DNA from: Pseudosulfitobacter pseudonitzschiae
GTDB taxonomy: Bacteria; Pseudomonadota; Alphaproteobacteria; Rhodobacterales; Rhodobacteraceae
NCBI RefSeq assembly: GCF_900129395.1
Contig: NZ_FQVP01000005.1
Span: 310,001 to 374,000 of the forward strand
DNA length: 64,000 bases
Direction: 5' to 3'
In this document: positions 1 to 64,000 of the stretch, one piece after another
Position numbering within the stretch: position 1 is the stretch's first letter
How the letters are laid out: the number at the start of each line of letters is the position of its first letter
The notes under the pieces: generated by a model
Database searches by the model: none
The model's input: only the letters and a program-made list of their open reading frames with translations
What the model was told of the DNA's origin: nothing
Program-made: the position numbers and the translations under genes

Positions 1-1852
1 GAGCGGCCATCCCCAAGATGTTGATATGCGCGTTTGGACGTGCCGCAGCCTGCGTTGCCCACTCGGCTGCCGCTTCGAACTGACCAAGCCGCAAGTGGGC
101 CATCGCTCTGCTTCCCAGCATTCCGAACATCAAAGGATCGTAGGGGCTGAGCGCCCGTGACTTGTCCGAGGCCCTGATCGCCTCTACCGGATCGCCGGTC
201 TGGGCCTCGACAAAAGCCAGTGCGTAATGCGCAAGTGCGAAGTTCGGGCTGAGGTCCACCGACACGCGCAGCGATTTAACCGCCAAATCGTGCTGTCTGC
301 GCAACCACAAAGCACGCCCCATCGCCAAATGCGCGGCAGGATCTTGTTCATCGGCGAGCATACTCTGGGTCGCAGCCGCATAAGCGCTTTCGGCCTCGGT
401 CCCAGGGTCAGACCAATTCTGGAATGCATTCTGCCAATGAGTGAACGAGAGCCCGGCATAAGCGCGCGAGAAGGTCGGATCGAGGGTGACAGCCGCATCA
501 AAGAAGTGCTGTGCGCGTGCGTTGTTCTCTTTCGTAAAGCGGTACATGTGCCAAAGACCGCGATGATGCGCCTCCCAAGCGTCAAGTGATGTGGGAGGGC
601 GCAAAATTGCACGGTTTCGCTCGGCCCGCTCTATCTCGCCGGTCAGGGCTGCTACGATACGATTGCCCAACTCTTCCAGCGCGCTCAAGAGGTCGGCATT
701 GGGTGCTTCGCAGGTTTCAGTCCAGACTATTCTGGCAGACTGCGTATCGATCAAATCGATTTCCACCCGCAGCTTGTCGGCAACCTGTTGCATGCTCGCT
801 GTCGCCACGTAGTTAACGTTGAGTTGTTTGCCTGCTTCCACACCAGAGACGCCGCGCGCGGCGAGGGCGTAGACCGACCCCCGTGCGATGATGGACATGT
901 TTCTGAGCTTTGCCAGTCGCGTGATGACATCGTTCGTCAGCCCGTCAGCGATACCTGTCCCGACCTGCGGGTCACGAACCGTAAACGGCATCACGGCAAG
1001 GGCCGAGCGGCTGGGAGCCGATGGGCATGGCTCCACCTGAGCGACCGCAACTTGATGTGTTGCTGCACTATCGGTCGATCGCGTGGCAGCACCGCGTTCC
1101 TTTTTCACTTCACTCCATGTCTTTCGCAATTCGACGACAGAAATCCCTTCGTCTGCGAAAAGTCGTTCGCTGTTGGCAAGGTGTGTCTCGGCTTCGCCGA
1201 AGCGACCTTGACTGGCCAAAACGCTGAGAAGCCGATGATGCGGCTCAATCTCGAACGGTGCGAGATTGAGCCATTGTTCAAGATATTGGTCGATCTCAGA
1301 TGATCCAACTGGTCGTGTTGCCGTCAGTTGCTTGAGGATACTGATCTGACATGCCGCAAAACGGCGACGTTGCGCGGTTACCCATTGTTCAGCCGATGGT
1401 TCCGCAAGGCTCAATTCTCCAAGAAACTGACCTCGATAGAGCTCTGCCAAGGTCTTGAGCCTCTGTATAGAAAGCGGTTCGCCTTTCTCGGCGGTCATGA
1501 TTTGGACAGCGTCAACGACACAGCCGTCAAGATCAAGACCAATGCCATCCTCACTCGAGAGGACCCGAAGACGGTGAGGGCGATCCAAAACTTGCCGAAG
1601 CTTGCTCAGATGCCAGCGGAGCTCTGCTCTCGGATCACTTGGCCGGTCCCAGAGAAGATCACATAGGCGTTGGCGGCTGACCTGCCGGGGTTCGGTGATC
1701 AAAATCGCCAGCAAAGCCCTCAGCTTGCGTGAACGGGCGAGGACGACTGGCGAACCACCGTGGCGAACAACTACCGGTCCGAGCAGGCGTATTTCCACCA
1801 GCGGTGTCGCAGCCGTTTTCGCCGACCCGGCGATTTCCACGGAACTTTCCAC
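1..1852 (-). CDS. SARP/BTAD-type transcriptional regulator with TolB-like and TPR domains (C-terminus outside window)
   Basis: The reverse strand is open from a GTG at 1852 to the window edge (617 codons, no stop). The start is chosen because AGGAGG lies 4 nt upstream and a stop closes the frame at 1880-1882. An OmpR-like winged helix spans about residues 19-100 (IRLLGPVVVRHGG, then RAELRWHLSKLRQVLD). A BTAD-like helical region spans about 110-250. A TolB/FlgO-like domain begins near 283 (LAVMPFTVRDPQVGTGIADG). TPR repeats run from about 420 onward (for example LDPTFSRAYAGLSF and LSPNFALAHYALAF). Family knowledge: such proteins are DNA-binding activators, often annotated as adenylate-cyclase-like or CadC-like. 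It is divergent from cysK, so control of that operon is a reasonable inference. The true C-terminus is not visible. Confidence 0.8.
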   Translation of the reverse strand, partial: MESSVEIAGSAKTAATPLVEIRLLGPVVVRHGGSPVVLARSRKLRALLAILITEPRQVSRQRLCDLLWDRPSDPRAELRWHLSKLRQVLDRPHRLRVLSSEDGIGLDLDGCVVDAVQIMTAEKGEPLSIQRLKTLAELYRGQFLGELSLAEPSAEQWVTAQRRRFAACQISILKQLTATRPVGSSEIDQYLEQWLNLAPFEIEPHHRLLSVLASQGRFGEAETHLANSERLFADEGISVVELRKTWSEVKKERGAATRSTDSAATHQVAVAQVEPCPSAPSRSALAVMPFTVRDPQVGTGIADGLTNDVITRLAKLRNMSIIARGSVYALAARGVSGVEAGKQLNVNYVATASMQQVADKLRVEIDLIDTQSARIVWTETCEAPNADLLSALEELGNRIVAALTGEIERAERNRAILRPPTSLDAWEAHHRGLWHMYRFTKENNARAQHFFDAAVTLDPTFSRAYAGLSFTHWQNAFQNWSDPGTEAESAYAAATQSMLADEQDPAAHLAMGRALWLRRQHDLAVKSLRVSVDLSPNFALAHYALAFVEAQTGDPVEAIRASDKSRALSPYDPLMFGMLGSRAMAHLRLGQFEAAAEWATQAAARPNAHINILGMAA

Positions 1853-1880
1853 GCTGCCTCCTACGTCACTATCTGCCTCT

Positions 1881-1892
1881 CATGATATCATG
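1881..1892. promoter_or_regulatory. 12-bp perfect palindrome in the SARP/cysK divergent promoter region
   Basis: CATGATATCATG reads identically on both strands. It lies 28 bp upstream of the SARP-type gene's GTG and about 115 bp upstream of cysK. It could bind a dimeric regulator. Short palindromes also occur by chance, so the assignment is weak. Confidence 0.3.
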
Positions 1893-1900
1893 TTTTCAGA

Positions 1901-1918
1901 ATTACTCGCGATTACTCG
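1901..1918. promoter_or_regulatory. Tandem direct repeat ATTACTCG, 10-bp pitch (candidate SARP binding site)
   Basis: ATTACTCG occurs at 1901-1908 and again at 1911-1918, so the copies sit one helical turn apart on the same face of the DNA. SARP-family regulators are known to bind short direct repeats spaced at about one turn near the -35 region. The site lies between the SARP-type gene and cysK, about 90 bp upstream of the cysK start. Assignment to this regulator is inference. Confidence 0.4.
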
Positions 1919-2007
1919 TGTCGGGGCATTCAGCGGGTCAACGGGACTGCCTAATGCAAGAAGGTTTTTGCGAAACCATCTGCGAAAAAACAAAAGGAGA
2001 AAATGCC

Positions 2008-3090
2008 ATGGTTGAACCTACATCAATTCGGACGACCAAGGGTCGTGGCCGGGTCTACGACAGTGTGCTGGACACCATCGGCGACACGCCCGTGATCCGC
2101 GTGAACAACATCCCGACCCACGGTGCAACTGTCTATGTCAAAGCAGAGGCGTTCAATCCCGCGGGCTCTGTCAAAGACCGGCTGGCCGTGAACATCATCG
2201 AAGCAGCGGAACGGTCCGGCGCGCTGAAGCCTGGTCAAACCGTGGTGGAGGCCACCAGTGGCAACACCGGGATCGGTCTCGCCATGGTCTGCGCTCAAAA
2301 GGGATATCCACTGGTCGTGACAATGGCCGATAGCTTTTCGGTCGAGCGGCGGCGTCTAATGCGGATGTTCGGGGCGAAGGTTGTGCTGACACCCCGCGCC
2401 GAAAAAGGGTTGGGAATGTACAAGAAAGCGGCTGAGCTGGCAGAAAAACATGGTTGGTTTCTCGCATCACAGTTTGAAACTGATGCAAATGCAGACATTC
2501 ATGAAGCGACCACTGCGCGCGAAATCATGGCGGACTTTGATGGAGCGCGGCTCGATTACGTTGTTACCGGATATGGTACGGGCGGAACGGTCACAGGTAT
2601 CGCGCGGGTTCTACGCAAGGAGCGGCCTGACACCAAAATCATCCTCTCCGAACCTGCCAACGCACAACTCGTTGGCAGCGGTCATGCGCAGGAACGCAAT
2701 GCAAACGGCGCACCGACTGCAAGCCATCCGGCCTTTGAGCCTCATCCGATCCAGGGCTGGACGCCGGACTTCATTCCAGCGGTGCTGCAAGAGGCGATCG
2801 ACGAGGGGTTTTACGATGAACTGATCCCGATCGTCGGCGCTGAAGGGGTCAAATGTGCTCAGGAACTTGCCAGCAAGGAAGGAATTTTCACCGGTATCTC
2901 GGGCGGATCAACTTTTGCCGTCTCGCTCGAAGTTGCCAGGAAAGCGCCAAAAGGTTCGGTGATCCTGTGCATGTTGCCCGACACGGGCGAGCGCTACCTG
3001 AGCACGCCCTTATTCGAGGGTATTGTGGAAGATATGGATGAGGCGGAGCTTGAGATTTCCCGCTCCACATCGGGGTTCCAGATAGGCTGA
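2008..3090 (+). CDS. cysK: Cysteine synthase A (O-acetylserine sulfhydrylase), PLP-dependent
   Basis: 360 residues, cytoplasmic. The family condenses O-acetylserine with sulfide to give cysteine. The PLP lysine is K56 in NPAGSVKDR, the substrate loop is TSGNTGIGLA, the phosphate-binding glycine loop is TGYGTGGTVTG, and IQGWTPDFIP matches the IQGIGAGFIP element of CysK. The ATG at 2008 follows AAAGGAG at a good distance; the frame is open further upstream but without family similarity. It is somewhat longer than the usual 310-320 residues, with an N-terminal extension of about 15 residues and a short C-terminal tail. The next, broken gene starts 4 nt after the stop, which indicates a former operon. 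A cystathionine beta-synthase-like or amino-acid beta-replacing enzyme is a less likely alternative. Confidence 0.9.
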   Translation: MVEPTSIRTTKGRGRVYDSVLDTIGDTPVIRVNNIPTHGATVYVKAEAFNPAGSVKDRLAVNIIEAAERSGALKPGQTVVEATSGNTGIGLAMVCAQKGYPLVVTMADSFSVERRRLMRMFGAKVVLTPRAEKGLGMYKKAAELAEKHGWFLASQFETDANADIHEATTAREIMADFDGARLDYVVTGYGTGGTVTGIARVLRKERPDTKIILSEPANAQLVGSGHAQERNANGAPTASHPAFEPHPIQGWTPDFIPAVLQEAIDEGFYDELIPIVGAEGVKCAQELASKEGIFTGISGGSTFAVSLEVARKAPKGSVILCMLPDTGERYLSTPLFEGIVEDMDEAELEISRSTSGFQIG

Positions 3091-3094
3091 TGCG

Positions 3095-4113
3095 ATGGAT
3101 GTTTTCAAAATCGCGTGCCGTCAAGCGCAGGCTTACAGGTGCTCTGTTGCGGACCGCCGGGTAAGGCCTGAACGCGACTATGCGCAGATGCGCGCCGATT
3201 TTGCTGTGCCTTTTCCGGAAACCGGCACTCCGGACATTGAGGTCATCAAAAAACTGGCGGATCTTGGTGAACCGGGACTCATGCAGGTCACACATCCGCG
3301 TTTCTTTGGATGGGTGATGGGGGGCATCGCCAGTCGCCGTCGTGGCGGACTGGCTGGCGTCAGCATGGGGGCAGAATGCGGTTATGCGCCACACGTCTCC
3401 AGCGTCCGCAGCGATCGAAGAAACAGCGTCAGGTTGGCTCCTCGACGTCCTCGATCTGCCCCGTGATGCAGCCGTTGGATTTGCGAGTGGCGGCACCATG
3501 GCCAACTTTACCGCGCTCGCGGCTGCCCGCTTCGCTTTGTTGCGCGGCGTCGGATGGGACTGCGAAGCCCTGGGACTGTTCGGTGCACCGCAGGTCCATG
3601 TGTTTGTTGGAGATGATGTGCACACTTCGGTTCTTTCGGCCCTTCGGTATCTTGGGTTCGGGACGGAGCGGCTGATCCGTGTGGATACGGACATGCAAGG
3701 CAGGATGTTGGCCGAGGATTTGGCACAGCGCTGCAAAGCATGCGATGGGGCCAAGCTGATTATCGTGCAGGCAGGTCAGATCAACATTGGTGCATTCGAT
3801 CCCTTCGTCCAGATCGCGGAAATCGCCGAACAAACTGGCGCTTGGCTGCATGTGGATGGCGCTTTTGGACTATGGGCTCGCGCGGACCCAAGGATACGCG
3901 CCATGACAAATGGCATGAAACGGGGCAGACTCCTGGGGTGTTGACGGTCACAAGTGGCTTCCGGTTCCGTTCGACTCTGGCTACGCAATCGTCCGGGACG
4001 CGGCAGCACTGCAAAGCGCAATGGCGATAACTGCCAGTTATTTGCCAACACAAGATCCCAATGACCGCGTCCCGTCCTACCTCGTACCCGAGCTCTCGCG
4101 CAGGGCACGCGGT
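3095..4113 (+). pseudogene. Broken PLP-dependent (aromatic amino acid-type) decarboxylase
   Basis: Three frames in series give one recognisable group II PLP decarboxylase. Frame 1 (from 3095) has DYAQMRADFAVPFPETGTPD and FFGWVMGG. Frame 2 (about 3330-3925) has VADWLASAWGQN, GFASGGTMANFTALAAAR and WLHVDGAFGLWA. Frame 3 (from about 3925) has GADSWGVDGHKWLPVPFDSG, where HK carries the PLP lysine, and ends in PELSRRARG. Frameshifts therefore lie near 3325 and 3925. After RRARG, around residue 340 of an expected 450-480, similarity stops and a different protein begins. The gene starts 4 nt after cysK. Sequencing error could explain a frameshift but not the truncation and fusion. Confidence 0.8.
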
Positions 4114-4630
4114 TTGGTGCTGGGCCCAACATTCGGTCTACAACTGGTTGGAAGACATCGAAGGAGCCAAATCCAAAGCGCTTGGGCTGGCGGAAAAAGC
4201 AGCCGGGCTCTCGTCGGATGATCCGCTCATTCTTTCGGTGCTGGGCGTCGTACATACCTTCGCGCGCAACTACGGTACCGCGCGCATACTGCTGGAGAGG
4301 GCGATCAAGCTTGACCCGAATTCCGCTTGGGCACTCAGCAGGTTTGGTTGGCTGGAGGTATACGCGGATCGTCCAGCGGTCGCTTTCCAACATTTCGAGC
4401 ATGCGATGCGCCTCAGTCCACTTGATCCGATGAATTTCAACAACCTCGTGGGAATAGCGAGTGCGCATCAGATTTCCGGCGATTTCAATACGGCGGCAGG
4501 TATGTTTCAGCGCGCTTTGCTGGAGCGGCCAAGCGCGTTTTGGAGTCACCGAAACCTCGCATCTGCGCTCAGCGCCGCAGGCAGGGCGGAAGAAGCAGAA
4601 GTTTCCAAGAACGCGATGTTCAAAGCCTAG
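4114..4630 (+). pseudogene. C-terminal remnant of a TPR regulator/adenylate cyclase-like protein
   Basis: An open frame reading through to the stop at 4628-4630 contains three or four TPR-like units, for example LAEKAAGLSSDDPLILSVLG, LLERAIKLDPNSAWALSRFG and HAMRLSPLDPMNFNNLVGIA. No start or N-terminal domain precedes it; upstream the sequence turns into the decarboxylase remnant in another frame. The repeats align well with the TPR part of the SARP-type gene at 1-1852 (shared pattern L-x-PN-x-A, LSP-x-DPM, AH, AA), so it is a decayed relative or paralogue. It could be expressed only as part of a fusion. Confidence 0.65.
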
Positions 4631-4663
4631 CCGGACATGAGCATCAAGCGCTTAAAGGAGGCG

Positions 4664-5102
4664 ATGATGTTTTCGCCCGAAGCCCTTGAGCAGATCTCTG
4701 TTCATCTTCGTGTTCTGGGTGTTCCAGAAGAATAGTATTGGCCGTTGGACAATCTGCGTGAACAAGCTGTGCAGCATGAGACGGGTAAGGTCCGTTCTCC
4801 TCCCTTGGCTTCGATCGACGCGAACGATCCGTTGGCGGCGGAGTAGGCCAAAGAGAAGACCGTCATGATCGACGAACGAACGCCCGCTCAGCGGTTTGTG
4901 CAAGGGCCGAAAGCTGTCGCCCGATGCCAGACTGGACTGGAATCCGGCAGATAAATATCGCGATGCGTTGATCCATCTCGTGAACCGCGCCTGCAATAAA
5001 CTGGATGCGCTTGCCAAAATTGACTGTCCAAATTGTCCGGCTGTGCGGTCCCGTCGCCTGAAGAATCCAAGTTTAGACACGGTGGATGGAGAGCAGTTTT
5101 AA
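4664..5102 (+). pseudogene. Possible decayed gene of unknown identity with two in-frame amber codons
   Basis: An ATG at 4664 has a strong ribosome binding site (AAAGGAG, 3 nt before it). The frame encodes a hydrophilic, protein-like sequence of 96 codons to a TAA at 4952. It is interrupted by TAG at 4733-4735 and TAG at 4844-4846. From about 4896 a second frame stays open to 5102 (DARLDWNPADKYRDALIHLV), so a frameshift near 4900 may join the two. I do not recognise the product. It may be only a 23-residue peptide or no gene at all. Confidence 0.3.
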
Positions 5103-5395
5103 GTCTGATCGCGATTAATGTGCAAATATTGAAGCTTAGTTTTTTAATTTCAGTGTTCTTCGTGTCCACTCACCTGCAAAACTCTGAAACCATTGATAAA
5201 ACTATGGTGTAGCAGTGCTTCCTTCCAAAGGAATCTCAAAGCTTAGCACTCTCTTTTTTAGTCCCCGTGTCGCGCCGGGCAAGCGGCACGCTTTGCCTGA
5301 CTGAAAAGCGCTTTGCAGATTTCCACTGGGCTTAACGCCTTGTTCAGCCTCGCGGTGCTAACTGGCTCCATGGTTGGCAGACAGGGTAGCACCGG
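5103..5395. other. Intergenic region without recognisable genes
   Basis: About 290 bp, noticeably richer in A+T than its surroundings (for example the T-rich stretches near 5140 and 5250). It holds no convincing frame, repeat or terminator. The promoter of the PilJ-domain gene at 5396 probably lies here, but I cannot pick -35/-10 boxes with confidence. Confidence 0.4.
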
Positions 5396-6271
5396 ATGAG
5401 AATTCTGAGCAAATTCGCGTTTTTGTGGTGTGTAATACCGATGTGTGGTCTGGTGCCCGAAGCGACGGCGCAGGTGGCGGCGTCGGGCTCTGCTGTGGTG
5501 GTGCGTGTCGATATTTCGGGGCGGCAGCGCATGTTGTCTCAGCGCATGGCAATGGCCTCGTGTTTTGTCATGGGCGATGTCGAGACCGAAAAGAACATTA
5601 AAAACGCCCATCAAGCCTATGATTTGTTTTCACAAACTCAAGGTGTTCTGCGCCATGGTGGCACGCGGGACAATCTTGAACCTGAACGCGATCCACAGGT
5701 TCTGGCCTTGCTGGACCAATCGGACGAGATATTCGACACCTACGGGCGTGCGGTATTGCAGGTGACCCACCAGGATTTGCAATCGGTTGTGGTGGCGCAG
5801 GTGACGGAACTGGACCTGCCGCTGCTGAAACTTCTGAACCAGACGGTCGGCGCGATCGAAGCGTCAGGGACATCCGCCACGCAAGATGGTGTTTTGGCCA
5901 ATACGGTCAACATCGCCGGACGGCAGCGGATGTTGTCCCAAAAGGTGCTCAAGGAATTCTGTTACGTCAGCCTGGGCGTCGACAGGGAGCGGCAACAAAA
6001 GCGACTGGCCGAGACGCTGGCATTGTTCGAGACCAGCTTGGCCCTGCTCGAAACAGGCAGCGCAGAGCAAAACGTGCTGGCGCCTCCGAACAAGCGCGCA
6101 AGGGGCCGGTTAAAGCGGGCGCGTCTGGTCTGGGAAAAGCTTTCTCCGATCCTGCACCGCGCGATTGCCGGGCAGGACCTCTCGCGCGATGACCTGCACC
6201 GCGTCGCTTCTTTCAGCGAGGATTTGCTGAAGGCCTCGCAGCATGTTGTGGCAAGCTATCTGAAACTCTGA
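5396..6271 (+). CDS. Secreted protein with two PilJ-type (type IV pili MCP N-terminal) sensor domains
   Basis: 291 residues. An N-terminal signal peptide (LSKFAFLWCVIPMCGL, likely cleavage after EATA near residue 26) sends it to the periplasm. Two copies of the PilJ-domain signature occur: ISGRQRMLSQRMAMAS near residue 40 and IAGRQRMLSQKVLKEF near residue 180. These four-helix domains are known as the extracytoplasmic sensor part of NarX-like and chemotaxis receptors. This protein has no kinase, HAMP or methyl-accepting part and no second membrane helix, so it is a stand-alone sensor-like module. It lies just upstream of a TRAP operon; a functional link is only a guess. No strong ribosome binding site precedes the ATG, so the exact start is less certain. 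Confidence 0.75.
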   Translation: MRILSKFAFLWCVIPMCGLVPEATAQVAASGSAVVVRVDISGRQRMLSQRMAMASCFVMGDVETEKNIKNAHQAYDLFSQTQGVLRHGGTRDNLEPERDPQVLALLDQSDEIFDTYGRAVLQVTHQDLQSVVVAQVTELDLPLLKLLNQTVGAIEASGTSATQDGVLANTVNIAGRQRMLSQKVLKEFCYVSLGVDRERQQKRLAETLALFETSLALLETGSAEQNVLAPPNKRARGRLKRARLVWEKLSPILHRAIAGQDLSRDDLHRVASFSEDLLKASQHVVASYLKL

Positions 6272-6299
6272 ACGGGGCGATCTGGTCCACGATTGCGTA

Positions 6300-6318
6300 A
6301 CTTGAAGATTCTTCAAGT
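6300..6318. promoter_or_regulatory. 19-bp perfect palindrome upstream of the TRAP operon
   Basis: ACTTGAAGA-T-TCTTCAAGT has 9-bp arms and a 1-nt centre. It starts 28 bp after the PilJ-protein stop and lies about 155 bp before dctP. No T-run follows, so it is unlikely to be a terminator. It has the shape of an operator for a dimeric repressor or activator of the TRAP operon. Confidence 0.45.
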
Positions 6319-6474
6319 CGATTTCGCTGTTTGGACGTTGGGTCGTACACGAAAAGATTGGTTGAGGGGCAGGGCCATCCGCGCCACACTCGCCCTCTGA
6401 TGGCCATTTGTCCGTTCGACCATATGCTGTTCATATCGCGACAAGTGCCAATACCATTTCTTTGGGAGGAAACT

Positions 6475-7518
6475 ATGACCATGAAGTCACAAGGTATGAA
6501 CCGCCGCGCCATGTTGCGCGGAGCGGCTGTTGCAGCCGTCGCCACCCCGGCACTTGTCGGCAAGGGGATCGCAGCGGGCGAAGTCACATGGCGCGTCCAG
6601 GCGCATTGGCCCAAGGCGTCCAGCTCGTTCACCGACAGCCTCGGCGTGCTGGCGACAGCACTGGAAGAGCGCACCGAAGGCGCGTTCAAGCTGGAACTGC
6701 TGGGTGCCGGCGAATTCGCCAAGGGCCCCGACATCTACAACATCGTGCGCAAGGGTGTGGTGCCCATGGGCTCGATCAGCCCGTCCTATATCATCGACAA
6801 CGCCGAAGCCGCCTCCTTTGCCTATGGCATTCCGGGCACGCTGCGTCAGGCGTGGGAAATGGAACACGCGATCAAGAACCTCGGCATCGAGGATCTGGTG
6901 AACGAGGATCTGGCCTCGGACGGTGTGCGTCTGATGTCGGAAAAGGTTCTGCCGACCGAGATGGTCGTGTCGAAAAAGATCGAATCCGCGGACGACTTCA
7001 AGGGCCTGAAAATCCGGTCCTCGGGCAAGATGCTGGATTACCTGGCCGCCGCCGGTGCCGCACCGCAGTTTGTGCCCGGTTCCGAACTGTACCAGTCCCT
7101 GTCGTCGGGCGTGGTGGATGGCGCGCATTGGGGTGCCGCCGTGGGCGCACAATCGATGTCGCTGTGGGAGGTGTGCAAATACCACTACAAGCCGGTTCTG
7201 GCGCAGACCACCGATGCCTACATCATGAACGAGGATGCGCTGGCCGACCTTCCGGAAGACTTGCGCACGGCATTGCTGGACACTGTCACAAACCGGTTCT
7301 TCCTGCGTTCGGCTGAATATCAGCACAAGGAAGCCATCGCCCTGTCCGAAGGTGTGGCCAACGACGGCGTCGAAGTGATGCAGCTGCCCCAGGACGTTCT
7401 GGACATGCTGGCTGGCGCCTCGGCCCAGATCCTTGAGGAAGAGGGCCAGAAGGGCGAGAAAGCCGCCAAGGCCGCCGACATCTACCGCGGTCTGATGAAA
7501 GACCTCGGCTACGCCTGA
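6475..7518 (+). CDS. dctP: TRAP transporter solute-binding protein, DctP family
   Basis: 347 residues, periplasmic. The ATG at 6475 follows GGGAGGA at a good distance. The N-terminus has twin arginines (MNRRAMLRGAAVAAVA, R10-R11) ahead of a hydrophobic stretch, consistent with Tat or Sec export as in related proteins. Family features include VTWRVQAHWPKASSSFTD near the mature N-terminus, KGLKIRSSGK with the ligand-binding arginine region, and SSGVVDGAHWGA. Organisation resembles the TakP-like group that binds 2-oxo acids and related carboxylates, but the substrate cannot be read from sequence. It is the first gene of an operon with dctQ and dctM; the 111-nt gap holds two stem-loops that may raise its expression over the membrane subunits. 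Confidence 0.92.
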   Translation: MTMKSQGMNRRAMLRGAAVAAVATPALVGKGIAAGEVTWRVQAHWPKASSSFTDSLGVLATALEERTEGAFKLELLGAGEFAKGPDIYNIVRKGVVPMGSISPSYIIDNAEAASFAYGIPGTLRQAWEMEHAIKNLGIEDLVNEDLASDGVRLMSEKVLPTEMVVSKKIESADDFKGLKIRSSGKMLDYLAAAGAAPQFVPGSELYQSLSSGVVDGAHWGAAVGAQSMSLWEVCKYHYKPVLAQTTDAYIMNEDALADLPEDLRTALLDTVTNRFFLRSAEYQHKEAIALSEGVANDGVEVMQLPQDVLDMLAGASAQILEEEGQKGEKAAKAADIYRGLMKDLGYA

Positions 7519-7529
7519 AGCATCTGACT

Positions 7530-7602
7530 CACCGCGCCACGAGCGGCGCGGTGAACAGGCTTTGATAACGCCTGCGCAGCCCTTTCAGGAGCCGCGCAGG
7601 CG
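7530..7602 (+). promoter_or_regulatory. Two stem-loops between dctP and dctQ
   Basis: CACCGCGCC (7530-7538) pairs perfectly with GGCGCGGTG (7545-7553) around a 6-nt loop. CGCCTGCGC (7569-7577) pairs perfectly with GCGCAGGCG (7594-7602) around a 16-nt loop. Neither has a following T-run, so full termination is unlikely. Such structures commonly protect the 3' end of the binding-protein mRNA and give it a higher level than the downstream permease genes. Confidence 0.55.
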
Positions 7603-7629
7603 CTTTGCCCTCATTCAGGAGACAGTGAC

Positions 7630-8202
7630 ATGTTTCAACTGGCCCGCGCCGTGACGCGCGTGAACAGGTTCATCGGAAAATGGGCCTCGCTGGCCGTTCT
7701 GGTGATCTTTGCCCTGCTGCTGGCCGATGTGGTCATGCGTTACCTGGTCGGAAGCCCGGCAATCTGGACGGCGGAACTGGCTGTGCTGATCTTTGGCGTC
7801 TATGCCGTTGTCGGCGGGGGCTATCTGCTGACCGAGCGGGGGCATGTGAACGTCGACATCATCTATGGCGCGCAAAGCCTGCGCCGCCGCGCGATGCTGG
7901 ACATTCTGACATGGCCGCTGTTTGCGCTCTTTGTCGGTGTGCTGCTGTGGCAGGGCTATGACATCGCCGCCGAGTCGCTTGAGGACTGGGAGCGGTCACA
8001 GTCGATGTGGAAAGCGCCCCTGTGGCCCACCAAGATCATGATCCCCGTCGCCGCCGCCCTGCTGTTGTTGCAGGGTGTGATCCGCCTGTGGGCGGACGTG
8101 CGCGTGGTCATGGGCCTGCCGGTGCCAGAGGACGTATTCGGCAAACCCGGCGCACCTGAAACCGATAACACCCCGGAACCTTCCAAGGAGATGCAGCAAT
8201 GA
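7630..8202 (+). CDS. dctQ: TRAP transporter small permease, DctQ family
   Basis: 190 residues with four predicted membrane helices (LAVLVIFALLLADVVMRYLV; AELAVLIFGVYAVVGGGYLL; LTWPLFALFVGVLLWQG; IMIPVAAALLLLQGVIRLW). The DctQ subunit is the small membrane partner of the TRAP permease, forming a scaffold for DctM. The motif RGHVNVDI after helix 2 is typical. The ATG follows AGGAGACAGTGAC. Its stop overlaps the dctM start as ATGA, indicating translational coupling. A polar tail rich in E, P and T ends the protein. Confidence 0.92.
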   Translation: MFQLARAVTRVNRFIGKWASLAVLVIFALLLADVVMRYLVGSPAIWTAELAVLIFGVYAVVGGGYLLTERGHVNVDIIYGAQSLRRRAMLDILTWPLFALFVGVLLWQGYDIAAESLEDWERSQSMWKAPLWPTKIMIPVAAALLLLQGVIRLWADVRVVMGLPVPEDVFGKPGAPETDNTPEPSKEMQQ

Positions 8203-9512
8203 GCGTCGAACTTCTGACCCTGCTGTTCTTCGGCAGCCTGCTGGTCTTTCTTCTGCTCGGCACTCCACTGGCCTTTGTGCTGGGCGGCGTGTCGGTGGTG
8301 TTCCTCTATTTCGAGATGGGCGAGATCGGGTTTTACCTGCTGGCCTCCAAGATGTGGGAGACGATGCAAAACCCCACGCTGATGGCGATTCCGCTGTTTG
8401 TCTTCATGGCGATCCTGCTGGAAAAGTCGGGGGTTGCGAATGATCTTTACGATATGATGCACCAGTGGTGGGGCGGCCTGCGTGGCGGTCTGGCCATTGG
8501 CACGGTGCTGATCTGCGTGATCTTTGCCGCCATGTCGGGCATTTCCGGTGCCGCCGTGGTGACCATGGGCACCATTGCCCTGCCAAAGATGCTGGAACGC
8601 GGCTATGACAAGAAGCTGGCGCTGGGGGCGATCAACGCGGGCGGCGGCTGGGGCATCCTGATCCCGCCGTCGATCCTGATGGTGCTTTATGCGCTGCTGA
8701 CCGAAGTGTCGGTGGGCCGCTTGTTCGCCGCCGGTGTCGGCCCCGGCCTGACGCTGTTCGTGCTGGTGTCGCTGTACATCGGTGGACGCTGCTGGTTGCA
8801 GCCGGATCTGGGGCCGGCCTTGCCGCCCGAGGAACGCGCGGACTGGGGACAGAAGTTCCGGTCGCTGCGCGCCGTGATCCTGCCGATCCTGATCGTGACC
8901 ATCGTTCTGGGTGCGATCTTTGGCGGCTTTGCCACCGCGACCGAGGCCGCGGCCATCGGTGTGTTCGGTGCGCTGGTCGCCACCGGCGTGAACGGGCAAT
9001 TGTCATGGAAGGTGATCCACGAGGCGTCGATTGCCACGATGAAGCTGACCGCGCTGATCATCTGGATTCTGTTTGCGGCCCACGCGTTCTCCACCGCCTA
9101 CACGGCGCTGGGCGCGCAAAGCCTGATCAGCGACCTGATGGCCTATATTCCCGGCGGTCGCTGGGGGGCGCTTGCGTTCATGCTGATGGTGCTGTTCTTC
9201 TTCGGGATGGTGCTGGACCCTGTGGGGATCATGCTGATCACGCTGCCGGTGTTCCTGCCTGTGGTGCAACAGGCGGGGTTCGACCCGATCTGGTTCGGCA
9301 TCCTGTTCATCATCATGATGGAGGTGGGGTATATGACGCCGCCCTTCGGCTTCAACCTGTTCTACCTCAAGGGGGTGGCGCCGCCGGACGTGACCATGGG
9401 TGACATCTACAGTTCGGTCATTCCTTACGTGATCGTCACGCTGATCGGCGTCTTGCTGATCATCCTGTTCCCCGGCATCGCATTGTATCTGCCGAACCTG
9501 TTCTACAACTGA
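8199..9512 (+). CDS. dctM: TRAP transporter large permease, DctM family
   Basis: 437 residues with about twelve hydrophobic segments and the hallmarks of DctM: FFGSLLVFLLLGTPLAFVLG at the start, NPTLMAIPLFVFMAILLE, AAMSGISGAAVVTMGTIALP and INAGGGWGILIPPSILMVLY. It is the main cation-coupled transport subunit in the inner membrane. It overlaps dctQ by 4 nt and ends the operon; a G+C-rich hairpin follows at 9541-9565. Length is normal for the family. Confidence 0.94.
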   Translation: MSVELLTLLFFGSLLVFLLLGTPLAFVLGGVSVVFLYFEMGEIGFYLLASKMWETMQNPTLMAIPLFVFMAILLEKSGVANDLYDMMHQWWGGLRGGLAIGTVLICVIFAAMSGISGAAVVTMGTIALPKMLERGYDKKLALGAINAGGGWGILIPPSILMVLYALLTEVSVGRLFAAGVGPGLTLFVLVSLYIGGRCWLQPDLGPALPPEERADWGQKFRSLRAVILPILIVTIVLGAIFGGFATATEAAAIGVFGALVATGVNGQLSWKVIHEASIATMKLTALIIWILFAAHAFSTAYTALGAQSLISDLMAYIPGGRWGALAFMLMVLFFFGMVLDPVGIMLITLPVFLPVVQQAGFDPIWFGILFIIMMEVGYMTPPFGFNLFYLKGVAPPDVTMGDIYSSVIPYVIVTLIGVLLIILFPGIALYLPNLFYN

Positions 9513-9540
9513 CGGGACCGGTCCCCCCTCTCGATTGAAT

Positions 9541-9565
9541 CCGCGCAGCCCCCCGGCTTGCGCGG
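9541..9565 (+). terminator. Hairpin after dctM, probable transcription end
   Basis: CCGCGCA (9541-9547) pairs with TGCGCGG (9559-9565), and the inner GCC/GGC extends the stem with one bulge. The following sequence has only a short T stretch, so it is a weak intrinsic terminator. Position 28 bp after the last TRAP gene supports the role. Confidence 0.45.
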
Positions 9566-9668
9566 ATTTGCACCTTGAACCCCTTGCGCCCGGCCCATTG
9601 GGCCAATAGAACGGCGCAAATTTTGCCAAGCACTCCGCATTGGGGTGCTGTTACGCTATGGAGCACAC

Positions 9669-11000
9669 ATGCAGGTCACCGAGACGCTGAACGAAGGTTT
9701 GAAACGCGGCTATGCCATCACGATCACTGCGGCCGAGATCGAAGCCAAAGTGAACGAAAAGCTGGCCGAGGCGCAGCCCGAAGTCGAAATGAAGGGCTTT
9801 CGCAAAGGCAAGGTTCCGATGGCGCTGCTGAAAAAGCAGTTCGGCCCGCGCATCATGGGCGAAGTCATGCAGGAAAGCGTCGATGGCGCGATGTCCAAGC
9901 ATTTTGAAGACAGCGGCGACCGTCCCGCCATGCAGCCCGATGTCAAGATGACAAACGAGAACTGGAAAGAGGGCGACGACGTCAACGTCGAGATGTCCTA
10001 TGAAAAGCTTCCCGAAATCCCCGAAGTTGACCTGAGCAAGATCGAGCTGGAAAAGCTGGTCGTGAAATCGGACGACGCGGCCGTGGAAGAGGCACTGGGC
10101 AACCTGGCCGAAACCGCGCAGGATTTCAAAGACCGCAAGAAAGGCTCCAAGGCCAAGGACGGCGATCAGGTCGTGATGGATTTCGTCGGCAAGGTTGACG
10201 GCGAAGCGTTCGAAGGCGGTTCCGCCGAAGATTATCCGCTGGTCCTGGGCTCGAACAGCTTTATCCCCGGTTTCGAAGATCAGCTGGTTGGCGTCAAAGA
10301 AGGTGAAGAAAAAGCCGTGACCGTGTCCTTCCCCGAGGACTATCAGGCCGAGCATCTGGCAGGCAAAGAAGCCGTGTTCGACTGCACCATCAAAGCGGTG
10401 AAAGAGCCCAAAGCCGCCGAGATCAACGACGAACTGGCCAAGAAGTTCGGTGCCGAAGATCTGGCCGCGCTGAAAGGCCAGATCGCCGAGCGTCTGGAAG
10501 CCGAATACGCCGGTGCCGCACGTGCGGTGATGAAACGTGGCCTGCTGGACGCCCTGGACAAGGCCGTGAGCTTTGATCTGCCCCCGTCGCTGGTCGACGC
10601 CGAAGCAGGCCAGATTGCGCACCAGCTGTGGCACGAGGAAAACCCTGACGTTCAGGGCCACGATCACCCCGAGGTGACCCCCACGGACGAGCACAAGACA
10701 CTGGCCGAGCGCCGCGTGCGTCTGGGCTTGTTGCTGGCCGAACTGGGTCAAAAGGCCGAGATCGAAGTGACCGATGCCGAGATGAGCCAGGCCGTCATGA
10801 ACCAGGCCCGTCAGTACCCCGGTCAGGAACGCCAGTTCTTTGAATTCGTGCAGCAGAACCCGCAGATGCAGCAACAGCTGCGCGCGCCGCTGTTCGAAGA
10901 CAAGGTCGTGGACCACGTCTTTGACAAGGCGACCGTCACCGAGAAGGAAATCTCGAAAGACGATCTGCAAAAAGCCGTTGAGGCGCTGGAAGACGAATAA
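9669..11000 (+). CDS. tig: Trigger factor (ribosome-associated chaperone and prolyl isomerase)
   Basis: 443 residues. The N-terminal ribosome-binding domain carries the signature [17 protein letters not shown] near residue 40. The central FKBP-type isomerase domain spans about 150-245 ([37 protein letters not shown]). The helical C-terminal chaperone domain follows. It binds near the exit tunnel and shields nascent chains. The ATG at 9669 is chosen because [13 protein letters not shown] matches family N-termini; an upstream in-frame start at 9645 lacks support. Transcribed alone, with a strong terminator after it. Confidence 0.97.
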
Positions 11001-11031
11001 GTCTTTCGCCCTCTTTCTGGTTCGGAATTGG

Positions 11032-11060
11032 AAAAGGCCGCCTTTCGGGGCGGCCTTTTT
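11032..11060 (+). terminator. Intrinsic terminator of tig
   Basis: A G+C-rich stem (AAAAGGCCGCC pairing with GGGCGGCCTTTTT around a short loop) ends in five T residues. It starts 31 nt after the tig stop. Confidence 0.9.
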
Positions 11061-11178
11061 CGTCTTGTGTGTCTTGTCACAGAGCGCTGCGTCGGCCCGT
11101 CCGGGCGGGGGGCGAACGCCGGGCAATCGCGACCCGAACTTACTGATCCTTAAAACCAGCGTGGACCGATTGGATCCT

Positions 11179-11916
11179 CTATTTGCCCTCAATAGTTAGC
11201 AGACTGGAGAATTTGACATGGGACCAGGCCAAACTGAGCTTGTAGCTCTTGAGCTCGGAAGTAGGCAGCGTCAGTTGATCCTGCCGCGCCATTTCGGACA
11301 GCTCGCGGTTCAGCCTGCGCAACTCCGTCATCATATGGCGGGCCGTATCGCCCGATATCCGGCGTGACTGGGTCAGGAAGGCGGCAGCCTCGGTATCCTG
11401 CGCCAGAAAAACCTGACGGACAAAGTCGAGGTTGATCTTCATCAGGGCACGATGCAACGGACCGTCGCGCCTGAACTGGATCGGATGCTCCAATAGCAGG
11501 CGGATGCGTCCGGTTGCCTGCACTTCAGCAAGCCCGAGCCGTTCAAGTTTTCGACCCATCCTGAGCGTATCGCCCGGGTCCAGCTTGAACTGTCGCGCGA
11601 TTTCTTCGACAGGCATGCCATCGTGCAGCAGAATGAAAAAGTTGAACAGCGACGGATCACCGGCCAGTTGCGCTTCGATACGGTCCCCGAGCGCGACCGG
11701 CGTGACCGTCGTGCGTTTGGCCTGTGCCACCACGTCTTCCAGCGCCAATCCCAGCGCATCGCAGATTTCAACGATCCTGCTTAGCTTGTCGTCACGTGCG
11801 GCAAACACCCGTTTGATCGTAGGTTCCGAGGTTTCGAGCCTGCGGGCAAGCTCCGCGTAGGTGATCTTGCGCGCCCGCAACACCGTCTTGAGTGTTTCGA
11901 AAATTCTCGCTTGCAC
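11179..11916 (-). CDS. XRE-family helix-turn-helix transcriptional regulator
   Basis: 245 residues from the GTG at 11916, preferred because AGAGAGG lies 5 nt upstream. A GTG further upstream at 11943 would give 254 residues but has no ribosome binding site and abuts the operator. An HTH region lies near residues 15-65 (ITYAELARRLETSEPTIKRV), then GDALGLALEDV-type helices. The remaining part (about 170 residues) is helical and not recognised; it may sense a ligand. The gene is divergent from a lactonase-like gene, and a 19-bp inverted repeat sits between them. Autoregulation and control of the neighbour are inferred. Confidence 0.75.
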   Translation of the reverse strand: MQARIFETLKTVLRARKITYAELARRLETSEPTIKRVFAARDDKLSRIVEICDALGLALEDVVAQAKRTTVTPVALGDRIEAQLAGDPSLFNFFILLHDGMPVEEIARQFKLDPGDTLRMGRKLERLGLAEVQATGRIRLLLEHPIQFRRDGPLHRALMKINLDFVRQVFLAQDTEAAAFLTQSRRISGDTARHMMTELRRLNRELSEMARQDQLTLPTSELKSYKLSLAWSHVKFSSLLTIEGK

Positions 11917-11948
11917 GGCGGCCTCTCTGATGCTGCTTTCCACGGTTT

Positions 11949-11967
11949 GGTATCAAAAATTGATACC
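11949..11967. promoter_or_regulatory. Operator-like inverted repeat between XRE regulator and lactonase-like gene
   Basis: GGTATCAA-AAA-TTGATACC has 8-bp perfect arms and a 3-nt spacer. It lies 33 bp upstream of the preferred start of the XRE regulator and about 70 bp upstream of the lactonase-like gene. Size and symmetry fit a lambda-repressor-type HTH dimer. Confidence 0.6.
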
Positions 11968-12035
11968 GACAAGTTAAATATTCTCCATTTCGATCATTAT
12001 CAGTAACTCAGGTCAGGTCAAATGAGGATTTGGAT

Positions 12036-12878
12036 ATGATCAAGAAAACAATGTTGGCGGGGCTGGCTCTGGTCCTGAACACAGGCGCCGTACTGGCGGA
12101 TGAAAACTGGACTGCGGGTGGTTTCGACATGCCGGAATCGGCTGTGTTCGATACAGAGCGGAACCGGATCATTCTCAGCACCATCATCGGCAATCCGGGC
12201 GCTGCCGATGGGCAAGGCAGCCTAGTGCTTCTGTCACCGGAGGGTGACGTGATCGACGCCAATTGGGCGGTGGGGCTGGACGCACCAAAAGGAATGGCGA
12301 TCCTGGGCGACGTGCTGCTGGTCGCGGACCTGACCAGACTGCATGAAATCGACCTTGCCACAGGAAAAATCCGCCGGTCGCTTGCCATGCCGGAAGCCGT
12401 CTTTCTCAATGATGTCACTTCCGATGGAGAGGTCGCCTTTGTGAGTGATCTGATGACGGACAGCCTGTGGCGCTACGCCGATGGGGCGTTAACCCTCTGG
12501 TTCAGCGACCCGCAGCTTGCCCATCCCAATGGCGTTTTCCTTGATGAAGGACGGTTGCTTGTCGGGTCATGGGGCGCGGGCCTGCGCGACGATTTCACAA
12601 CAGAAACGCAAGGGTCGCTGCTGTCTGTCTCATTGGACACAAAGGAGATCAGCGTCGTCGCACCGAACATCGGCAATATCGACGGCATCACCCGGATCGA
12701 CGACGCAATCATCGTGAGCGATTGGGTGACGGGCGGGTTGCTCGAGATCGGGCGTGACGGTGTGGCACAGCAGGTGGCCCAATTTGCGCCGGGACTTGCA
12801 GATATTTCTTCTGATGGAAGTACGCTTTACCTGCCAATGATGCTCGATGGCTCGTTGATTTCTCGGGACTATCCATGA
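12036..12878 (+). CDS. Periplasmic SMP-30/gluconolactonase-like beta-propeller protein
   Basis: 280 residues. A signal peptide is visible (MIKKTMLAGLALVLNTGAVLA, cleavage before DENW). The body has recurring propeller-blade motifs such as MPESAVFDTERNRIILST, LDAPKGMAILGDVLLVADLT and LAHPNGVFLDEGRLLVGSW, and resembles SMP-30/strictosidine synthase-like proteins. The ATG at 12036 follows TGAGGA at a good distance. It is divergent from an XRE regulator and 58 bp ahead of a carboxymuconolactone decarboxylase-like gene. Lactone hydrolysis is the best guess; non-enzymatic family members exist. Confidence 0.7.
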   Translation: MIKKTMLAGLALVLNTGAVLADENWTAGGFDMPESAVFDTERNRIILSTIIGNPGAADGQGSLVLLSPEGDVIDANWAVGLDAPKGMAILGDVLLVADLTRLHEIDLATGKIRRSLAMPEAVFLNDVTSDGEVAFVSDLMTDSLWRYADGALTLWFSDPQLAHPNGVFLDEGRLLVGSWGAGLRDDFTTETQGSLLSVSLDTKEISVVAPNIGNIDGITRIDDAIIVSDWVTGGLLEIGRDGVAQQVAQFAPGLADISSDGSTLYLPMMLDGSLISRDYP

Positions 12879-12882
12879 GCGG

Positions 12883-12909
12883 GGTGCTGGCACCCACGGG
12901 GCCAGCACC
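12883..12909 (+). promoter_or_regulatory. Intercistronic stem-loop
   Basis: GGTGCTGGC (12883-12891) pairs perfectly with GCCAGCACC (12901-12909) around a 9-nt loop. It begins 4 nt after the lactonase-like gene. No T-run follows, so it is more likely an mRNA-stabilising or partial-termination element before the downstream gene. Confidence 0.5.
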
Positions 12910-12936
12910 AATGATTCTAAATCAGGAAAAACGGTT

Positions 12937-13317
12937 ATGAACGATACATATGCGCTCGGTCGTGAATTGGCTGAAGCGCTCAACCCTGGACTGGGACAGG
13001 CCCTTGAAGAACGCTACGGTGCCCTTCTGCCAGGTATGCCGCAAAGCGTTGTAGATTTTGCCTGTGGTCAACAATATTGCCGTCCGGGTCTTGCACTGCA
13101 CGATCGTTACTTGGCAACTATTGCAGCGCTGACAGCCCTTGGGGGGCAGACGGCACCACAACTTAGGATCAATATTTCTGCAGGTCTTAAAGCTGGCTTG
13201 ACCGAAACGGAAATTGCGGAAGCGATTTGGCAGATGTCGCTTTATGGCGGGTTTCCCGCAGCCATCAACGCTTTGAATGTGGCACTGAACGTTTTCCGCC
13301 AGGGAGATGACCCATGA
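12937..13317 (+). CDS. Carboxymuconolactone decarboxylase (CMD) family protein
   Basis: 126 residues with the CMD fold signature: LALHDRYLATIAALTALGG, LRINISAGLKAGLTETEIAE and IWQMSLYGGFPAAINALNVA. The family includes 4-carboxymuconolactone decarboxylase and AhpD-like peroxidase partners. The AhpD CxxC pair is absent (only isolated cysteines near residues 43 and 48), so a redox role is less likely. It follows the lactonase-like gene by 58 bp on the same strand, probably in one operon under the XRE regulator. The pair may act on a lactone substrate, which is inference. Confidence 0.75.
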   Translation: MNDTYALGRELAEALNPGLGQALEERYGALLPGMPQSVVDFACGQQYCRPGLALHDRYLATIAALTALGGQTAPQLRINISAGLKAGLTETEIAEAIWQMSLYGGFPAAINALNVALNVFRQGDDP

Positions 13318-13443
13318 ATGGATCATGACCTTCGGCTAGAACGATAGCAGCGAAAACTGACCTTCTGAACGGCGGGCGTTCGCCGGGCGAACACCGAGAG
13401 GCCGACGGTGTTGCGCACCTTGCTTGCGGGCCGGTTTCGTCCC

Positions 13444-13929
13444 TCAGCCCTTGCGCAGGCCAGTTTCCACCAACATGCCGCGTTTCTTGGCTTCGTAGTA
13501 ATATCCGCGCGCGTACCAGTGGATCGCGGTGCTCATGTCGCCGTTGGACAACAGCCACGCGCCGCGCAGGTATTTGACGCCGTATTTCAGGTTGGTTTCG
13601 GCATCCAGCAAATCAGAGGCAGACCCCCTGTGACCCATGCTGCGGGCTGTTGCAGGCAGGATTTGCAACAGGCCGTAATAGGGGCCGTTCCGGGCTTTGG
13701 GGTTGTGGGTGCTTTCGCGGATGGCCAGGCGGTGGATCAACGGGCGCGGGACCTCGTAGGCGTCGGCGTATTTGTTGATCAGGCGACGCAGTTCCGGCGT
13801 CTCGTTGGGGTACAGCGGCGGTTCCATGAAACCGGGGCCTTTTTCTTCGGTGGGCGCTGCGCTGCATGCGGACAGGGCAGGGGCGCAGGCCAGCATCAGT
13901 AGTGCGGTGCGACGGGTGAATGAAGGCAT
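13444..13929 (-). CDS. Lytic transglycosylase (SLT domain) lipoprotein
   Basis: 161 residues. The N-terminus is a lipoprotein signal (LLMLACAPALSACS) with the lipid-modified cysteine at C22, so it is membrane-anchored in the cell envelope. The SLT catalytic glutamate is E72 in IHRLAIRESTHNPKA, followed by YYGLLQILPATARSMG and LLDAETNLKYGVKYL. It cleaves peptidoglycan glycan strands with anhydro-muramyl ends. The frame is open further upstream, but the ATG at 13929 gives the exact lipoprotein signal. Confidence 0.88.
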   Translation of the reverse strand: MPSFTRRTALLMLACAPALSACSAAPTEEKGPGFMEPPLYPNETPELRRLINKYADAYEVPRPLIHRLAIRESTHNPKARNGPYYGLLQILPATARSMGHRGSASDLLDAETNLKYGVKYLRGAWLLSNGDMSTAIHWYARGYYYEAKKRGMLVETGLRKG

Positions 13930-14077
13930 ACTATGACCGTGAACAGTGAATATGCCAGCGATGTAGGCCGATTGCGGTGATTCCGGCCAGCCACCTTGCC
14001 TGACATGGGCGCGAACACGCCGATGTGAGCGGTTGGTAAGCGCCAAGGCGCTTGTGCGCCTTGGCCGGGCTCTTCGC

Positions 14078-16036
14078 TTACAACTGGATGCGGAAGCGGG
14101 CGAAGCCGTCGTCGCCTTCGCCTGCGGGGGCGATGTCCACGCCCTTGACGTCGGCCACATAGTCCGCAGCCTTGGGGCCGGTGTCGAACAGAACGCTGGC
14201 GCCCTCGACCGGCGCAAAGGTCCAGTTGGCATCGGCGCGGGGGCTGATGGTGCCTTGTTCAACGATATAGCGCACGATTACATCGCGGTTGGTGTCGGGG
14301 CCTTCAAACACGATGCTGTCGCCCATGGCTCCGGGGAAAGCGCCGCCGCCACTGGCGCGGTAGTTGTTGGTAGCGACGATGAATTTTGCAGCCGGATCAA
14401 TGGGTTTTCCGTCATAGTTCAGGTTCACGATCCGGTTGGCGTCGGGGTTGATGACTTCGCCCTTGCTGTCGAACTTCGACGGCTGGGACAGGTCGATCTG
14501 ATAGGTCACACCGTCCATCACATCAAAGTTGTAGCTGGGAAACTCGGGGTTCAGCAGCATCTGGTCGGCTTCACCAGGCGTTACCTGATTGAACATGCCC
14601 GCCGAGCGTTCCAGCCAGTCCTTGACTTGCGCCCCGGTAACCAGAACCGCGCGCGCGGTGTTGGGGTAGAGATACAGGTCCGAGACGTTCTTGATGGCCA
14701 CGTCGCCCTTGGGCACATCGGTATAATATTCCGGGCCACCACGACCGCCGGCCTTGAAGGGGGCCGCGGCAGAGAGGATCGGCAGGTCCTCGTATTCGGT
14801 GCCCTTCATCATCTGCGCAATGTACCACGTCTGGGCAATCGACACGATCTGCACGGACGGATCATCCGCCACCAGCGCGAAATAGCTGTGCAGCGGTGCG
14901 TCGGTCTTGCCCACGGCGCGGCGGACATAGGCCAGCGTGGCGTCGTGTTCCGCCTGCACCGAGGCCAGCACCTCGGGATCGCTTTCCACCAGTGCTGTAA
15001 CGCTGCGGTCTTCGTTGCGCTTGGAAATCGGGCGCGCCTCAGAAGCGGACCCCGCGATGCGCCAGCCGTTGCCGTCGCGTTCCAGCATCAGGTCGATCAA
15101 CCCCATGTGGCTGCCCCAGAACCCGCCCATGGTGGCCGGTTTGCCGTGGATGGTCCCTGCGTCCGCGTCAACGGCGGCGTATTCGGTATAGGTGGCCGAG
15201 GGGAACACAAGGTGGCTGTGTCCGGTCATGATCGCGTCGATGCCGTCCACAGCCGCCAGCGGGACGGATGCGTTTTCCATGCCCTCGCTGTGATCGGCAG
15301 CACCGATGCCCGAGTGGGACAGGGCGATGATGATGTCGGCACCCTGTTCTTTCATTTGTGGTACATAAGCCTGCGCAGTTTGTACAATATCGCGGGTCTG
15401 CACATTGCCTTCCAGGTGGCGGCGGTCCCAGTTCATGATTTGCGGCGGGACAAACCCGATCAGCCCGATCTTGATCGGGTGGCTGTTGCCCGCGCCGTCG
15501 GTGATCATCCGGTCGATCAGCACATAGGGTTCGATCAACGTGGTGTCCTTGGTCGGGTCGCTGCCCATCTCCTTGACCACATTGGCCGAGACCACCGGAT
15601 AGTTGGCGCCTGCGAGGGATTTCATCAGGAAATCGAGACCGTAGTTGAATTCGTGGTTGCCCAGCGTCGAGGCGTCAAAGCCCAGCGTGTTCATCGCGGC
15701 AATGACGGGATGCATGTCGCCGTCCTTCATCCCGCGTTCATAGGCGATGTAATCGCCCATCGGGTTGCCTTGCAGGAAATCGCCGTTGTCCAGCAGCAGC
15801 GAATTGGTCGCCTCGGCGCGGATGTCCTTGATGAGCGACGCGGTGCGGGCAAGGCCCACGGTGTCGACTTCCTTGTCGGCGTAGTAGTCGTAGGGAAAGA
15901 CATGCACGTGCAGGTCGGTGGTTTCCATCAGCCGCAGGTGCGCCTGGTTGGCGGCGGCATTGGCCGAAAACGGGTGTACGGCCAGCAGGCTGGCGGAGCT
16001 GGCGATAAAGGCGCGGCGGGACAGGGTGAAGGGCAT
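14078..16036 (-). CDS. cpdB: 2',3'-cyclic-nucleotide 2'-phosphodiesterase/3'-nucleotidase
   Basis: 652 residues, periplasmic. The start has twin arginines ([18 protein letters not shown]), compatible with Tat export. The N-terminal metallophosphatase domain shows [49 protein letters not shown] and [10 protein letters not shown]. The C-terminal 5'-nucleotidase domain carries the CpdB-type motifs [20 protein letters not shown] and [14 protein letters not shown]. It hydrolyses cyclic 2',3'-NMPs and 3'-nucleotides for phosphate and nucleoside salvage. AAAGGA precedes the ATG by 7 nt. Confidence 0.93.
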
Positions 16037-16187
16037 GACGTGATCCTTTGGTGCATCTGCGACCGGCTATCGCTGCGGTCTGTGACAGGGGCATGACAGA
16101 CCGGAATGATGCCTGTTAGCGATATCTGAGGTCAATGGGGGGAATGTGGTGCGTTGGGGCACCCTGCACCCGGTCGGATGCGCGCTC

Positions 16188-16994
16188 TTAACCGGCTTCG
16201 GCAATCAGCCGCGTCATTGCTGCAGCTGTTTCGGGATCGGCGGGAAAGAACGCCTCGATCGCCACTTCGGACAATGTCACGTCAACGGCCGTTCCGAACA
16301 CGGTGGTCGTTCCAAGAAAGGTTAACGGGCCGTGGCGGCTTTTGAGCTTGAGGGGGACGGCGATCTGGGTTGGGCTTGCAGGCGATAGCCGCATCCCCTG
16401 ACTGTGCGTCGGGGCAGGCAGCGCGGCCAGTTCGGTGTGCAGGGCCAGAAGTTTGGGGTCGGCGGTCTGGTCGACCTCGTGCAAGAGCCGTGCGAGGACA
16501 TAGGCGCGCCATTCGGCAAAGTTGACAATGCGCGGGGCCAGCCCTTCGGGGTGCATGCTGAGCCGCAGGACATTCACCGTCCCCGCAAGCAGGTGCGGCG
16601 CGACACCGTCCAGCAGCGCATAGATCGCCGCATTGGCGGCCTGAAGTTCCCAATACCGGTTCACCGCAAGCGCGGGATGGGGCAGGTGACCCTGCAGGAT
16701 CTGCCCGATCACCGTCTGCGCGGCAGACAGCGCCGGTGCGTCCAGCGGATGCTGCGGATAGTGCGGTGCATGGCCGGCGGCCACCAGCACCGCGTTGCGC
16801 TCGCGCAGGGGCACGTCCAGCTGTTCACACAGCCGCATCACCATCTCGCGGCTGGGGCGCGCGCGTCCCGATTCCACAAAGCTGAGATGACGCTGGGAGA
16901 TGCCGGCCTCGGCGGACAGGTCCAGCTGGCTCAGACGCCTGCGGCTGCGCCACTGGCGCAGCAATTGCCCTGCGGATTCTCGTGTTTCGATCAT
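16188..16994 (-). CDS. XRE-family regulator with MmyB-like ligand-binding domain
   Basis: 268 residues. The N-terminal HTH (LLRQWRSRRRLSQLDLSAEA, GISQRHLSFVESGRARPSRE) is followed by VPLRERNAVLVAAGHAP and an MmyB-like domain (ALAVNRYWELQAANAAIYAL, NVLRLSMHPEGLAPRIVNF). This family often controls a divergently transcribed neighbour and may bind a small hydrophobic ligand. Here the divergent neighbour is a four-helix membrane protein with an inverted repeat in between. No ligand can be named. Confidence 0.85.
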   Translation of the reverse strand: MIETRESAGQLLRQWRSRRRLSQLDLSAEAGISQRHLSFVESGRARPSREMVMRLCEQLDVPLRERNAVLVAAGHAPHYPQHPLDAPALSAAQTVIGQILQGHLPHPALAVNRYWELQAANAAIYALLDGVAPHLLAGTVNVLRLSMHPEGLAPRIVNFAEWRAYVLARLLHEVDQTADPKLLALHTELAALPAPTHSQGMRLSPASPTQIAVPLKLKSRHGPLTFLGTTTVFGTAVDVTLSEVAIEAFFPADPETAAAMTRLIAEAG

Positions 16995-17026
16995 GACGGA
17001 AGCTTAAACGGACATTCTTTGCGCGA

Positions 17027-17047
17027 CGATTACCTGTGACGTAATCG
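17027..17047. promoter_or_regulatory. Inverted repeat between MmyB-type regulator and divergent membrane protein
   Basis: CGATTAC-N7-GTAATCG gives 7-bp perfect arms whose centres are 14 bp apart, about 32 bp upstream of the regulator's ATG and 80 bp upstream of the membrane protein. A second short palindrome, TTCGT-C-ACGAA, lies at 17060-17070. Both are candidate regulator sites. Confidence 0.45.
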
Positions 17048-17126
17048 ACTTTACTACCTTTCGTCACGAAGTTCCGCATATCGCCCGACCCGATTGGTGG
17101 GGCACAGCAGAAAAAGGAACACGTTC

Positions 17127-17525
17127 ATGATCAAGTCAGCTTCTCAACTTACACTGCAATCCATTCTGAAACTTGATGCGGTCACCTGTGCCGCGATGGG
17201 GGCTTTGCTGGCGCTTGCCTCCGCTCCGGTGGCGGCCCTGACGCAGATCGGCGCGCCGCTTTTGTTCTGGGCCGGACTGTTCCTGTTTCCGGTGGCGGGC
17301 TTCATGTTCGCCTGCGCTCAGATGCGTCGCGTTCCGATGTGGGCCACTGGCCTTGTGGTTGTCGGAAACGGGCTGTGGGTGCTGGTCAGTCTGGCGCTGC
17401 CTTTGGCGGGGCTGATTGCACCCAATGCGCTGGGGTGGCTATTCCTTGTGGGGCAGGCCGTTGTCGTTCTGATGATCACCGCGCAGGAATGGCGTGCGGT
17501 GCAGCAGCAGCCTCTTGCCACGTAA
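17127..17525 (+). CDS. Small membrane protein of unknown function
   Basis: 132 residues with four likely membrane helices (VTCAAMGALLALASAPVAAL; LLFWAGLFLFPVAGFMFACA; WATGLVVVGNGLWVLVSLAL; ALGWLFLVGQAVVVLMITA). No enzyme motif is visible. The ATG at 17127 follows AAAAAGGAAC. It is divergent from the MmyB-type regulator with 132 bp between them and is probably its target. I do not recognise the family. Confidence 0.7.
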   Translation: MIKSASQLTLQSILKLDAVTCAAMGALLALASAPVAALTQIGAPLLFWAGLFLFPVAGFMFACAQMRRVPMWATGLVVVGNGLWVLVSLALPLAGLIAPNALGWLFLVGQAVVVLMITAQEWRAVQQQPLAT

Positions 17526-17614
17526 GCCGTAAGGCGCAGGAGAAAATGCCTTGACCTGTCAGGCCCTCGTCCATCTTCGCGACGCTGCGATGGGACCCCG
17601 CGTGACATCAAACG

Positions 17615-17642
17615 AAAAAGGCCGCCCCGAGGGGCGGCCTTT
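17615..17642 (-). terminator. Intrinsic terminator of the rpsF-rpsR-rplI operon
   Basis: Read on the minus strand, a G+C-rich stem (GGCCGCCCC paired with GGGGCGGCC) ends in a run of five T. It lies about 30 nt beyond the rplI stop. Confidence 0.88.
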
Positions 17643-17670
17643 GCAATGTTCACTGTGCGCAGATGCGCGA

Positions 17671-18300
17671 TCAGTTGGTCGAAGTTTCTTCGTCGTCCGA
17701 GGACTGTTCGGAAACCGCTTCGGCCAGATCGTCGTCGTCGGATGCCGCGGCACCGATGTCTTCGAACAGCTCGGAGATTTCGAAATCGGCTGCGGCTTCT
17801 TCTTCCGCGGCCAGTTCCTGGATCGATTTGCCCGAGGCTTGCAGTTCGGCTTCTTCCACCGAGCGTGCGACGTTCAGTTCGATTGTCACCTGAACTTCGG
17901 GGTGAAGGGTCACTTCAACTTCGTGCAGGCCCAGCTGTTTGATCGGCTGAACGATGACAACCTGCTTGCGGTCCAGCGAGAAACCTTCGGCTGTGGCAGC
18001 TTCGGCCGCGTCACGGGTGGTGACCGAACCGTAAAGGTTGCCGCCGTCCGATGCCTGACGAATCACAACGAACTGTTGGCCGTTGAGTTTGTCGCCAAGT
18101 GCTTCGGCTTCTTTCTTGGTCTCAAGGTTCTGCGCTTCGAGCACAACTTTGCGTGCTTCGAAGTCTGCGATGTTCTGCTCGGAAGCAGACAGCGCCTTGC
18201 CCTGGGGCAGAAGGTAGTTGCGCGCAAAGCCGGGTTTGACGTCGACGACGTCGCCCATCTGGCCCAGTTTGGCCACGCGTTCGAGAAGGATCAGTTGCAT
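17671..18300 (-). CDS. rplI: 50S ribosomal protein L9
   Basis: 209 residues. The N-terminal rRNA-binding domain is clear ([36 protein letters not shown]), then the long connecting helix and the C-terminal domain ([26 protein letters not shown]). An acidic tail of about 55 residues ([20 protein letters not shown], then a D/E/S-rich end) extends beyond the usual 150 residues, as is common in alphaproteobacteria. Last gene of the rpsF-rpsR-rplI operon; 12 nt after rpsR. Confidence 0.97.
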
Positions 18301-18312
18301 GTACTTGGCTCC

Positions 18313-18540
18313 TTATTTCACTGCGTAGGGCAGCAGGGCGAGGAAGCGGGCGCGTTTGATGGCACGGGCCAGTTCGCGTTGCTTCTTGGCCGAAACGGCG
18401 GTGATGCGCGACGGCACGATCTTGCCACGCTCGGAAATGTAGCGTTGCAGCAGACGTGTGTCCTTGTAGTCGATCGCGGGCGCGTTCTCACCCGAGAAAG
18501 GGCACACTTTGCGACGGCGGAAAAATGGTTTTGCAGCCAT
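18313..18540 (-). CDS. rpsR: 30S ribosomal protein S18
   Basis: 75 residues, full length. Family motifs include [36 protein letters not shown] and [20 protein letters not shown]. It binds S6 on the small-subunit platform. AAGGAG precedes the ATG. It sits between rpsF and rplI in the usual order. Confidence 0.98.
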
Positions 18541-18566
18541 GGGTTAGCTCCTTTTTTGCTCGGGGT

Positions 18567-18920
18567 TCAGCGGCGCTCGCGACGGGTGTCGCGTTCGTCA
18601 CGTTTCTGCATCTGGACCGACGGGCCTTCTTCGTGGGCGTCGACTTTGATGGTCAGCACGCGCATGACGTCGTCGTGCAGGCGCATCAGGCGTTCCATCT
18701 CTTGCACGGCGGCGGCCGGTGCGTCGGTGCGCAGGAAGGCATAGTGGCCTTTGCGGTTTTTGTTGATTTTGTACGCCATCGTTTTGACGCCCCAGTATTC
18801 GTTATCAACCAGGGTGCCGCCGTTGTCGGCGAGGACGGTGCCAAAATGTTCGATCAGGCCTTCGGCTTGTGTGTTCGACAAGTCCTGGCGTGCGATCATG
18901 ACATGCTCGTAAAGGGGCAT
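18567..18920 (-). CDS. rpsF: 30S ribosomal protein S6
   Basis: 117 residues. Motifs are MPLYEHVMIARQDLS, GGTLVDNEYWGVKTMAYKIN, KNRKGHYAFLRTDAP and MRLHDDVMRVLTIKVD. The frame remains open upstream, but the ATG at 18920 gives the exact family N-terminus. It heads the operon rpsF-rpsR-rplI; a candidate promoter lies about 110 bp upstream. Confidence 0.97.
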   Translation of the reverse strand: MPLYEHVMIARQDLSNTQAEGLIEHFGTVLADNGGTLVDNEYWGVKTMAYKINKNRKGHYAFLRTDAPAAAVQEMERLMRLHDDVMRVLTIKVDAHEEGPSVQMQKRDERDTRRERR

Positions 18921-19029
18921 GTGCGCTCCATTTATATCAAGGCGCATTTCATAGACGAAGCGTTCAAGTCCCTTTGCGGCTTCGGCACGAGAGTCTGCGC
19001 GGTTCAGATGAGGTGCAAAAGGAAGTGCC

Positions 19030-19057
19030 CATATACACGGTTTGCGCGGAGGCGCAA
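19030..19057 (-). promoter_or_regulatory. Candidate promoter of rpsF-rpsR-rplI
   Basis: On the minus strand TTGCGC (19057-19052) and TATATG (19035-19030) are 16 nt apart, resembling -35 and -10 boxes of the housekeeping sigma factor. The -10 box is about 110 nt upstream of rpsF, leaving room for an S6:S18-type leader, though I cannot show such a fold. Confidence 0.4.
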
Positions 19058-19219
19058 GCGTGGTGGCCCGGCAGGCGCAGATGCGGTGTTGTATTGTCGG
19101 GCGTGCCGCAACAATGCCCCGTAACCGACGGGCACCCGCCCCATTCCTGCCGCCTTCGCTGTTCAGGCTGCCCCTGACAACAACGACATGGCGTACACGC
19201 GCGGGCGGGGGAGCAGAAC

Positions 19220-19723
19220 ATGACAACAACATCGGATTATATCACCGACAGTCAGGGCCGGAACCCGGCAGTCCATGGCGTGTCTGTGCGGGCGCTGGAC
19301 GCCGGACGCACCCTGGGCCGGTTGGCGCGGCGCGTGACAGGGGCGGGGCTGATCCTTGCGGCTGCGGGCCTGTGGCTGGCGCCGGGCAGCAGTTGGGCGG
19401 CGGACATCCTGCTGATCAAGCTGGTGCTGTCGCTGGTGGCGGGGGGCGTCGGGCTGGCGCTGGTCCAGGCCGGGTCCGCCCCTGACGCACCCGAGGTCGA
19501 GATTGACCTGGTCCGGCGTCGTGTCCGGGTGTTCGCCCGCACGCGGGGACGCGATGTTGTCCTGCATGATTGCAGCTTTGCCGATCTTGGCCGCGTGGAG
19601 AAAACCAGCAACACGCTGATGCTGTGGGATGACCGCGATAACCTGCTGGCCGAGGTTGCACCCGCAGACCGGCGGGCGCAGAAGGCGTTGGTGTCGGGGC
19701 TGCGCGACGCGGGCAAGTTGTAG
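19220..19723 (+). CDS. Conserved-type membrane protein of unknown function
   Basis: 167 residues. Two adjacent hydrophobic segments (VTGAGLILAAAGLWLAPGSS; ILLIKLVLSLVAGGVGLALV) are followed by a soluble beta-rich part (VEIDLVRRRVRVFARTRG, TLMLWDDRDNLLAEV). No catalytic motif is visible. It is divergent from rpsF. The start at 19220 follows GGGGGAGC. It looks like a real gene by its composition and clean frame, but its function is unknown. Confidence 0.65.
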   Translation: MTTTSDYITDSQGRNPAVHGVSVRALDAGRTLGRLARRVTGAGLILAAAGLWLAPGSSWAADILLIKLVLSLVAGGVGLALVQAGSAPDAPEVEIDLVRRRVRVFARTRGRDVVLHDCSFADLGRVEKTSNTLMLWDDRDNLLAEVAPADRRAQKALVSGLRDAGKL

Positions 19724-19873
19724 GCGGCACGCCAGACAACGGACTGCCTGCAGTTTCCCGCGCAAATGTGATGTTCACGAATGCGCATATGCTGTTGATC
19801 TGTGTTGAATTGTCATAAAATGGCCATGACCCACATGTTCGGGTGAGTTTCATCAACACGGAGAGTCCCAAGT

Positions 19874-20443
19874 ATGAAATCCCTTATTCTCGCCGCAGCC
19901 CTTTCAACGGCTGCCACAATGTCCTTTGCAGCCGACACCTATACGCTGGACCCCAGCCACAGCCAGATCGTGTTTCATTACGAACACCTGGGCTTTTCGA
20001 CCACATATGGCATGTTCTCGGGAATTGAGGGCGAAATCAGCCTGGACCAGGAAGACCCTGCACAGTCGTCCGTGTCGGTGTCCTTTCCCGCCAACAGCCT
20101 GATCACCGGCTGGCAGCCGCGTTTCGACCATTTGATGACGGGCGATTTCTTTGGTGCCGATGAAAACGATACGGTGACTTTCAAATCCACCAGCATCGAG
20201 GTGACCGGTGAGGACACCGGCAAGATCACCGGTGACCTGACCATCAACGGCATCACCAAGCCGGTGGTTCTGGATGCCAAGATGAACCAGATGGGCGATC
20301 ACCCGCAGGCGGGCAAGCCGTGGGCCGGTTTCAGTGCGACCACATCCGTGCTGCGGTCGGATTTCGACATGGGCATGTTCGCACCCTACGTGGGCGACGA
20401 AGTGGACATCATGATTTCGATCGAGGCGATGAAGGCCGAGTAA
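19874..20443 (+). CDS. YceI-family periplasmic lipid-binding protein
   Basis: 189 residues with a signal peptide (MKSLILAAALSTAATMSFA, cleavage before ADTY). YceI lipocalin-like motifs are present: YTLDPSHSQIVFHYEHLGFS, DFFGADENDTVTFKSTSI and GDLTINGITKPVVLDAKMN. Family members bind polyisoprenoid or related lipids. It is convergent with a gene whose product contains a second YceI domain fused to cytochrome b561. The start is preceded by ACGGAGAG. Confidence 0.9.
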   Translation: MKSLILAAALSTAATMSFAADTYTLDPSHSQIVFHYEHLGFSTTYGMFSGIEGEISLDQEDPAQSSVSVSFPANSLITGWQPRFDHLMTGDFFGADENDTVTFKSTSIEVTGEDTGKITGDLTINGITKPVVLDAKMNQMGDHPQAGKPWAGFSATTSVLRSDFDMGMFAPYVGDEVDIMISIEAMKAE

Positions 20444-20465
20444 GCCTTTGACCAGAGGAATGCAG

Positions 20466-20500
20466 AAGGCCGCTGGAGAGATCCAGCGGCCTTTTTGTTT
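20466..20500 (+). terminator. Intrinsic terminator after the yceI-like gene
   Basis: A long stem (AAGGCCGCTGG paired with CCAGCGGCCTT around a 6-nt loop) ends in five T. It lies 22 nt beyond the stop and points along the plus strand. Confidence 0.88.
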
Positions 20501-20541
20501 TCCGTCCGCGGGCTGCGGGCGGTGATATTTGTGCCCGCAGC

Positions 20542-21750
20542 CTAGTTCGTGGCCGCGGCGCGGGTGGCGGTCAGCTCGATCTGGACGGTGACCGGGAATT
20601 TCAGGCTGCCTTCGTCGTTCATATTGTCCCCGATGTTGAAATCTCGGCGGTCCAGGGTGGTCGTCGCCTTCATCGTGGCGGTGTCGCCGTCGATGGCCAG
20701 GTCAAAGGGCAGTTCCAGCGGCACCGACTGGTCCTTGATCGTCAGGGTGCCGTTGGCCGTGGTGCGATCTGTCGTTGTGGCGATTTCGGCGCTGTAGGAC
20801 GCGGTGGGGAATTCTTCGACGTTGAAGAAATCCGGACCCATGGCCTGATCGGTGACTGAACCGAGGGTGAGCGAGCCGATGGAAATGGTCGCCTCGACCG
20901 CGCCGGCGACACCGTTTTGAACCGTTTCGTCAAAGGTGATGTCGGCAGTCCAGTCGGCAAAGCTGCCGGTCACGTCAGAGCCGAACTGGTTGACCGTGAT
21001 GGACAGGGTGCCGTTCTGGACCTGCCAGTCGGATTGAACCTCGGCCAGGGCGGTGGGGGCGGGGCCGTCGTTTTCGGCGCCCGACATTCCCAGGCCTGCA
21101 CCAAAGGCGATGGCCACGGCCCAGATCACGGCGGCGGTGATGGCGGGGCGGCGCATGTTGTGGGTGCCGCCCGGTGTGGTGGCGGTGGTGGTGCCGAACC
21201 ACATGCGGCGCAGGGTGCTGTCACGGTCGATGAAATGATGTTTCAGCGCGCCCAGGACGTGCAGGGCAAGGGAGGCTTCCAGCACATTGGTGGCAATGAC
21301 GTGCATCGCGCCAAAGGCTCCGGCGACGGCATCGGATTTGGGGACGAGTGGCAGGTCCTGACCGATGGGCCACCAGATCGGCGCAAAGCCCGAGGTGGCG
21401 GCGTGGTGAATCCACCCCGACAGCGGCACGATGACAAGGCTGGCATAGAGCAGCCAATGCACGGTTTCGGCGGCAAAGGTTTCAAGCTTGCGCTCGGGGT
21501 GCAGGCTGGCCGGTTTGGTTTGGGTCAGGGCCCACAGGATACGGGCCAGCGCCACGAAAAAGACCGTGATGCCCAACGTCTTGTGCAGCGAGAACAACCA
21601 CGCCTTGGTCGCCAGTTGTTCGGCGGTGTCATAGGCCATGTCGTTGGCGATCAGCCCCAGCGGAATCAGGGTCAGGATCAGCAAGGCGATCAGCCAGTGA
21701 AATGTCTTGGTTACAGAGCCGTAGCGGTCTTCGGCATTGGTCAGGGGCAT
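20542..21750 (-). CDS. Cytochrome b561 domain fused to a YceI domain
   Basis: 402 residues. The N-terminal half is a cytochrome b561 with four membrane helices and haem-ligand histidines in KTFHWLIALLILTLIP, FSLHKTLGITVFF, AAETVHWLLYASLVIVPLSG and ALHVLGALKHHFIDRD. A fifth hydrophobic segment (ITAAVIWAVAIAFGAGLG) leads into a periplasmic YceI domain (TLSITVNQFGSDVTGSFADW, FFNVEEFPTASYSAEI). E. coli keeps yceI and yceJ (cytochrome b561) as separate adjacent genes; here they are one polypeptide. A role in electron transfer coupled to isoprenoid binding is inferred from the E. coli pair. Confidence 0.9.
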   Translation of the reverse strand: MPLTNAEDRYGSVTKTFHWLIALLILTLIPLGLIANDMAYDTAEQLATKAWLFSLHKTLGITVFFVALARILWALTQTKPASLHPERKLETFAAETVHWLLYASLVIVPLSGWIHHAATSGFAPIWWPIGQDLPLVPKSDAVAGAFGAMHVIATNVLEASLALHVLGALKHHFIDRDSTLRRMWFGTTTATTPGGTHNMRRPAITAAVIWAVAIAFGAGLGMSGAENDGPAPTALAEVQSDWQVQNGTLSITVNQFGSDVTGSFADWTADITFDETVQNGVAGAVEATISIGSLTLGSVTDQAMGPDFFNVEEFPTASYSAEIATTTDRTTANGTLTIKDQSVPLELPFDLAIDGDTATMKATTTLDRRDFNIGDNMNDEGSLKFPVTVQIELTATRAAATN

Positions 21751-21940
21751 GTCTGTCTCCGGATTGGAACGGATGAGGGTTTGCCCTGCGGCGGGCTTGG
21801 GTCTTAATGTGACCTATTGGCAGGTCTTTGTAACTGCAAATTGTTGCACAGGCTTGGTGCGGGATGTGTTGGGCGGCTTGTGCGCGGCGCGCAGGCTCTC
21901 TAAACCGCGCAGAACGACAAAAGAGGGAGGGCACCAGCCC

Positions 21941-22870
21941 ATGAGCATAGCATTTGTATTTCCCGGTCAGGGTGCGCAGACCATCGGCATGGGCCGCGAT
22001 CTGGCCGAGGCCTATCCGGCGGCGCGCGCGGTTTTTGACGAGGTGGACGATGCCCTGGGCGAAAAGCTGAGCGATCTGATCTGGGAGGGCGACATTGAAA
22101 CGCTGACCCTGACGCAGAATGCACAGCCTGCGCTGATGGCCACGTCGCTTGCGGCGATGCGCGCGCTTGAGGCCGAAGGCTATGGCATCAACACGGCGTC
22201 CTATGTGGCCGGGCATTCGCTGGGTGAATATTCCGCTTTGGCGGCGGCGGGGGCGATCTCGGTCGCGGACACCGCGCGGCTGTTGCGGATTCGCGGGGCG
22301 GCGATGCAAGAGGCGGTGCCGGTGGGTGTTGGCGCAATGGCGGCATTGCTGGGCCTGGATTTCGCCACGGCGACCGAAGTGGCGGAGGAGGCAGCGCAGG
22401 GCGAGGTGTGCCAGGCGGCAAATGACAACGATCCGGCGCAAGTGGTGGTGTCGGGTCACAAGGCGGCCGTCGAGCGTGCCATCGAGATTGCCAAGGCCAA
22501 GGGCGCGAAACGCGCGCTGTTGCTGCCCGTAAGCGCCCCGTTCCATTGCGCATTGATGGAGCCTGCTGCCCGCAAGATGGCCGAGGCGCTGGACCAGGTG
22601 GACATCAGCGCACCCGCCGTGCCGCTGGTCGCCAACGTGCGCGCCGAAGGTGTCGACAGTGCCAAGGTGATCCGCGATCTGTTGGTGGAACAGGTCACCG
22701 GATCGGTCCGTTGGCGGGAAAGTGTCATGTGGATGGCGGCGCAAGGTGTGACCGAGATGTGGGAAATTGGTGCGGGCAAGGCGCTGAGCGGGATGATCCG
22801 CCGGATTGACCGCGAGGTCGCCACGCGCAACGTCGGAGTGGCGGCAGATATTGCCGGCCTCAAAGCCTGA
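21941..22870 (+). CDS. fabD: Malonyl-CoA:ACP transacylase
   Basis: 309 residues. The active-site serine is S93 in the GHSLGEYSALAAAG elbow; the partner histidine lies in PVSAPFHCALMEPAA; the oxyanion loop is FVFPGQGAQ. It loads malonate onto ACP for fatty acid synthesis. The ATG at 21941 gives the family N-terminus MSIAFVFPGQG and follows GAGGGAGGG. It is the first gene of the fab cluster; fabG follows after 21 nt. Confidence 0.97.
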   Translation: MSIAFVFPGQGAQTIGMGRDLAEAYPAARAVFDEVDDALGEKLSDLIWEGDIETLTLTQNAQPALMATSLAAMRALEAEGYGINTASYVAGHSLGEYSALAAAGAISVADTARLLRIRGAAMQEAVPVGVGAMAALLGLDFATATEVAEEAAQGEVCQAANDNDPAQVVVSGHKAAVERAIEIAKAKGAKRALLLPVSAPFHCALMEPAARKMAEALDQVDISAPAVPLVANVRAEGVDSAKVIRDLLVEQVTGSVRWRESVMWMAAQGVTEMWEIGAGKALSGMIRRIDREVATRNVGVAADIAGLKA

Positions 22871-22891
22871 TCGTACAAAGAGGAAAGTTTC

Positions 22892-23626
22892 ATGGATTTG
22901 ACGGAAAAAACGGCGCTGATCACCGGCGCATCGGGCGGCATTGGCGCCGAGATTGCACGTGTCCTGCACGCAGCGGGTGCCACGGTTGCGCTGTCCGGCA
23001 CGCGGGTCGAACCGCTGGAGGCGCTGGCGGCCGAACTGGGCGCGCGGGCGCATGTCCTGCCGTGCAACCTGAGCGATATGGAAGCGGTCGAGGCGCTGCC
23101 CAAGCAGGCCATCGAGGCGATGGGCCGCGTGGATATCCTGGTGAACAACGCAGGGATCACCCGCGACAACCTGTTCATGCGGATGTCGGACGAGGACTGG
23201 TCCAGCGTCATGGACGTGAACCTGACCGCCACGATGAAGCTGTGCCGTGGCGTTCTGCGTGGCATGATGAAGGCGCGCTGGGGCCGGATCATCAACATCA
23301 GCTCGATCGTCGGGGCCATCGGCAACCCCGGTCAGGCGAACTATGCCGCCAGCAAGGCGGGGATGATCGGTATGTCGAAAAGCCTGGCGTACGAGGTTGC
23401 CAGCCGTGGGATCACCGTAAATGCCGTTGCGCCGGGATTTATTACCACGCCAATGACAGACAAGTTGACAGATGACCAAAAAACCGCGCTTCTGTCGCAA
23501 ATCCCTGCCGGTCGCATGGGCGAGCCGTCGGAAATCGCCGCCGCTGTGGCCTATCTTGCCAGCACGCAGGCAGGCTATGTCACAGGAACGACCTTGCACG
23601 TGAACGGCGGTATGGCCATGTTGTAA
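22892..23626 (+). CDS. fabG: 3-oxoacyl-ACP reductase
   Basis: 244 residues, a classical short-chain dehydrogenase. The NADP loop is TGASGGIG (11-18), the catalytic residues are S138 (NISSIVG), Y151 and K155 (NYAASKAG), and NNAG is at 85-88. Numbering matches E. coli FabG exactly. It reduces the beta-keto group in each elongation cycle. Operon with fabD; acpP follows after 183 nt with its own candidate promoter. Confidence 0.97.
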   Translation: MDLTEKTALITGASGGIGAEIARVLHAAGATVALSGTRVEPLEALAAELGARAHVLPCNLSDMEAVEALPKQAIEAMGRVDILVNNAGITRDNLFMRMSDEDWSSVMDVNLTATMKLCRGVLRGMMKARWGRIINISSIVGAIGNPGQANYAASKAGMIGMSKSLAYEVASRGITVNAVAPGFITTPMTDKLTDDQKTALLSQIPAGRMGEPSEIAAAVAYLASTQAGYVTGTTLHVNGGMAML

Positions 23627-23643
23627 GGGCCGCGCCAGAAGCC

Positions 23644-23671
23644 TTGCCATCCTTTCGGGATATGCTATAGG
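23644..23671 (+). promoter_or_regulatory. Candidate promoter of acpP
   Basis: TTGCCA (23644-23649) and TATAGG (23666-23671) are 16 nt apart, about 140 nt upstream of acpP. A separate promoter for this abundant protein within the fab cluster is plausible. The -10 box is only a partial match. Confidence 0.35.
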
Positions 23672-23809
23672 CGGCGCAGATTTGAACCGGGGGCGCGGAG
23701 ACGCGCCGTTGGAATAGCCGCTCCCTGGGGGGCACGACCATGTCGCACCAGCAGGGGCGGCGCCACTGAAGGGCAAGATATTTTGCCCGCTTGGAATGAG
23801 GACTTAGAA

Positions 23810-24043
23810 ATGAGCGACATCGCGGACCGCGTTAAAAAGATCGTTGTAGAGCACCTGGGTGTTGAAGAAGACAAAGTTGTCGAGAACGCGTCGTTCATCG
23901 ATGATCTGGGCGCAGACAGCCTGGACACCGTTGAGCTGGTGATGGCATTCGAAGAAGAGTTCGGCATCGAGATCCCCGACGACGCGGCGGAAACGATCCA
24001 GACTTTTGGCGATGCAGTGAAATTCATCACCGAAGCGTCCTAA
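23810..24043 (+). CDS. acpP: Acyl carrier protein
   Basis: 77 residues, strongly acidic. The phosphopantetheine serine is S37 in [20 protein letters not shown]. Other typical parts are [20 protein letters not shown] and [15 protein letters not shown]. The ATG at 23810 follows GAGGA. It carries acyl chains between the fatty-acid enzymes. A strong terminator follows, so it is probably transcribed at a high level alone as well as in the operon. Confidence 0.98.
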
Positions 24044-24069
24044 GTTCCAAAAGCTTCAGACTGATCAGA

Positions 24070-24108
24070 AACGGTGCCTTTCCTCGCGGAAAGGTGCCGT
24101 TTTTTTTG
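24070..24108 (+). terminator. Intrinsic terminator of acpP
   Basis: A 13-bp stem with two G-T pairs (ACGGTGCCTTTCC with GGAAAGGTGCCGT, loop TCGC) ends in eight T. It begins 27 nt after the acpP stop. Confidence 0.93.
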
Positions 24109-24219
24109 TTTCGGGCAAAACGGGATTGCGCTGCGCCGTTGCGGACTGCACTGTTGTCACAGAGCCTTGGACAACAAGAGGCCGCAGCAGGTTACCAATA
24201 CAATGCCCCCGTTTGATCC

Positions 24220-24756
24220 ATGTCGCGTGTAATTCCGACCATCAACACCAAAGGCCTGACGTTGCGCGCGTTGCGGCCTGAAGATTTCGACCGCTATGCC
24301 GCCATCTGGGAAATGCCCGAGGTCGTGCGTTATATCGGCGGCGTCCCGTGGAGCCGCAGCCGCGCGTGGGATTCGTTTCTGCGCAATGCGGGACATTGGC
24401 AGATGACCGGTTTTGGCCAGTGGGCGATCGAGGCGCAGGGCACCAAGTCGTTGGTGGGTCAGACCGGATTTTTCTATGGAGTACGGGGGCTTGGCGCGGA
24501 TTTTGACGCATATCCCGAGGCTGCCTGGGTGCTGTCAGCGGATTTTCAGGGACGCGGGCTGGGACGGCAGGCGGCACAGGCGGCACATGACTGGTTTGAC
24601 CGCGTCGTGACGGGGCCGCTGGTGTGCCGGATTGCGTCTGAAAACGCGGTGTCGCTGCGGTTGGCCGAAGTGTTGGGCTACAAGCCGATGCGCCAGACCG
24701 AGGAAGAGGGAACGCCGGTCGAATTGTTGATCCGCAAGTCGCCGCCGCAGGGTTAG
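24220..24756 (+). CDS. GNAT-family N-acetyltransferase (RimJ/RimL-like)
   Basis: 178 residues. Similarity is to the RimJ/RimL-type GNAT group: LTLRALRPEDFDRYAAIWEM at the start, the acetyl-CoA loop WVLSADFQGRGLGRQAAQAA, then RIASENAVSLRLAEVLGYKP. The substrate is unknown; a protein N-terminus, antibiotic or small amine are all possible. It separates acpP from fabF, which are usually adjacent, so it is probably a later insertion in the fab cluster. Confidence 0.88.
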   Translation: MSRVIPTINTKGLTLRALRPEDFDRYAAIWEMPEVVRYIGGVPWSRSRAWDSFLRNAGHWQMTGFGQWAIEAQGTKSLVGQTGFFYGVRGLGADFDAYPEAAWVLSADFQGRGLGRQAAQAAHDWFDRVVTGPLVCRIASENAVSLRLAEVLGYKPMRQTEEEGTPVELLIRKSPPQG

Positions 24757-24891
24757 GTCGCGGGGCGGCAGAAATCGGCCAATTTTGCCGTGAAATGCTG
24801 CGCTTGCAAAGGCTGCGTGATGTCGCGTTTGACTTGAACACGCGGGGCGTGACGGGCTATGAGCATCGAAACGAGACAGAGGGGCATTTCT

Positions 24892-26154
24892 ATGCGCAGA
24901 GTTGTTGTGACGGGTTTGGGTTTGGTCACACCGTTGGCCGACGGGGTCGAAGCCAGTTGGAGCCGTATTCTGGACGGACAATCGGGCGCAGGGCCGATCA
25001 CCGGATTTGACACCGAAGGACTGGTCACGACCTATGCCTGTGAAGTGCCCCTGGGCGACGGCAGCGACGGGACGTTCAACGCCGACAGCTATATGGAGCC
25101 GAAGGAACAGCGCAAGGTTGACACCTTTATCCTGTTCGGCATGGCGGCGGCGCAGCAGGCTGTTGAGGATTCCGGCTGGACCCCGCAAACCGACGAAGAT
25201 TTCGAGCGCACCGGCGTGTTGATCGGGTCGGGCATTGGCGGGTTGAACAGCATCGCCAACACTGCCGTGATGATGGAAGAAAAGGGCCCGCGCCGCGTCA
25301 GCCCGTTCTTTGTGCCCGGTGCGTTGATCAACCTGATCAGCGGGCAAGTCAGCATCCGCTATGGCTATAAAGGACCGAACCATTCGGTTGTGACCGCATG
25401 TTCGACCGGCGCGCATGCGATCGGCGATGCCAGCCGTCTGATCCAGCATGGAGATGCGGACGTGATGGTGGCAGGCGGGGCCGAGGCGGCGATCTGCAAG
25501 ATCGGGATTGCAGGCTTTAACGCGTGCAAGGCGCTGTCGACCAAATACGCGGACGACCCCAAGAAGGCGAGCCGCCCCTATGACATCGACCGTGACGGTT
25601 TTGTCATGGGCGAGGGTGCGGGCATTGTCGTATTGGAGGAATACGAACACGCCAAGGCGCGCGGTGCGAAGATTTACGCCGAGGTGAAGGGCTATGGCCT
25701 GTCGGGCGATGCCTATCACATCACGGCCCCTTCTGAGAGTGGCGAAGGCGGCGAACGTGCGATGCGTGCGGCGCTGCGCAATGCCGGTTTGCAGCCGTCT
25801 GATATTGATTACATCAACGCCCATGGCACCAGCACCATGGCCGACACCATCGAGTTGGGCGCGGTCGAGCGGATGCTGGGCGATCACGCGGGCAATGTGA
25901 CGATGTCGTCGACCAAATCCGCCACAGGTCACTTGCTGGGCGCTGCGGGCGCGATCGAGGCGATCTTTGGCATTCTGGCGATCCGCGATCAGGTGTGCCC
26001 GCCGACGATCAACCTGGACAATCCTGCGGTTGAAACGGCTGTGGACCTGGCACCCAACGCCAAGCGTGAACGTGAGGTGAATGTGGTGCTGTCGAATTCC
26101 TTTGGCTTTGGCGGGACCAATGCTTCGGTGATCTTTGCAAAGGTTGATGGTTGA
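24892..26154 (+). CDS. fabF: 3-oxoacyl-ACP synthase II
   Basis: 420 residues. The condensing-enzyme triad is present: C170 in VVTACSTGAHAIG, a histidine in YINAHGTSTMADTIELGA and a histidine in TKSATGHLLGAAGAIEAI. The ATG at 24892 gives the family start MRRVVVTGLGLVTPLADG and follows GAGGGG; an in-frame ATG 33 nt upstream is less likely. The stop overlaps the mltG start (TGATG), so the two genes are coupled. Confidence 0.97.
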   Translation: MRRVVVTGLGLVTPLADGVEASWSRILDGQSGAGPITGFDTEGLVTTYACEVPLGDGSDGTFNADSYMEPKEQRKVDTFILFGMAAAQQAVEDSGWTPQTDEDFERTGVLIGSGIGGLNSIANTAVMMEEKGPRRVSPFFVPGALINLISGQVSIRYGYKGPNHSVVTACSTGAHAIGDASRLIQHGDADVMVAGGAEAAICKIGIAGFNACKALSTKYADDPKKASRPYDIDRDGFVMGEGAGIVVLEEYEHAKARGAKIYAEVKGYGLSGDAYHITAPSESGEGGERAMRAALRNAGLQPSDIDYINAHGTSTMADTIELGAVERMLGDHAGNVTMSSTKSATGHLLGAAGAIEAIFGILAIRDQVCPPTINLDNPAVETAVDLAPNAKREREVNVVLSNSFGFGGTNASVIFAKVDG

Positions 26155-27326
26155 TGTGGCGTCATATCGCCTCGAACGCGTTGACGTTCATGTTGCTGGC
26201 CATGTTCCTGTTGGGGGGTGTCATCCTGTGGGGCAAGGCGCAGTACGTTCGTACAGGGCCGCTGGCTGAAGCAATTTGCGTGGAAGTGCCGCGTGGGTCG
26301 AGTTTTGATCGTGTGAGCAAAAATTTGGTAGAGCAGGGCGCTGTTTCCAGTGGTCCTATTCTCCGTATCGGCGCCGACTATTCCGCGAAAACAGATGATC
26401 TGAAGTTTGGTAGCTATCTAGTCGAGCCTGGTGCTTCCATGGAAGAGATTGTTGATGTTCTTACCCGTGGCGGGGCCAGCACCTGCGGAACCGAGGTCGT
26501 CTATCGCATCGGTGTGAACCGGGTGTCGGTTCAGGTGCGTGAGCTGGACCCTGCGACCAGCAAGTTCGTTGAGCGGGCCGAATTCGATCAAACAGCCGAG
26601 GAGATTCCCGAGGTTTACACCGAAGTGAAAGCCAAGCCGGATACACGGTTTCGCGTTGCTGTGGCCGAGGGTGTGACCAGCTGGCAGGTGACCGAAGGGT
26701 TGCGCAGCATGGATGTGCTGGAGGGCGAGGTGCCGGAGGTGCCTGCCGAGGGGTCGCTGGCCCCCGACAGCTATGAGGTGCGCCCTGGTGATGATCGTGC
26801 AGCCCTTTTGGCGCAGATGGAAGCGGCGCAGGAGGTTCTGGTGGCCGCGGCATGGGAAGGGCGTGACGAGGGTCTGCCTGTGACCACGCCGGAAGAGTTG
26901 CTGATCCTTGCGTCGATCATCGAGAAGGAAACCGGCGTGCCCGAAGAGCGCCGTCAGGTGGCCAGCGTGTTCGTGAACCGTCTGAACCAGGGAATGCGTC
27001 TGCAGACCGATCCCACGGTGATCTATGGCATCACCAAGGGCGAGGGTGTGCTGGGTCGTGGTTTGCGCCAGTCGGAATTGCGCAAGGCGACGCCGTGGAA
27101 CACCTATGTGATCCAAGGGTTGCCGCCGACCCCGATTGCCAACCCCGGACGGGCCAGCCTGGAGGCTGCAGCGCGGCCGGACAACACCGATTTCGTGTTC
27201 TTCGTGGCTGATGGCAGTGGCGGGCATGCCTTTGCCACCACGCTGGAAGAGCACAACCGGAACGTGGCTGAATGGCGCAAGATCGAAGCGCAACAGCCAG
27301 CGCAGCAACCGGCGCAGGACAATTGA
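26154..27326 (+). CDS. mltG: Endolytic peptidoglycan transglycosylase MltG (YceG-like)
   Basis: 390 residues. One N-terminal membrane helix (ALTFMLLAMFLLGGVILWG) anchors it in the inner membrane. The YceG-like domain has ILASIIEKETGVPEERRQVA with the catalytic glutamate, VFVNRLNQGMRLQTDPTVIY, then LPPTPIANPGRASLEAAARP. It cuts nascent glycan strands internally and is thought to set strand length. It overlaps fabF by one base, the standard neighbourhood. A tail of Q, A and P repeats ends the protein. Confidence 0.95.
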   Translation: MWRHIASNALTFMLLAMFLLGGVILWGKAQYVRTGPLAEAICVEVPRGSSFDRVSKNLVEQGAVSSGPILRIGADYSAKTDDLKFGSYLVEPGASMEEIVDVLTRGGASTCGTEVVYRIGVNRVSVQVRELDPATSKFVERAEFDQTAEEIPEVYTEVKAKPDTRFRVAVAEGVTSWQVTEGLRSMDVLEGEVPEVPAEGSLAPDSYEVRPGDDRAALLAQMEAAQEVLVAAAWEGRDEGLPVTTPEELLILASIIEKETGVPEERRQVASVFVNRLNQGMRLQTDPTVIYGITKGEGVLGRGLRQSELRKATPWNTYVIQGLPPTPIANPGRASLEAAARPDNTDFVFFVADGSGGHAFATTLEEHNRNVAEWRKIEAQQPAQQPAQDN

Positions 27327-27397
27327 TTGCCCCGCCCAATCGTTAAGTTTTCGTAATGATAACGGACGGTTGGGCGGCGCTGTTCAAGCCCTCGGAC

Positions 27398-27426
27398 TTG
27401 ACTTTGCGCACGGTCTGATGTAGAAC
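27398..27426 (+). promoter_or_regulatory. Candidate promoter ahead of the GTA cluster
   Basis: TTGACT (27398-27403) and TAGAAC (27421-27426) are exactly 17 nt apart. Transcription would start near 27433, only about 20 nt before a strong terminator and about 105 nt before g1. It could be the GTA promoter with an attenuator, or make a short RNA. Confidence 0.4.
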
Positions 27427-27451
27427 TTGTGACATGCTGGAAGACATGGGC

Positions 27452-27487
27452 AAACGGCCCCGAGGGTGACCTCGGCGGCCGTTTTTT
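27452..27487 (+). terminator. Intrinsic terminator between mltG and the GTA cluster
   Basis: AACGGCC-CCGAGG pairs with CCTCGG-C-GGCCGTT (one bulged C, loop GTGA) and is followed by six T. It ends mltG transcription, or acts as a leader terminator for GTA g1, which starts 52 nt later. Confidence 0.85.
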
Positions 27488-27538
27488 CGTGTTTCTCTCG
27501 TGCGGGGGCACATACCCAAGAGAGGTGAATGACCAGTC

Positions 27539-27880
27539 ATGATCATCATTACCCCAGATGAGGACGCCGCGCAGATCCAACAGGCATTGGGCACGGTTTA
27601 CCGTGAGCTTGGCGAACTCAGAGAGCAGCTTGCCGCCTTGAAAGAGGAGGCGCGGGACCGGGGGGATGCGGATGCAAAAGATGTCAGGGCGACGGTCGCT
27701 TCGCTGCGATCGTCGCTTGAGACCTGTATGAAACTGGAGACTCAAGTTGCAGAATGTCGACGTAAACAATCACACATCGCCCAAGGCGGCTATGCACTCG
27801 ACCTTGACGCCGCACGGGCTGAGGTCGGGTGCCGACTTGCTCGCTTGCGCAACTGTGCAAGAGCAGGCCAAGTTTCTTGA
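27539..27880 (+). CDS. GTA g1, small terminase-like protein
   Basis: 113 residues, mostly helical and charged, with coiled-coil character (LGELREQLAALKEEARDRGD, LRSSLETCMKLETQVAECRR). In Rhodobacter the g1 product acts as a small terminase lacking a specific DNA-binding domain, which fits random packaging. The position directly before the large terminase supports this. It overlaps g2 by up to 89 nt depending on the g2 start. The upstream ribosome binding site (AGAGGTG) is modest and lies rather far away. Confidence 0.75.
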   Translation: MIIITPDEDAAQIQQALGTVYRELGELREQLAALKEEARDRGDADAKDVRATVASLRSSLETCMKLETQVAECRRKQSHIAQGGYALDLDAARAEVGCRLARLRNCARAGQVS

Positions 27881-29162
27881 CGATATTGGCGAGGGGGGGC
27901 TTTGTGCCCTCCCTTTTCTGTTCGAGTTCTGGGCGATGCCGCATCAGTTGCCGCCAGAGGGGGACTGGCGGGCCTGGGTGATCCTGGGCGGGCGTGGTGC
28001 GGGCAAGACGCGGGCCGGTGCCGAGTGGGTGCGCAGCAAGGTCGAGGGGGCGCGGCCGTTTGATGAGGGCGCGTGTCGGCGCGTGGCGCTGGTGGGCGAG
28101 ACACAGGATCAGGTGCGCGAGGTGATGATCTTTGGCGAAAGCGGGATCATGGCCTGTTCACCGCCCGACCGTCGGCCCAAGTGGATCGCCACGCGCAATC
28201 GGCTGGAATGGCCCAATGGCGCGGTGGCGACGGTGCATTCGGCGCATGATCCTGACGGGTTGCGCGGGCCGCAGTTTGATGCGGCCTGGGTGGACGAGCT
28301 GGCCAAGTGGAAAAAGTCGGAAGAGGCGTGGGACCAGTTGCAGTTTGCGCTCCGCCTGGGCGATCAGCCGCAGGTCTGTGTGACGACGACGCCGCGCAAT
28401 GTGGGGGTGTTGAAGGCGCTGCTTGAGGCGCCATCGACCGTGACCAGCCATGCGCCGACAGAAGCGAACCGCGCCAACCTGGCGAAGAGTTTTCTGGAGG
28501 AAGTGCGGGCGCGTTATGCAGGGACGCGGCTGGGGCGGCAGGAACTGGACGGCGTGTTGCTGGCAGACGCGGAGGGGGCGCTGTGGACTTCGGCGGGCCT
28601 GAGTGCGGTGCGGGTGGCCAAGGCACCCGAACTGGACCGCGTGGTGGTGGCGCTGGACCCTGCGACGACCAATGGCAAGGGATCTGACGAATGCGGGATC
28701 GTGGTGGTGGGGGCGCAGACCCAAGGGCCGCCCGAGACCTGGCGGGCCTATGTGCTGGCGGACCGGACGGTGAAGGGGGCCAGCCCTGCAGAATGGGCGC
28801 GGGCGGCGATCCGTGCGCGGGATGAGTTCAATGCGGACAGGCTGGTGGCCGAGGTCAATCAGGGCGGGCAGATGGTGGGCGAGGTGATCCGGCAGGTGGA
28901 CCCGCTGGTGCCCTACAAAGCGGTCCATGCGAGCCGGGGCAAGGTGGCGCGGGCCGAGCCGGTGGCGGCGCTGTATGAGCAGGGGCGGGTGCATCATGCG
29001 GGACCGCTGGATGCGCTGGAGGACCAGATGGTGAAGATGACCGCGCGGGGGTACGAGGGTGCGGGGTCGCCTGACCGCGTGGACGCACTGGTGTGGGCGC
29101 TGCACGAGCTGATGATCGTGCCTGCGACAGAGTGGCGGAGACCCGGCGTACGGTCGCTTTGA
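27792..29162 (+). CDS. GTA g2, large terminase (DNA packaging ATPase/nuclease)
   Basis: 456 residues from the ATG at 27792. The Walker A motif is GGRGAGKT at 66-73, and the Walker B-like element is FDAAWVDELAKW. The C-terminal nuclease starts near VVVALDPATTNGKGSDECGI, where the first aspartate is a typical metal ligand. It pumps DNA into the GTA head and cuts it at headful length. The start is uncertain: TTG at 27747 and later codons are also in frame, and all overlap g1. Confidence 0.93.
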   Translation: MHSTLTPHGLRSGADLLACATVQEQAKFLDDIGEGGLCALPFLFEFWAMPHQLPPEGDWRAWVILGGRGAGKTRAGAEWVRSKVEGARPFDEGACRRVALVGETQDQVREVMIFGESGIMACSPPDRRPKWIATRNRLEWPNGAVATVHSAHDPDGLRGPQFDAAWVDELAKWKKSEEAWDQLQFALRLGDQPQVCVTTTPRNVGVLKALLEAPSTVTSHAPTEANRANLAKSFLEEVRARYAGTRLGRQELDGVLLADAEGALWTSAGLSAVRVAKAPELDRVVVALDPATTNGKGSDECGIVVVGAQTQGPPETWRAYVLADRTVKGASPAEWARAAIRARDEFNADRLVAEVNQGGQMVGEVIRQVDPLVPYKAVHASRGKVARAEPVAALYEQGRVHHAGPLDALEDQMVKMTARGYEGAGSPDRVDALVWALHELMIVPATEWRRPGVRSL

Positions 29163-29206
29163 TCGGTATTAACACTTTGTTGGCATAGTGCCCTCAACGC
29201 CGACAT

Positions 29207-29328
29207 CACCCGGCTCGGACGGGTGGTGTTGGTCCCGACTTAGACATCAAGGCGTGGCTTGGACGGTCGGCGGTGATCCCGCCGACGCAAGAGGGCTGCG
29301 GGGTGGTTGGCACCGGTTGCGCCAACCA
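29207..29328 (+). promoter_or_regulatory. Structured gap between large terminase and portal genes
   Basis: The 188-nt gap, the largest within the GTA cluster, holds three stem-loops. They are CACCC/GGGTG (29207-29225), GTCGGCGG/CCGCCGAC around 5 nt (29266-29286), and TGGTTGGC/GCCAACCA around 9 nt (29304-29328). None has a T-run. RNA processing, stability or delayed portal translation are possible roles. Confidence 0.4.
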
Positions 29329-29350
29329 AGGACAGGTGAGGAGCGAAGCG

Positions 29351-30535
29351 ATGGTCCTGGATTTCTTTCGACGCGGTGGCGGGCAGGATGCGCCGCAGCA
29401 AAAGGCCAGCGCGACGGGGCCTGTGGTGGCCTATCAGACCTCGGGGCGCGTGGCCTGGAGCCCGCGCGATACCGTGTCGCTGACGCGCACGGGGTTCAGC
29501 GGCAATCCGGTTGGGTTTCGCTGTGTTAAGCTGATTGCCGAGGCGGCGGCCGCGCTGCCGCTGGTGGTGCAGGACGACGTGCAACGCTATGACGTGCATC
29601 CGCTGTTGCAACTGGTGACGCGGCCCAACGCGGCGCAGGGGCGGGCCGAGATGCTGGAGGCGCTGTACGGGCAGTTGCTGTTGTCGGGCAATGGCTATGT
29701 CGAGGCGGTGTCGGGTGGCAGCGGCGTGCCGCAAGAGCTGCATGTACTGCGCAGTGACCGCATGAGCGTGGTGCCGGGGGGCGATGGCTGGCCTGTGGCC
29801 TATGAATACGCGGTGGGCGGGCGCAAGCACCGGTTCGATGCCAGCGGTGCGCCTGCTCCGGTGTGCCATATCAAGAGCTTTCACCCGCAGGACGACCATT
29901 ACGGGTTCAGCCCGATGCAGGCGGCGGCGATGGCGCTGGATGTGCACAACAGTGCAAGCCGCTGGTCCAAGGCGCTGTTGGACAATGCGGCACGGCCCAG
30001 CGGGGCGATTGTCTATCGCGCGGCCGAAGGACAAGGCAGCCTGAGTTCGGATCAATATGACCGGCTGGTGAGCGAGATGGAAAGCCATCATCAGGGCGCG
30101 CGCAATGCGGGGCGGCCGATGCTGCTGGAAGGCGGTTTGGACTGGAAGCCGATGGGGTTTTCACCCAGCGATATGGAGTTCCAGAAGACCAAGGAAAGTG
30201 CCGCGCGCGAGATCGCGCTGGCCTTTGGTGTGCCGCCGATGCTGCTGGGGATTCAGGGGGATGCGACCTATGCCAACTATCAGGAGGCGAACCGCGCGTT
30301 TTTCCGGCTGACGGTGCTGCCGCTGGCGACGCGGGTGACGGCGGCGCTGGCTGAATGGTTGGGGCAGTTCAGCGGCGATGCGGTGGTGTTGAAGCCCGAT
30401 CTGGATCAGGTGCCGGCACTGGCCGCCGAGCGCGACGCGCAATGGGCGCGGGTGGCGGGGGCGGATTTCCTGAGCGATGCGGAAAAGCGCAGTCTGTTGG
30501 GCCTGCCTGCCGCGCAGGATGGCGACGATGCCTGA
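29351..30535 (+). CDS. GTA g3, HK97-type portal protein
   Basis: 394 residues. Portal-family features include NPVGFRCVKLIAEAAAALPL near residue 50, LLLSGNGYVEAVSGGSGVPQ, and AREIALAFGVPPMLLGIQGD in the C-terminal half. The portal forms the 12-subunit ring through which DNA enters the head. The ATG at 29351 follows GTGAGGAGCG. The stop overlaps the g3.5 start. Confidence 0.95.
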   Translation: MVLDFFRRGGGQDAPQQKASATGPVVAYQTSGRVAWSPRDTVSLTRTGFSGNPVGFRCVKLIAEAAAALPLVVQDDVQRYDVHPLLQLVTRPNAAQGRAEMLEALYGQLLLSGNGYVEAVSGGSGVPQELHVLRSDRMSVVPGGDGWPVAYEYAVGGRKHRFDASGAPAPVCHIKSFHPQDDHYGFSPMQAAAMALDVHNSASRWSKALLDNAARPSGAIVYRAAEGQGSLSSDQYDRLVSEMESHHQGARNAGRPMLLEGGLDWKPMGFSPSDMEFQKTKESAAREIALAFGVPPMLLGIQGDATYANYQEANRAFFRLTVLPLATRVTAALAEWLGQFSGDAVVLKPDLDQVPALAAERDAQWARVAGADFLSDAEKRSLLGLPAAQDGDDA

Positions 30536-30752
30536 GGGGCCGGTGCTGGAGCGGTTCGAATGTGCGCCGGGGTTGCGGTTGCAGGCGCACGAGCGGGTGA
30601 CACAGATTCATCTGGAGAACATTGCCCGCCGTCTGGACCGGCTGGACGAGACCATGGAGCGGCTGGAGCGGCGGTTGTGGCTGACGGTGTACGGCGTGGT
30701 CGCGGTGATTTTGGCGCAGGCGCTGCAATCTTTTCTGGTGGCGACACCATGA
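30528..30752 (+). CDS. GTA g3.5, small protein with one membrane helix
   Basis: 74 residues: a charged helical part (LENIARRLDRLDETMERLER) and a hydrophobic C-terminal segment (LTVYGVVAVILAQALQSFLV). It occupies the position of g3.5 in RcGTA. The ATG at 30528 overlaps the portal stop by 8 nt; an in-frame ATG at 30519 is an alternative. The function is not established. Confidence 0.75.
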   Translation: MPEGPVLERFECAPGLRLQAHERVTQIHLENIARRLDRLDETMERLERRLWLTVYGVVAVILAQALQSFLVATP

Positions 30753-30775
30753 GCGGACAAACAAAGGAGTGGGCC

Positions 30776-31339
30776 ATGAGCGTGGAGACTGGACTGGAAA
30801 CGAAATTCGCCCGTTTCGGCGAAGGCTTGCAGGTGCAGGACGGGGCGGTGATCGAAGGCTATGCCAGTCTGTTCGGGGCCTGTGATCAGGGCGGCGACGT
30901 GGTGGCCAAAGGGGCCTATGCCGCATCGCTCAAGGCGCTGGTGGCATCGGGGCGCAAGGTCAAGATGCTGTGGCAGCATGATCCGTCCCAGCCCATCGGC
31001 GTGTGGGACGAGGTGCGCGAGGACGCCACGGGGCTGTGGGTCAAGGGCCGGTTGCTGGACAGTGTCGAGAAGGGCCGCGAGGCCGCGTCGCTGATTGCAG
31101 CGGGGGCCATTGACGGGCTGAGCATCGGTTATCGGACGGTGCGGGCGGCGAAGAATGACAAGGGCCAGCGGCTCTTGACGGAACTGGAGCTTTGGGAGGT
31201 GTCGCTGGTGACATTCCCGATGCTGCCCAGTGCGCGTGTGGCTGGCAAAGCGGGCGACATGCTGCCTGACGAAGCTGCGGCACTGCGCGGAATGGCGGCG
31301 GCCTTTGAGGACGTGCGCACAAGGCTGATGCGCACGTAA
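30776..31339 (+). CDS. GTA g4, HK97-family prohead protease
   Basis: 187 residues from the ATG at 30776, preferred because AAAGGAG is 7 nt upstream; an ATG at 30749 overlapping g3.5 is the alternative. The family's catalytic histidine is H68 in KMLWQHDPSQPIG, and the serine is S116 in AIDGLSIGYRTV. It trims the capsid protein N-terminus during head maturation. The next gene encodes its substrate. Confidence 0.93.
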   Translation: MSVETGLETKFARFGEGLQVQDGAVIEGYASLFGACDQGGDVVAKGAYAASLKALVASGRKVKMLWQHDPSQPIGVWDEVREDATGLWVKGRLLDSVEKGREAASLIAAGAIDGLSIGYRTVRAAKNDKGQRLLTELELWEVSLVTFPMLPSARVAGKAGDMLPDEAAALRGMAAAFEDVRTRLMRT

Positions 31340-31375
31340 GTCGCGTCTGAACTGCAATCAACCAAGGACATGCGG

Positions 31376-32554
31376 ATGAGCAAGACCGAGATCAAGGCTC
31401 GGACCGGGGAAGATCTGTCTCCGGTTCAGGAAGTCACGCGGGCCGTCAATGGCTTTGTCAGCGATTTCAAGGGCTTTCAGGCTGACATTGAGATGAAACT
31501 TCAACAAACAGAAGAGCGACTGACCATGCTGGACCGGAAACAAATGACACCTGCGCGCCCCCCTTTGGCGGGCGCTGTGGACACAGGCGCGCCGCATCAG
31601 AAGGCGTTCAATGCCTATCTGCGGACGGGTGACGATGACGGGCTGCGCGGCCTGGAGATGGAGGTGAAATCGCTGTCGACCGCGGTGAACAGCGATGGGG
31701 GTTATCTGGTGGACCCGCAGACGGCGGACACGGTGAAGTCGGTTTTGAATGCGACCGCATCGGTGCGTTCGATTGCGTCGGTGGTGAATGTCGAGGCGAC
31801 GACATTCGACGTGCTGGTCGATCACACGGATGTGGGTGCGGGTTGGGCCACGGAAACGGGTGCCGTGTCGGAAACCGATACGCCGCAGATCGACCGGATC
31901 ACCATCCCGCTGCATGAATTGTCGGCGCTGCCCAAGGCGTCGCAGCGGTTGCTGGATGACAGTGCGTTCGACATCGAAGGCTGGCTGGCCGGGCGCATTG
32001 CGGACAAGTTTTCGCGGGCCGAGGCGGCAGCCTTTGTCAACGGTGATGGTGTGGACAAGCCCAAGGGGTTCCTGGCCCATCCGAAGGTTGCGAACGGCAG
32101 TTGGTCGTGGGGCAGCATCGGCTATGAGACGACGGGCATTGACGGGATTGTCACGCCTGACGCGATCATTGGCCTGGTCTATGCGCTGGGGGCGCAATAC
32201 CGCGCCGGCGCGAGTTTTGTCATGAACTCGAAAACCGCAGGCATCGTGCGCAAGCTGAAGGACAGCGACGGGCGGTTCCATTGGTCTGACGGCATGGGGG
32301 CGGGGCAGCCTGCGACCTTGCTGGGCTATCCGGTGCTGGTGGCCGAGGACATGCCGGATGCAGCGGACGAAGGCTTTGCCATTGCCTTTGGCAACTTTGC
32401 GGCGGGCTACACCATCGCGGAACGTCCCGACCTGCGCATTCTGCGCGATCCGTTCAGCGCCAAGCCGCATGTGCTGTTCTACGCGACCAAGCGCGTCGGC
32501 GGCGATGTCAGCGACTTTGCCGCGATCAAGCTGCTGAAATTCGCCGTCTCTTAA
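31376..32554 (+). CDS. GTA g5, HK97-fold major capsid protein
   Basis: 392 residues. The N-terminal 100 residues are charged and helical (TRAVNGFVSDFKGFQADIEM), the part expected to be removed by the protease. The mature part shows HK97-fold signatures: STAVNSDGGYLVDPQTADTV, ASVVNVEATTFDVLVDHTDV, LHELSALPKASQRLLDDSAF and HVLFYATKRVGGDVSDFAAI at the end. The ATG at 31376 has AAGGA 7 nt upstream; the ATG at 31370 is too close to it. Confidence 0.96.
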   Translation: MSKTEIKARTGEDLSPVQEVTRAVNGFVSDFKGFQADIEMKLQQTEERLTMLDRKQMTPARPPLAGAVDTGAPHQKAFNAYLRTGDDDGLRGLEMEVKSLSTAVNSDGGYLVDPQTADTVKSVLNATASVRSIASVVNVEATTFDVLVDHTDVGAGWATETGAVSETDTPQIDRITIPLHELSALPKASQRLLDDSAFDIEGWLAGRIADKFSRAEAAAFVNGDGVDKPKGFLAHPKVANGSWSWGSIGYETTGIDGIVTPDAIIGLVYALGAQYRAGASFVMNSKTAGIVRKLKDSDGRFHWSDGMGAGQPATLLGYPVLVAEDMPDAADEGFAIAFGNFAAGYTIAERPDLRILRDPFSAKPHVLFYATKRVGGDVSDFAAIKLLKFAVS

Positions 32555-32718
32555 TCGGGGTGGTGGATGGCGCGGGGGGCGTTGGTTTCCCCGCGTTGGC
32601 CGGGCGTGTGCCCTTTTGACAGGCCAGCGTTGTCTAGCTGCTCCCCTCCGTCTGAGCAACGCGGGCTGGTGTGCGTCCGGCTCTGATCTTTGAGGGGCCG
32701 GAATTTTGGAGATGTTCC

Positions 32719-33318
32719 ATGATGTTGATCGAAGAAACCACGGTGCCTGACGCGGGCCTGCCGGTGGATGAATTCAAAGCGCATTTGCGTCTGGGAACCG
32801 GATTTGGCGCGGGATCGCTGCAGGACGAGCTGTTGATAAGCTTCTTGCGGGCAGCAATGGCGGCGGTGGAGGCGCGCACGGGCAAGGTCCTGTTGCAGCG
32901 TGGTTTCAGCTGGTCGTTGACCCGCTGGCGGGACCGTGAGGCGGCAAACATTCCGGTGGCGCCGGTGGTGGCTGTGACCCGTGTCGAGATCGTGGACCGG
33001 TTGGGGGTGCGCAGCGAGGTGCCCGCGGCGCACTACTGGCTGGAGCAGGACGGACAGCGGCCCCAGCTGCGCCCGGTGGGTACATTGCTGCCTGCGATTC
33101 CCGCGGCGGGTTCGGTCGTGATCGGCTTTGACGCGGGATACGGCGCCACATGGGGCGAGGTGCCCGCGGATCTGCAGCAGGCGGTTTTGCTGCTGGCGGC
33201 GCATTACTACGAATTCCGCAATGAAACGACGCTGAGCGAGGGTTGTATGCCCTTTGGCGTCAGCAGCCTGATCGAGCGGTATCGCACGTTCCGCGTCTGG
33301 TCCGGGGGGGTGGCATGA
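32719..33318 (+). CDS. GTA g6, head-tail connector protein
   Basis: 199 residues. It matches phage gp6/phiE125 gp8-type adaptors that sit below the portal: ETTVPDAGLPVDEFKAHLRL, ISFLRAAMAAVEARTGKVLL and AVLLLAAHYYEFRNETTLSE. The ATG at 32719 follows TGGAGATG. A 164-nt gap precedes it with no convincing terminator. The stop overlaps the g7 start (ATGA). Confidence 0.9.
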   Translation: MMLIEETTVPDAGLPVDEFKAHLRLGTGFGAGSLQDELLISFLRAAMAAVEARTGKVLLQRGFSWSLTRWRDREAANIPVAPVVAVTRVEIVDRLGVRSEVPAAHYWLEQDGQRPQLRPVGTLLPAIPAAGSVVIGFDAGYGATWGEVPADLQQAVLLLAAHYYEFRNETTLSEGCMPFGVSSLIERYRTFRVWSGGVA

Positions 33319-33653
33319 AGCTGCCGCGTTTGAACCGCCAGCTTATCCTGGAGACGCCCGTGCGGGTGTCTGACGGGGCGGGGGGATATGCGCAGAGCTG
33401 GACCGTGCTGGGCGTGCTGTGGGCGCAGGTTTTGCCGCGCACGGGGCGCGAGGCGGCGGCGGGGCCTGTGGCGGTGTCCAGGGTGTCCTATCGCATCATC
33501 GTGCGGGGCGCGCCCGAGGGCCACCCCGAGCGGCCGGCGGCGGAACAGCGGTTTCGGGATGGGGCGCGGGTGTTTCGCATCACGGCGGTGGCCGAGCATG
33601 ATCCCGAGGGACGCTATTTGACCTGTTTCGCAGATGAGGAGGTGGCGACATGA
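33315..33653 (+). CDS. GTA g7, head-tail adaptor (stopper)
   Basis: 112 residues. The beta-rich SPP1 gp16-like head-tail joining fold is suggested by LNRQLILETPVRVSDGAGGY, WAQVLPRTGREAAAGPVAV and RVFRITAVAEHDPEGRYLT. It overlaps g6 and g8 by ATGA. It closes the connector and joins the tail. Confidence 0.88.
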   Translation: MKLPRLNRQLILETPVRVSDGAGGYAQSWTVLGVLWAQVLPRTGREAAAGPVAVSRVSYRIIVRGAPEGHPERPAAEQRFRDGARVFRITAVAEHDPEGRYLTCFADEEVAT

Positions 33654-34060
33654 GCTATGGTGTATCGGCTGCGCTGCAAGGCGCGATTTACGAGGCTTTG
33701 ACAGCATCGACCGCGGTCACGGACCTGGTTGGGACGGACATTTACGATGCGGTGCCCACGGGAACTGTCCCGTCGCTGTATGTCAGCATCGGGGCCGAGA
33801 CCGCACAGGCGGCCAATGACAAGACCGGCACCGGTGCGCTGCACGATGTGCGGATTGCAGTTGTCACGGATGTGCAGGGCTTTGCCGCAGCCAAGGCGGT
33901 GGCGACAGCGGTCAGTGACACGTTGCACGGTGCCGACCTGACGCTGACGCGTGGCAGGCTGATTTACCTGAATTTCGACCGCGCGGTGGCGGACCGCAGC
34001 GATGCGGGTGCGGGACGGATGATTGCCCTGCGGTTCAAGGCCCGCGTCGAAGACGCATGA
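33650..34060 (+). CDS. GTA g8, tail terminator (DUF3168 family)
   Basis: 136 residues with the DUF3168 pattern: VSAALQGAIYEALTASTAVT, VGTDIYDAVPTGTVPSLYVS, then DVRIAVVTDVQGFAAAKAVA. In RcGTA this protein caps the tail tube at the head side. It starts within the g7 stop (ATGA). 75 nt separate it from g9. Confidence 0.9.
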   Translation: MSYGVSAALQGAIYEALTASTAVTDLVGTDIYDAVPTGTVPSLYVSIGAETAQAANDKTGTGALHDVRIAVVTDVQGFAAAKAVATAVSDTLHGADLTLTRGRLIYLNFDRAVADRSDAGAGRMIALRFKARVEDA

Positions 34061-34135
34061 TGTGACGCGCGTTGGGGGCGCATGACCTGGCGCGTGACGA
34101 GAAAGTTTAACCTTTTGCCCTGATTGGAGAATTTC

Positions 34136-34549
34136 ATGGCTGCTCAGAATGGAAAAGACCTGTTGGTCAAGGTGGATATGACCTCGGACGGTCAGTTCGA
34201 GACGATTGCGGGCCTGCGGGCCACGCGCGTCAGTTTCAATGCCGAAACGGTGGATGTGACCAGTCTGGAAAGCCAGGGCGGCTGGCGCGAGTTGCTGGCG
34301 GGGGCAGGCGTGCGGTCGTGCAGCATCAGCGGCGCGGGTGTGTTCAAGGACGAAGGCACGGACGAGCGCGCGCGCCAGTTGTTCTTTGACGGTGAAGTGC
34401 CGGATTTCCAGATCATCATTCCCGATTTCGGTGTGATCGAAGGTCCGTTTCAGGTGACGGCCATTGAATACGCGGGCAGCCACAATGGCGAGGCGACCTA
34501 TGAGATGTCGCTGGCGTCGGCCGGTTTGCTGACTTTTGTGGCGCTGTGA
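34136..34549 (+). CDS. GTA g9, major tail (tube) protein
   Basis: 137 residues. Tube-protein motifs: GKDLLVKVDMTSDGQFETIA, ETVDVTSLESQGGWRELLAG, VRSCSISGAGVFKDEGTDER, and the final strand GEATYEMSLASAGLLTFVAL. The start at 34136 follows TTGGAGA. It forms the hexameric rings of the tail tube. Strong expression is expected and the gene has its own small leader. Confidence 0.93.
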   Translation: MAAQNGKDLLVKVDMTSDGQFETIAGLRATRVSFNAETVDVTSLESQGGWRELLAGAGVRSCSISGAGVFKDEGTDERARQLFFDGEVPDFQIIIPDFGVIEGPFQVTAIEYAGSHNGEATYEMSLASAGLLTFVAL

Positions 34550-34555
34550 TCTGAC

Positions 34556-34873
34556 ATGGCCAATCCGTGGAGGGGAGACGTGGCGCTGACCATCAATGGA
34601 CAGCGGCATGTGATGCGCCTGACCCTGGGTGCGCTGGCGTCGCTTGAGGCGGCGCTGGAGACCGGATCGCTGGTGGCGCTGGTCGAGCGGTTCGAGAGCG
34701 GTGCGTTCTCTACCCGCGATGTGCTGGTCCTGCTGGGCGCGGGGTTGGAGGGGGGCGGCTGTGATCTGTCACCCGCCGCGCTGGCGCAGGCCGAGATAGA
34801 GGGCGGGCCGATGGCGGCGGCAAGGGCGGCGGCAGAGTTGCTGGCGCGTGCCTTTGTGGTGCCCGCAGCATGA
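34556..34873 (+). CDS. GTA g10, tail assembly chaperone-like protein
   Basis: 105 residues: LTINGQRHVMRLTLGALASL followed by an alanine- and leucine-rich helical part (VEGRFESG-like loop, VLVLLGAGLEGGG). This matches the 'gene transfer agent family protein' type. Position between tube and tape measure fits a tail assembly chaperone. The stop overlaps g10.1 as ATGA without a slippery heptamer. Confidence 0.85.
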   Translation: MANPWRGDVALTINGQRHVMRLTLGALASLEAALETGSLVALVERFESGAFSTRDVLVLLGAGLEGGGCDLSPAALAQAEIEGGPMAAARAAAELLARAFVVPAA

Positions 34874-35073
34874 GGCAGACGATGGACTGGCAGGCGTTGA
34901 TGCGGGCGGGATTGCATGGACTGGGGCTGTCCCCGGACGTGTTCTGGAGCCTGACGCCTGCCGAGTTGCGGATGATGCTGGGGGATGCGGGCGCGGGTGC
35001 GCCGCTGTTGAACGACGGGCTGGCGGCGCTGATGGCGGCCTATCCCGACAAAGAATGTGAGGGAACGAGATGA
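34870..35073 (+). CDS. GTA g10.1, small phage tail assembly chaperone
   Basis: 67 residues: MDWQALMRAGLHGLGLSPDV, FWSLTPAELRMMLGDAG. This is the short family found between g10 and g11 in Rhodobacterales GTAs. ATGA overlaps on both sides couple it to g10 and g11. It probably acts with g10 on the tape measure protein. Confidence 0.85.
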   Translation: MRQTMDWQALMRAGLHGLGLSPDVFWSLTPAELRMMLGDAGAGAPLLNDGLAALMAAYPDKECEGTR

Positions 35074-35732
35074 GCGAGTATCAGGACAAGATCGAGGATC
35101 TGGACGCCAGTGCGGACGCGCTGTCGGACAGTTTGGGTCAGGCCTCGGTCATGGTGACAGGATTTGACAGTGAGCTGCGCCGGATGCGCATATCGCTGGC
35201 GGCGACGGGGCAGGATGTGCAAACGCTGGAACGCGGGTTGAGCCGTGGCCTGCGCCGCGCGTTTGACGGTGTGGTTTTTGACGGGATGAAGCTGTCGGAC
35301 GCGCTGCAAACCGTGGCGCAGTCGATGATCAACGCCACTTACAATGCCGCGCTGAAACCCGTGACCACCCATTTCGGCGGCTTGCTGGCGCAGGGGGTGA
35401 ACGGGCTGGTGCAGGGTATTCTGCCCTTTGCCGGCGGGGCGTCGTTCAGCCAGGGGCGGGTCATGCCCTTTGCCAGTGGAGGCATCGTCAGCAGCGCCAC
35501 GCCTTTCGGGATGCGCGGAGGAATGGGGCTGTTGGGGGAGGCAGGCCCCGAGGCAATCATGCCGCTGGCACGCGGGGCTGATGGCAAGCTGGGCGTGCGC
35601 GGTGGCGGGGTGGCAGCGCCCACCATCGTGATGAACATCACCACGCCGGATGTGCAGGGGTTCCAGCGCAGCCAGAACCAGATCGCGGCCAAGATGGGCC
35701 GTGCGCTGGGCCGTGGCAACCGTAACCGCTGA
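35070..35732 (+). CDS. GTA g11, tail tape measure protein
   Basis: 220 residues, short as expected for the short GTA tail. Helical N-terminus (LDASADALSDSLGQASVMV), then LQTVAQSMINATYNAALKPV, a glycine-rich hydrophobic part (FGGLLAQGVNGLVQGILPFA) and the typical FASGGIVSSATPFGMRGG, LLGEAGPEAIMPLARGADGK end. It sets tail length and is ejected with DNA. Confidence 0.92.
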   Translation: MSEYQDKIEDLDASADALSDSLGQASVMVTGFDSELRRMRISLAATGQDVQTLERGLSRGLRRAFDGVVFDGMKLSDALQTVAQSMINATYNAALKPVTTHFGGLLAQGVNGLVQGILPFAGGASFSQGRVMPFASGGIVSSATPFGMRGGMGLLGEAGPEAIMPLARGADGKLGVRGGGVAAPTIVMNITTPDVQGFQRSQNQIAAKMGRALGRGNRNR

Positions 35733-35745
35733 GGAGGGGAAGAAC

Positions 35746-36378
35746 ATGAATTTTCACGAGGTAAGATTTCCCGCGTCGCTGAGTTTCGGATCGCTCGGGG
35801 GGCCGGAGCGACGCACCGAGATTGTCACGCTGGCCAATGGGTACGAGGAGCGCAACACGCCCTGGGCGCATTCGCGCCGCCGCTATGATGCGGGGCTGGG
35901 GATGCGGTCGTTGGATGACATCGAGGCGCTGATCGCCTTTTTCGAGGCGCGGCGCGGGCAGATGTTCGGGTTTCGATGGAAGGACTGGGCCGATTTCAAG
36001 ACCTGCAAGGCCAGCGGGCAGATCGCCTTTGACGATCAGGTGATTGCGGTGGGTGACGGGGCGACGGTCAGCTTTCCGCTGGTGAAAACCTATCGGTCAG
36101 GGGTGCAGAGCTATGACCGGATCATTTCCAAGCCTGTGGCGGGCACCGTGCGCGTTGGCGTCGAGCAGGACGAACTGCAAGAAGGCGTGGATTACGAGGT
36201 GGATGTGACCACTGGCATCGTTGCCTTTGCCCATCCGCCCGATCCGCAGATGCAGATCGTGGCGGGGTTTGAATTCGACGTGCCGGTGCGTTTTGCAACC
36301 GATCAGATCCAGACCAGTGTTGCCAGTTTCCAGGCGGGCCAGGTGCCGGATGTGCCGGTCATCGAGGTGCGGGTCTGA
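35746..36378 (+). CDS. GTA g12, distal tail protein (DUF2460)
   Basis: 210 residues: FHEVRFPASLSFGSLGGPER, EIVTLANGYEERNTPWAHSR, RGQMFGFRWKDWADFKTC. This is the DUF2460 family, the distal tail ring linking tube and hub. The ATG at 35746 follows GAGGGGAAG. The last base of its stop is the first base of g13. Confidence 0.93.
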   Translation: MNFHEVRFPASLSFGSLGGPERRTEIVTLANGYEERNTPWAHSRRRYDAGLGMRSLDDIEALIAFFEARRGQMFGFRWKDWADFKTCKASGQIAFDDQVIAVGDGATVSFPLVKTYRSGVQSYDRIISKPVAGTVRVGVEQDELQEGVDYEVDVTTGIVAFAHPPDPQMQIVAGFEFDVPVRFATDQIQTSVASFQAGQVPDVPVIEVRV

Positions 36379-37265
36379 TGGCGGGGCTGAGTGCTGCGTT
36401 TCAGGCGCATGTGGCCACGGGCACGACGACATTGTGCCGGGCCTGGGCGATCACCCGTGCGGACGGGGTTCAGTACGGGTTTACCGATCATGACAGGGCG
36501 CTGTCCTTTGACGGGATGACGTTCCGGGCCGACACGGGTTTGAGCGCGGCGGCGCTGGCGCAAAGCACGGGGCTGTCGGTGGACAACACCGAGGCGCTGG
36601 GCGCGCTGAGCGATGCCGCGATCACCGAGGCGGACATCGAGGCGGGACGTTTCGACGGGGCCGAGGTGCGGGCGTGGCTGGTGAACTGGCAGGACGTGTC
36701 CGTCCGATGGTTGCAGTTTCGTGGCAGCATGGGCGAGTTGCGCCGTGCCAACGGTGCCTTTCACGCAGAGTTGCGCGGGCTGACCGAGGCGTTGAACCGT
36801 CCCTTGGGCCGGATCTACCAGAAGCCCTGTACGGCTGTTCTGGGGGATGCGCAGTGTCGGTTCAATTCCGCGACGCCCGGTTATTTTGTCGACGTCACGC
36901 TGGAGGTTGGCAGCGACGGGTTGCTGTTCGAATGGCCGGATGCGGGCGCGTTCGAGCCGGACTGGTTCCGGCGCGGGCGACTGGATGTTCTGAGCGGTGC
37001 GGCAGCAGGCTTGTGGGGTGTCATCAAGGATGACGCGCTGATCGGAGGGACGCGGCGGATCGAGCTGTGGCAAAAGCTGCGGGTGCCGCTGGTGGCGGGG
37101 GACCGCGTCCGCGTCTTGGCCGGGTGTGACAAACGCACCGAGACCTGCCGGTTGAAGTTCGACAATCTGGTGAACTTCCAGGGCTTTCCCGACATTCCGG
37201 GCGAGGATTGGGTGATGTCGGTCCCGCGCGCGGACGGTGTCAACACCGGGGGCAGCCTGCGATGA
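36378..37265 (+). CDS. GTA g13, tail hub protein (DUF2163, possible iron-sulfur site)
   Basis: 295 residues: CRAWAITRADGVQYGFTDHD, TGLSVDNTEALGALSDAAIT. Four cysteines lie in two pairs, C151/C160 (KPCTAVLGDAQCRF) and C250/C257 (LAGCDKRTETCRL). In RcGTA the hub protein is reported to bind an iron-sulfur cluster, and these four residues are the obvious ligands. It starts on the last base of g12 and overlaps g14. Confidence 0.93.
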   Translation: MAGLSAAFQAHVATGTTTLCRAWAITRADGVQYGFTDHDRALSFDGMTFRADTGLSAAALAQSTGLSVDNTEALGALSDAAITEADIEAGRFDGAEVRAWLVNWQDVSVRWLQFRGSMGELRRANGAFHAELRGLTEALNRPLGRIYQKPCTAVLGDAQCRFNSATPGYFVDVTLEVGSDGLLFEWPDAGAFEPDWFRRGRLDVLSGAAAGLWGVIKDDALIGGTRRIELWQKLRVPLVAGDRVRVLAGCDKRTETCRLKFDNLVNFQGFPDIPGEDWVMSVPRADGVNTGGSLR

Positions 37266-37702
37266 GCGGGGCGCGGGTTGTTCATGTGGCGCGGGGCTGG
37301 ATCGGCACGCCCTATGTGCATCAGGCGTCCTGTCGCGGGGCCGGGGCCGATTGCCTGGGGCTGGTGCGGGGCATCTGGCGCGAGGTGATCGGGGCAGAGC
37401 CGGAAGTGCCCCCTGCCTATTCGATGGATTGGTCAGAGCCGCAGCGCGACGAACGGCTGTGGGCAGCGGCCTTGCGGCATCTGACGCCAAAGGCGCTGGA
37501 GGATGCGACTGCGGGTGACATCCTGTTGTTCAGGATGCGCGACGGGGCGGTGGCCAAACATCTGGGGGTGGCGGCCGACATCGGTGCGGGTGCCAGTTTC
37601 ATACATGCCTATTCCGGTCACGGCGTAGTGGAAAGTCCGCTGAGCACGCCTTGGCGGCGGCGTCTGGTGGCGCGGTTTCAATTTCCCGAGGAAGGGTCCT
37701 GA
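37262..37702 (+). CDS. GTA g14, NlpC/P60-type cell-wall peptidase
   Basis: 146 residues. The likely catalytic cysteine is C31 in GAGADCLGLVRGIWRE, with histidines at H100 (AKHLGVAA) and H115 (FIHAYSGHGV) as candidates for the dyad. WIGTPYVHQASCRG precedes. It sits in the tail and cuts peptidoglycan peptides for DNA entry. It ends directly before g15. Confidence 0.93.
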   Translation: MSGARVVHVARGWIGTPYVHQASCRGAGADCLGLVRGIWREVIGAEPEVPPAYSMDWSEPQRDERLWAAALRHLTPKALEDATAGDILLFRMRDGAVAKHLGVAADIGAGASFIHAYSGHGVVESPLSTPWRRRLVARFQFPEEGS

Positions 37703-40700
37703 ATGGCGACGATAGTTCTTTCGGCGGCGGGTGCCGCAATTGGTGGCTCGGTTGGTGGCACGTTGGCAGGTCTGTCGTCGGTGGCCATCGGTCGGGCCGT
37801 TGGCGCGACGCTGGGCAAGGTGATCGACCAGCGGTTGATGGGCCAAGGCTCGGATGTGGTCGAAACCGGCCGCGTGGATCGCTTTCGCCTGACCCATGCG
37901 GGCGAAGGCGACCCGGTGGCGCAGGTTTACGGGCGGATGCGGGTCGGCGGTCAGGTGATCTGGGCGTCGGATTTCCGCGAGACAGTGGCGCAGTCGGGGG
38001 GCGGCAAGGGCGCGCCAAGCCGTCCTGCGACGCGCGAATACAGCTATTCTGTGTCGCTGGCGATAGCGCTGAGCGCGGGGGAAATCCTGCGCGTGGGGCG
38101 CGTCTGGGCGGATGGCGAGGAAGTGGCGGCGGATGAGTTGAACATGCGTGTCTATACGGGAACGCAGGACCAGTTGCCCGATCCCACGATCGAGGCGATC
38201 GAGGGCGCGGGGCAGGTGCCTGCCTATCGCGGGACGGCTTACGTGGTGATGGACGACCTGGGGTTGCAGCGCTTTGGCAACCGCGTGCCGCAGTTTTCGT
38301 TCGAGGTGATCCGCGCCGAGCAGCCCGGCGAGGACGGTTATGCCGCCGAGATGGCGCAGGCGGTGCAGGGGGTGGCGTTGATCCCCGGCACGGGAGAATA
38401 TGCCCTGGCCACGACACCGGTTTATTACGACGATGGCAAGGGCGGTCGGTGGAGTGCCAATGTAAACACGCCTGCAGGCAAGCCTGACTTTGCACAATCG
38501 CTGGAGGTTCTGGACGGCGAGTTGCAGAACTGTGGTGCGGTGTCATTGGTGGTGTCGTGGTTCGGGGACGACCTGCGCTGTGACACCTGCACGATCCGGC
38601 CCAAGGTGGAGCGCAAGGATGCGGACGGCCAGAACATGCCGTGGGTTGTGTCGGGGCTGACACGCAGTGCTGCGCAGGAGATTGCCGAGGTGGGCGACCG
38701 TCCGATCTATGGCGGTACGACGGCGGATGCCGCTGTGGTCGAGGCGATCCGCGCGCTGAATGACGCGGGCAAGGCGGTGATGTTTTACCCCTTTGTGCTG
38801 ATGGATCAGCTTGCGGGGAATGATCTGCCAAATCCCTATTCGGATGCGTTGGGCCAGCCCGCTTTGCCGTGGCGGGGGCGGATCACCACGTCCAAGGCGG
38901 CTGGGCAGAATGGGTCGCCTGACGGGACGGCTGTGGCGGATGCGGAGGTTGCGGCCTTTGTCGGCAGCGTGACGGCGGCGGATTTCATCGTGGGCGATGG
39001 CACAGTCACCTACACCGGCCCCGAGGAATGGAGCCTTTCGCGGTTCATCCTGCACTATGCGGCGCTGTGCGCGGCGGCGGGTGGTGTTGACGCGTTCTGT
39101 GTGGGGTCCGAGCTGCGCGGGCTGACGCAGATCCGGGGGGCCGGGAACAGCTTTCCTTTCGTGGCCGCCTTGCGTGGGCTGGCAGGGGACGTGCGCAGCT
39201 TGCTGGGGGCCGGGACCAAGATCGGCTATGCGGCGGATTGGTCGGAGTATTTCGGCTATCAACCGCAGGACGGGTCGGGTGATGTGTTCTTTCACCTTGA
39301 TCCGCTGTGGGCCGATGACGAGATCGACTTTGTCGGAATCGACAATTACATGCCTCTGTCGGACTGGCGGGAGGGCGACGCGCATCTGGATGCGGACCAG
39401 GGGGATATCTACAACCTGGATTACCTGCGTGCCAACATCGAGGGTGGCGAAGGCTATGACTGGTATTACCATTCCTCGGACGCCCGCGACGCGCAGATCC
39501 GCACGCCGATCACCGATGGCGCGCATGACGAGCCTTGGGTCTATCGCGTCAAGGACTTGCGCAACTGGTGGCAGAACACGCACCACGAACGGGTGAACGG
39601 CGTGCGAAGCGAAGTGCCGACCGCCTGGGAGCCGCAATCCAAGCCGATATGGTTTACCGAACTGGGCTGTGCGGCGGTGGACAAGGGGACCAACCAGCCG
39701 AACAAGTTCCTGGATGCGAAATCCTCGGAAAGCGATCTGCCGTATTATTCGGACGGCACGCGCGACGACCTGATTCAAAAGCGTTATCTGCGGGCGATGT
39801 ATTCCTATTGGGGGGAAGCAATGCACAACCCGGTGTCGGTTGAATACGGGGGGCCGATGCTGGACCTGTCGCGCAGCTTTGTCTGGGCCTGGGACACGCG
39901 GCCCTATCCGTTCTTTCCCAACAACACAGCGCAGTGGAGCGACGGGGAGAATTATACCCGTGGTCACTGGATCAACGGGCGCACCGGCGCGCGCACGCTG
40001 GCGTCCGTGGTGGGTGAGATTTGCGAAAAGGCAGGCTTGCAGGCCTATGACACGTCGCAATTGCATGGCTATGTGCGTGGCTACGTGGTGGACGATGTGG
40101 CCGACGCGCGGGCGTCGCTGCAACCGCTGATGCTGCGGTATGGCTTTGACGCGATTGAACGCGACGGGGTGCTGGCCTTTCGTAAGCGGGACGGGGCCTT
40201 GACGGCAGATCTGGCACGCAGCGATCTGGTCGTCAGTGACGAGATGGAAGGCACGCTGGAACGTATCCGCGAGGCCGAAGCCGAAATGGCAGGGCGCGTG
40301 CGGCTGCGGTTCGTGCAGGCAGATGGCAATTTCGAGACCATCGCGGAGGAAGCCGTGCTGCCGGATGACGCGACGCATGCGGTTGCCACATCCGAGGTGG
40401 CGCTGGCGATGACGCGTGCCGAGGGACGGCAGGTGGTGGAACGCTGGCTGGTCGAGGCGCGTGTGGCGCGCGACGCGGTGCGTGTGGCCTTGCCGCCGTC
40501 GGTGATGGGCGTTGGTGCGGGAGATGTGATCGGGTTGAGCGGTGAGGGCGAAGATGCCGCGCGCTACCGTGTGGACCGGGTCGAGCAGGGCGCATTCCAG
40601 ATGCTGGAAGCGGTGCGGATCGAGCCGGGTGTTTATGAACCTTCGGACATGGAGGATGCGCTGGCGCGGGTGCATGACTTTGTCCCGCCGGTGCCGGTGT

Positions 40701-41626
40701 CGCCGTTCTTTCTGGACCTGCCACTGATGACCGGCGACGAGGTGCCCCATGCGCCGCATCTGGCGGTAACCGCGCAGCCCTGGCCCGGGACGGTTGCCGT
40801 ATACAGCGCACCGTCGGATGAGGATTACACACTGAACAGCATCATCGCGCAGGAGGCGGTGATTGGCCTGACGCAATCGGCATTGGTGCGCCATGCGCCC
40901 GCGATCTGGGATGAGGGCGAGGCACTGGAAGTGCGCCTGTTGCACGGGGCGCTTTCATCGGTTTCAGAGGCAGCGGTGCTGAATGGGCGAAACCTGTGCG
41001 CCATCGGGGATGGGAGCAGTGACAACTGGGAGCTGTTCCAGTTCCAGGAAACGGAACTGATCGCGCCGGACACCTATCTGTTGCGCCGCAGGTTGCGGGG
41101 ACAGTTGGGCACCGATGCGCTGATGCCGGATGCCTGGCCGGTGGGGTCATGGGTGGTGCTGATGAACGGCACGCCTGCGCAGATCGACATGGCCGCCAGC
41201 CTGCGGCGCGTGGCGCAACATTACCGCATCGGCCCTGCGCGGCGGGGGCTGGACGATCCGAGCTATGTCGCGCAGGTGCAAGCCTTTGACGGCAACGGGT
41301 TGCGGCCCTATGCGCCGGTGCATCTGCGCGCGGATGTGCTTGGCTCAGGTGATATTGCAATAAGCTGGGTGCGGCGGACGCGGATTGATGGTGATGGTTG
41401 GGACATGGCCGAGGTGCCGCTGGGCGAGGATATCGAAAGCTACCGCGTCCGGGTGCTGAAGGACGGGGCGGTGCTGCGCGAAGACAGTGTTGCGGGGCCC
41501 GTGTGGACCTATGATGCCGCGGCACAGGCTGCCGACGCGGCGCTGGGCGCGGTCGTGGTCGAGGTGGCGCAGCTGTCGGCGCGCTACGGGGCCGGGCTGG
41601 CAGGGCGGATCACGGTCGATCTGTGA
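37703..41626 (+). CDS. GTA g15, megatron tail tip/fibre protein
   Basis: 1307 residues. The N-terminus has a glycine-rich hydrophobic segment (LSAAGAAIGGSVGGTLAGLS), then a phage tail part (VETGRVDRFRLTHAGEGDPV, QVYGRMRVGGQVIWASDFRE). A TIM-barrel glycoside hydrolase-like domain spans about 430-750 (FILHYAALCAAAGGVDAFCV, DEIDFVGIDNYMPLSDWREG, KPIWFTELGCAAVDKGTNQP). The rest is beta-rich tail protein. It forms the tail tip that meets the host and may degrade envelope sugars. No frameshift is seen along nearly 4 kb. Confidence 0.95.
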   Translation: MATIVLSAAGAAIGGSVGGTLAGLSSVAIGRAVGATLGKVIDQRLMGQGSDVVETGRVDRFRLTHAGEGDPVAQVYGRMRVGGQVIWASDFRETVAQSGGGKGAPSRPATREYSYSVSLAIALSAGEILRVGRVWADGEEVAADELNMRVYTGTQDQLPDPTIEAIEGAGQVPAYRGTAYVVMDDLGLQRFGNRVPQFSFEVIRAEQPGEDGYAAEMAQAVQGVALIPGTGEYALATTPVYYDDGKGGRWSANVNTPAGKPDFAQSLEVLDGELQNCGAVSLVVSWFGDDLRCDTCTIRPKVERKDADGQNMPWVVSGLTRSAAQEIAEVGDRPIYGGTTADAAVVEAIRALNDAGKAVMFYPFVLMDQLAGNDLPNPYSDALGQPALPWRGRITTSKAAGQNGSPDGTAVADAEVAAFVGSVTAADFIVGDGTVTYTGPEEWSLSRFILHYAALCAAAGGVDAFCVGSELRGLTQIRGAGNSFPFVAALRGLAGDVRSLLGAGTKIGYAADWSEYFGYQPQDGSGDVFFHLDPLWADDEIDFVGIDNYMPLSDWREGDAHLDADQGDIYNLDYLRANIEGGEGYDWYYHSSDARDAQIRTPITDGAHDEPWVYRVKDLRNWWQNTHHERVNGVRSEVPTAWEPQSKPIWFTELGCAAVDKGTNQPNKFLDAKSSESDLPYYSDGTRDDLIQKRYLRAMYSYWGEAMHNPVSVEYGGPMLDLSRSFVWAWDTRPYPFFPNNTAQWSDGENYTRGHWINGRTGARTLASVVGEICEKAGLQAYDTSQLHGYVRGYVVDDVADARASLQPLMLRYGFDAIERDGVLAFRKRDGALTADLARSDLVVSDEMEGTLERIREAEAEMAGRVRLRFVQADGNFETIAEEAVLPDDATHAVATSEVALAMTRAEGRQVVERWLVEARVARDAVRVALPPSVMGVGAGDVIGLSGEGEDAARYRVDRVEQGAFQMLEAVRIEPGVYEPSDMEDALARVHDFVPPVPVSPFFLDLPLMTGDEVPHAPHLAVTAQPWPGTVAVYSAPSDEDYTLNSIIAQEAVIGLTQSALVRHAPAIWDEGEALEVRLLHGALSSVSEAAVLNGRNLCAIGDGSSDNWELFQFQETELIAPDTYLLRRRLRGQLGTDALMPDAWPVGSWVVLMNGTPAQIDMAASLRRVAQHYRIGPARRGLDDPSYVAQVQAFDGNGLRPYAPVHLRADVLGSGDIAISWVRRTRIDGDGWDMAEVPLGEDIESYRVRVLKDGAVLREDSVAGPVWTYDAAAQAADAALGAVVVEVAQLSARYGAGLAGRITVDL

Positions 41627-41925
41627 TGCGTCCCGTGTTGCACACCGACCTGCGCGATGCGGCGCGGGCGCTGATGGCGGTGCCTGCGCGATTGCGCGCC
41701 GATCAATGCAGGCGGATGCTGAAAGAGGCCACCTGGGCCGACAAATATGCCCGCCGCACGGGGCGACCGCATCCGCTGTGGGGCAATGGCACCTTGTCGG
41801 ATGCGGCACGCAAGCGGGTTCTCGCAGCCGAGCCGACGCTGGATGACAGTGGCTATTGCGACTGTCTGGCCCTTGTTTTGTTGGGGCTAAGGGATCGCTT
41901 GGGGCAGGTCAGGGACGGTTTCTAA
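41626..41925 (+). CDS. Small conserved gene at the end of the GTA cluster
   Basis: 99 residues: RPVLHTDLRDAARALMAVPA, RLRADQCRRMLKEATWADKY, TLDDSGYCDCLALVLLGLRD. Its start shares the last base of the g15 stop, so it belongs to the GTA transcript. A similar small gene (DUF7742-type) follows g15 in other Rhodobacterales, as I recall. Function unknown. Confidence 0.75.
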   Translation: MRPVLHTDLRDAARALMAVPARLRADQCRRMLKEATWADKYARRTGRPHPLWGNGTLSDAARKRVLAAEPTLDDSGYCDCLALVLLGLRDRLGQVRDGF

Positions 41926-42032
41926 CGCCGCCGGAGCGGACCCATCAGATTTGGGAATGTGCCCCTTCACAGGTTTGCGTTTGGTCATTTTACCGCTATT
42001 GCGCTATCAATAAGCGTGAAAGGACAGGTGTC

Positions 42033-42848
42033 ATGGCTGAATTGAGAACCAACGTCTCTGCAATCGACCCGGTGTGGGACCAGATCATGGACGAAGCCCG
42101 CATGGCGGTGGATGACGAACCCCTGATCGGGGGCTTTGTCCACGCGTGTATCCTGCATCACAAGACCATCGACAAGGCGCTGAGCTATCGGATTGCCGCG
42201 AAACTGGCGTCGAACGAGATGTCGATGGTGGTGGTGCGCGAGATTGTCGACGAGGCCTATGCCGCAGCTCCCGAGTTGATCGACGCCGCGCGCGCCGATC
42301 TGGTTGCCGTCTACGAACGCGATCCTGCCTGCCACCGGCTGGTGCAGCCGATCCTGTATTTCAAGGGGTATCAGGCGGTCCAGGCCTATCGCGTGGGGCA
42401 TTACCTGTGGCAGCAGGGGCATCGTGATCTGGCCTATTTCTTCCAGATGCGGGTGAGCGAGATTTTCGGCGTAGACATCCACCCCGCTGCGCGCATCGGC
42501 AAGGGGATCATGATCGACCACGCCCATTCCATCGTGATCGGTGAAACCGCCGTGGTCGGCGACAACGTGTCGATGCTGCATTCGGTGACGCTGGGCGGGA
42601 CCGGCAAGGAAGAACAGGACCGTCACCCCAAGATCGGCGATGGTGTGCTGATCGGGGCGGGGGCCAAGGTTCTGGGCAACATCAAGATCGGCCATTGCAG
42701 CCGGATCGCCGCCGGGTCCGTGGTTCTGGAAGAGGTGCCGCCCTGCAAGACCGTGGCGGGCATTCCCGCGCGGATCGTGGGCGAGGCGGGGTGTGACCAG
42801 CCTGCGATTTCGATGAACCACATGCTGGGCAAGAACGAAGAGTTTTAA
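42033..42848 (+). CDS. cysE: Serine O-acetyltransferase
   Basis: 271 residues. The N-terminal helical domain (DPVWDQIMDEARMAVDDEPL) precedes the left-handed beta-helix with hexapeptide repeats (GVDIHPAARIGKGIMIDHAH, SIVIGETAVVGDNVSMLHSV, IGDGVLIGAGAKVLGNIKIG). DH in MIDHAH and the following H are the usual catalytic region. It makes O-acetylserine, the substrate of CysK (encoded at 2008). The ATG at 42033 follows AAGGA. It lies directly after the GTA cluster, as in several related genomes. Confidence 0.96.
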   Translation: MAELRTNVSAIDPVWDQIMDEARMAVDDEPLIGGFVHACILHHKTIDKALSYRIAAKLASNEMSMVVVREIVDEAYAAAPELIDAARADLVAVYERDPACHRLVQPILYFKGYQAVQAYRVGHYLWQQGHRDLAYFFQMRVSEIFGVDIHPAARIGKGIMIDHAHSIVIGETAVVGDNVSMLHSVTLGGTGKEEQDRHPKIGDGVLIGAGAKVLGNIKIGHCSRIAAGSVVLEEVPPCKTVAGIPARIVGEAGCDQPAISMNHMLGKNEEF

Positions 42849-42873
42849 CCCGCTCTTCGCGTAATCAGATTGA

Positions 42874-42900
42874 AAAAGCCGGGGCAATGCCCCGGCTTTT
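42874..42900. terminator. Bidirectional terminator between cysE and pdhC
   Basis: AAAAGCCGGGGC-AAT-GCCCCGGCTTTT is a 12-bp perfect stem with a T-run on both strands. It serves cysE on the plus strand and pdhA-pdhB-pdhC on the minus strand. Confidence 0.93.
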
Positions 42901-42964
42901 GTCGTTTTTGCCCTGCCGCCCTTGCGGGCGTCTCCGGATTTCTCAAACCAGAGATCAAACGGGC

Positions 42965-44305
42965 CTAAGCCAGCATTGCCATCGGGTTTTCAAGGTTGTC
43001 CTTGATCGCGTTCAGCAACTCGGCCCCCAATGCGCCGTCGATGACGCGGTGGTCGACCGACAGGGTGACCGACATGACCGTGGCCACAGCCAGTTCGCCG
43101 TCCTTGCCGACAACCGGTTTCTTGACGCCGGCACCCACAGCCAGGATCGCACCGTGGGGCGGGTTGATCACCGCGTCGAAGTTGTCGATGCCGAACATGC
43201 CCAGGTTCGAGATCGCAAAGCTGCCGCCCTGGTATTCATGCGGCGCAAGTTTGCGGTCGCGGGCGCGGGTGGCGAGGTCTTTCATCTCGGATGACAGGGC
43301 CGACAGCGACTTGTGGTGTGCGTCTTGCAGGACCGGTGTGAACAGTCCCCCTTCGATTGCCACGGCCACGGCCACGTCCGAGGGTGTCAGTTTCAGGATG
43401 CGGTCACCGGCCCAGACCGCGTTGGCGTCGGGCACCTGTTGCAGGGCGTTCGCGCAGGCCTTGATGATGAAGTCGTTGACCGACAGTTTCACACCGCGCG
43501 CTTCAAGCTGTTTGTTCAGCGTGGCGCGGAAGGCCAGCAGTTCGTCCAGATGGATGTCGCGGCGCAGGTAGAAATGCGGCACGGTCTGCTTGGCTTCGGT
43601 CAGACGGGCAGCGATGGTTTTGCGCATGCCGTCCAGCTTGACCTCGGTGTAGTCGCGGCCTTCGTACATTTTGGCGACGGCGCTGGCGGACGGACCAGAG
43701 GCCATTGCCGCTTTGGGTGCATCCGACGCCTCGGCGGGTTTGGACGCGGCGGCCTTGGGGGTGTCCGAGGCGGACAGCCCTTCGACGTCGGCCTTGACGA
43801 TGCGGCCGTGCGGTCCCGAGCCGGAGACCTGAGCCAGGTCCACGCCCTTGTCCGCCGCGATGCGACGCGCCAGTGGCGAGGCAAAGATGCGTTTGCCATC
43901 GCCGCCTTTGGGGGCAGGTGGGGCAGCGACGGCTTCGGGTGTTGCAGCTTCCGGTGCTTTGGCGTCCGGGGCTTCCTTGGTCGCGTCCTCTTTTGGCGCC
44001 TCCTCTTTCGGCGCGTCGTCTTTCGGCGCGGCCTTGGCCGATCCGAGGTCATCGGCGCTTTCGCCGTCTTCCAGCAACACGGCGATCACGGTGTTCACCT
44101 TGACCCCCTCACTGCCTTCTTCGACCATGATCTTGCCGATCACGCCTTCGTCCACGGCTTCGAATTCCATCGTCGCCTTGTCGGTCTCGATTTCCGCCAG
44201 CAGGTCGCCCGAGCTGACGGTGTCGCCTTCTTTCACCAGCCATTTGGCCAATGTGCCCTCTTCCATGGTGGGCGAAAGCGCGGGCATGAGAATTTCAATA
44301 GGCAT
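42965..44305 (-). CDS. pdhC: Pyruvate dehydrogenase E2, dihydrolipoyl acetyltransferase
   Basis: 446 residues. One N-terminal lipoyl domain (lipoyl lysine K43 in [13 protein letters not shown]), an alanine/lysine/glutamate-rich linker with repeated [12 protein letters not shown]-like units, a peripheral subunit-binding domain ([20 protein letters not shown]), and the acetyltransferase core ending in [20 protein letters not shown] with the catalytic HxxxDG. It transfers acetyl from lipoamide to CoA. Third gene of the pdhA-pdhB-pdhC operon, 12 nt after pdhB. Confidence 0.96.
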
Positions 44306-44317
44306 ATCGCGCGCTCC

Positions 44318-45700
44318 TTATTTGTATGTCACGGTCTTGACCGCTTCGATAACCTCGGCGGTGGTGACCAGTGCGTGTTTTTCCAGGTTCGCCGCATAGG
44401 GCATCGGCACATCCTTGCCTGTGCAGTTGATCACCGGCGCATCCAGGTAATCGAACGCCTCCTGCATCAGGACCGAGCTGATGTAGTTGCCGACAGACCC
44501 CTGTGGCCAGCCTTCTTCAACAGTCACACAGCGGTTGGTTTTCTGTACCGATTTGATGATGCTGGCGGTGTCCATCGGGCGCAGGGTGCGCAGGTCGATG
44601 ACCTCGGCGCTGATGCCCTCTTCGGCCAGTTTCTCTGCTGCTTCCAGGGCATAGGTCATGCCGATGCCAAAGCTGACGATGGTCACATCGCTGCCCTCGC
44701 GCCAGATGCGGGCCTTGCCGAACGGCACGGTGTAATCTTCCACGTCAGGTACGTCAAAGCTGCGCCCATAGAGGATTTCGTTTTCAAGGAAGATCACCGG
44801 GTTCGGATCGCGGATCGCGGTTTTCATCAGACCTTTGTAGTCCGATGCCGAATAGGGCATCGCGACCCTAAGGCCGGGGATCTGCATGTACCAGGCGGCA
44901 TAGTCCTGAGAGTGCTGCGCACCGACGCGGGCGGCGGCTCCGTTGGGACCACGGAAGACCATGGGCGACCCCATCTGCCCGCCGGACATATACAGCGTCT
45001 TGGCGGCAGAGTTGATGATCTGGTCGACGGCCTGCATGGCGAAGTTCCAGGTCATGAATTCGACGATGGGGCGCAGACCGCCCCAAGAGGCGCCGACGCC
45101 GATACCGGCAAAGCCGTGTTCGGTGATCGGCGTGTCGATCACCCGCTTGGAGCCGAATTCATCCAACAACCCTTGGGAAATCTTGTAGGCGCCCTGATAT
45201 TCGGCCACTTCTTCGCCCATCAGGAACACGTTTTCGTCGCGGCGCATTTCCTCGGCCATGGCATCGCGCAGGGCCTCGCGCACGGTCTGTTGTTTCAGCT
45301 TGGTGCCTTCGGGCCAGTCGGGTGTGGTGTCGACCGAAGGTGCCGCCGGGGCAGGGTGGTCCTTGCCGCTGGCGGCACTGTCGCCTTTGGCCTCTTCCTT
45401 GGCAGGGGCCTCGGCGGGTTCGGCAGGCTTGGACGCCTCGACGTCGCCGACCTCTTCGCCTTCTTCGACCAGAATGGCGATGGCGGTGTTCACTTTCACG
45501 CCTTCGGTGCCTTCTTCGATCAGGATCTTGCCAATCACACCTTCGTCGACGGCTTCGAATTCCATCGTGGCCTTGTCGGTTTCGATCTCGGCCATGATGT
45601 CACCGGATTTGACGGTGTCGCCTTCCTTGACCAGCCATTTGGCCAGCGTGCCTTCTTCCATCGTGGGGCTCAGGGCGGGCATCAGAATTTCGGTTGCCAT
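44318..45700 (-). CDS. pdhB: Pyruvate dehydrogenase E1 beta with N-terminal lipoyl domain
   Basis: 460 residues. The first about 80 residues are a lipoyl domain (K43 in [13 protein letters not shown]) almost identical to that of E2, followed by an acidic/alanine linker. The E1 beta transketolase-like part starts near residue 136 ([20 protein letters not shown]) and contains [20 protein letters not shown] and FFVPYSASD-like elements ([20 protein letters not shown]). Decarboxylates pyruvate with E1 alpha and ThDP. The lipoyl fusion is typical of alphaproteobacteria. 3 nt separate it from pdhA. Confidence 0.96.
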
Positions 45701-45703
45701 GGA

Positions 45704-46714
45704 TCAAGCCTCCTGCGGAATTTCGGTTGCGTAAATGTCGGTCCACAGCTCGTCGAGCGCAGGCTCCGGGCTGTTCTTGGCGAACTCGGCACTTTCGTTC
45801 ACCACGTCTTTGATCTTCTTGTCGATGGCTTTCAGGTCCTCTTCAGTCGCGTGCTCGCCCTGAAGCAGCAGCGTGCGCACGGCTTCGATCGGATCACGCT
45901 CGTCACGCATTTTCTGCACTTCCTCGCGGGTCCGGTATTTGGCCGGGTCCGACATCGAGTGGCCGCGATAGCGGTAGGTTTTGATTTCCAGGATATAGGG
46001 GCCCTTGCCCGAACGGGCGTGGGCCACGGCGGTTTCGCCGGCGGCCTTGACCGCAAGAACATCCATGCCGTCCACGGCTTCGCCCGGAATGCCGAACGCC
46101 TTGCCGCGTTCCCAGATTTCGGCGCTCGAGGTCGAGCGTTGTTGCGAGGTGCCCATCGCGTACTGGTTGTTTTCGATCACGAAGATGCAGGGCAACTGCC
46201 ACAGCGCGGCCATGTTGAAGGTTTCGTAAACCTGACCCTGGTTGGCCGCGCCATCGCCGAAATAGGTGAATGTGACGTTGTCATTACCCTTGTACTTGTC
46301 CGCAAAGGCCAGCCCCGCGCCCAGTGGCACGTTGGCGCCCACGATGCCGTGACCGCCGTAAAAGCGTTTGTCCTTGGAGAACATGTGCATCGAGCCGCCC
46401 TTGCCCTTGGAATAGCCGTCCTCGCGGCCGGTCAGCTCGGCCATGACGCCATTGGGGTCCATGCCACAGGCCAGCATGTGGCCGTGGTCGCGGTAGGTGG
46501 TGATGCGGCTGTCGCCTTCCTTGGCCGTGGCTTCCAGGCCAACGACAACGGCTTCTTGCCCGATATAAAGGTGACAAAAGCCGCCGATCAGACCCATGCC
46601 ATAAAGCTGTCCTGCCTTTTCTTCGAAACGGCGGATCAACAGCATGTCGTGATAATAGGCCTTCAGCTCGTCTGCCGAGACATTCGGCTTCTTGGTGGTC
46701 TTTCTCGCGGCCAT
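45704..46714 (-). CDS. pdhA: Pyruvate dehydrogenase E1 alpha
   Basis: 336 residues. ThDP-binding motif: YFGDGAANQGQVYETFNMAA followed by PCIFVIENNQYAMGTSQQRS. The regulatory-loop region is TYRYRGHSMSDPAKYRTREE. First gene of the operon pdhA-pdhB-pdhC, preceded by GGGAGGG as ribosome binding site and a 20-bp palindrome 21 bp upstream of the ATG that recurs upstream of the E3 gene. Confidence 0.97.
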   Translation of the reverse strand: MAARKTTKKPNVSADELKAYYHDMLLIRRFEEKAGQLYGMGLIGGFCHLYIGQEAVVVGLEATAKEGDSRITTYRDHGHMLACGMDPNGVMAELTGREDGYSKGKGGSMHMFSKDKRFYGGHGIVGANVPLGAGLAFADKYKGNDNVTFTYFGDGAANQGQVYETFNMAALWQLPCIFVIENNQYAMGTSQQRSTSSAEIWERGKAFGIPGEAVDGMDVLAVKAAGETAVAHARSGKGPYILEIKTYRYRGHSMSDPAKYRTREEVQKMRDERDPIEAVRTLLLQGEHATEEDLKAIDKKIKDVVNESAEFAKNSPEPALDELWTDIYATEIPQEA

Positions 46715-46735
46715 GCGCGACCCTCCCTGACGTTA

Positions 46736-46755
46736 ATAGTTTAGCGTTAAACTAT
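46736..46755. promoter_or_regulatory. Shared PDH operator, copy 1 (upstream of pdhA)
   Basis: In pdhA orientation it reads ATAGTTTAACGCTAAACTAT: 8-bp perfect arms around ACGC. The proximal edge is 21 bp from the pdhA ATG, so it overlaps the expected transcription start and would suit a repressor. An almost identical copy (19 of 20 bases, same orientation) lies at 63603-63622 upstream of the E3 gene. Confidence 0.75.
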
Positions 46756-46920
46756 CTTTTATCGGATTCGGCGGAGTGATGCGAGAGGTTATATTCAAGC
46801 GTGGCAATTCGCGCCCGTATCGTCGGGGAGTGCCTTGTTTTCCGGCACTTGAGTGTCTGAACCTGCGTGCAGGCGGCGGATTTGCAGGGCGTCGGCGCAG
46901 ATCCGGGGGGCCAGACGTGC

Positions 46921-46947
46921 CACTGCCCCCGGCATACGGGGGCAGTG
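46921..46947. other. Strong hairpin between RTX gene end and pdhA promoter
   Basis: CACTGCCCCCG pairs perfectly with CGGGGGCAGTG around a 5-nt loop (11-bp stem). It lies about 80 nt beyond the RTX-gene stop on the minus strand. No T-run follows on either strand, so it is not a standard intrinsic terminator, but it may mark the RTX transcript end. Confidence 0.5.
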
Positions 46948-47024
46948 TGTCACTTGCTGTGCCGCGCCCTCGCGGTGGAACGGGATGAATTCCTCTGCGA
47001 CAGACCGGGGGCGCGGCGGCGGGA

Positions 47025-48389
47025 TTACAGAATGATATCCGACCCCAGCAAGGTGATTTCGCCGTCCAGGATCAGGTGGAAGTCGGCCAGGCCATCGCCG
47101 TCCACGTCACCGCTGACAAAGGTGCGCCCGTCCGAGATCACCGACCGCAATTCACCCGCGGTGCCGGTAAAGTCCGCGTCACCCAGGAAATTGAAGTTCT
47201 GGTCGCCGGCGGTGTTGATGTCCGCGTCGATGCCGCGCATCCGCAGGCGGTCCTCGCCTTGGGTAAAGTCGGTGATCACCTCGCGGGCGCCGCCGTTCCA
47301 CAGGTCCTCGATCTCGGTAAAGATGAACAGATCGGCACCTGCGCCCCCTGTCAGCGTGTCGTTGCCGTGGCCGCCATAGATCATGTCGTCGCCCGCACCG
47401 CCGTCGATGACATCGCGCCCCTTTCCGCCATCCAGTATGTCGTTGCCATCGCCGCCGTTGATCACGTCGTTGGCCCCTTCACCCCGCAGCAGATCGTCGC
47501 CGCTGCCGCCGGTCATCGTGTCGTTGCCCTGACCCGCGATCACGGTGCGGGCCTGCGTGGACCCGGTGCCGTCAAAGCTGTCGTTGCCGTTGCCCAGCCG
47601 CACAAATCCCGACAGGCTGCCGGTCGCGGTGACATCGTCATCGCCCGACCCGGTCAGGATATTGCCGTTGATCGCGGCCGTTTCGCCGACGTTCAGGACA
47701 TCATTGCCGCCTTTCATGTAAACACGTCCGTTGACCTGCGCCTGATCGGTCAGCTCCAGCGTGTTGGCTTGGTTGTTGAAGGTCAGGTCTGTGTTCACGG
47801 CAGAGGTGCCCATCAGATCCAGCCCGCCGCCGAACTTCAGCGATCCGGACAGGGTGCCGCCGTTCATGGTGACATCAGAGGAAATGGTGCCCGTGCCACG
47901 CAGCACGCCGGTGCCGGACAGGCTGACATCCGAGGTGGTGATATTGCCGTTCACCTCAAGCACACCCATCGACACCGTGGTGGGGCCCGCATGGCTGTTG
48001 GTGCCGTTCAGGATCAATGTGCCGGTGTCACCCAGAACCACGTCGCCTGCGGTGATATCCTGGTCGATGGTCAGGGTTGCGCCGTTGTTGACCGATATGA
48101 TCGATCCGGTTCCCAGCCTGAGGTCTTCGCCGGCATCGCCGTCGATCAGGATGTTGCCGCCTTCGACGACAATGTCACCGGCCCGTACGCCCAGTCCGCC
48201 GGTGTCGAAGGTAACCGTGTAATTGCCCGAACCGAAAACGGCATCGCTGCCGTTGGTGAACAGGGCAGGAAGCGACACGACGATCAACAGGTCGGGGTCA
48301 AGCACCTCGACCTCCCAGTTGAGCGTGGTGAAATCCCAGTCGCCGTTGTCATTGAAGAGATTAAGAGAGTTCCAGGTGAGCTGTGTCAT
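47025..48389 (-). CDS. RTX-type calcium-binding secreted protein
   Basis: 454 residues without an N-terminal signal peptide. Residues about 100-260 have repeated beta-strand units like autotransporter passenger repeats (TLILNGTNSHAGPTTVSMGV, TSDVSLSGTGVLRGTGTISS). Residues about 283-356 hold RTX nonapeptides (GGSGDDLLRGEGANDVING, GGDGNDILDGGKGRDVIDGG). The C-terminus (ADFHLILDGEITLLGSDIIL) matches the usual type I secretion signal. No ABC/MFP secretion genes are nearby. The gene lies between ftsB and pdhA, genes often adjacent in this group, so it may be an insertion. GAGG precedes the ATG; a CtrA site lies next to it. Confidence 0.85.
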   Translation of the reverse strand: MTQLTWNSLNLFNDNGDWDFTTLNWEVEVLDPDLLIVVSLPALFTNGSDAVFGSGNYTVTFDTGGLGVRAGDIVVEGGNILIDGDAGEDLRLGTGSIISVNNGATLTIDQDITAGDVVLGDTGTLILNGTNSHAGPTTVSMGVLEVNGNITTSDVSLSGTGVLRGTGTISSDVTMNGGTLSGSLKFGGGLDLMGTSAVNTDLTFNNQANTLELTDQAQVNGRVYMKGGNDVLNVGETAAINGNILTGSGDDDVTATGSLSGFVRLGNGNDSFDGTGSTQARTVIAGQGNDTMTGGSGDDLLRGEGANDVINGGDGNDILDGGKGRDVIDGGAGDDMIYGGHGNDTLTGGAGADLFIFTEIEDLWNGGAREVITDFTQGEDRLRMRGIDADINTAGDQNFNFLGDADFTGTAGELRSVISDGRTFVSGDVDGDGLADFHLILDGEITLLGSDIIL

Positions 48390-48400
48390 ACCGATACCTC

Positions 48401-48417
48401 GTTAAACAATGGTTAAC
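48401..48417. promoter_or_regulatory. CtrA full binding site upstream of the RTX gene
   Basis: TTAA-N7-TTAAC is exact (TTAA at 48402-48405, TTAAC at 48413-48417); the minus strand also contains TTAACCAT, the half-site known for Rhodobacterales CtrA. The whole element GTTAAACAATGGTTAAC is a near palindrome. It lies 11 bp upstream of the RTX ATG, next to the ribosome binding site, so binding there could repress, or the main promoter may start within the site. Confidence 0.6.
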
Positions 48418-48894
48418 TCTCCCTAAGGATGTATTCAGGACTGTGTCACGAATTTGGCAAAAGATTGCTACTGGCAAATTATTTTAGATTTAGCCCTTAT
48501 AAATATGATCATATCGCGCCCGTTCCGAGTTCTGGCCGCCATGTGGTTTCGAAGAAAAACAACCAAAAGTAGACTTGATATTTGAGTCCGATTCGGCCCT
48601 AAAGTCTTTGAATCCTAAGACTTTATCGCGCGCCGCATGGCCAGTGCGCTCCGGCGGGGATCAGAATGCACCCTCCGCGCCTGCGGAACATGGCAACTGG
48701 CAGGACAAAATACCCCGCAACCTCAGTCAGAGGGCGCAGTGTGCAGCAGTGGCAGGAGGAATGGCGAGAATCGGGACAGGCCAGCGCACAACTCTGCCAC
48801 ATTTGGCAGGGCGAGGCAGGTCGCGCGCGATTCGAACGTCGGAAAAATGTCAGGGAAAAATGTCGCGCGGGGGTCTTTGCCCGCCGCCGCGGCT
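48418..48894. other. A+T-rich intergenic region between RTX gene and ftsB-like gene
   Basis: About 480 bp without a gene. The first 180 bp are distinctly A+T rich (TTAGATTTAGCCCTTATAAA) and include a perfect 12-bp palindrome ATATGATCATAT at 48503-48514. On the minus strand TTGCCA is followed 17 nt later by TGAATA, a weak promoter candidate for the RTX gene. GGAAAAATGTC occurs twice 13 bp apart at 48841 and 48854. No RNA gene is evident. Confidence 0.4.
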
Positions 48895-49194
48895 TTAGCG
48901 GATCACGATCTCGTCGCTGCGGACCATGCCCAGAACGCGCCGTGCCTGTTCGTCCAGCAGGTCCAGGTCAAGAAAGTCGTCCGACAAGCGATAGGTCAGG
49001 TTTTCCATCCGCCGGACATCGGCGCGCACTTCGGCCAGCTGTGCGCTCAGGGCGCGGCTTTCGGCCTCGATCTGGGCGCGCTGGAACAGTCCGAAATCCC
49101 CCTGAACGGCGGCAAAGGTAAAGTATACGCACAGGGCAAAGGCCACGGCGAAAAAGAGGAATGTACCAAATGCGGGGCGCGCGATGCGGGTCAT
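48895..49194 (-). CDS. ftsB: Septum formation initiator, FtsB/DivIC family
   Basis: 99 residues. One N-terminal membrane helix (FGTFLFFAVAFALCVYFTFA) is followed by a coiled coil (RAQIEAESRALSAQLAEVRA, DVRRMENLTYRLSDDFLDLD) and LDEQARRVLGMVRSDEIVI, the typical family end. It is part of the FtsQLB cell-division complex. In many alphaproteobacteria it directly precedes pdhA; here an RTX gene lies between. Confidence 0.9.
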   Translation of the reverse strand: MTRIARPAFGTFLFFAVAFALCVYFTFAAVQGDFGLFQRAQIEAESRALSAQLAEVRADVRRMENLTYRLSDDFLDLDLLDEQARRVLGMVRSDEIVIR

Positions 49195-49393
49195 GACTGC
49201 TGCCTTCAGGTTTCGCCTCTTGGGTGGGCGATAGGATCGTTATGGCACAGATGATTCGCCAAGGGAATCCCTCGATTCGCTATGTGCGCACACAATCGGG
49301 TCAGGTGAATCCGGCGTGCAACACTGTGAAATGTGCCACCGCACCCCGGCGAGCAGGGCGGGGCGCGTGCGGCGATTGACCGGGTGCGGCTGC

Positions 49394-50584
<1,191 letters not shown>

Positions 50585-50716
50585 CGTTTTCGTCCCCTTG
50601 ATCCGATCCGTTGCGCGGTGTTTCGCGGCATTTCTCGTTCAGGTCAATGCAGCGGCTTGGCAAAAGCGGGTCTGCGCCTTAGGTATCCTTGCAATATCAA
50701 GACAGAGGAGCCGAAA

Positions 50717-51226
50717 ATGGCCGAGATCAAAGACCCGGAAAACACCATCCTGATGGAGCTGAAAGACGGCACCGTCGTTATCCAGCTGCTGCCCGACCTG
50801 GCGCCCAAGCACGTCGAGCGGATGAAAGAGCTGGCCCGTGCCGGTGAATATGACAACGTTGCCTTCCACCGCGTGATCGACGGCTTTATGGCCCAGACCG
50901 GCGACGTGCAGAACGGCGACATGGAAGACGGCTTTAACCTCCGTGCCGCTGGCACCGGCGGCTCGTCGCTGCCCGACCTGCCTGCCGAATTCTCCAAGGT
51001 GCCGCACGCGCGCGGCTCCATCGGTGCGGCCCGTTCGGCCAACCCCAACAGCGCCAACAGCCAGTTTTTCATCAACTTCAAGGACAATGATTTCCTGAAC
51101 GGTCAATACACCGTCTACGGTCAGGTCATTTCCGGCATGGAACATGTGGACGCGATCACCCGTGGCGAGCCGCCTGCGCAGCCCGACCGTATGATCAGCG
51201 TCAAGGTTGCCGCAGATGTTGCGTAA
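50717..51226 (+). CDS. Cytoplasmic cyclophilin-type peptidyl-prolyl isomerase
   Basis: 169 residues, no signal peptide. Cyclophilin signature: VAFHRVIDGFMAQTGDVQNG, ARSANPNSANSQFFINFKDN and LNGQYTVYGQVISGMEHVDA. The ATG at 50717 follows AGAGGAG. The end overlaps the next gene, a periplasmic paralogue, by 11 nt, so both come from one transcript. Confidence 0.95.
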   Translation: MAEIKDPENTILMELKDGTVVIQLLPDLAPKHVERMKELARAGEYDNVAFHRVIDGFMAQTGDVQNGDMEDGFNLRAAGTGGSSLPDLPAEFSKVPHARGSIGAARSANPNSANSQFFINFKDNDFLNGQYTVYGQVISGMEHVDAITRGEPPAQPDRMISVKVAADVA

Positions 51227-51767
51227 CTTTCTGATCCCGCTGGCCTTTGTGGCCAGCCCTGCGCTGGCCACCGGTCTGGCCATCGAGGTCGAGGGCGAAA
51301 ATGCCAAGGGCACGATCCAGATCGACCTGCTGGAAGACGTGGCGCCCGAGCATGTGGCCCGCATCACCGAACTGGCCGAGGCAGGCGCCTATGACGGCGT
51401 GGTGTTCCACCGCGTGATCGATGGCTTTATGGCGCAGACCGGTGATGTCCAGTTCGGCAAGTCCGATGGCGACACCTCTCGTGCGGGCATGGGCGGATCG
51501 GACAAACCCGACCTGCCGCAAGAGTTCTCTGATATCCCGTTCGAGCGCGGCGTGGTCGGCATGGCCCGTTCGCAAAGCGTGGACAGCGCCAACAGCCAGT
51601 TCTTTATCATGTTCACCGAGTATCCCTCGCTGAACGGTCAATACACGGTCGTGGGCCGCGTGACCGAAGGTCTGGACGTGCTGGACAGCCTGAAGCTGGG
51701 CGACCCGCGCACAGGCGCCATTGACGGGCAACAGGACGTGATGAAATCGGTGACCGTGACCGAGTGA
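51216..51767 (+). CDS. Periplasmic cyclophilin-type peptidyl-prolyl isomerase
   Basis: 183 residues. A signal peptide (MLRNFLIPLAFVASPALA) directs it to the periplasm. The catalytic part matches its upstream neighbour: VVFHRVIDGFMAQTGDVQFG, ARSQSVDSANSQFFIMFTEY and LNGQYTVVGRVTEGLDVLDS. The ATG at 51216 overlaps the upstream gene by 11 nt. A strong hairpin follows. Confidence 0.95.
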   Translation: MLRNFLIPLAFVASPALATGLAIEVEGENAKGTIQIDLLEDVAPEHVARITELAEAGAYDGVVFHRVIDGFMAQTGDVQFGKSDGDTSRAGMGGSDKPDLPQEFSDIPFERGVVGMARSQSVDSANSQFFIMFTEYPSLNGQYTVVGRVTEGLDVLDSLKLGDPRTGAIDGQQDVMKSVTVTE

Positions 51768-51787
51768 TCGGTTTTCAGGTTTCTTCG

Positions 51788-51826
51788 ACAGGCCCGCGCA
51801 GCGATCTGCGCGGGCCTGTTGCGTTT
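51788..51826 (+). terminator. Hairpin terminator after the cyclophilin pair
   Basis: ACAGGCCCGCGCAG pairs perfectly with CTGCGCGGGCCTGT (14-bp stem, loop CGAT), followed by TGCGTTT. The T-run is interrupted, but the stem is very strong and lies 20 nt after the stop. Confidence 0.75.
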
Positions 51827-51911
51827 GGGGCCATGCCGTGCGGTGCGGTATGGCTTTACCTTGGGCGCGACCTTTGTCACGGCGTTACATAGCGCGGGCA
51901 AAGGAGGATTC

Positions 51912-53099
51912 ATGTACAGCTTTGGTCAGTTTATGTACAGTTTCGCAAAGATCGTGCGGGGGCTGGGGCCTGCGATGCCCACAGCCCATCCGGCCGAGGC
52001 GTTGCGCGCCGGTGTCGGGGCCTGCGTCGGGCTGGGGGTGGTCGGGTTGTTCATCCTGTCACCGCTGGTCGATCTGCGGTTGGGCCTGTATCTGATCGCG
52101 CCATTCGGAGCCAGCGCCGTGCTGCTGTTTGCCGTGCCCAACGCGCCACTGGCACAGCCGTGGTCGGCGGTGGTGGGCAACACGGTGGCCGCGTTGATTG
52201 GTGTGGCTGTCTGCCTGTCGGTGCCCGACCCTGCGCTGCGCATTGCGCTGGCGGTGGGGCTGGCGATTGCGGCGATGATCCTGTGCCGTGCGGTGCACCC
52301 GCCCGCAGGCGCCGTGGCGATGACCGCTGCCATGAGCCCGGATGCCGTGGCCCATCTTGGCTATTGGTTCGCGCTGGCCCCTGTGGCCGTGGGCACGGCA
52401 GCGCTGGTGGTGCTGGCGATGATCTATGCGCGCCTGACCGGGCGGCGCTATCCCTTTCGACATTTTGAGGATCGCAACGCACAGGGCACGACCGACCCTG
52501 CGCCGATGCAGCGTCTGGGGTTGACCAGGGCCGAATTGACCGACCTGCTGGACCGTTATCGCCAGTCGTTCAACATGGGGGCCGAAGATCTTGCGCGCTT
52601 GATCGGTGCCGCAGAGTTGCAGGCGGCCAGTCACCGCACCGGACCATTGACCGCCGCCGACGTGATGTCGCGCGATCTGGTCACCGTCACCGCCGAAACG
52701 CCGCTGGGTCAGGTGGCCGATCTGTTCCGGCGGCACCGCTGCACATCCTTGCCGGTGGTCGGGGCAGAAGACAGGTTTCTGGGTTTGATCTTCCAGATGC
52801 ACCTGATCGACCGCGCCCGCGACGACGCACTGCGGCTGAACCGTGGCTTTGGCGCGGCGATGGCGCGGATGCTGGACCGCAGTCGTGACACACCCGCCCA
52901 AGCGCATGAGATCATGGGCGTTGCGGGGCCACGCGCGGTGCCCGAGACGCCGATCGCTGCCTTGCTGCCGATGATGGCCGAAGGCGCGGTGGACGCGGTT
53001 CCGGTGCTGGCGCGGGGCCGGTTGCAGGGCATCGTTACGCGTACAGACCTGATCGCGGCGCTGGCCAAGGTCAGCCTGCAACAGCCCGTGGCGGGCTAG
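51912..53099 (+). CDS. HPP-family membrane protein with CBS domain pair
   Basis: 395 residues. The N-terminal HPP domain has four or five membrane helices and the naming motif in CRAVHPPAGAVAMTAA; FGASAVLLFAVPNAPLAQPW is also typical. A linker (LTRAELTDLLDRYRQSFN) leads to two CBS motifs (DVMSRDLVTVTAETPLGQVA; DAVPVLARGRLQGIVTRTDL). HPP proteins have been linked to nitrite transport in plastids and cyanobacteria; the CBS pair may bind adenine nucleotides. The substrate here is unknown. AAGGAGG lies 4 nt upstream of the ATG. Confidence 0.9.
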   Translation: MYSFGQFMYSFAKIVRGLGPAMPTAHPAEALRAGVGACVGLGVVGLFILSPLVDLRLGLYLIAPFGASAVLLFAVPNAPLAQPWSAVVGNTVAALIGVAVCLSVPDPALRIALAVGLAIAAMILCRAVHPPAGAVAMTAAMSPDAVAHLGYWFALAPVAVGTAALVVLAMIYARLTGRRYPFRHFEDRNAQGTTDPAPMQRLGLTRAELTDLLDRYRQSFNMGAEDLARLIGAAELQAASHRTGPLTAADVMSRDLVTVTAETPLGQVADLFRRHRCTSLPVVGAEDRFLGLIFQMHLIDRARDDALRLNRGFGAAMARMLDRSRDTPAQAHEIMGVAGPRAVPETPIAALLPMMAEGAVDAVPVLARGRLQGIVTRTDLIAALAKVSLQQPVAG

Positions 53100-53456
53100 G
53101 CGCTCAGGTTGGCGCGGGTGAAGGTCTGTCCGGCTCTGTTATGCTGCGGGAAGCGGACCATCGCGCAGATCGCAGCGAAGGTCGGCTTCGAGCCCTTTCC
53201 GCATTCCCCCGCGCGGAACAAGGCCGAAGGCCGCCGCGCATCGCCGGGCCGTCCGCCGGCACGGCGATTTGGTTTCTGTTGTGCGTGACGGATCGCTAGG
53301 ATGTGCTTGGCTGCCATAAAGTGCCAGTCAGGCAGGTCTGATCGCCGCACCACGGCCCGACGATGCGCGGCTGAGTGAACAACCACACCCTCCCGCACAT
53401 CGGACCTTGAACCACATCGCGCCTAAGGTCCGCTTTGAAGCGTTTCGCATCTCCCA
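53100..53456. other. Intergenic region without recognisable genes
   Basis: About 357 bp between the HPP-CBS gene and the terminator of the bactofilin gene. No open frame resembles a protein, and I see no RNA gene. AAGGTCGGCTTCGAG (near 53179) and AAGGTCCGCTTTGAAG (near 53426) are similar, which hints at a decayed dispersed repeat, but this is not firm. Confidence 0.4.
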
Positions 53457-53494
53457 ACGAAAACGGGCGTCGCGGCAATGCCGGACGCCCGTTT
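53457..53494 (-). terminator. Intrinsic terminator of the M23 peptidase-bactofilin operon
   Basis: AAACGGGCGTC pairs with GACGCCCGTTT, with an inner CGGC/GCCG stem and one bulge. On the minus strand it ends in TTTTCG. It lies about 20 nt beyond the bactofilin stop. Confidence 0.85.
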
Positions 53495-53515
53495 CCCTAA
53501 TCTCGAACGCAAGCC

Positions 53516-54037
53516 TTAGCCTTGTGGCTGGCCTTGCGGTTTGGGCGCGGGGGCAGGGGCCGCCTGTTTCGCGCCGCCGGGGTTCAGCGGGTCGTCCTGA
53601 CGCTGCACGGACCCTTCGAAGTGCGCACCGCTTTCGATGGCGATGGTCTTGTGGATGATGTCGCCCTCGACCCGTGCGGTCGATGTCAGGCGCACCTTCA
53701 GGCCCCGCACGCGGCCGACGATGCGGCCGTTGATCACCACATCATCGGCGGTCACTTCGCCTTTGATCGTTGCGGTTTCGCCGATGGTCAGCAGGTGGGC
53801 GCGAATGTCGCCTTCCACGGTGCCCTCGACCTGGATGTCACCGGTTGTCTTCAGGTTGCCGGTGATGTGCAGATCGGACGACAGAACCGAGGCGGGCGGC
53901 TTTGCCTTGGGCGCGCTGGCCTTGAATTCGTTGGATTTCGGGGCCGCCGACGCCGGTTGGGCCGAAGCAGCAGGTGTGCTGGTTTTGGCCGCGTCGTCTT
54001 TGGGTCCGGGTTCGTTGATTTTGCTCTTAGAAAACAT
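53516..54037 (-). CDS. Bactofilin
   Basis: 173 residues. A disordered A/P/K-rich N-terminus is followed by the bactofilin beta-helix (LHITGNLKTTGDIQVEGTVE, GDIRAHLLTIGETATIKGEV, VINGRIVGRVRGLKVRLTS) and a proline/alanine-rich tail. Bactofilins polymerise without nucleotide at the inner membrane and place cell-wall enzymes. The ATG overlaps the end of the upstream M23 peptidase gene by 11 nt; such pairs act together in shape control. Confidence 0.92.
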   Translation of the reverse strand: MFSKSKINEPGPKDDAAKTSTPAASAQPASAAPKSNEFKASAPKAKPPASVLSSDLHITGNLKTTGDIQVEGTVEGDIRAHLLTIGETATIKGEVTADDVVINGRIVGRVRGLKVRLTSTARVEGDIIHKTIAIESGAHFEGSVQRQDDPLNPGGAKQAAPAPAPKPQGQPQG

Positions 54038-55358
54038 CGTTTGCAGCCTTGATATAGATCATGGGGTTTACAGCTTTGCCGCCAACGCGGACTTCGTAAT
54101 GCAGGTGCACGCCGGTCACCCGTCCAGAGGCTCCCATATCACCGATACGATCCCCGCGCGAGACCCTTTGGCCAACTTTCACACGAAGTTGCGACATATG
54201 GGCATAGCGCGTCTCGATGCCGAAATCATGCTGGATCTTCACCAGTCGGCCATAGCCGTTGGACCAGCCTGCATGGGTGACCACGCCGTCGGCAGTGGCA
54301 TAAAGGGGTGTGCCGGTGGGGGCGGCGAAATCAACGCCCTTGTGCATACGGCGGCCGCCCGTCTTGGGGTCGCGGCGATAGCCGAAGCTGGACGTGAAGC
54401 GAAAGGCGTTTTTCACCGGCAGCGCAAAGGGCGCTTTCTGCGCGGCGATGCGGTACATGTTCAACTGGTCCATCTGGTTCAACAGACGGTTGGCGCGCAG
54501 GGCATCGGCGCTGGGTTCTTCGCCGCGGGTCGAGAAGGACAGCGGCGTCAGCGGGCCACCTTGACCGGAATAGCCGCGGCGGACCTGTTCGATAATCTGT
54601 TTGGTGGGCATGCCAGCGGCGCGGAACATCTTGTCCAGCGGGGCGACGGAGATGGTCATCGCATCCTCAAGCTGGCGGAAAATCGCGTCGTTCTGGTCTT
54701 TCATCGTGGCGATCTGGTCGGACAGCTCGTCGGCGGCCAAAAGGGCGTCTTCGGCGTCGCGGGCGATCTGGTCACGTTCGGCTGCGGTTTCGGCCAGCGC
54801 GGTGGCGACAAAGTCCATCGGCGCACCAGCGCCGCCATTGTCCATCGCCATGCCGGTGTCGCCGTTGTCCAGGCGTTCGGTCAGGGCGGCGACTTTCTCG
54901 CGGGCCTCTTCACGGTCCTTCATCGTGCCGCGCAGGGTCGACTGGATCACTTCGATCCCGGTCTCCAGTTCACGGCGGCGCGTTTCGCTTTCCAACAGTT
55001 CCGATTGCATCACCGAAATCTGGGTCAGGGCGGCGTTGAACCGTTCCTGTGCGGCATGGGCTTCGGCGGCCCGGGCGTCGCGCTGTCCCGCCAGATCGTT
55101 CAGCCGGGCCTGATAGGTGCGCTGGTCGCGTTTGGCCTGTTCGCGGAAGTTGCCCGACCCGATGCTGTCCATCAGGATCACGGCGGTTGCGACAATGGTC
55201 CAGGCAATCAGCAGGGACGATCCGGTAAAGACCACAAGCTGTGTAACCGGACGCAGGCGTATGAAACGCGTGTCGCTGTCGGATTTGAGGAACACCCTAC
55301 GTTCCGGAAACCACCGCTCGAGGGCGGCATCGAATTTGATTGCAAGGCGTGTGCGCAA
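54027..55358 (-). CDS. M23-family peptidoglycan endopeptidase with coiled coil
   Basis: 443 residues from a TTG at 55358, chosen because AAGGA lies 8 nt upstream and RTRLAIKFDAALERWFPERR then gives the expected N-terminus; an ATG at 55445 has no such support. One membrane helix (TQLVVFTGSSLLIAWTIVAT), a long coiled coil (about 75-190), then the M23 domain with MHKGVDFAAPTGTPLYATAD and HLHYEVRVGGKAVNP (metal ligands H and HxH). It cuts peptidoglycan cross-links. Coupled to the bactofilin gene. Confidence 0.9.
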   Translation of the reverse strand: MRTRLAIKFDAALERWFPERRVFLKSDSDTRFIRLRPVTQLVVFTGSSLLIAWTIVATAVILMDSIGSGNFREQAKRDQRTYQARLNDLAGQRDARAAEAHAAQERFNAALTQISVMQSELLESETRRRELETGIEVIQSTLRGTMKDREEAREKVAALTERLDNGDTGMAMDNGGAGAPMDFVATALAETAAERDQIARDAEDALLAADELSDQIATMKDQNDAIFRQLEDAMTISVAPLDKMFRAAGMPTKQIIEQVRRGYSGQGGPLTPLSFSTRGEEPSADALRANRLLNQMDQLNMYRIAAQKAPFALPVKNAFRFTSSFGYRRDPKTGGRRMHKGVDFAAPTGTPLYATADGVVTHAGWSNGYGRLVKIQHDFGIETRYAHMSQLRVKVGQRVSRGDRIGDMGASGRVTGVHLHYEVRVGGKAVNPMIYIKAANDVF

Positions 55359-55557
55359 ACTGCCCGTCCTTTTCCCATCCCAAAAAAGGCGAAGTGTTCC
55401 CCAACACGGCCACCTTGTCGCTGTTGCATAAAGACCTCGGTGCAATCGGGCAACCGCTTTGGCCCTTGATCGGGGTTTTCCGGTAGATTCGGTGCCAAAT
55501 GGGCAGAAAACCGCTTAAATAATTCGACTTAGCGGAGAGGCCTTGGGTGCGATAACC

Positions 55558-56382
55558 TCAGGTTGAAACTGCCAGCGGCCAGTAAAAGTCGGGCGGGATA
55601 CCGGCCTCGGCGCGCTTTTCCTCGTTGAAGGGCGGCTTGAGCGCGCCGTGGAAATACTTTTGTACCAGTGTGTGAAACACCTCCTTGGGGTCGGCATTCT
55701 CGCGCCCGCAGAGGAAGTGAAACCATTTGGACCCGTATGCGACATGCGCCACTTCTTCGGCATAGATTGTCTCGAGCGCGGCCACGGCGCTGTCCGCTTT
55801 GGCCTGCTTGAAGATGCGGATCATGTTGGGGGTCACGTCCAGCCCGCGTGCCTCCAGCACCATCGGCACGACCGCCAGCCGGCCCATCAGATCCTCTGCG
55901 GTGTCCTCGGCGGCGCGCCACATGCCTGCGTGTGCGGGCAGGGCTCCGTAATGGCTGCCCATCTCTTCAAGACAATCGGCCATCAGGTTGAAATGTTTGG
56001 ATTCTTCGTCTGCCGCTTTGACCCAGTCGTCAAAGAAACCCATGGGCATGGGCACATGGGAAAACCGCGCGATGATGTCCCAGTGCAGGTCGACCGCGTT
56101 CAATTCGATGTGGGCGACGGCGTGCAACAGGGCGATGCGCCCCTCGGGGCTGCCGGGTTTGCGGTGGGGCACGTCGCGGGGCGCCAGCAGTTCGGGGCGC
56201 GCGGGGCGGGCGGGCTGCATCGGCGGGCTGGCGGTGCCCACTTCGGGCGTCTGACCCGCTGCGCGCGCGCCTTGCCACTGCGCGGCCAACTTGCGCGACA
56301 GCGCGGTTTTTTCACGGCCATCGCCACAGCGCAGCACGGCGTCGGCCATCTGGGCCAGCGGCATCATCGGGGCGTCGGTCAC
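55558..56382 (-). CDS. DUF455 ferritin-like protein
   Basis: 274 residues from a GTG at 56382 that overlaps the stop of the bcp-type gene as GTGA. Ferritin-like motifs: ALLHAVAHIELNAVDLHWDI, WVKAADEESKHFNLMADCLE and LETIYAEEVAHVAYGSKWFH supply conserved E and H residues for a dimetal site. The DUF455 family has no settled function; some members are fused to or near tRNA-modifying or oxidative enzymes. Coupling to a peroxiredoxin gene hints at an oxidative-stress role, as inference. Confidence 0.85.
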   Translation of the reverse strand: MTDAPMMPLAQMADAVLRCGDGREKTALSRKLAAQWQGARAAGQTPEVGTASPPMQPARPARPELLAPRDVPHRKPGSPEGRIALLHAVAHIELNAVDLHWDIIARFSHVPMPMGFFDDWVKAADEESKHFNLMADCLEEMGSHYGALPAHAGMWRAAEDTAEDLMGRLAVVPMVLEARGLDVTPNMIRIFKQAKADSAVAALETIYAEEVAHVAYGSKWFHFLCGRENADPKEVFHTLVQKYFHGALKPPFNEEKRAEAGIPPDFYWPLAVST

Positions 56383-56840
56383 AGGGCCTTCACCGCCTCC
56401 AGGACCTCCTCGGCGTGGCCGGGCACTTTGACCCGTGGCCAGATGCGGGCGATGGTGCCATCGGCGGCGATCAGCACCGTGGTGCGTTCGATCCCCAAAA
56501 AAGTCTTGCCATACATCTGTTTTTCCTTCCACACCCCGTAGTCTTCGCAGACCGTACCGTTTTCATCCGACAACAGCGGCACTGTCAGATCGTGTTTGGC
56601 GGTAAAATTGGCGTGTTTTTTCAGGCTGTCCTTGGAAATACCGTAGACCTGTGCGCCCGCATCGGCAAAGGCTTGCATATGCTCGGAAAAGGCAATGGAT
56701 TCCTTGGTGCAGCCCGGCGTATTGTCCTTGGGATAAAAGAACAGAACCACAGGGGTGCCACGCAAGTTGGACAGCGTGACCTCCGGCCCTTCGGTTTGCG
56801 GCAAGGTGAAATCGGGTGCGGTTGAAGCTACTTCTATCAT
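56379..56840 (-). CDS. bcp: Thiol peroxidase, Bcp/PrxQ-type peroxiredoxin
   Basis: 153 residues. The peroxidatic cysteine is C44 in YPKDNTPGCTKESIAF. A second cysteine, C98 (ENGTVCEDYGVW), lies outside the usual C+5 resolving position, which here is serine-like, so it may be a one-cysteine type or use C98. The ATG at 56840 follows AAGGA. It reduces hydrogen and organic peroxides. Divergent from the giant AsmA-like gene. Confidence 0.93.
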   Translation of the reverse strand: MIEVASTAPDFTLPQTEGPEVTLSNLRGTPVVLFFYPKDNTPGCTKESIAFSEHMQAFADAGAQVYGISKDSLKKHANFTAKHDLTVPLLSDENGTVCEDYGVWKEKQMYGKTFLGIERTTVLIAADGTIARIWPRVKVPGHAEEVLEAVKAL

Positions 56841-56921
56841 GACGGTCCTTGTCATACTGGCCCATCTGGGCATGCGCGAAACTGACTGTCATAGTAGCTT
56901 TGGAGCAGCAAGAATAAAGAG

Positions 56922-59900
56922 ATGACCGACACCAAGTCGCCAGAACACTCCGTGACCGACCTGCCAAAGGTCAAGGCCACGGGCCGCAAGCGTCGCATCG
57001 CCAAGCGTGTGGGGCTGGGCAGTCTTGTGTTGATGGCGCTGTTGGGTGTGGCCGCCGTGGTGCTGATCACGGTGCTGGTGGGCAAGCCGATCGCAGCCCC
57101 CGACTGGCTGGAACAGCGGATTGCGACGCGGGTGAATGACAACCTGCAAGGCGTGCAGCTGACCTTTGACGAGGCCGAGCTGGTCGTGAACAAGGGCTGG
57201 CGGCCGCGTGCGCGCATCCGCAACGTGACCCTGCGCACGGCGGCGGGTGACGAGATCGTCAAGTTTTCCGAACTGGAAGCCAGCCTTGCGATGAAGCCGT
57301 TGCTGTCGGGCGAGGTGGTGCCGAAGAAAATCGAACTGACGGGTGTTTTCGTCACCCTGCGGCGAGATGCCGAAGGACAGGTGTCGTTGTCGAGCGGTCA
57401 GGGCATCGGCGGCGGGGTGGCCCGCAACGTGTCCTTGCCACAGGTGGTGGTTTCGCTGGACGCAGCTTTTGAACAGCCGCAACTGAAGGCGCTGACCAAT
57501 GCGGACATTTACGGCGTCACCCTGCGCTATGAAGACGCACGTGCCGACCGTGCGTGGACGGCCGACGGGGGACGCTTCCGGTTGATCCGCACGGGCGAGG
57601 AACTGGCGATCTCTGCCGATCTGGCGCTGTTGTCGGGCGGCACGGGCGTTGCCACTGTCGAGGCAAACTATTCCAGCCGCATCGGCTCGGCCGCAGCCGA
57701 ATTCGGGGTCACCATGGAAGACGTGGCCGCAGCCGACATCGCGGCCCAGGGACCGGCGTTCGCATGGCTCGAAGCCCTGCGCGCGCCGATTTCAGGGGCC
57801 TTGCGTTCGGGCGTGCTGGCCAATGGCAAGTTGGCCCCGATCAGCGCGACATTGCGGATCGGGAAGGGCGTGCTGCAACCCAACAACGAAACCCGCCCGA
57901 TCCCCTTTCAGTCCGCAGGGACCTATTTCAACTATGACCCGGCCACGCGCCTTTTGCGTTTCGACGAAGTGACCGTCGACAGCAAATGGGTCACGGGGCG
58001 CGCCGAGGGTCAGGCGATGGTGGGTGGTCTTGAGGGCGAGGTCGGCCAGGTCGACACGCTGATCGGACAGTTTTCGGCCTCGGACCTGAAATTCAATCCG
58101 CGCGATCTTTATGCCGTGCCGGTGGTGCTGGACGGGGCCAACCTGGATTTCCGGCTGGAGTTGAACCCTTTTCGCGTGACGCTGGGGCAGATGCTGGTGT
58201 CGGACCAGGGGCAATGGCTTCGGGCGAACGGCAATATCACCGCCGAGCGCGAAGGCTGGCGGTTTGCCTTTGACGCGCAGGTCGACGAACTGGCCCCCGA
58301 ACGGCTGCTGGCGCTGTGGCCCGAAAAGCTGATCGTCAAGACCCGTGACTGGGTGTCCCAGAACCTGCTGTCAGGGCATCTGCGCGAGGTCGATCTGGCG
58401 CTGCGGGGCGCGCCGAACACGCCGATGGAAACCTATCTGAGCTTTGACTTTGCGGATGCAGACCTGCGTTTCATGAAGACGATGCCGCCTATTCAGGAGG
58501 CATCCGGTCACGCCAGCCTGTTGCGAAACCGTTTTGTCGCCTCGGTCGACCAGGGCTTTGTCAGCGCACCGCAGGGGGGACGCGTGGGCATGGCCGGATC
58601 GTCCTTCATCATTCCAGACGTGACGGTCAAGGACGGGGCACCGGCCATCGCCCGGCTGGAAACCACCAGCACCGTGACCGCGGCCCTGTCGTTGCTGGAT
58701 CAGGAGCCGCTGTTCGTGATGGACAAGGCCGGTCTGCCGGTGGGACTGGCAGACGGTCGGGTGACGCTGGACGGCACCATTGCCCTGCCGCTGCGCAAGG
58801 AACTGCAACCCGGTGAGGTCACCTATTCGGTCAGCGGCGCGCTTGCGGATGTGCGCACCGACGCGTTGGTGCCCAATGAGACCCTTGCTGCCAGTGCGCT
58901 CACGCTCAGTGCCGATAATGATGGCGTGCGAATTGCGGGGCAGGGCCGGTTGGGCAACGTGCCTTTTGACGTGGCCTGGGACCAGCCGCTGGGCGTCGAG
59001 GCCAAGGGCGGCAGCCAGGTGCGTGGCACGGTCGAAATCTCGCAGGCCACGCTGGATGAATTCAATATCACCCTGCCGCCGGGATCGGTGCGCGGCAAGG
59101 GCGTCGGCGAGATCGTGGTTGATCTGCCGCCCAAGGGCGGCACGCCGCGCATGGTGCTGACCTCGAACCTGCGTGGCCTCAGCATGCGACTGGCGCCGCT
59201 GGGCTGGTCCAAGGCCGCGGGCACGGCAGGATCGCTGCGCATCGAGGCCACATTGGGCGAACGCCCCGAGGTAACCGCCATCAGCCTGGACGCCGCGGGG
59301 CTGCAGGCCAGGGGCAGCGTGACGCTGGATGCCGCCGGCGCGCTGCAAAGGGCCAGTTTCTCGCAGGTGAAGGTCGGCAACTGGATGAATGCGCCCGTCG
59401 ACATCATCGGACGTGGCCGCAGCGCCGCACCGGAAATCCACGTGCGCGGGGGGACAATCGACCTGCGCACCGCCAATTTCGGTGCGGACAGCGCGGGCGG
59501 AAGTGGCCAGTCTACCGGACCGCTGGTTCTGTCGCTGGACCAGTTGCGGATCACCGACACGATTGCGCTGACGGGGATGCAGGGCACCTTTGGCACGGCC
59601 AACGGGCTGGATGGCAAGTTCACCGGCAAGATCAACGGCGGCACAGCGGTCGCGGGGCGCGTTGTGCCGCAGAACGGGCGCAGCGCGGTGCGGATCACCT
59701 CGCAGGATGCGGGCGGGGTCGTGGCCTCTGCCGGGATCATCCAGAACGCGCGGGGCGGTGACCTGAACCTGACCCTGTTGCCGGTGGGGCAGAACGGCGC
59801 CTTTGATGGCGAACTGACCATTCGCAACACACGGGTCAAGAACGCGCCCGCCATTGCCGATCTGCTGGCGGCCATTTCGATCGTCGGCCTTCTGGAACAG

Positions 59901-60374
59901 CTCAGCGGTGATGGCATCGTCTTTTCCGAGGTCGACGGATCGTTCCGGCTGACACCCAACCGCATGACCCTGACCAAGGCCAGCGCCACCGGCCCGTCGT
60001 TGGGCATTTCGATGGACGGCATCTACAATCTGAACGATTCCACGCTGGACATGCAGGGGGTGGTTTCACCGGTTTACCTGCTGAACGGGATCGGTGCGAT
60101 CTTTACCCGCAAGGGCGAAGGGCTGATCGGCTTCAACTATCAACTGACCGGTCCCTCGGCCAAACCCAAGGTCAGCGTGAACCCGCTTTCGGCGCTGACG
60201 CCGGGGCTGTTCCGCGAGATTTTCCGCCGCCCGCCGCCGCAGGTGCCGGACCTGGACAGTCCCGAAGTGCAAGACGGCGGCACAGTGCCCGAGGCATTCG
60301 CGCCGCCCGAGCAAAACGTCACACCGGCGCAGGAGCGGCGGCAACGCCTTGATAGCCCGAATTATGGGCGTTAA
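56922..60374 (+). CDS. Giant AsmA/YhdP-like envelope protein (DUF3971)
   Basis: 1150 residues. One N-terminal membrane helix ([20 protein letters not shown]) is followed by a long periplasmic beta-rich body: [40 protein letters not shown] and, near the end, the AsmA-like C-terminal part ([40 protein letters not shown]). Family members bridge inner and outer membranes and move phospholipids. The length and domain order suit this role. queA starts 10 nt after the stop. Confidence 0.88.
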
Positions 60375-60384
60375 GGGCGGGGTC

Positions 60385-61464
60385 ATGAAACTGACCGACT
60401 TTGATTTCGACCTGCCCGAGGGGCTGATCGCGACCCGCCCTGCGGTGCCGCGCACGTCGGCGCGCCTGTTGGTGGCGGATGCCGCGCAGATCCATGATGC
60501 GCGGGTGTCCGATCTGGGGTCGTGGCTGCGACCGGGTGACCGGCTGGTGCTGAACGACACACGCGTGATCCCTGCGCGCCTTTCGGGCCTGCGGGCAAGG
60601 ATGTCGGCGCAGGGCGCAACCGAGGCGCGGATCGAGGTGACCCTGCTGGAGCCGCGCGCGGATGGCACATGGTCGGCGATGGTCAAGCCGTTGAAAAAGC
60701 TGAAAGTCGGCGAGGTTGTCCAATTTTCCGAAGCGCTCTCCGCCACGTTGGAGGGGACTGCTGAGGGGCAGGGACATTTGCGGTTCAACCTGACGGGCGA
60801 CGATTTCGACGCGGCCCTGGCCGAGGCGGGGGCGATGCCGTTGCCACCCTATATCGCGGCCAAACGCCCGGCGGATGCGCAGGACAAACACGATTATCAA
60901 ACCGTCTGGGCACGCCATTCGGGGGCCGTGGCCGCCCCCACCGCATCGCTGCATTTCGACGAGGCATTGCTGGCCGAGCTGGCGGCGATGGGCGTGACCT
61001 TTACCCATGTCACCCTGCATGTGGGGGCAGGCACCTTTCTGCCGGTCAAGGTGGACGACGTGACCACCCACAAGATGCACGCCGAGTGGGGCCATGTCAG
61101 CGATGCCGCCGCCGCGGAAATCACAGCGACCAAGGCCGCGGGCGGTCGGGTGATACCCGTGGGCACCACCGCATTGCGCCTGATCGAAAGCGCGGCCCGC
61201 AACAGCGGCACCGTGCAGCCGTGGGAAGGTGAGACCGACATTTTCATCTATCCCGGCTTCCGCTTTCAGGTCGCCGACGGGCTGATGACCAATTTCCACC
61301 TGCCCAAATCGACACTGATGATGCTGGTGTCGGCCCTGATCGGTCAGGACCGCATCCGCGAAATTTATGCCCACGCCATCACGGAATCGTATAGATTCTT
61401 CAGCTATGGTGACGCATCGCTTTTGCTTCCCCACGGGGCAGGCGACCCAAACAGACCGCAATAA
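60385..61464 (+). CDS. queA: S-adenosylmethionine:tRNA ribosyltransferase-isomerase
   Basis: 359 residues. Motifs: [80 protein letters not shown] and [20 protein letters not shown]. It adds the epoxy-cyclopentane of queuosine to tRNA, using SAM. The ATG at 60385 follows GGGCGGGG and gives the family start. Confidence 0.97.
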
Positions 61465-61565
61465 GTCGTTTTCATCCCTGACCGCACCGCGCATGGTGTG
61501 GGACAGGGGGAAGTCATTCCCTACCGCAGCACCAGCCACACACGCGACACATATCGGAGCGCAAA

Positions 61566-62843
61566 ATGTTTTCAGTTCTATCCAGTGCCTGGGCCTTGCT
61601 GTTCGGTATGGGGCTTTTGATGGTTGGCAACGGGATGCAGGGCACATTGCTTGGCATTCGCGGCAACATCGAAGGGTTTTCCACGCTGGAGATGTCGATT
61701 GTGATGTCGGCCTATTTCGTGGGGTTTCTGGGGGGCAGCCGGATGGCGCCCAATATGATCCGCCGCGTCGGTCACGTGCGGGTGTTTGCTGCGCTGGCCT
61801 CGTTGATCTCGGCGGTGATGATCCTGTATCCGACCTTTGCCGAACCCTGGGCGTGGACGCTGGGGCGCGTTGTGATCGGCTTTTGTTTCTCGGCGGTCTA
61901 TGTGACGGCGGAAAGCTGGCTGAACAATGCGGCCACCAACGAGAACCGCGGTCAGGCGCTGTCGCTTTACATGATCGTGCAGACGCTGGGCATTGTCGCG
62001 TCGCAAGCCTTGTTGGTGACGGCGGACCCATCCGGTTACGTATTGTTCGTGATCCCCTCGGTGCTGGTCAGCCTGGCGGTCACGCCGATCCTGCTGTCGA
62101 TCAGCCCGACACCGGCCTTTGACACCACCAAACCGATGTCGCTGCGTGCGCTGGTCAAATTCTCGCCGCTGGGCTGCGTCGGCATGTTCCTGCTGGGCGG
62201 CGTGTTCTCTGCCCAATTCGGCATGGCGTCGGTTTACGGGGCGCAGGCGGGGCTGAGCATTGCGCAGATCTCGACCTTTGTGGCGATGTTCTTTGTCGGG
62301 GCTGTGATCCTGCAATACCCGATCGGATGGATTTCCGACCGGATGGACCGGCGCCTGTTGATCGTCGCGGTCAGTGCCATCGGCGGTGCCGGTTCGATCC
62401 TGGGCATGCTGATGGGCCACAACTTTACCATCCTGCTGGTTTCGGCCTTTTTCGTGGGCGGGATGTCCAACCCTTTGTATTCGCTTCTGATTGCGCACAC
62501 GAACGACTTTCTGCAACCCGAAGACATGGCCGCCGCGTCGGGCGGGATGCTGTTTTTGAACGGTCTTGGCGCAGTGGCGGGGCCGCTGATCACCGGTTGG
62601 CTGATGGACAAGGTCGGGCCGGGGGGCTTTTATCTGTTCACCGCCGTGCTCTTTGCCGCCCTCGTGGTCTATGCCATCTACCGCTCGACCCAGCGCGCCG
62701 CCATTCCGGTGGAAGAGACAGGGTCGTTCGTGGCCATGTCCCCGGCGGGCACCACGGTCGTCGGCATGGAGATCGCGCAGGAATGGGCCATCGAATCCGC
62801 CGAAGCCGCGCAGGATGACTCCGACGGCACGGAAGCGGCTTGA
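61566..62843 (+). CDS. MFS transporter (YcaD-like)
   Basis: 425 residues with twelve membrane helices and a cytosolic tail of about 50 residues. MFS loop-type motifs appear in GGSRMAPNMIRRVGHVRVFA (after helix 2) and YPIGWISDRMDRRLLIVAVS (after helix 8). VYVTAESWLNNAATNENRGQ is typical of the YcaD-like group. The substrate is unknown. GGAGCG precedes the ATG. Confidence 0.88.
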   Translation: MFSVLSSAWALLFGMGLLMVGNGMQGTLLGIRGNIEGFSTLEMSIVMSAYFVGFLGGSRMAPNMIRRVGHVRVFAALASLISAVMILYPTFAEPWAWTLGRVVIGFCFSAVYVTAESWLNNAATNENRGQALSLYMIVQTLGIVASQALLVTADPSGYVLFVIPSVLVSLAVTPILLSISPTPAFDTTKPMSLRALVKFSPLGCVGMFLLGGVFSAQFGMASVYGAQAGLSIAQISTFVAMFFVGAVILQYPIGWISDRMDRRLLIVAVSAIGGAGSILGMLMGHNFTILLVSAFFVGGMSNPLYSLLIAHTNDFLQPEDMAAASGGMLFLNGLGAVAGPLITGWLMDKVGPGGFYLFTAVLFAALVVYAIYRSTQRAAIPVEETGSFVAMSPAGTTVVGMEIAQEWAIESAEAAQDDSDGTEAA

Positions 62844-62959
62844 TGCTCATGAAACCGGCATCGCCGGATTTATGTCGCCACTGTTGCATTTCGTGAATTG
62901 AACCATTTTTACAAAACTTTAACAGTGCAGGGGCAGAGCAGGCGCAAACGGAGTAACCC

Positions 62960-63556
62960 ATGGCCCAGCAAACCGAAGTGACCGCGGATGACGTTCTGAA
63001 ATTCTGGCTGGACGACTGTACGCCAGCGGATTGGTACAAGGCCGAAGATGCCTTTGACGACAAGATCCGTGCGCAGTTCGGGGATGCCTGGGAGAACCTG
63101 TGCGACGGTCATTATTCGCTTTGGCTGACCTATCCCAGCGGTGCGCTGGCCTATATCATTCTGGCGGACCAGTTTTCGCGCAACATGTTCCGCGGAGAGG
63201 GCAAGGCCTTTGCCAGCGACCGCATTGCCTTGGCTGCCGCCAAATCCGCCATCGACAAGGGGTGGGACCTGCGCATCGATCCGCCAGCGCGGCAGTTTTT
63301 TTACATGCCGCTGATGCATTCGGAAAACCTGTGCGATCAGGAACGCTGTGTGCGGCTGATGTGTGAACGTATGAACGATGGCGGCAACAATCTGCTGCAT
63401 GCACGGGCGCATCGTGAAGTGATCCGCAAATTTGGCCGCTTTCCCTATCGCAACGATGCATTGGGCCGCAGTTCGACAACGCTGGAACAAAGCTATGTCG
63501 AGGACGGCGGTTATCGGACCACGGTGGACGCGCTGGAGCAGACCGAAGCGGCCTGA
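62960..63556 (+). CDS. DUF924 family protein
   Basis: 198 residues with the DUF924 pattern: DVLKFWLDDCTPADWYKAED, GALAYIILADQFSRNMFRGE, RQFFYMPLMHSENLCDQERC and HREVIRKFGRFPYRNDALGR. The family is all-helical, TPR-like, and uncharacterised. The ATG at 62960 follows CGGAG. It lies upstream of the E3 gene on the same strand but is separated by the palindromic operator. Confidence 0.9.
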   Translation: MAQQTEVTADDVLKFWLDDCTPADWYKAEDAFDDKIRAQFGDAWENLCDGHYSLWLTYPSGALAYIILADQFSRNMFRGEGKAFASDRIALAAAKSAIDKGWDLRIDPPARQFFYMPLMHSENLCDQERCVRLMCERMNDGGNNLLHARAHREVIRKFGRFPYRNDALGRSSTTLEQSYVEDGGYRTTVDALEQTEAA

Positions 63557-63602
63557 CAACGTTTTGTCGTCCCGAAACCTTGCGGTTGTGACGAAGCGAG
63601 AT

Positions 63603-63622
63603 ATGGTTTAACGCTAAACTAT
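63603..63622. promoter_or_regulatory. Shared PDH operator, copy 2 (upstream of the E3 gene)
   Basis: ATGGTTTAACGCTAAACTAT differs from the pdhA copy at one base and has the same orientation to its gene. The symmetry extends to 10-bp arms (63601-63624) with one mismatch. Its proximal edge is 29 bp from the E3 start codon. Confidence 0.75.
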
Positions 63623-63651
63623 ATTCCATTTCGCAGCCAGCGAGGACACAT

Positions 63652-64000
63652 ATGGCCGAGACTTCCTTTGATCTGATCGTGATTGGCGCAGGCCCCGGCG
63701 GCTATGTCGCTGCGATCCGTGGCGCACAGTTGGGCATGAAAGTGGCCATCGTCGAACGTGAAAACCTGGGCGGCATCTGTCTGAACTGGGGCTGTATCCC
63801 GACCAAGGCGTTGCTGCGCACGTCCGAGGTGTTCCACCTGATGCACCGCGCCAAGGAATTCGGGCTGAAGGCCGAGAACGTCGATTTCGATCTGCCCGCC
63901 GTGGTCAAACGCTCGCGCCAGGTGGCGGGGCAGTTGTCGGGCGGCATTGGCCACCTGATGAAAAAGAACAAGATCACCGTGATCATGGGGGCCGCGACGC
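63652..64000 (+). CDS. lpdA: Dihydrolipoyl dehydrogenase (E3), 5' part only
   Basis: The first 116 codons are in the window. The FAD-binding motif is VIGAGPGGYVAAIRGAQLG (from residue 10), and the redox-active disulfide is C43/C48 in GGICLNWGCIPTKALLRTSE. It re-oxidises the lipoyl groups of the PDH and related complexes, making NADH. GAGGA precedes the ATG at 63652. The shared palindrome suggests it is the E3 of the pyruvate dehydrogenase complex encoded at 42965-46714. Confidence 0.96.
   Translation, partial: MAETSFDLIVIGAGPGGYVAAIRGAQLGMKVAIVERENLGGICLNWGCIPTKALLRTSEVFHLMHRAKEFGLKAENVDFDLPAVVKRSRQVAGQLSGGIGHLMKKNKITVIMGAAT

What the first reader, a model, noticed from the sequence alone, without database searches (positions are those of the whole stretch)
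46736..63622. One 20-bp palindrome in front of both pdhA and the E3 gene, 17 kb apart
ATAGTTTAACGCTAAACTAT (pdhA orientation, 46755-46736) and ATGGTTTAACGCTAAACTAT (E3 gene, 63603-63622) match at 19 of 20 bases, have the same orientation to their genes, and lie 21 and 29 bp from the start codons. I saw no third copy in the window. This indicates a dedicated regulator that adjusts E1, E2 and E3 together. The sequence is unlike the E. coli PdhR site, and no regulator gene is adjacent to either copy.
Basis: partly seen in the sequence, partly recalled or inferred. Interest (0 to 1): 0.75.

Follow-up and report, generated by a model that had tools for sequence, protein, structure and literature searches.

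The report
MarR-type repressor sites controlling pyruvate oxidation
The twin DNA palindromes in front of the pyruvate dehydrogenase genes are most likely binding sites, shared with a malic enzyme gene, for an unnamed MarR-family protein that probably represses acetyl-CoA production in Rhodobacterales.

Summary
Observation confirmed: the two 20-bp palindromes match at 19 of 20 bases. A third copy, exact over the 18-base core, lies elsewhere in the genome before a malic enzyme gene, maeB. In the family 185 of 394 genomes carry an exact core, at most three each; the control pattern hits 7 of 394. Of 68 copies classified, 64 precede pdhA (33), maeB (21) or lpd (10).

The likely regulator is a MarR protein on contig C15. 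(1) In 24 genomes without a strict site, 25 of 38 promoters with the gene keep a diverged operator, against 0 of 23 without. (2) In other families its homologues sit in an Acg-oxidoreductase/MarR operon whose promoter holds two tandem copies of the palindrome. (3) A sister clade with a changed recognition helix has a changed operator. The operators overlap the presumed core promoter, so repression is likely. Binding, direction and effector are untested; 148 of 310 well-assembled genomes with the gene have no exact site, and one without it has two. Eight searches (capped listings) showed no report of it.

The parts
46736..46755 (-). operator palindrome before pdhA
46758..46763 (-). GATAAA, possible -10 just upstream of the operator, with CTCGCA at 46780-46785 as a possible -35; assigned by eye from blocks conserved in relatives
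   Evidence: inference
45704..46714 (-). pdhA, PDH E1 alpha
   Evidence: TIGR03182 over cut-off
44318..45700 (-). pdhB, PDH E1 beta with N-terminal lipoyl domain
   Evidence: NF008854 over cut-off
42965..44305 (-). pdhC, E2 dihydrolipoamide acetyltransferase
   Evidence: TIGR01349 over cut-off
63603..63622 (+). operator palindrome before lpd
63586..63614 (+). possible lpd core promoter: TTGTGA (63586-63591), 17 bp, TAACGC (63609-63614), the -10 lying inside the operator; assigned by eye
   Evidence: inference
63652..64000 (+). lpd (E3), continues past the window to 464 aa (L017:5653-7044)
   Evidence: TIGR01350 over cut-off

Best explanation
The palindrome is the operator of a MarR-family repressor (own-genome gene G000:C15, complement of 117776-118219; L250:5277-5720 minus). 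A MarR dimer binds GTTYARYRYTRAAC with TA flanks over the -10/+1 region of pdhABC, lpd and maeB and holds down malate -> pyruvate -> acetyl-CoA. A small-molecule signal, most likely pyruvate or a close 2-oxo acid, releases it. Shown here: site conservation, regulon content, co-occurrence with the MarR gene, the same palindrome before the operons of its homologues in other families, and helix/operator covariation. Inferred: direct binding in this organism, the promoter boxes, repression rather than activation, and the effector (about 0.35 for pyruvate).
For: Conservation: 185 of 394 family genomes with an exact core, at most 3 each; control 7 of 394; up to 1 mismatch: 66 of 90 family genomes, control 15 of 90; outside the family 12 of 57, control 24 of 57. 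Targets: (64 of 68 classified copies before pdhA, maeB or lpd; a 65th before aceE, a non-homologous PDH E1). Co-occurrence:: among genomes at least 90% complete and at most 5% contaminated, 162 of 310 with the MarR orthologue (E below 1e-45) have an exact site against 1 of 37 without (Fisher 4e-10, not corrected for phylogeny); of 18 genomes with pdhA and no strict site, the 12 with the orthologue keep a diverged palindrome before pdhA and the 6 without do not; all three promoters, 25 of 38 against 0 of 23 within 2 mismatches of the consensus; random 165-bp stretches of the same loci reach that in about 1.8%. Homologue operons:: in three other families (G092, G098, G123) and at a paralogue operon in G013, two tandem copies precede an Acg-MarR operon, the first in the spacer of TTGACA-N17-TATATA in L251. 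Scan for the tandem pair in genome contigs: 21 loci, 8 beside this MarR type (one, L264, is the G092 contig again by its length), 3 beside Acg with the locus cut off, 10 with neither. Covariation. Single orthologue clade: (100/100).
Against: No binding or expression data. 148 of 310 well-assembled genomes with the orthologue have no exact site; I looked at the promoters of only 13 zero-hit genomes with the gene, where lpd and maeB often lack the site. G358 (99% complete) has two exact sites but only two weak MarR matches, one with an internal stop. Five genomes under 80% complete have exact sites and no MarR match. G013 lacks the orthologue and the pdhA site but has a paralogue with the same helix class, so that class alone does not bring PDH sites. 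No operator was found near the MarR gene itself in the 5 family loci scanned (L250, L255-L258). Of regulator families only LacI, TetR and MarR were screened. One search scored at most 9 candidates per genome. The loose consensus was drawn partly from the sequences it was then counted on, and Fisher tests ignore shared ancestry.
Confidence: 0.86

Rival explanations
1. The sites bind a LacI-type central-carbon regulator such as CceR (the centre is a CG or other pyrimidine-purine step, and malic enzyme is lower in a Paracoccus cceR mutant).
For: The centre dinucleotide is pyrimidine-purine in 73 of 82 sites. MaeB is lower in the Paracoccus denitrificans cceR deletion (PMC11323563, passages read).
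Against: None of the four LacI proteins of G000 has an orthologue among the LacI loci of the site-bearing genomes G198, G234, G343 and G152: at most 29% identity over 280 residues or more. Presence or absence follows the MarR, and the motif precedes MarR operons in other families. Which LacI of G000 is CceR was not tested, and the CceR motif was not compared.
Confidence: 0.05
2. The MarR protein binds the palindrome but acts as an activator, or as both, at pdhA.
For: At pdhA the palindrome lies just downstream of a -10-like box with a conserved CTCGC block upstream; some MarR proteins activate (recalled).
Against: Sites overlap the presumed -10 or +1 at all three targets, and the -35/-10 spacer at the homologue operons, which is repressor geometry; promoter boxes were assigned by eye.
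Confidence: 0.12
3. The palindrome acts as an RNA hairpin in the 5' leader.
For: It lies a median of 26 bases before the start codon and its halves can pair; in gene sense changes at one pair are T-G (8 of 82, still a wobble pair) more often than C-A (3 of 82).
Against: In the tandem operons the first copy lies between the presumed -35 and -10, so it would not be transcribed. The sequence itself is conserved, and it tracks a DNA-binding protein.
Confidence: 0.02
4. Chance or repeat-derived similarity of two sites.
For: 1 of 100 shuffles of the window also gave two matches at up to 3 mismatches.
Against:: far above control patterns at 0-1 mismatch and before the same genes in relatives.
Confidence: 0.005

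Closest known systems
PdhR (GntR family) of Enterobacterales and Shewanella
   Same: A regulator of the PDH operon; in some lineages its regulon spreads into other central carbon genes (PMC5343134, passages read).
   Different: Here the candidate is a MarR (PF12802), the operator is GTTYARYRYTRAAC, and the co-targets are lpd and malic enzyme.
CceR (LacI family) of Rhodobacter and Paracoccus
   Same: A central-carbon regulator in the same order that also affects malic enzyme (PMC11323563, passages read).
   Different: A different protein family with a broad glycolysis/gluconeogenesis regulon and a 6-phosphogluconate signal (PMC5507952, passages read).
MarR-family autorepressors (HpaR, SlyA, MarR and others)
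   Same: Winged-helix domain; palindromic operator over a promoter (general property recalled).
   Different: No NCBIfam subfamily reaches its cut-off; the nearest solved chains are only distantly similar (best E 4e-6); the presumed targets are core metabolism.
Acg family FMN-binding oxidoreductase (NF047509)
   Same: The gene in operon with the MarR homologues of G098 and G092 is over this model's cut-off.
   Different: In G000 the PDH-linked MarR stands without it, between a carbon-nitrogen hydrolase-like frame and ubiG (both names by eye).

Membership tests
MarR family of transcriptional regulators | MarR winged-helix domain | tested here: met
   L250:5277-5720: PF12802 40.5 bits (cut-off 27), PF01047 31.6 bits (cut-off 24.6)
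MarR family of transcriptional regulators | Small single-domain protein (about 140-160 aa) | tested here: met
   147 aa from an internal ATG of a 189-aa frame, the start aligned with the orthologues
MarR family of transcriptional regulators | Dimer binding a palindromic operator over a promoter | tested here: inconclusive
   Palindrome and presumed promoter overlap shown; dimer and binding not testable here
PdhR (GntR) regulon | GntR-type regulator protein | tested here: not met
   The co-occurring candidate is MarR; GntR proteins of this genome were not screened
CceR (LacI) regulon | A LacI orthologue present wherever the sites are | tested here: not met
   No orthologue of any of the four G000 LacI proteins in four site-bearing genomes; which of them is CceR was not tested
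Redox-sensing OhrR-like MarR | Conserved sensing cysteine (recalled) | tested here: not met
   37 of 39 orthologue rows (38 different genes) have no cysteine

The most novel reading that the evidence does not exclude
An autorepressor that in other groups guards its own Acg-type flavin oxidoreductase operon was captured once, in an ancestor of these Rhodobacterales, as a gatekeeper of acetyl-CoA supply (PDH plus malic enzyme). A paralogue kept the old operon in some members and changed recognition helix and operator together (GTTYARYRYTRAAC to GTRCGATATCGYAC), which insulates the two circuits: a natural MarR specificity switch that can be read from sequence.
Probability: 0.6. Interest if true: 0.72.

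Novelty: new member of a known kind. Interest (0 to 1): 0.62.

Why it matters
Rhodobacterales are major marine carbon consumers (recalled), and the searches made here turned up no regulator that sets their flux from pyruvate or malate to acetyl-CoA through these genes together. This gives a candidate gene, its operator and three targets, testable by gel shift. The paired helix and operator change in the sister clade also gives an evolutionary series for how MarR proteins change DNA specificity.

Tried and rejected
LacI as regulator: rejected, no shared orthologue. TetR: rejected, none found at E up to 0.001 in G234 (91% complete), which carries the pdhA site. XRE, IclR, GntR, ArsR, RpiR and Rrf2 were not screened because the MarR hit resolved the question. 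Weaker own-genome hits (one at 2 and eleven at 3 mismatches) were taken as chance. L035, L075 and L091, three exact copies not before the usual genes, were left unexplained (the gene after L091's copy is PLP-dependent, read in L066). Adjacent regulator in the window: none recognised among ten reading frames scanned with Pfam. Literature: searches list no MarR regulator of PDH in this order; listings were capped (for example 15 of 63, 12 of 191, 10 of 92), so this is no proof of absence. Passages only were read of PMC11323563, PMC5507952, PMC4419725 and PMC5343134. The main CceR paper (mBio 2015) is not held. No structure prediction was made.

Counting notes. The orthologue threshold (E below 1e-45) was set after seeing the E-values; nine genomes with only weaker matches were counted as lacking it (G013, G088, G187, G209, G256, G269, G288, G358, G408). 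Counts for one search were read by hand; 24 genomes without a match are not named and were inferred from the gaps in its table. G209, counted as lacking, was later seen to have the gene cut by a contig end beside ubiG; it is 73% complete and not in the 162/310 table. The 68 copies come from loci chosen by the tool or by me, not at random. In some searches the 24 genomes were those without a hit at up to 1 mismatch; the protein of G059 used as maeB is only 46% identical and may be a paralogue. In one search, 7 of 11 class-A operons came from a scan for the operator itself; the other 4 were returned by the protein profile (two, G092 and G098, had also matched the site pattern). The script left L263 and L271 (TKGAMTYT) in class '?'; I count them as class A. 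The class-B operator consensus was drawn from the same promoters. Not counted there: L302 (not of this type), L303 (G358, class-B helix, no Acg, no operator), and the weak match of G088 (L259, no operator, helix not read).
Full report
OBSERVATION. The whole genome holds three copies at up to one mismatch: pdhA, lpd, and a third, exact over the core, before a 757-aa protein with malic enzyme and phosphotransacetylase domains (PF00390, PF03949, PF01515; I call it maeB; its best NCBIfam hit, NADP-dependent malic enzyme, is below that model's cut-off). In gene sense all three read T(A/G)GTTTAACGCTAAACTA. A cupin-domain gene diverges from maeB.

CONSERVATION. In 394 family genomes, 185 have an exact TAGTTTANNNNTAAACTA, at most three each, while the reversed control occurs in 7. 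At up to one mismatch 66 of 90 family genomes match (control 15 of 90) and 12 of 57 others (control 24 of 57). Of 68 copies classified, 33 lie before pdhA, 21 before maeB, 10 before lpd and 4 elsewhere, one of these about 180 bases before aceE, the homodimeric PDH E1; these loci were not drawn at random. A named record, Paracoccus denitrificans, carries TAGTTTAACGCTGAACTA before pdhA. Over 82 sites taken within 3 mismatches of the core, the consensus is TAGTTTAAYRYTAAACTA with a pyrimidine-purine centre in 73. Position 8 is A in 93%, but its mirror, position 11, is T in only 30%: the site is polar with respect to the gene, as expected if it doubles as a promoter element (inference).

FINDING THE REGULATOR. 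Of 24 family genomes without a hit at up to one mismatch, 18 have pdhA; 12 of these keep a diverged palindrome and 6 do not. In small site-bearing genomes I screened regulator families. No LacI of the own genome has an orthologue among the LacI loci of G198, G234, G343 or G152; TetR was not found in G234; but one MarR, 44-52% identical to the first row, is in all four genomes G198, G226, G234 and G343. A profile from these four finds the orthologue in all 12 genomes with a diverged palindrome and in none of the 6 without; two of the six, G013 and G088, have weaker homologues. Over 394 family genomes, among those at least 90% complete and at most 5% contaminated, 162 of 310 with the orthologue and 1 of 37 without have an exact site. 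Adding lpd and maeB for the 24 zero-hit genomes (13 with, 11 without): 25 of 38 promoters against 0 of 23 within two mismatches (pdhA 12/12 vs 0/6, lpd 6/13 vs 0/6, maeB 7/13 vs 0/11); random stretches of the same loci reach this in about 1.8%. Exceptions: G358, with two exact sites and only weak MarR matches, and five genomes under 80% complete with sites and no match. That 148 of 310 genomes with the gene have no exact site may reflect diverged sites, as in the 13 examined, or loss.

INDEPENDENT LINK. In three other families (G092, G098, G123) homologues of this MarR lie behind an Acg-type oxidoreductase gene (NF047509 over cut-off for G098 and G092; G123 by BLAST), and the promoter holds two palindromes of the same motif 21-23 bases apart; in L251 the first fills the spacer between TTGACA and TATATA. 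A scan of genome contigs (84,980 species by its description) for two motifs with a 7-base gap found 21 loci: 8 have this MarR type close by (one is the G092 contig again), 3 have Acg with the locus edge cutting off what follows, 10 have neither, about 7 of those being simple repeats by eye. By their titles the linked loci include other alphaproteobacterial groups, SAR86 and K189A bins, and one Pseudanabaena bin.

COVARIATION. Paralogues in some family members and in G140 have helix (P/A)(K/N)T(S/T)(M/L)(S/T)H in place of TKGA(M/I)T(N/Y), and their promoters hold GTRCGATATCGYAC, usually twice: 15 of 16 class-B operons with Acg show the B operator (G086 ambiguous), and 11 of 11 class-A operons show the A operator, 7 of those found by the operator scan and 4 by the protein profile. 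The PDH-linked protein of G000 has TRGAMTNT, class A, as its operators demand. All 39 orthologue rows examined (38 different) form one clade (100/100) with a long stem against 28 others; 37 of 39 have no cysteine, so thiol sensing is unlikely.

HOW IT WORKS. At lpd and maeB a TTG element with a 17-base spacer puts the -10 inside the operator; at pdhA the operator starts just behind a -10-like block and so would cover the start point (assigned by eye). This is repressor geometry. Malic enzyme, PDH and E3 form the route malate to pyruvate to acetyl-CoA, so the repressor would close that route when acetyl-CoA comes from elsewhere (inference). The effector is unknown; pyruvate is my guess by analogy with PdhR.

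NOVELTY. It belongs to a known kind (MarR regulator), in a role for which eight searches with capped listings showed no report. MaeB is also lower in a Paracoccus cceR deletion (PMC11323563, passages), so maeB probably has two inputs.

Noticed in passing
L254:3380-3500, L261 and L288-L301 promoters: Class-B operators GTRCGATATCGYAC, mostly in tandem, before Acg-MarR operons: a second specificity in the same MarR group.
   Followed up: partly
L281:43-2092: A Pseudanabaena (cyanobacterial) bin carries an Acg-MarR pair with class-A tandem sites upstream; transfer or contamination.
   Followed up: no
L267, L277: K189A clade and SAR86 bins with class-A tandem sites before an Acg gene that runs off the locus edge.
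   Followed up: no
L091:4773 (G152; same site as L066:1501): Exact operator between a PLP-dependent enzyme gene and an oppositely oriented gene: a possible extra target in one small genome.
   Followed up: partly
L084:2096 (G061): One-mismatch operator before aceE, a non-homologous PDH E1, in a genome that also has pdhA with a one-mismatch site.
   Followed up: partly
L075:2520 (G037), L035:1501 (G033): Exact palindromes not before pdhA, lpd or maeB; meaning unknown.
   Followed up: partly
window 47025-48389: RTX-repeat protein with a passenger-associated repeat, upstream of pdhA on the same strand.
   Followed up: no
L016:9793-10884: Cupin-domain protein diverging from maeB; a homologue lies beside maeB in several but not all relatives.
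   Followed up: no
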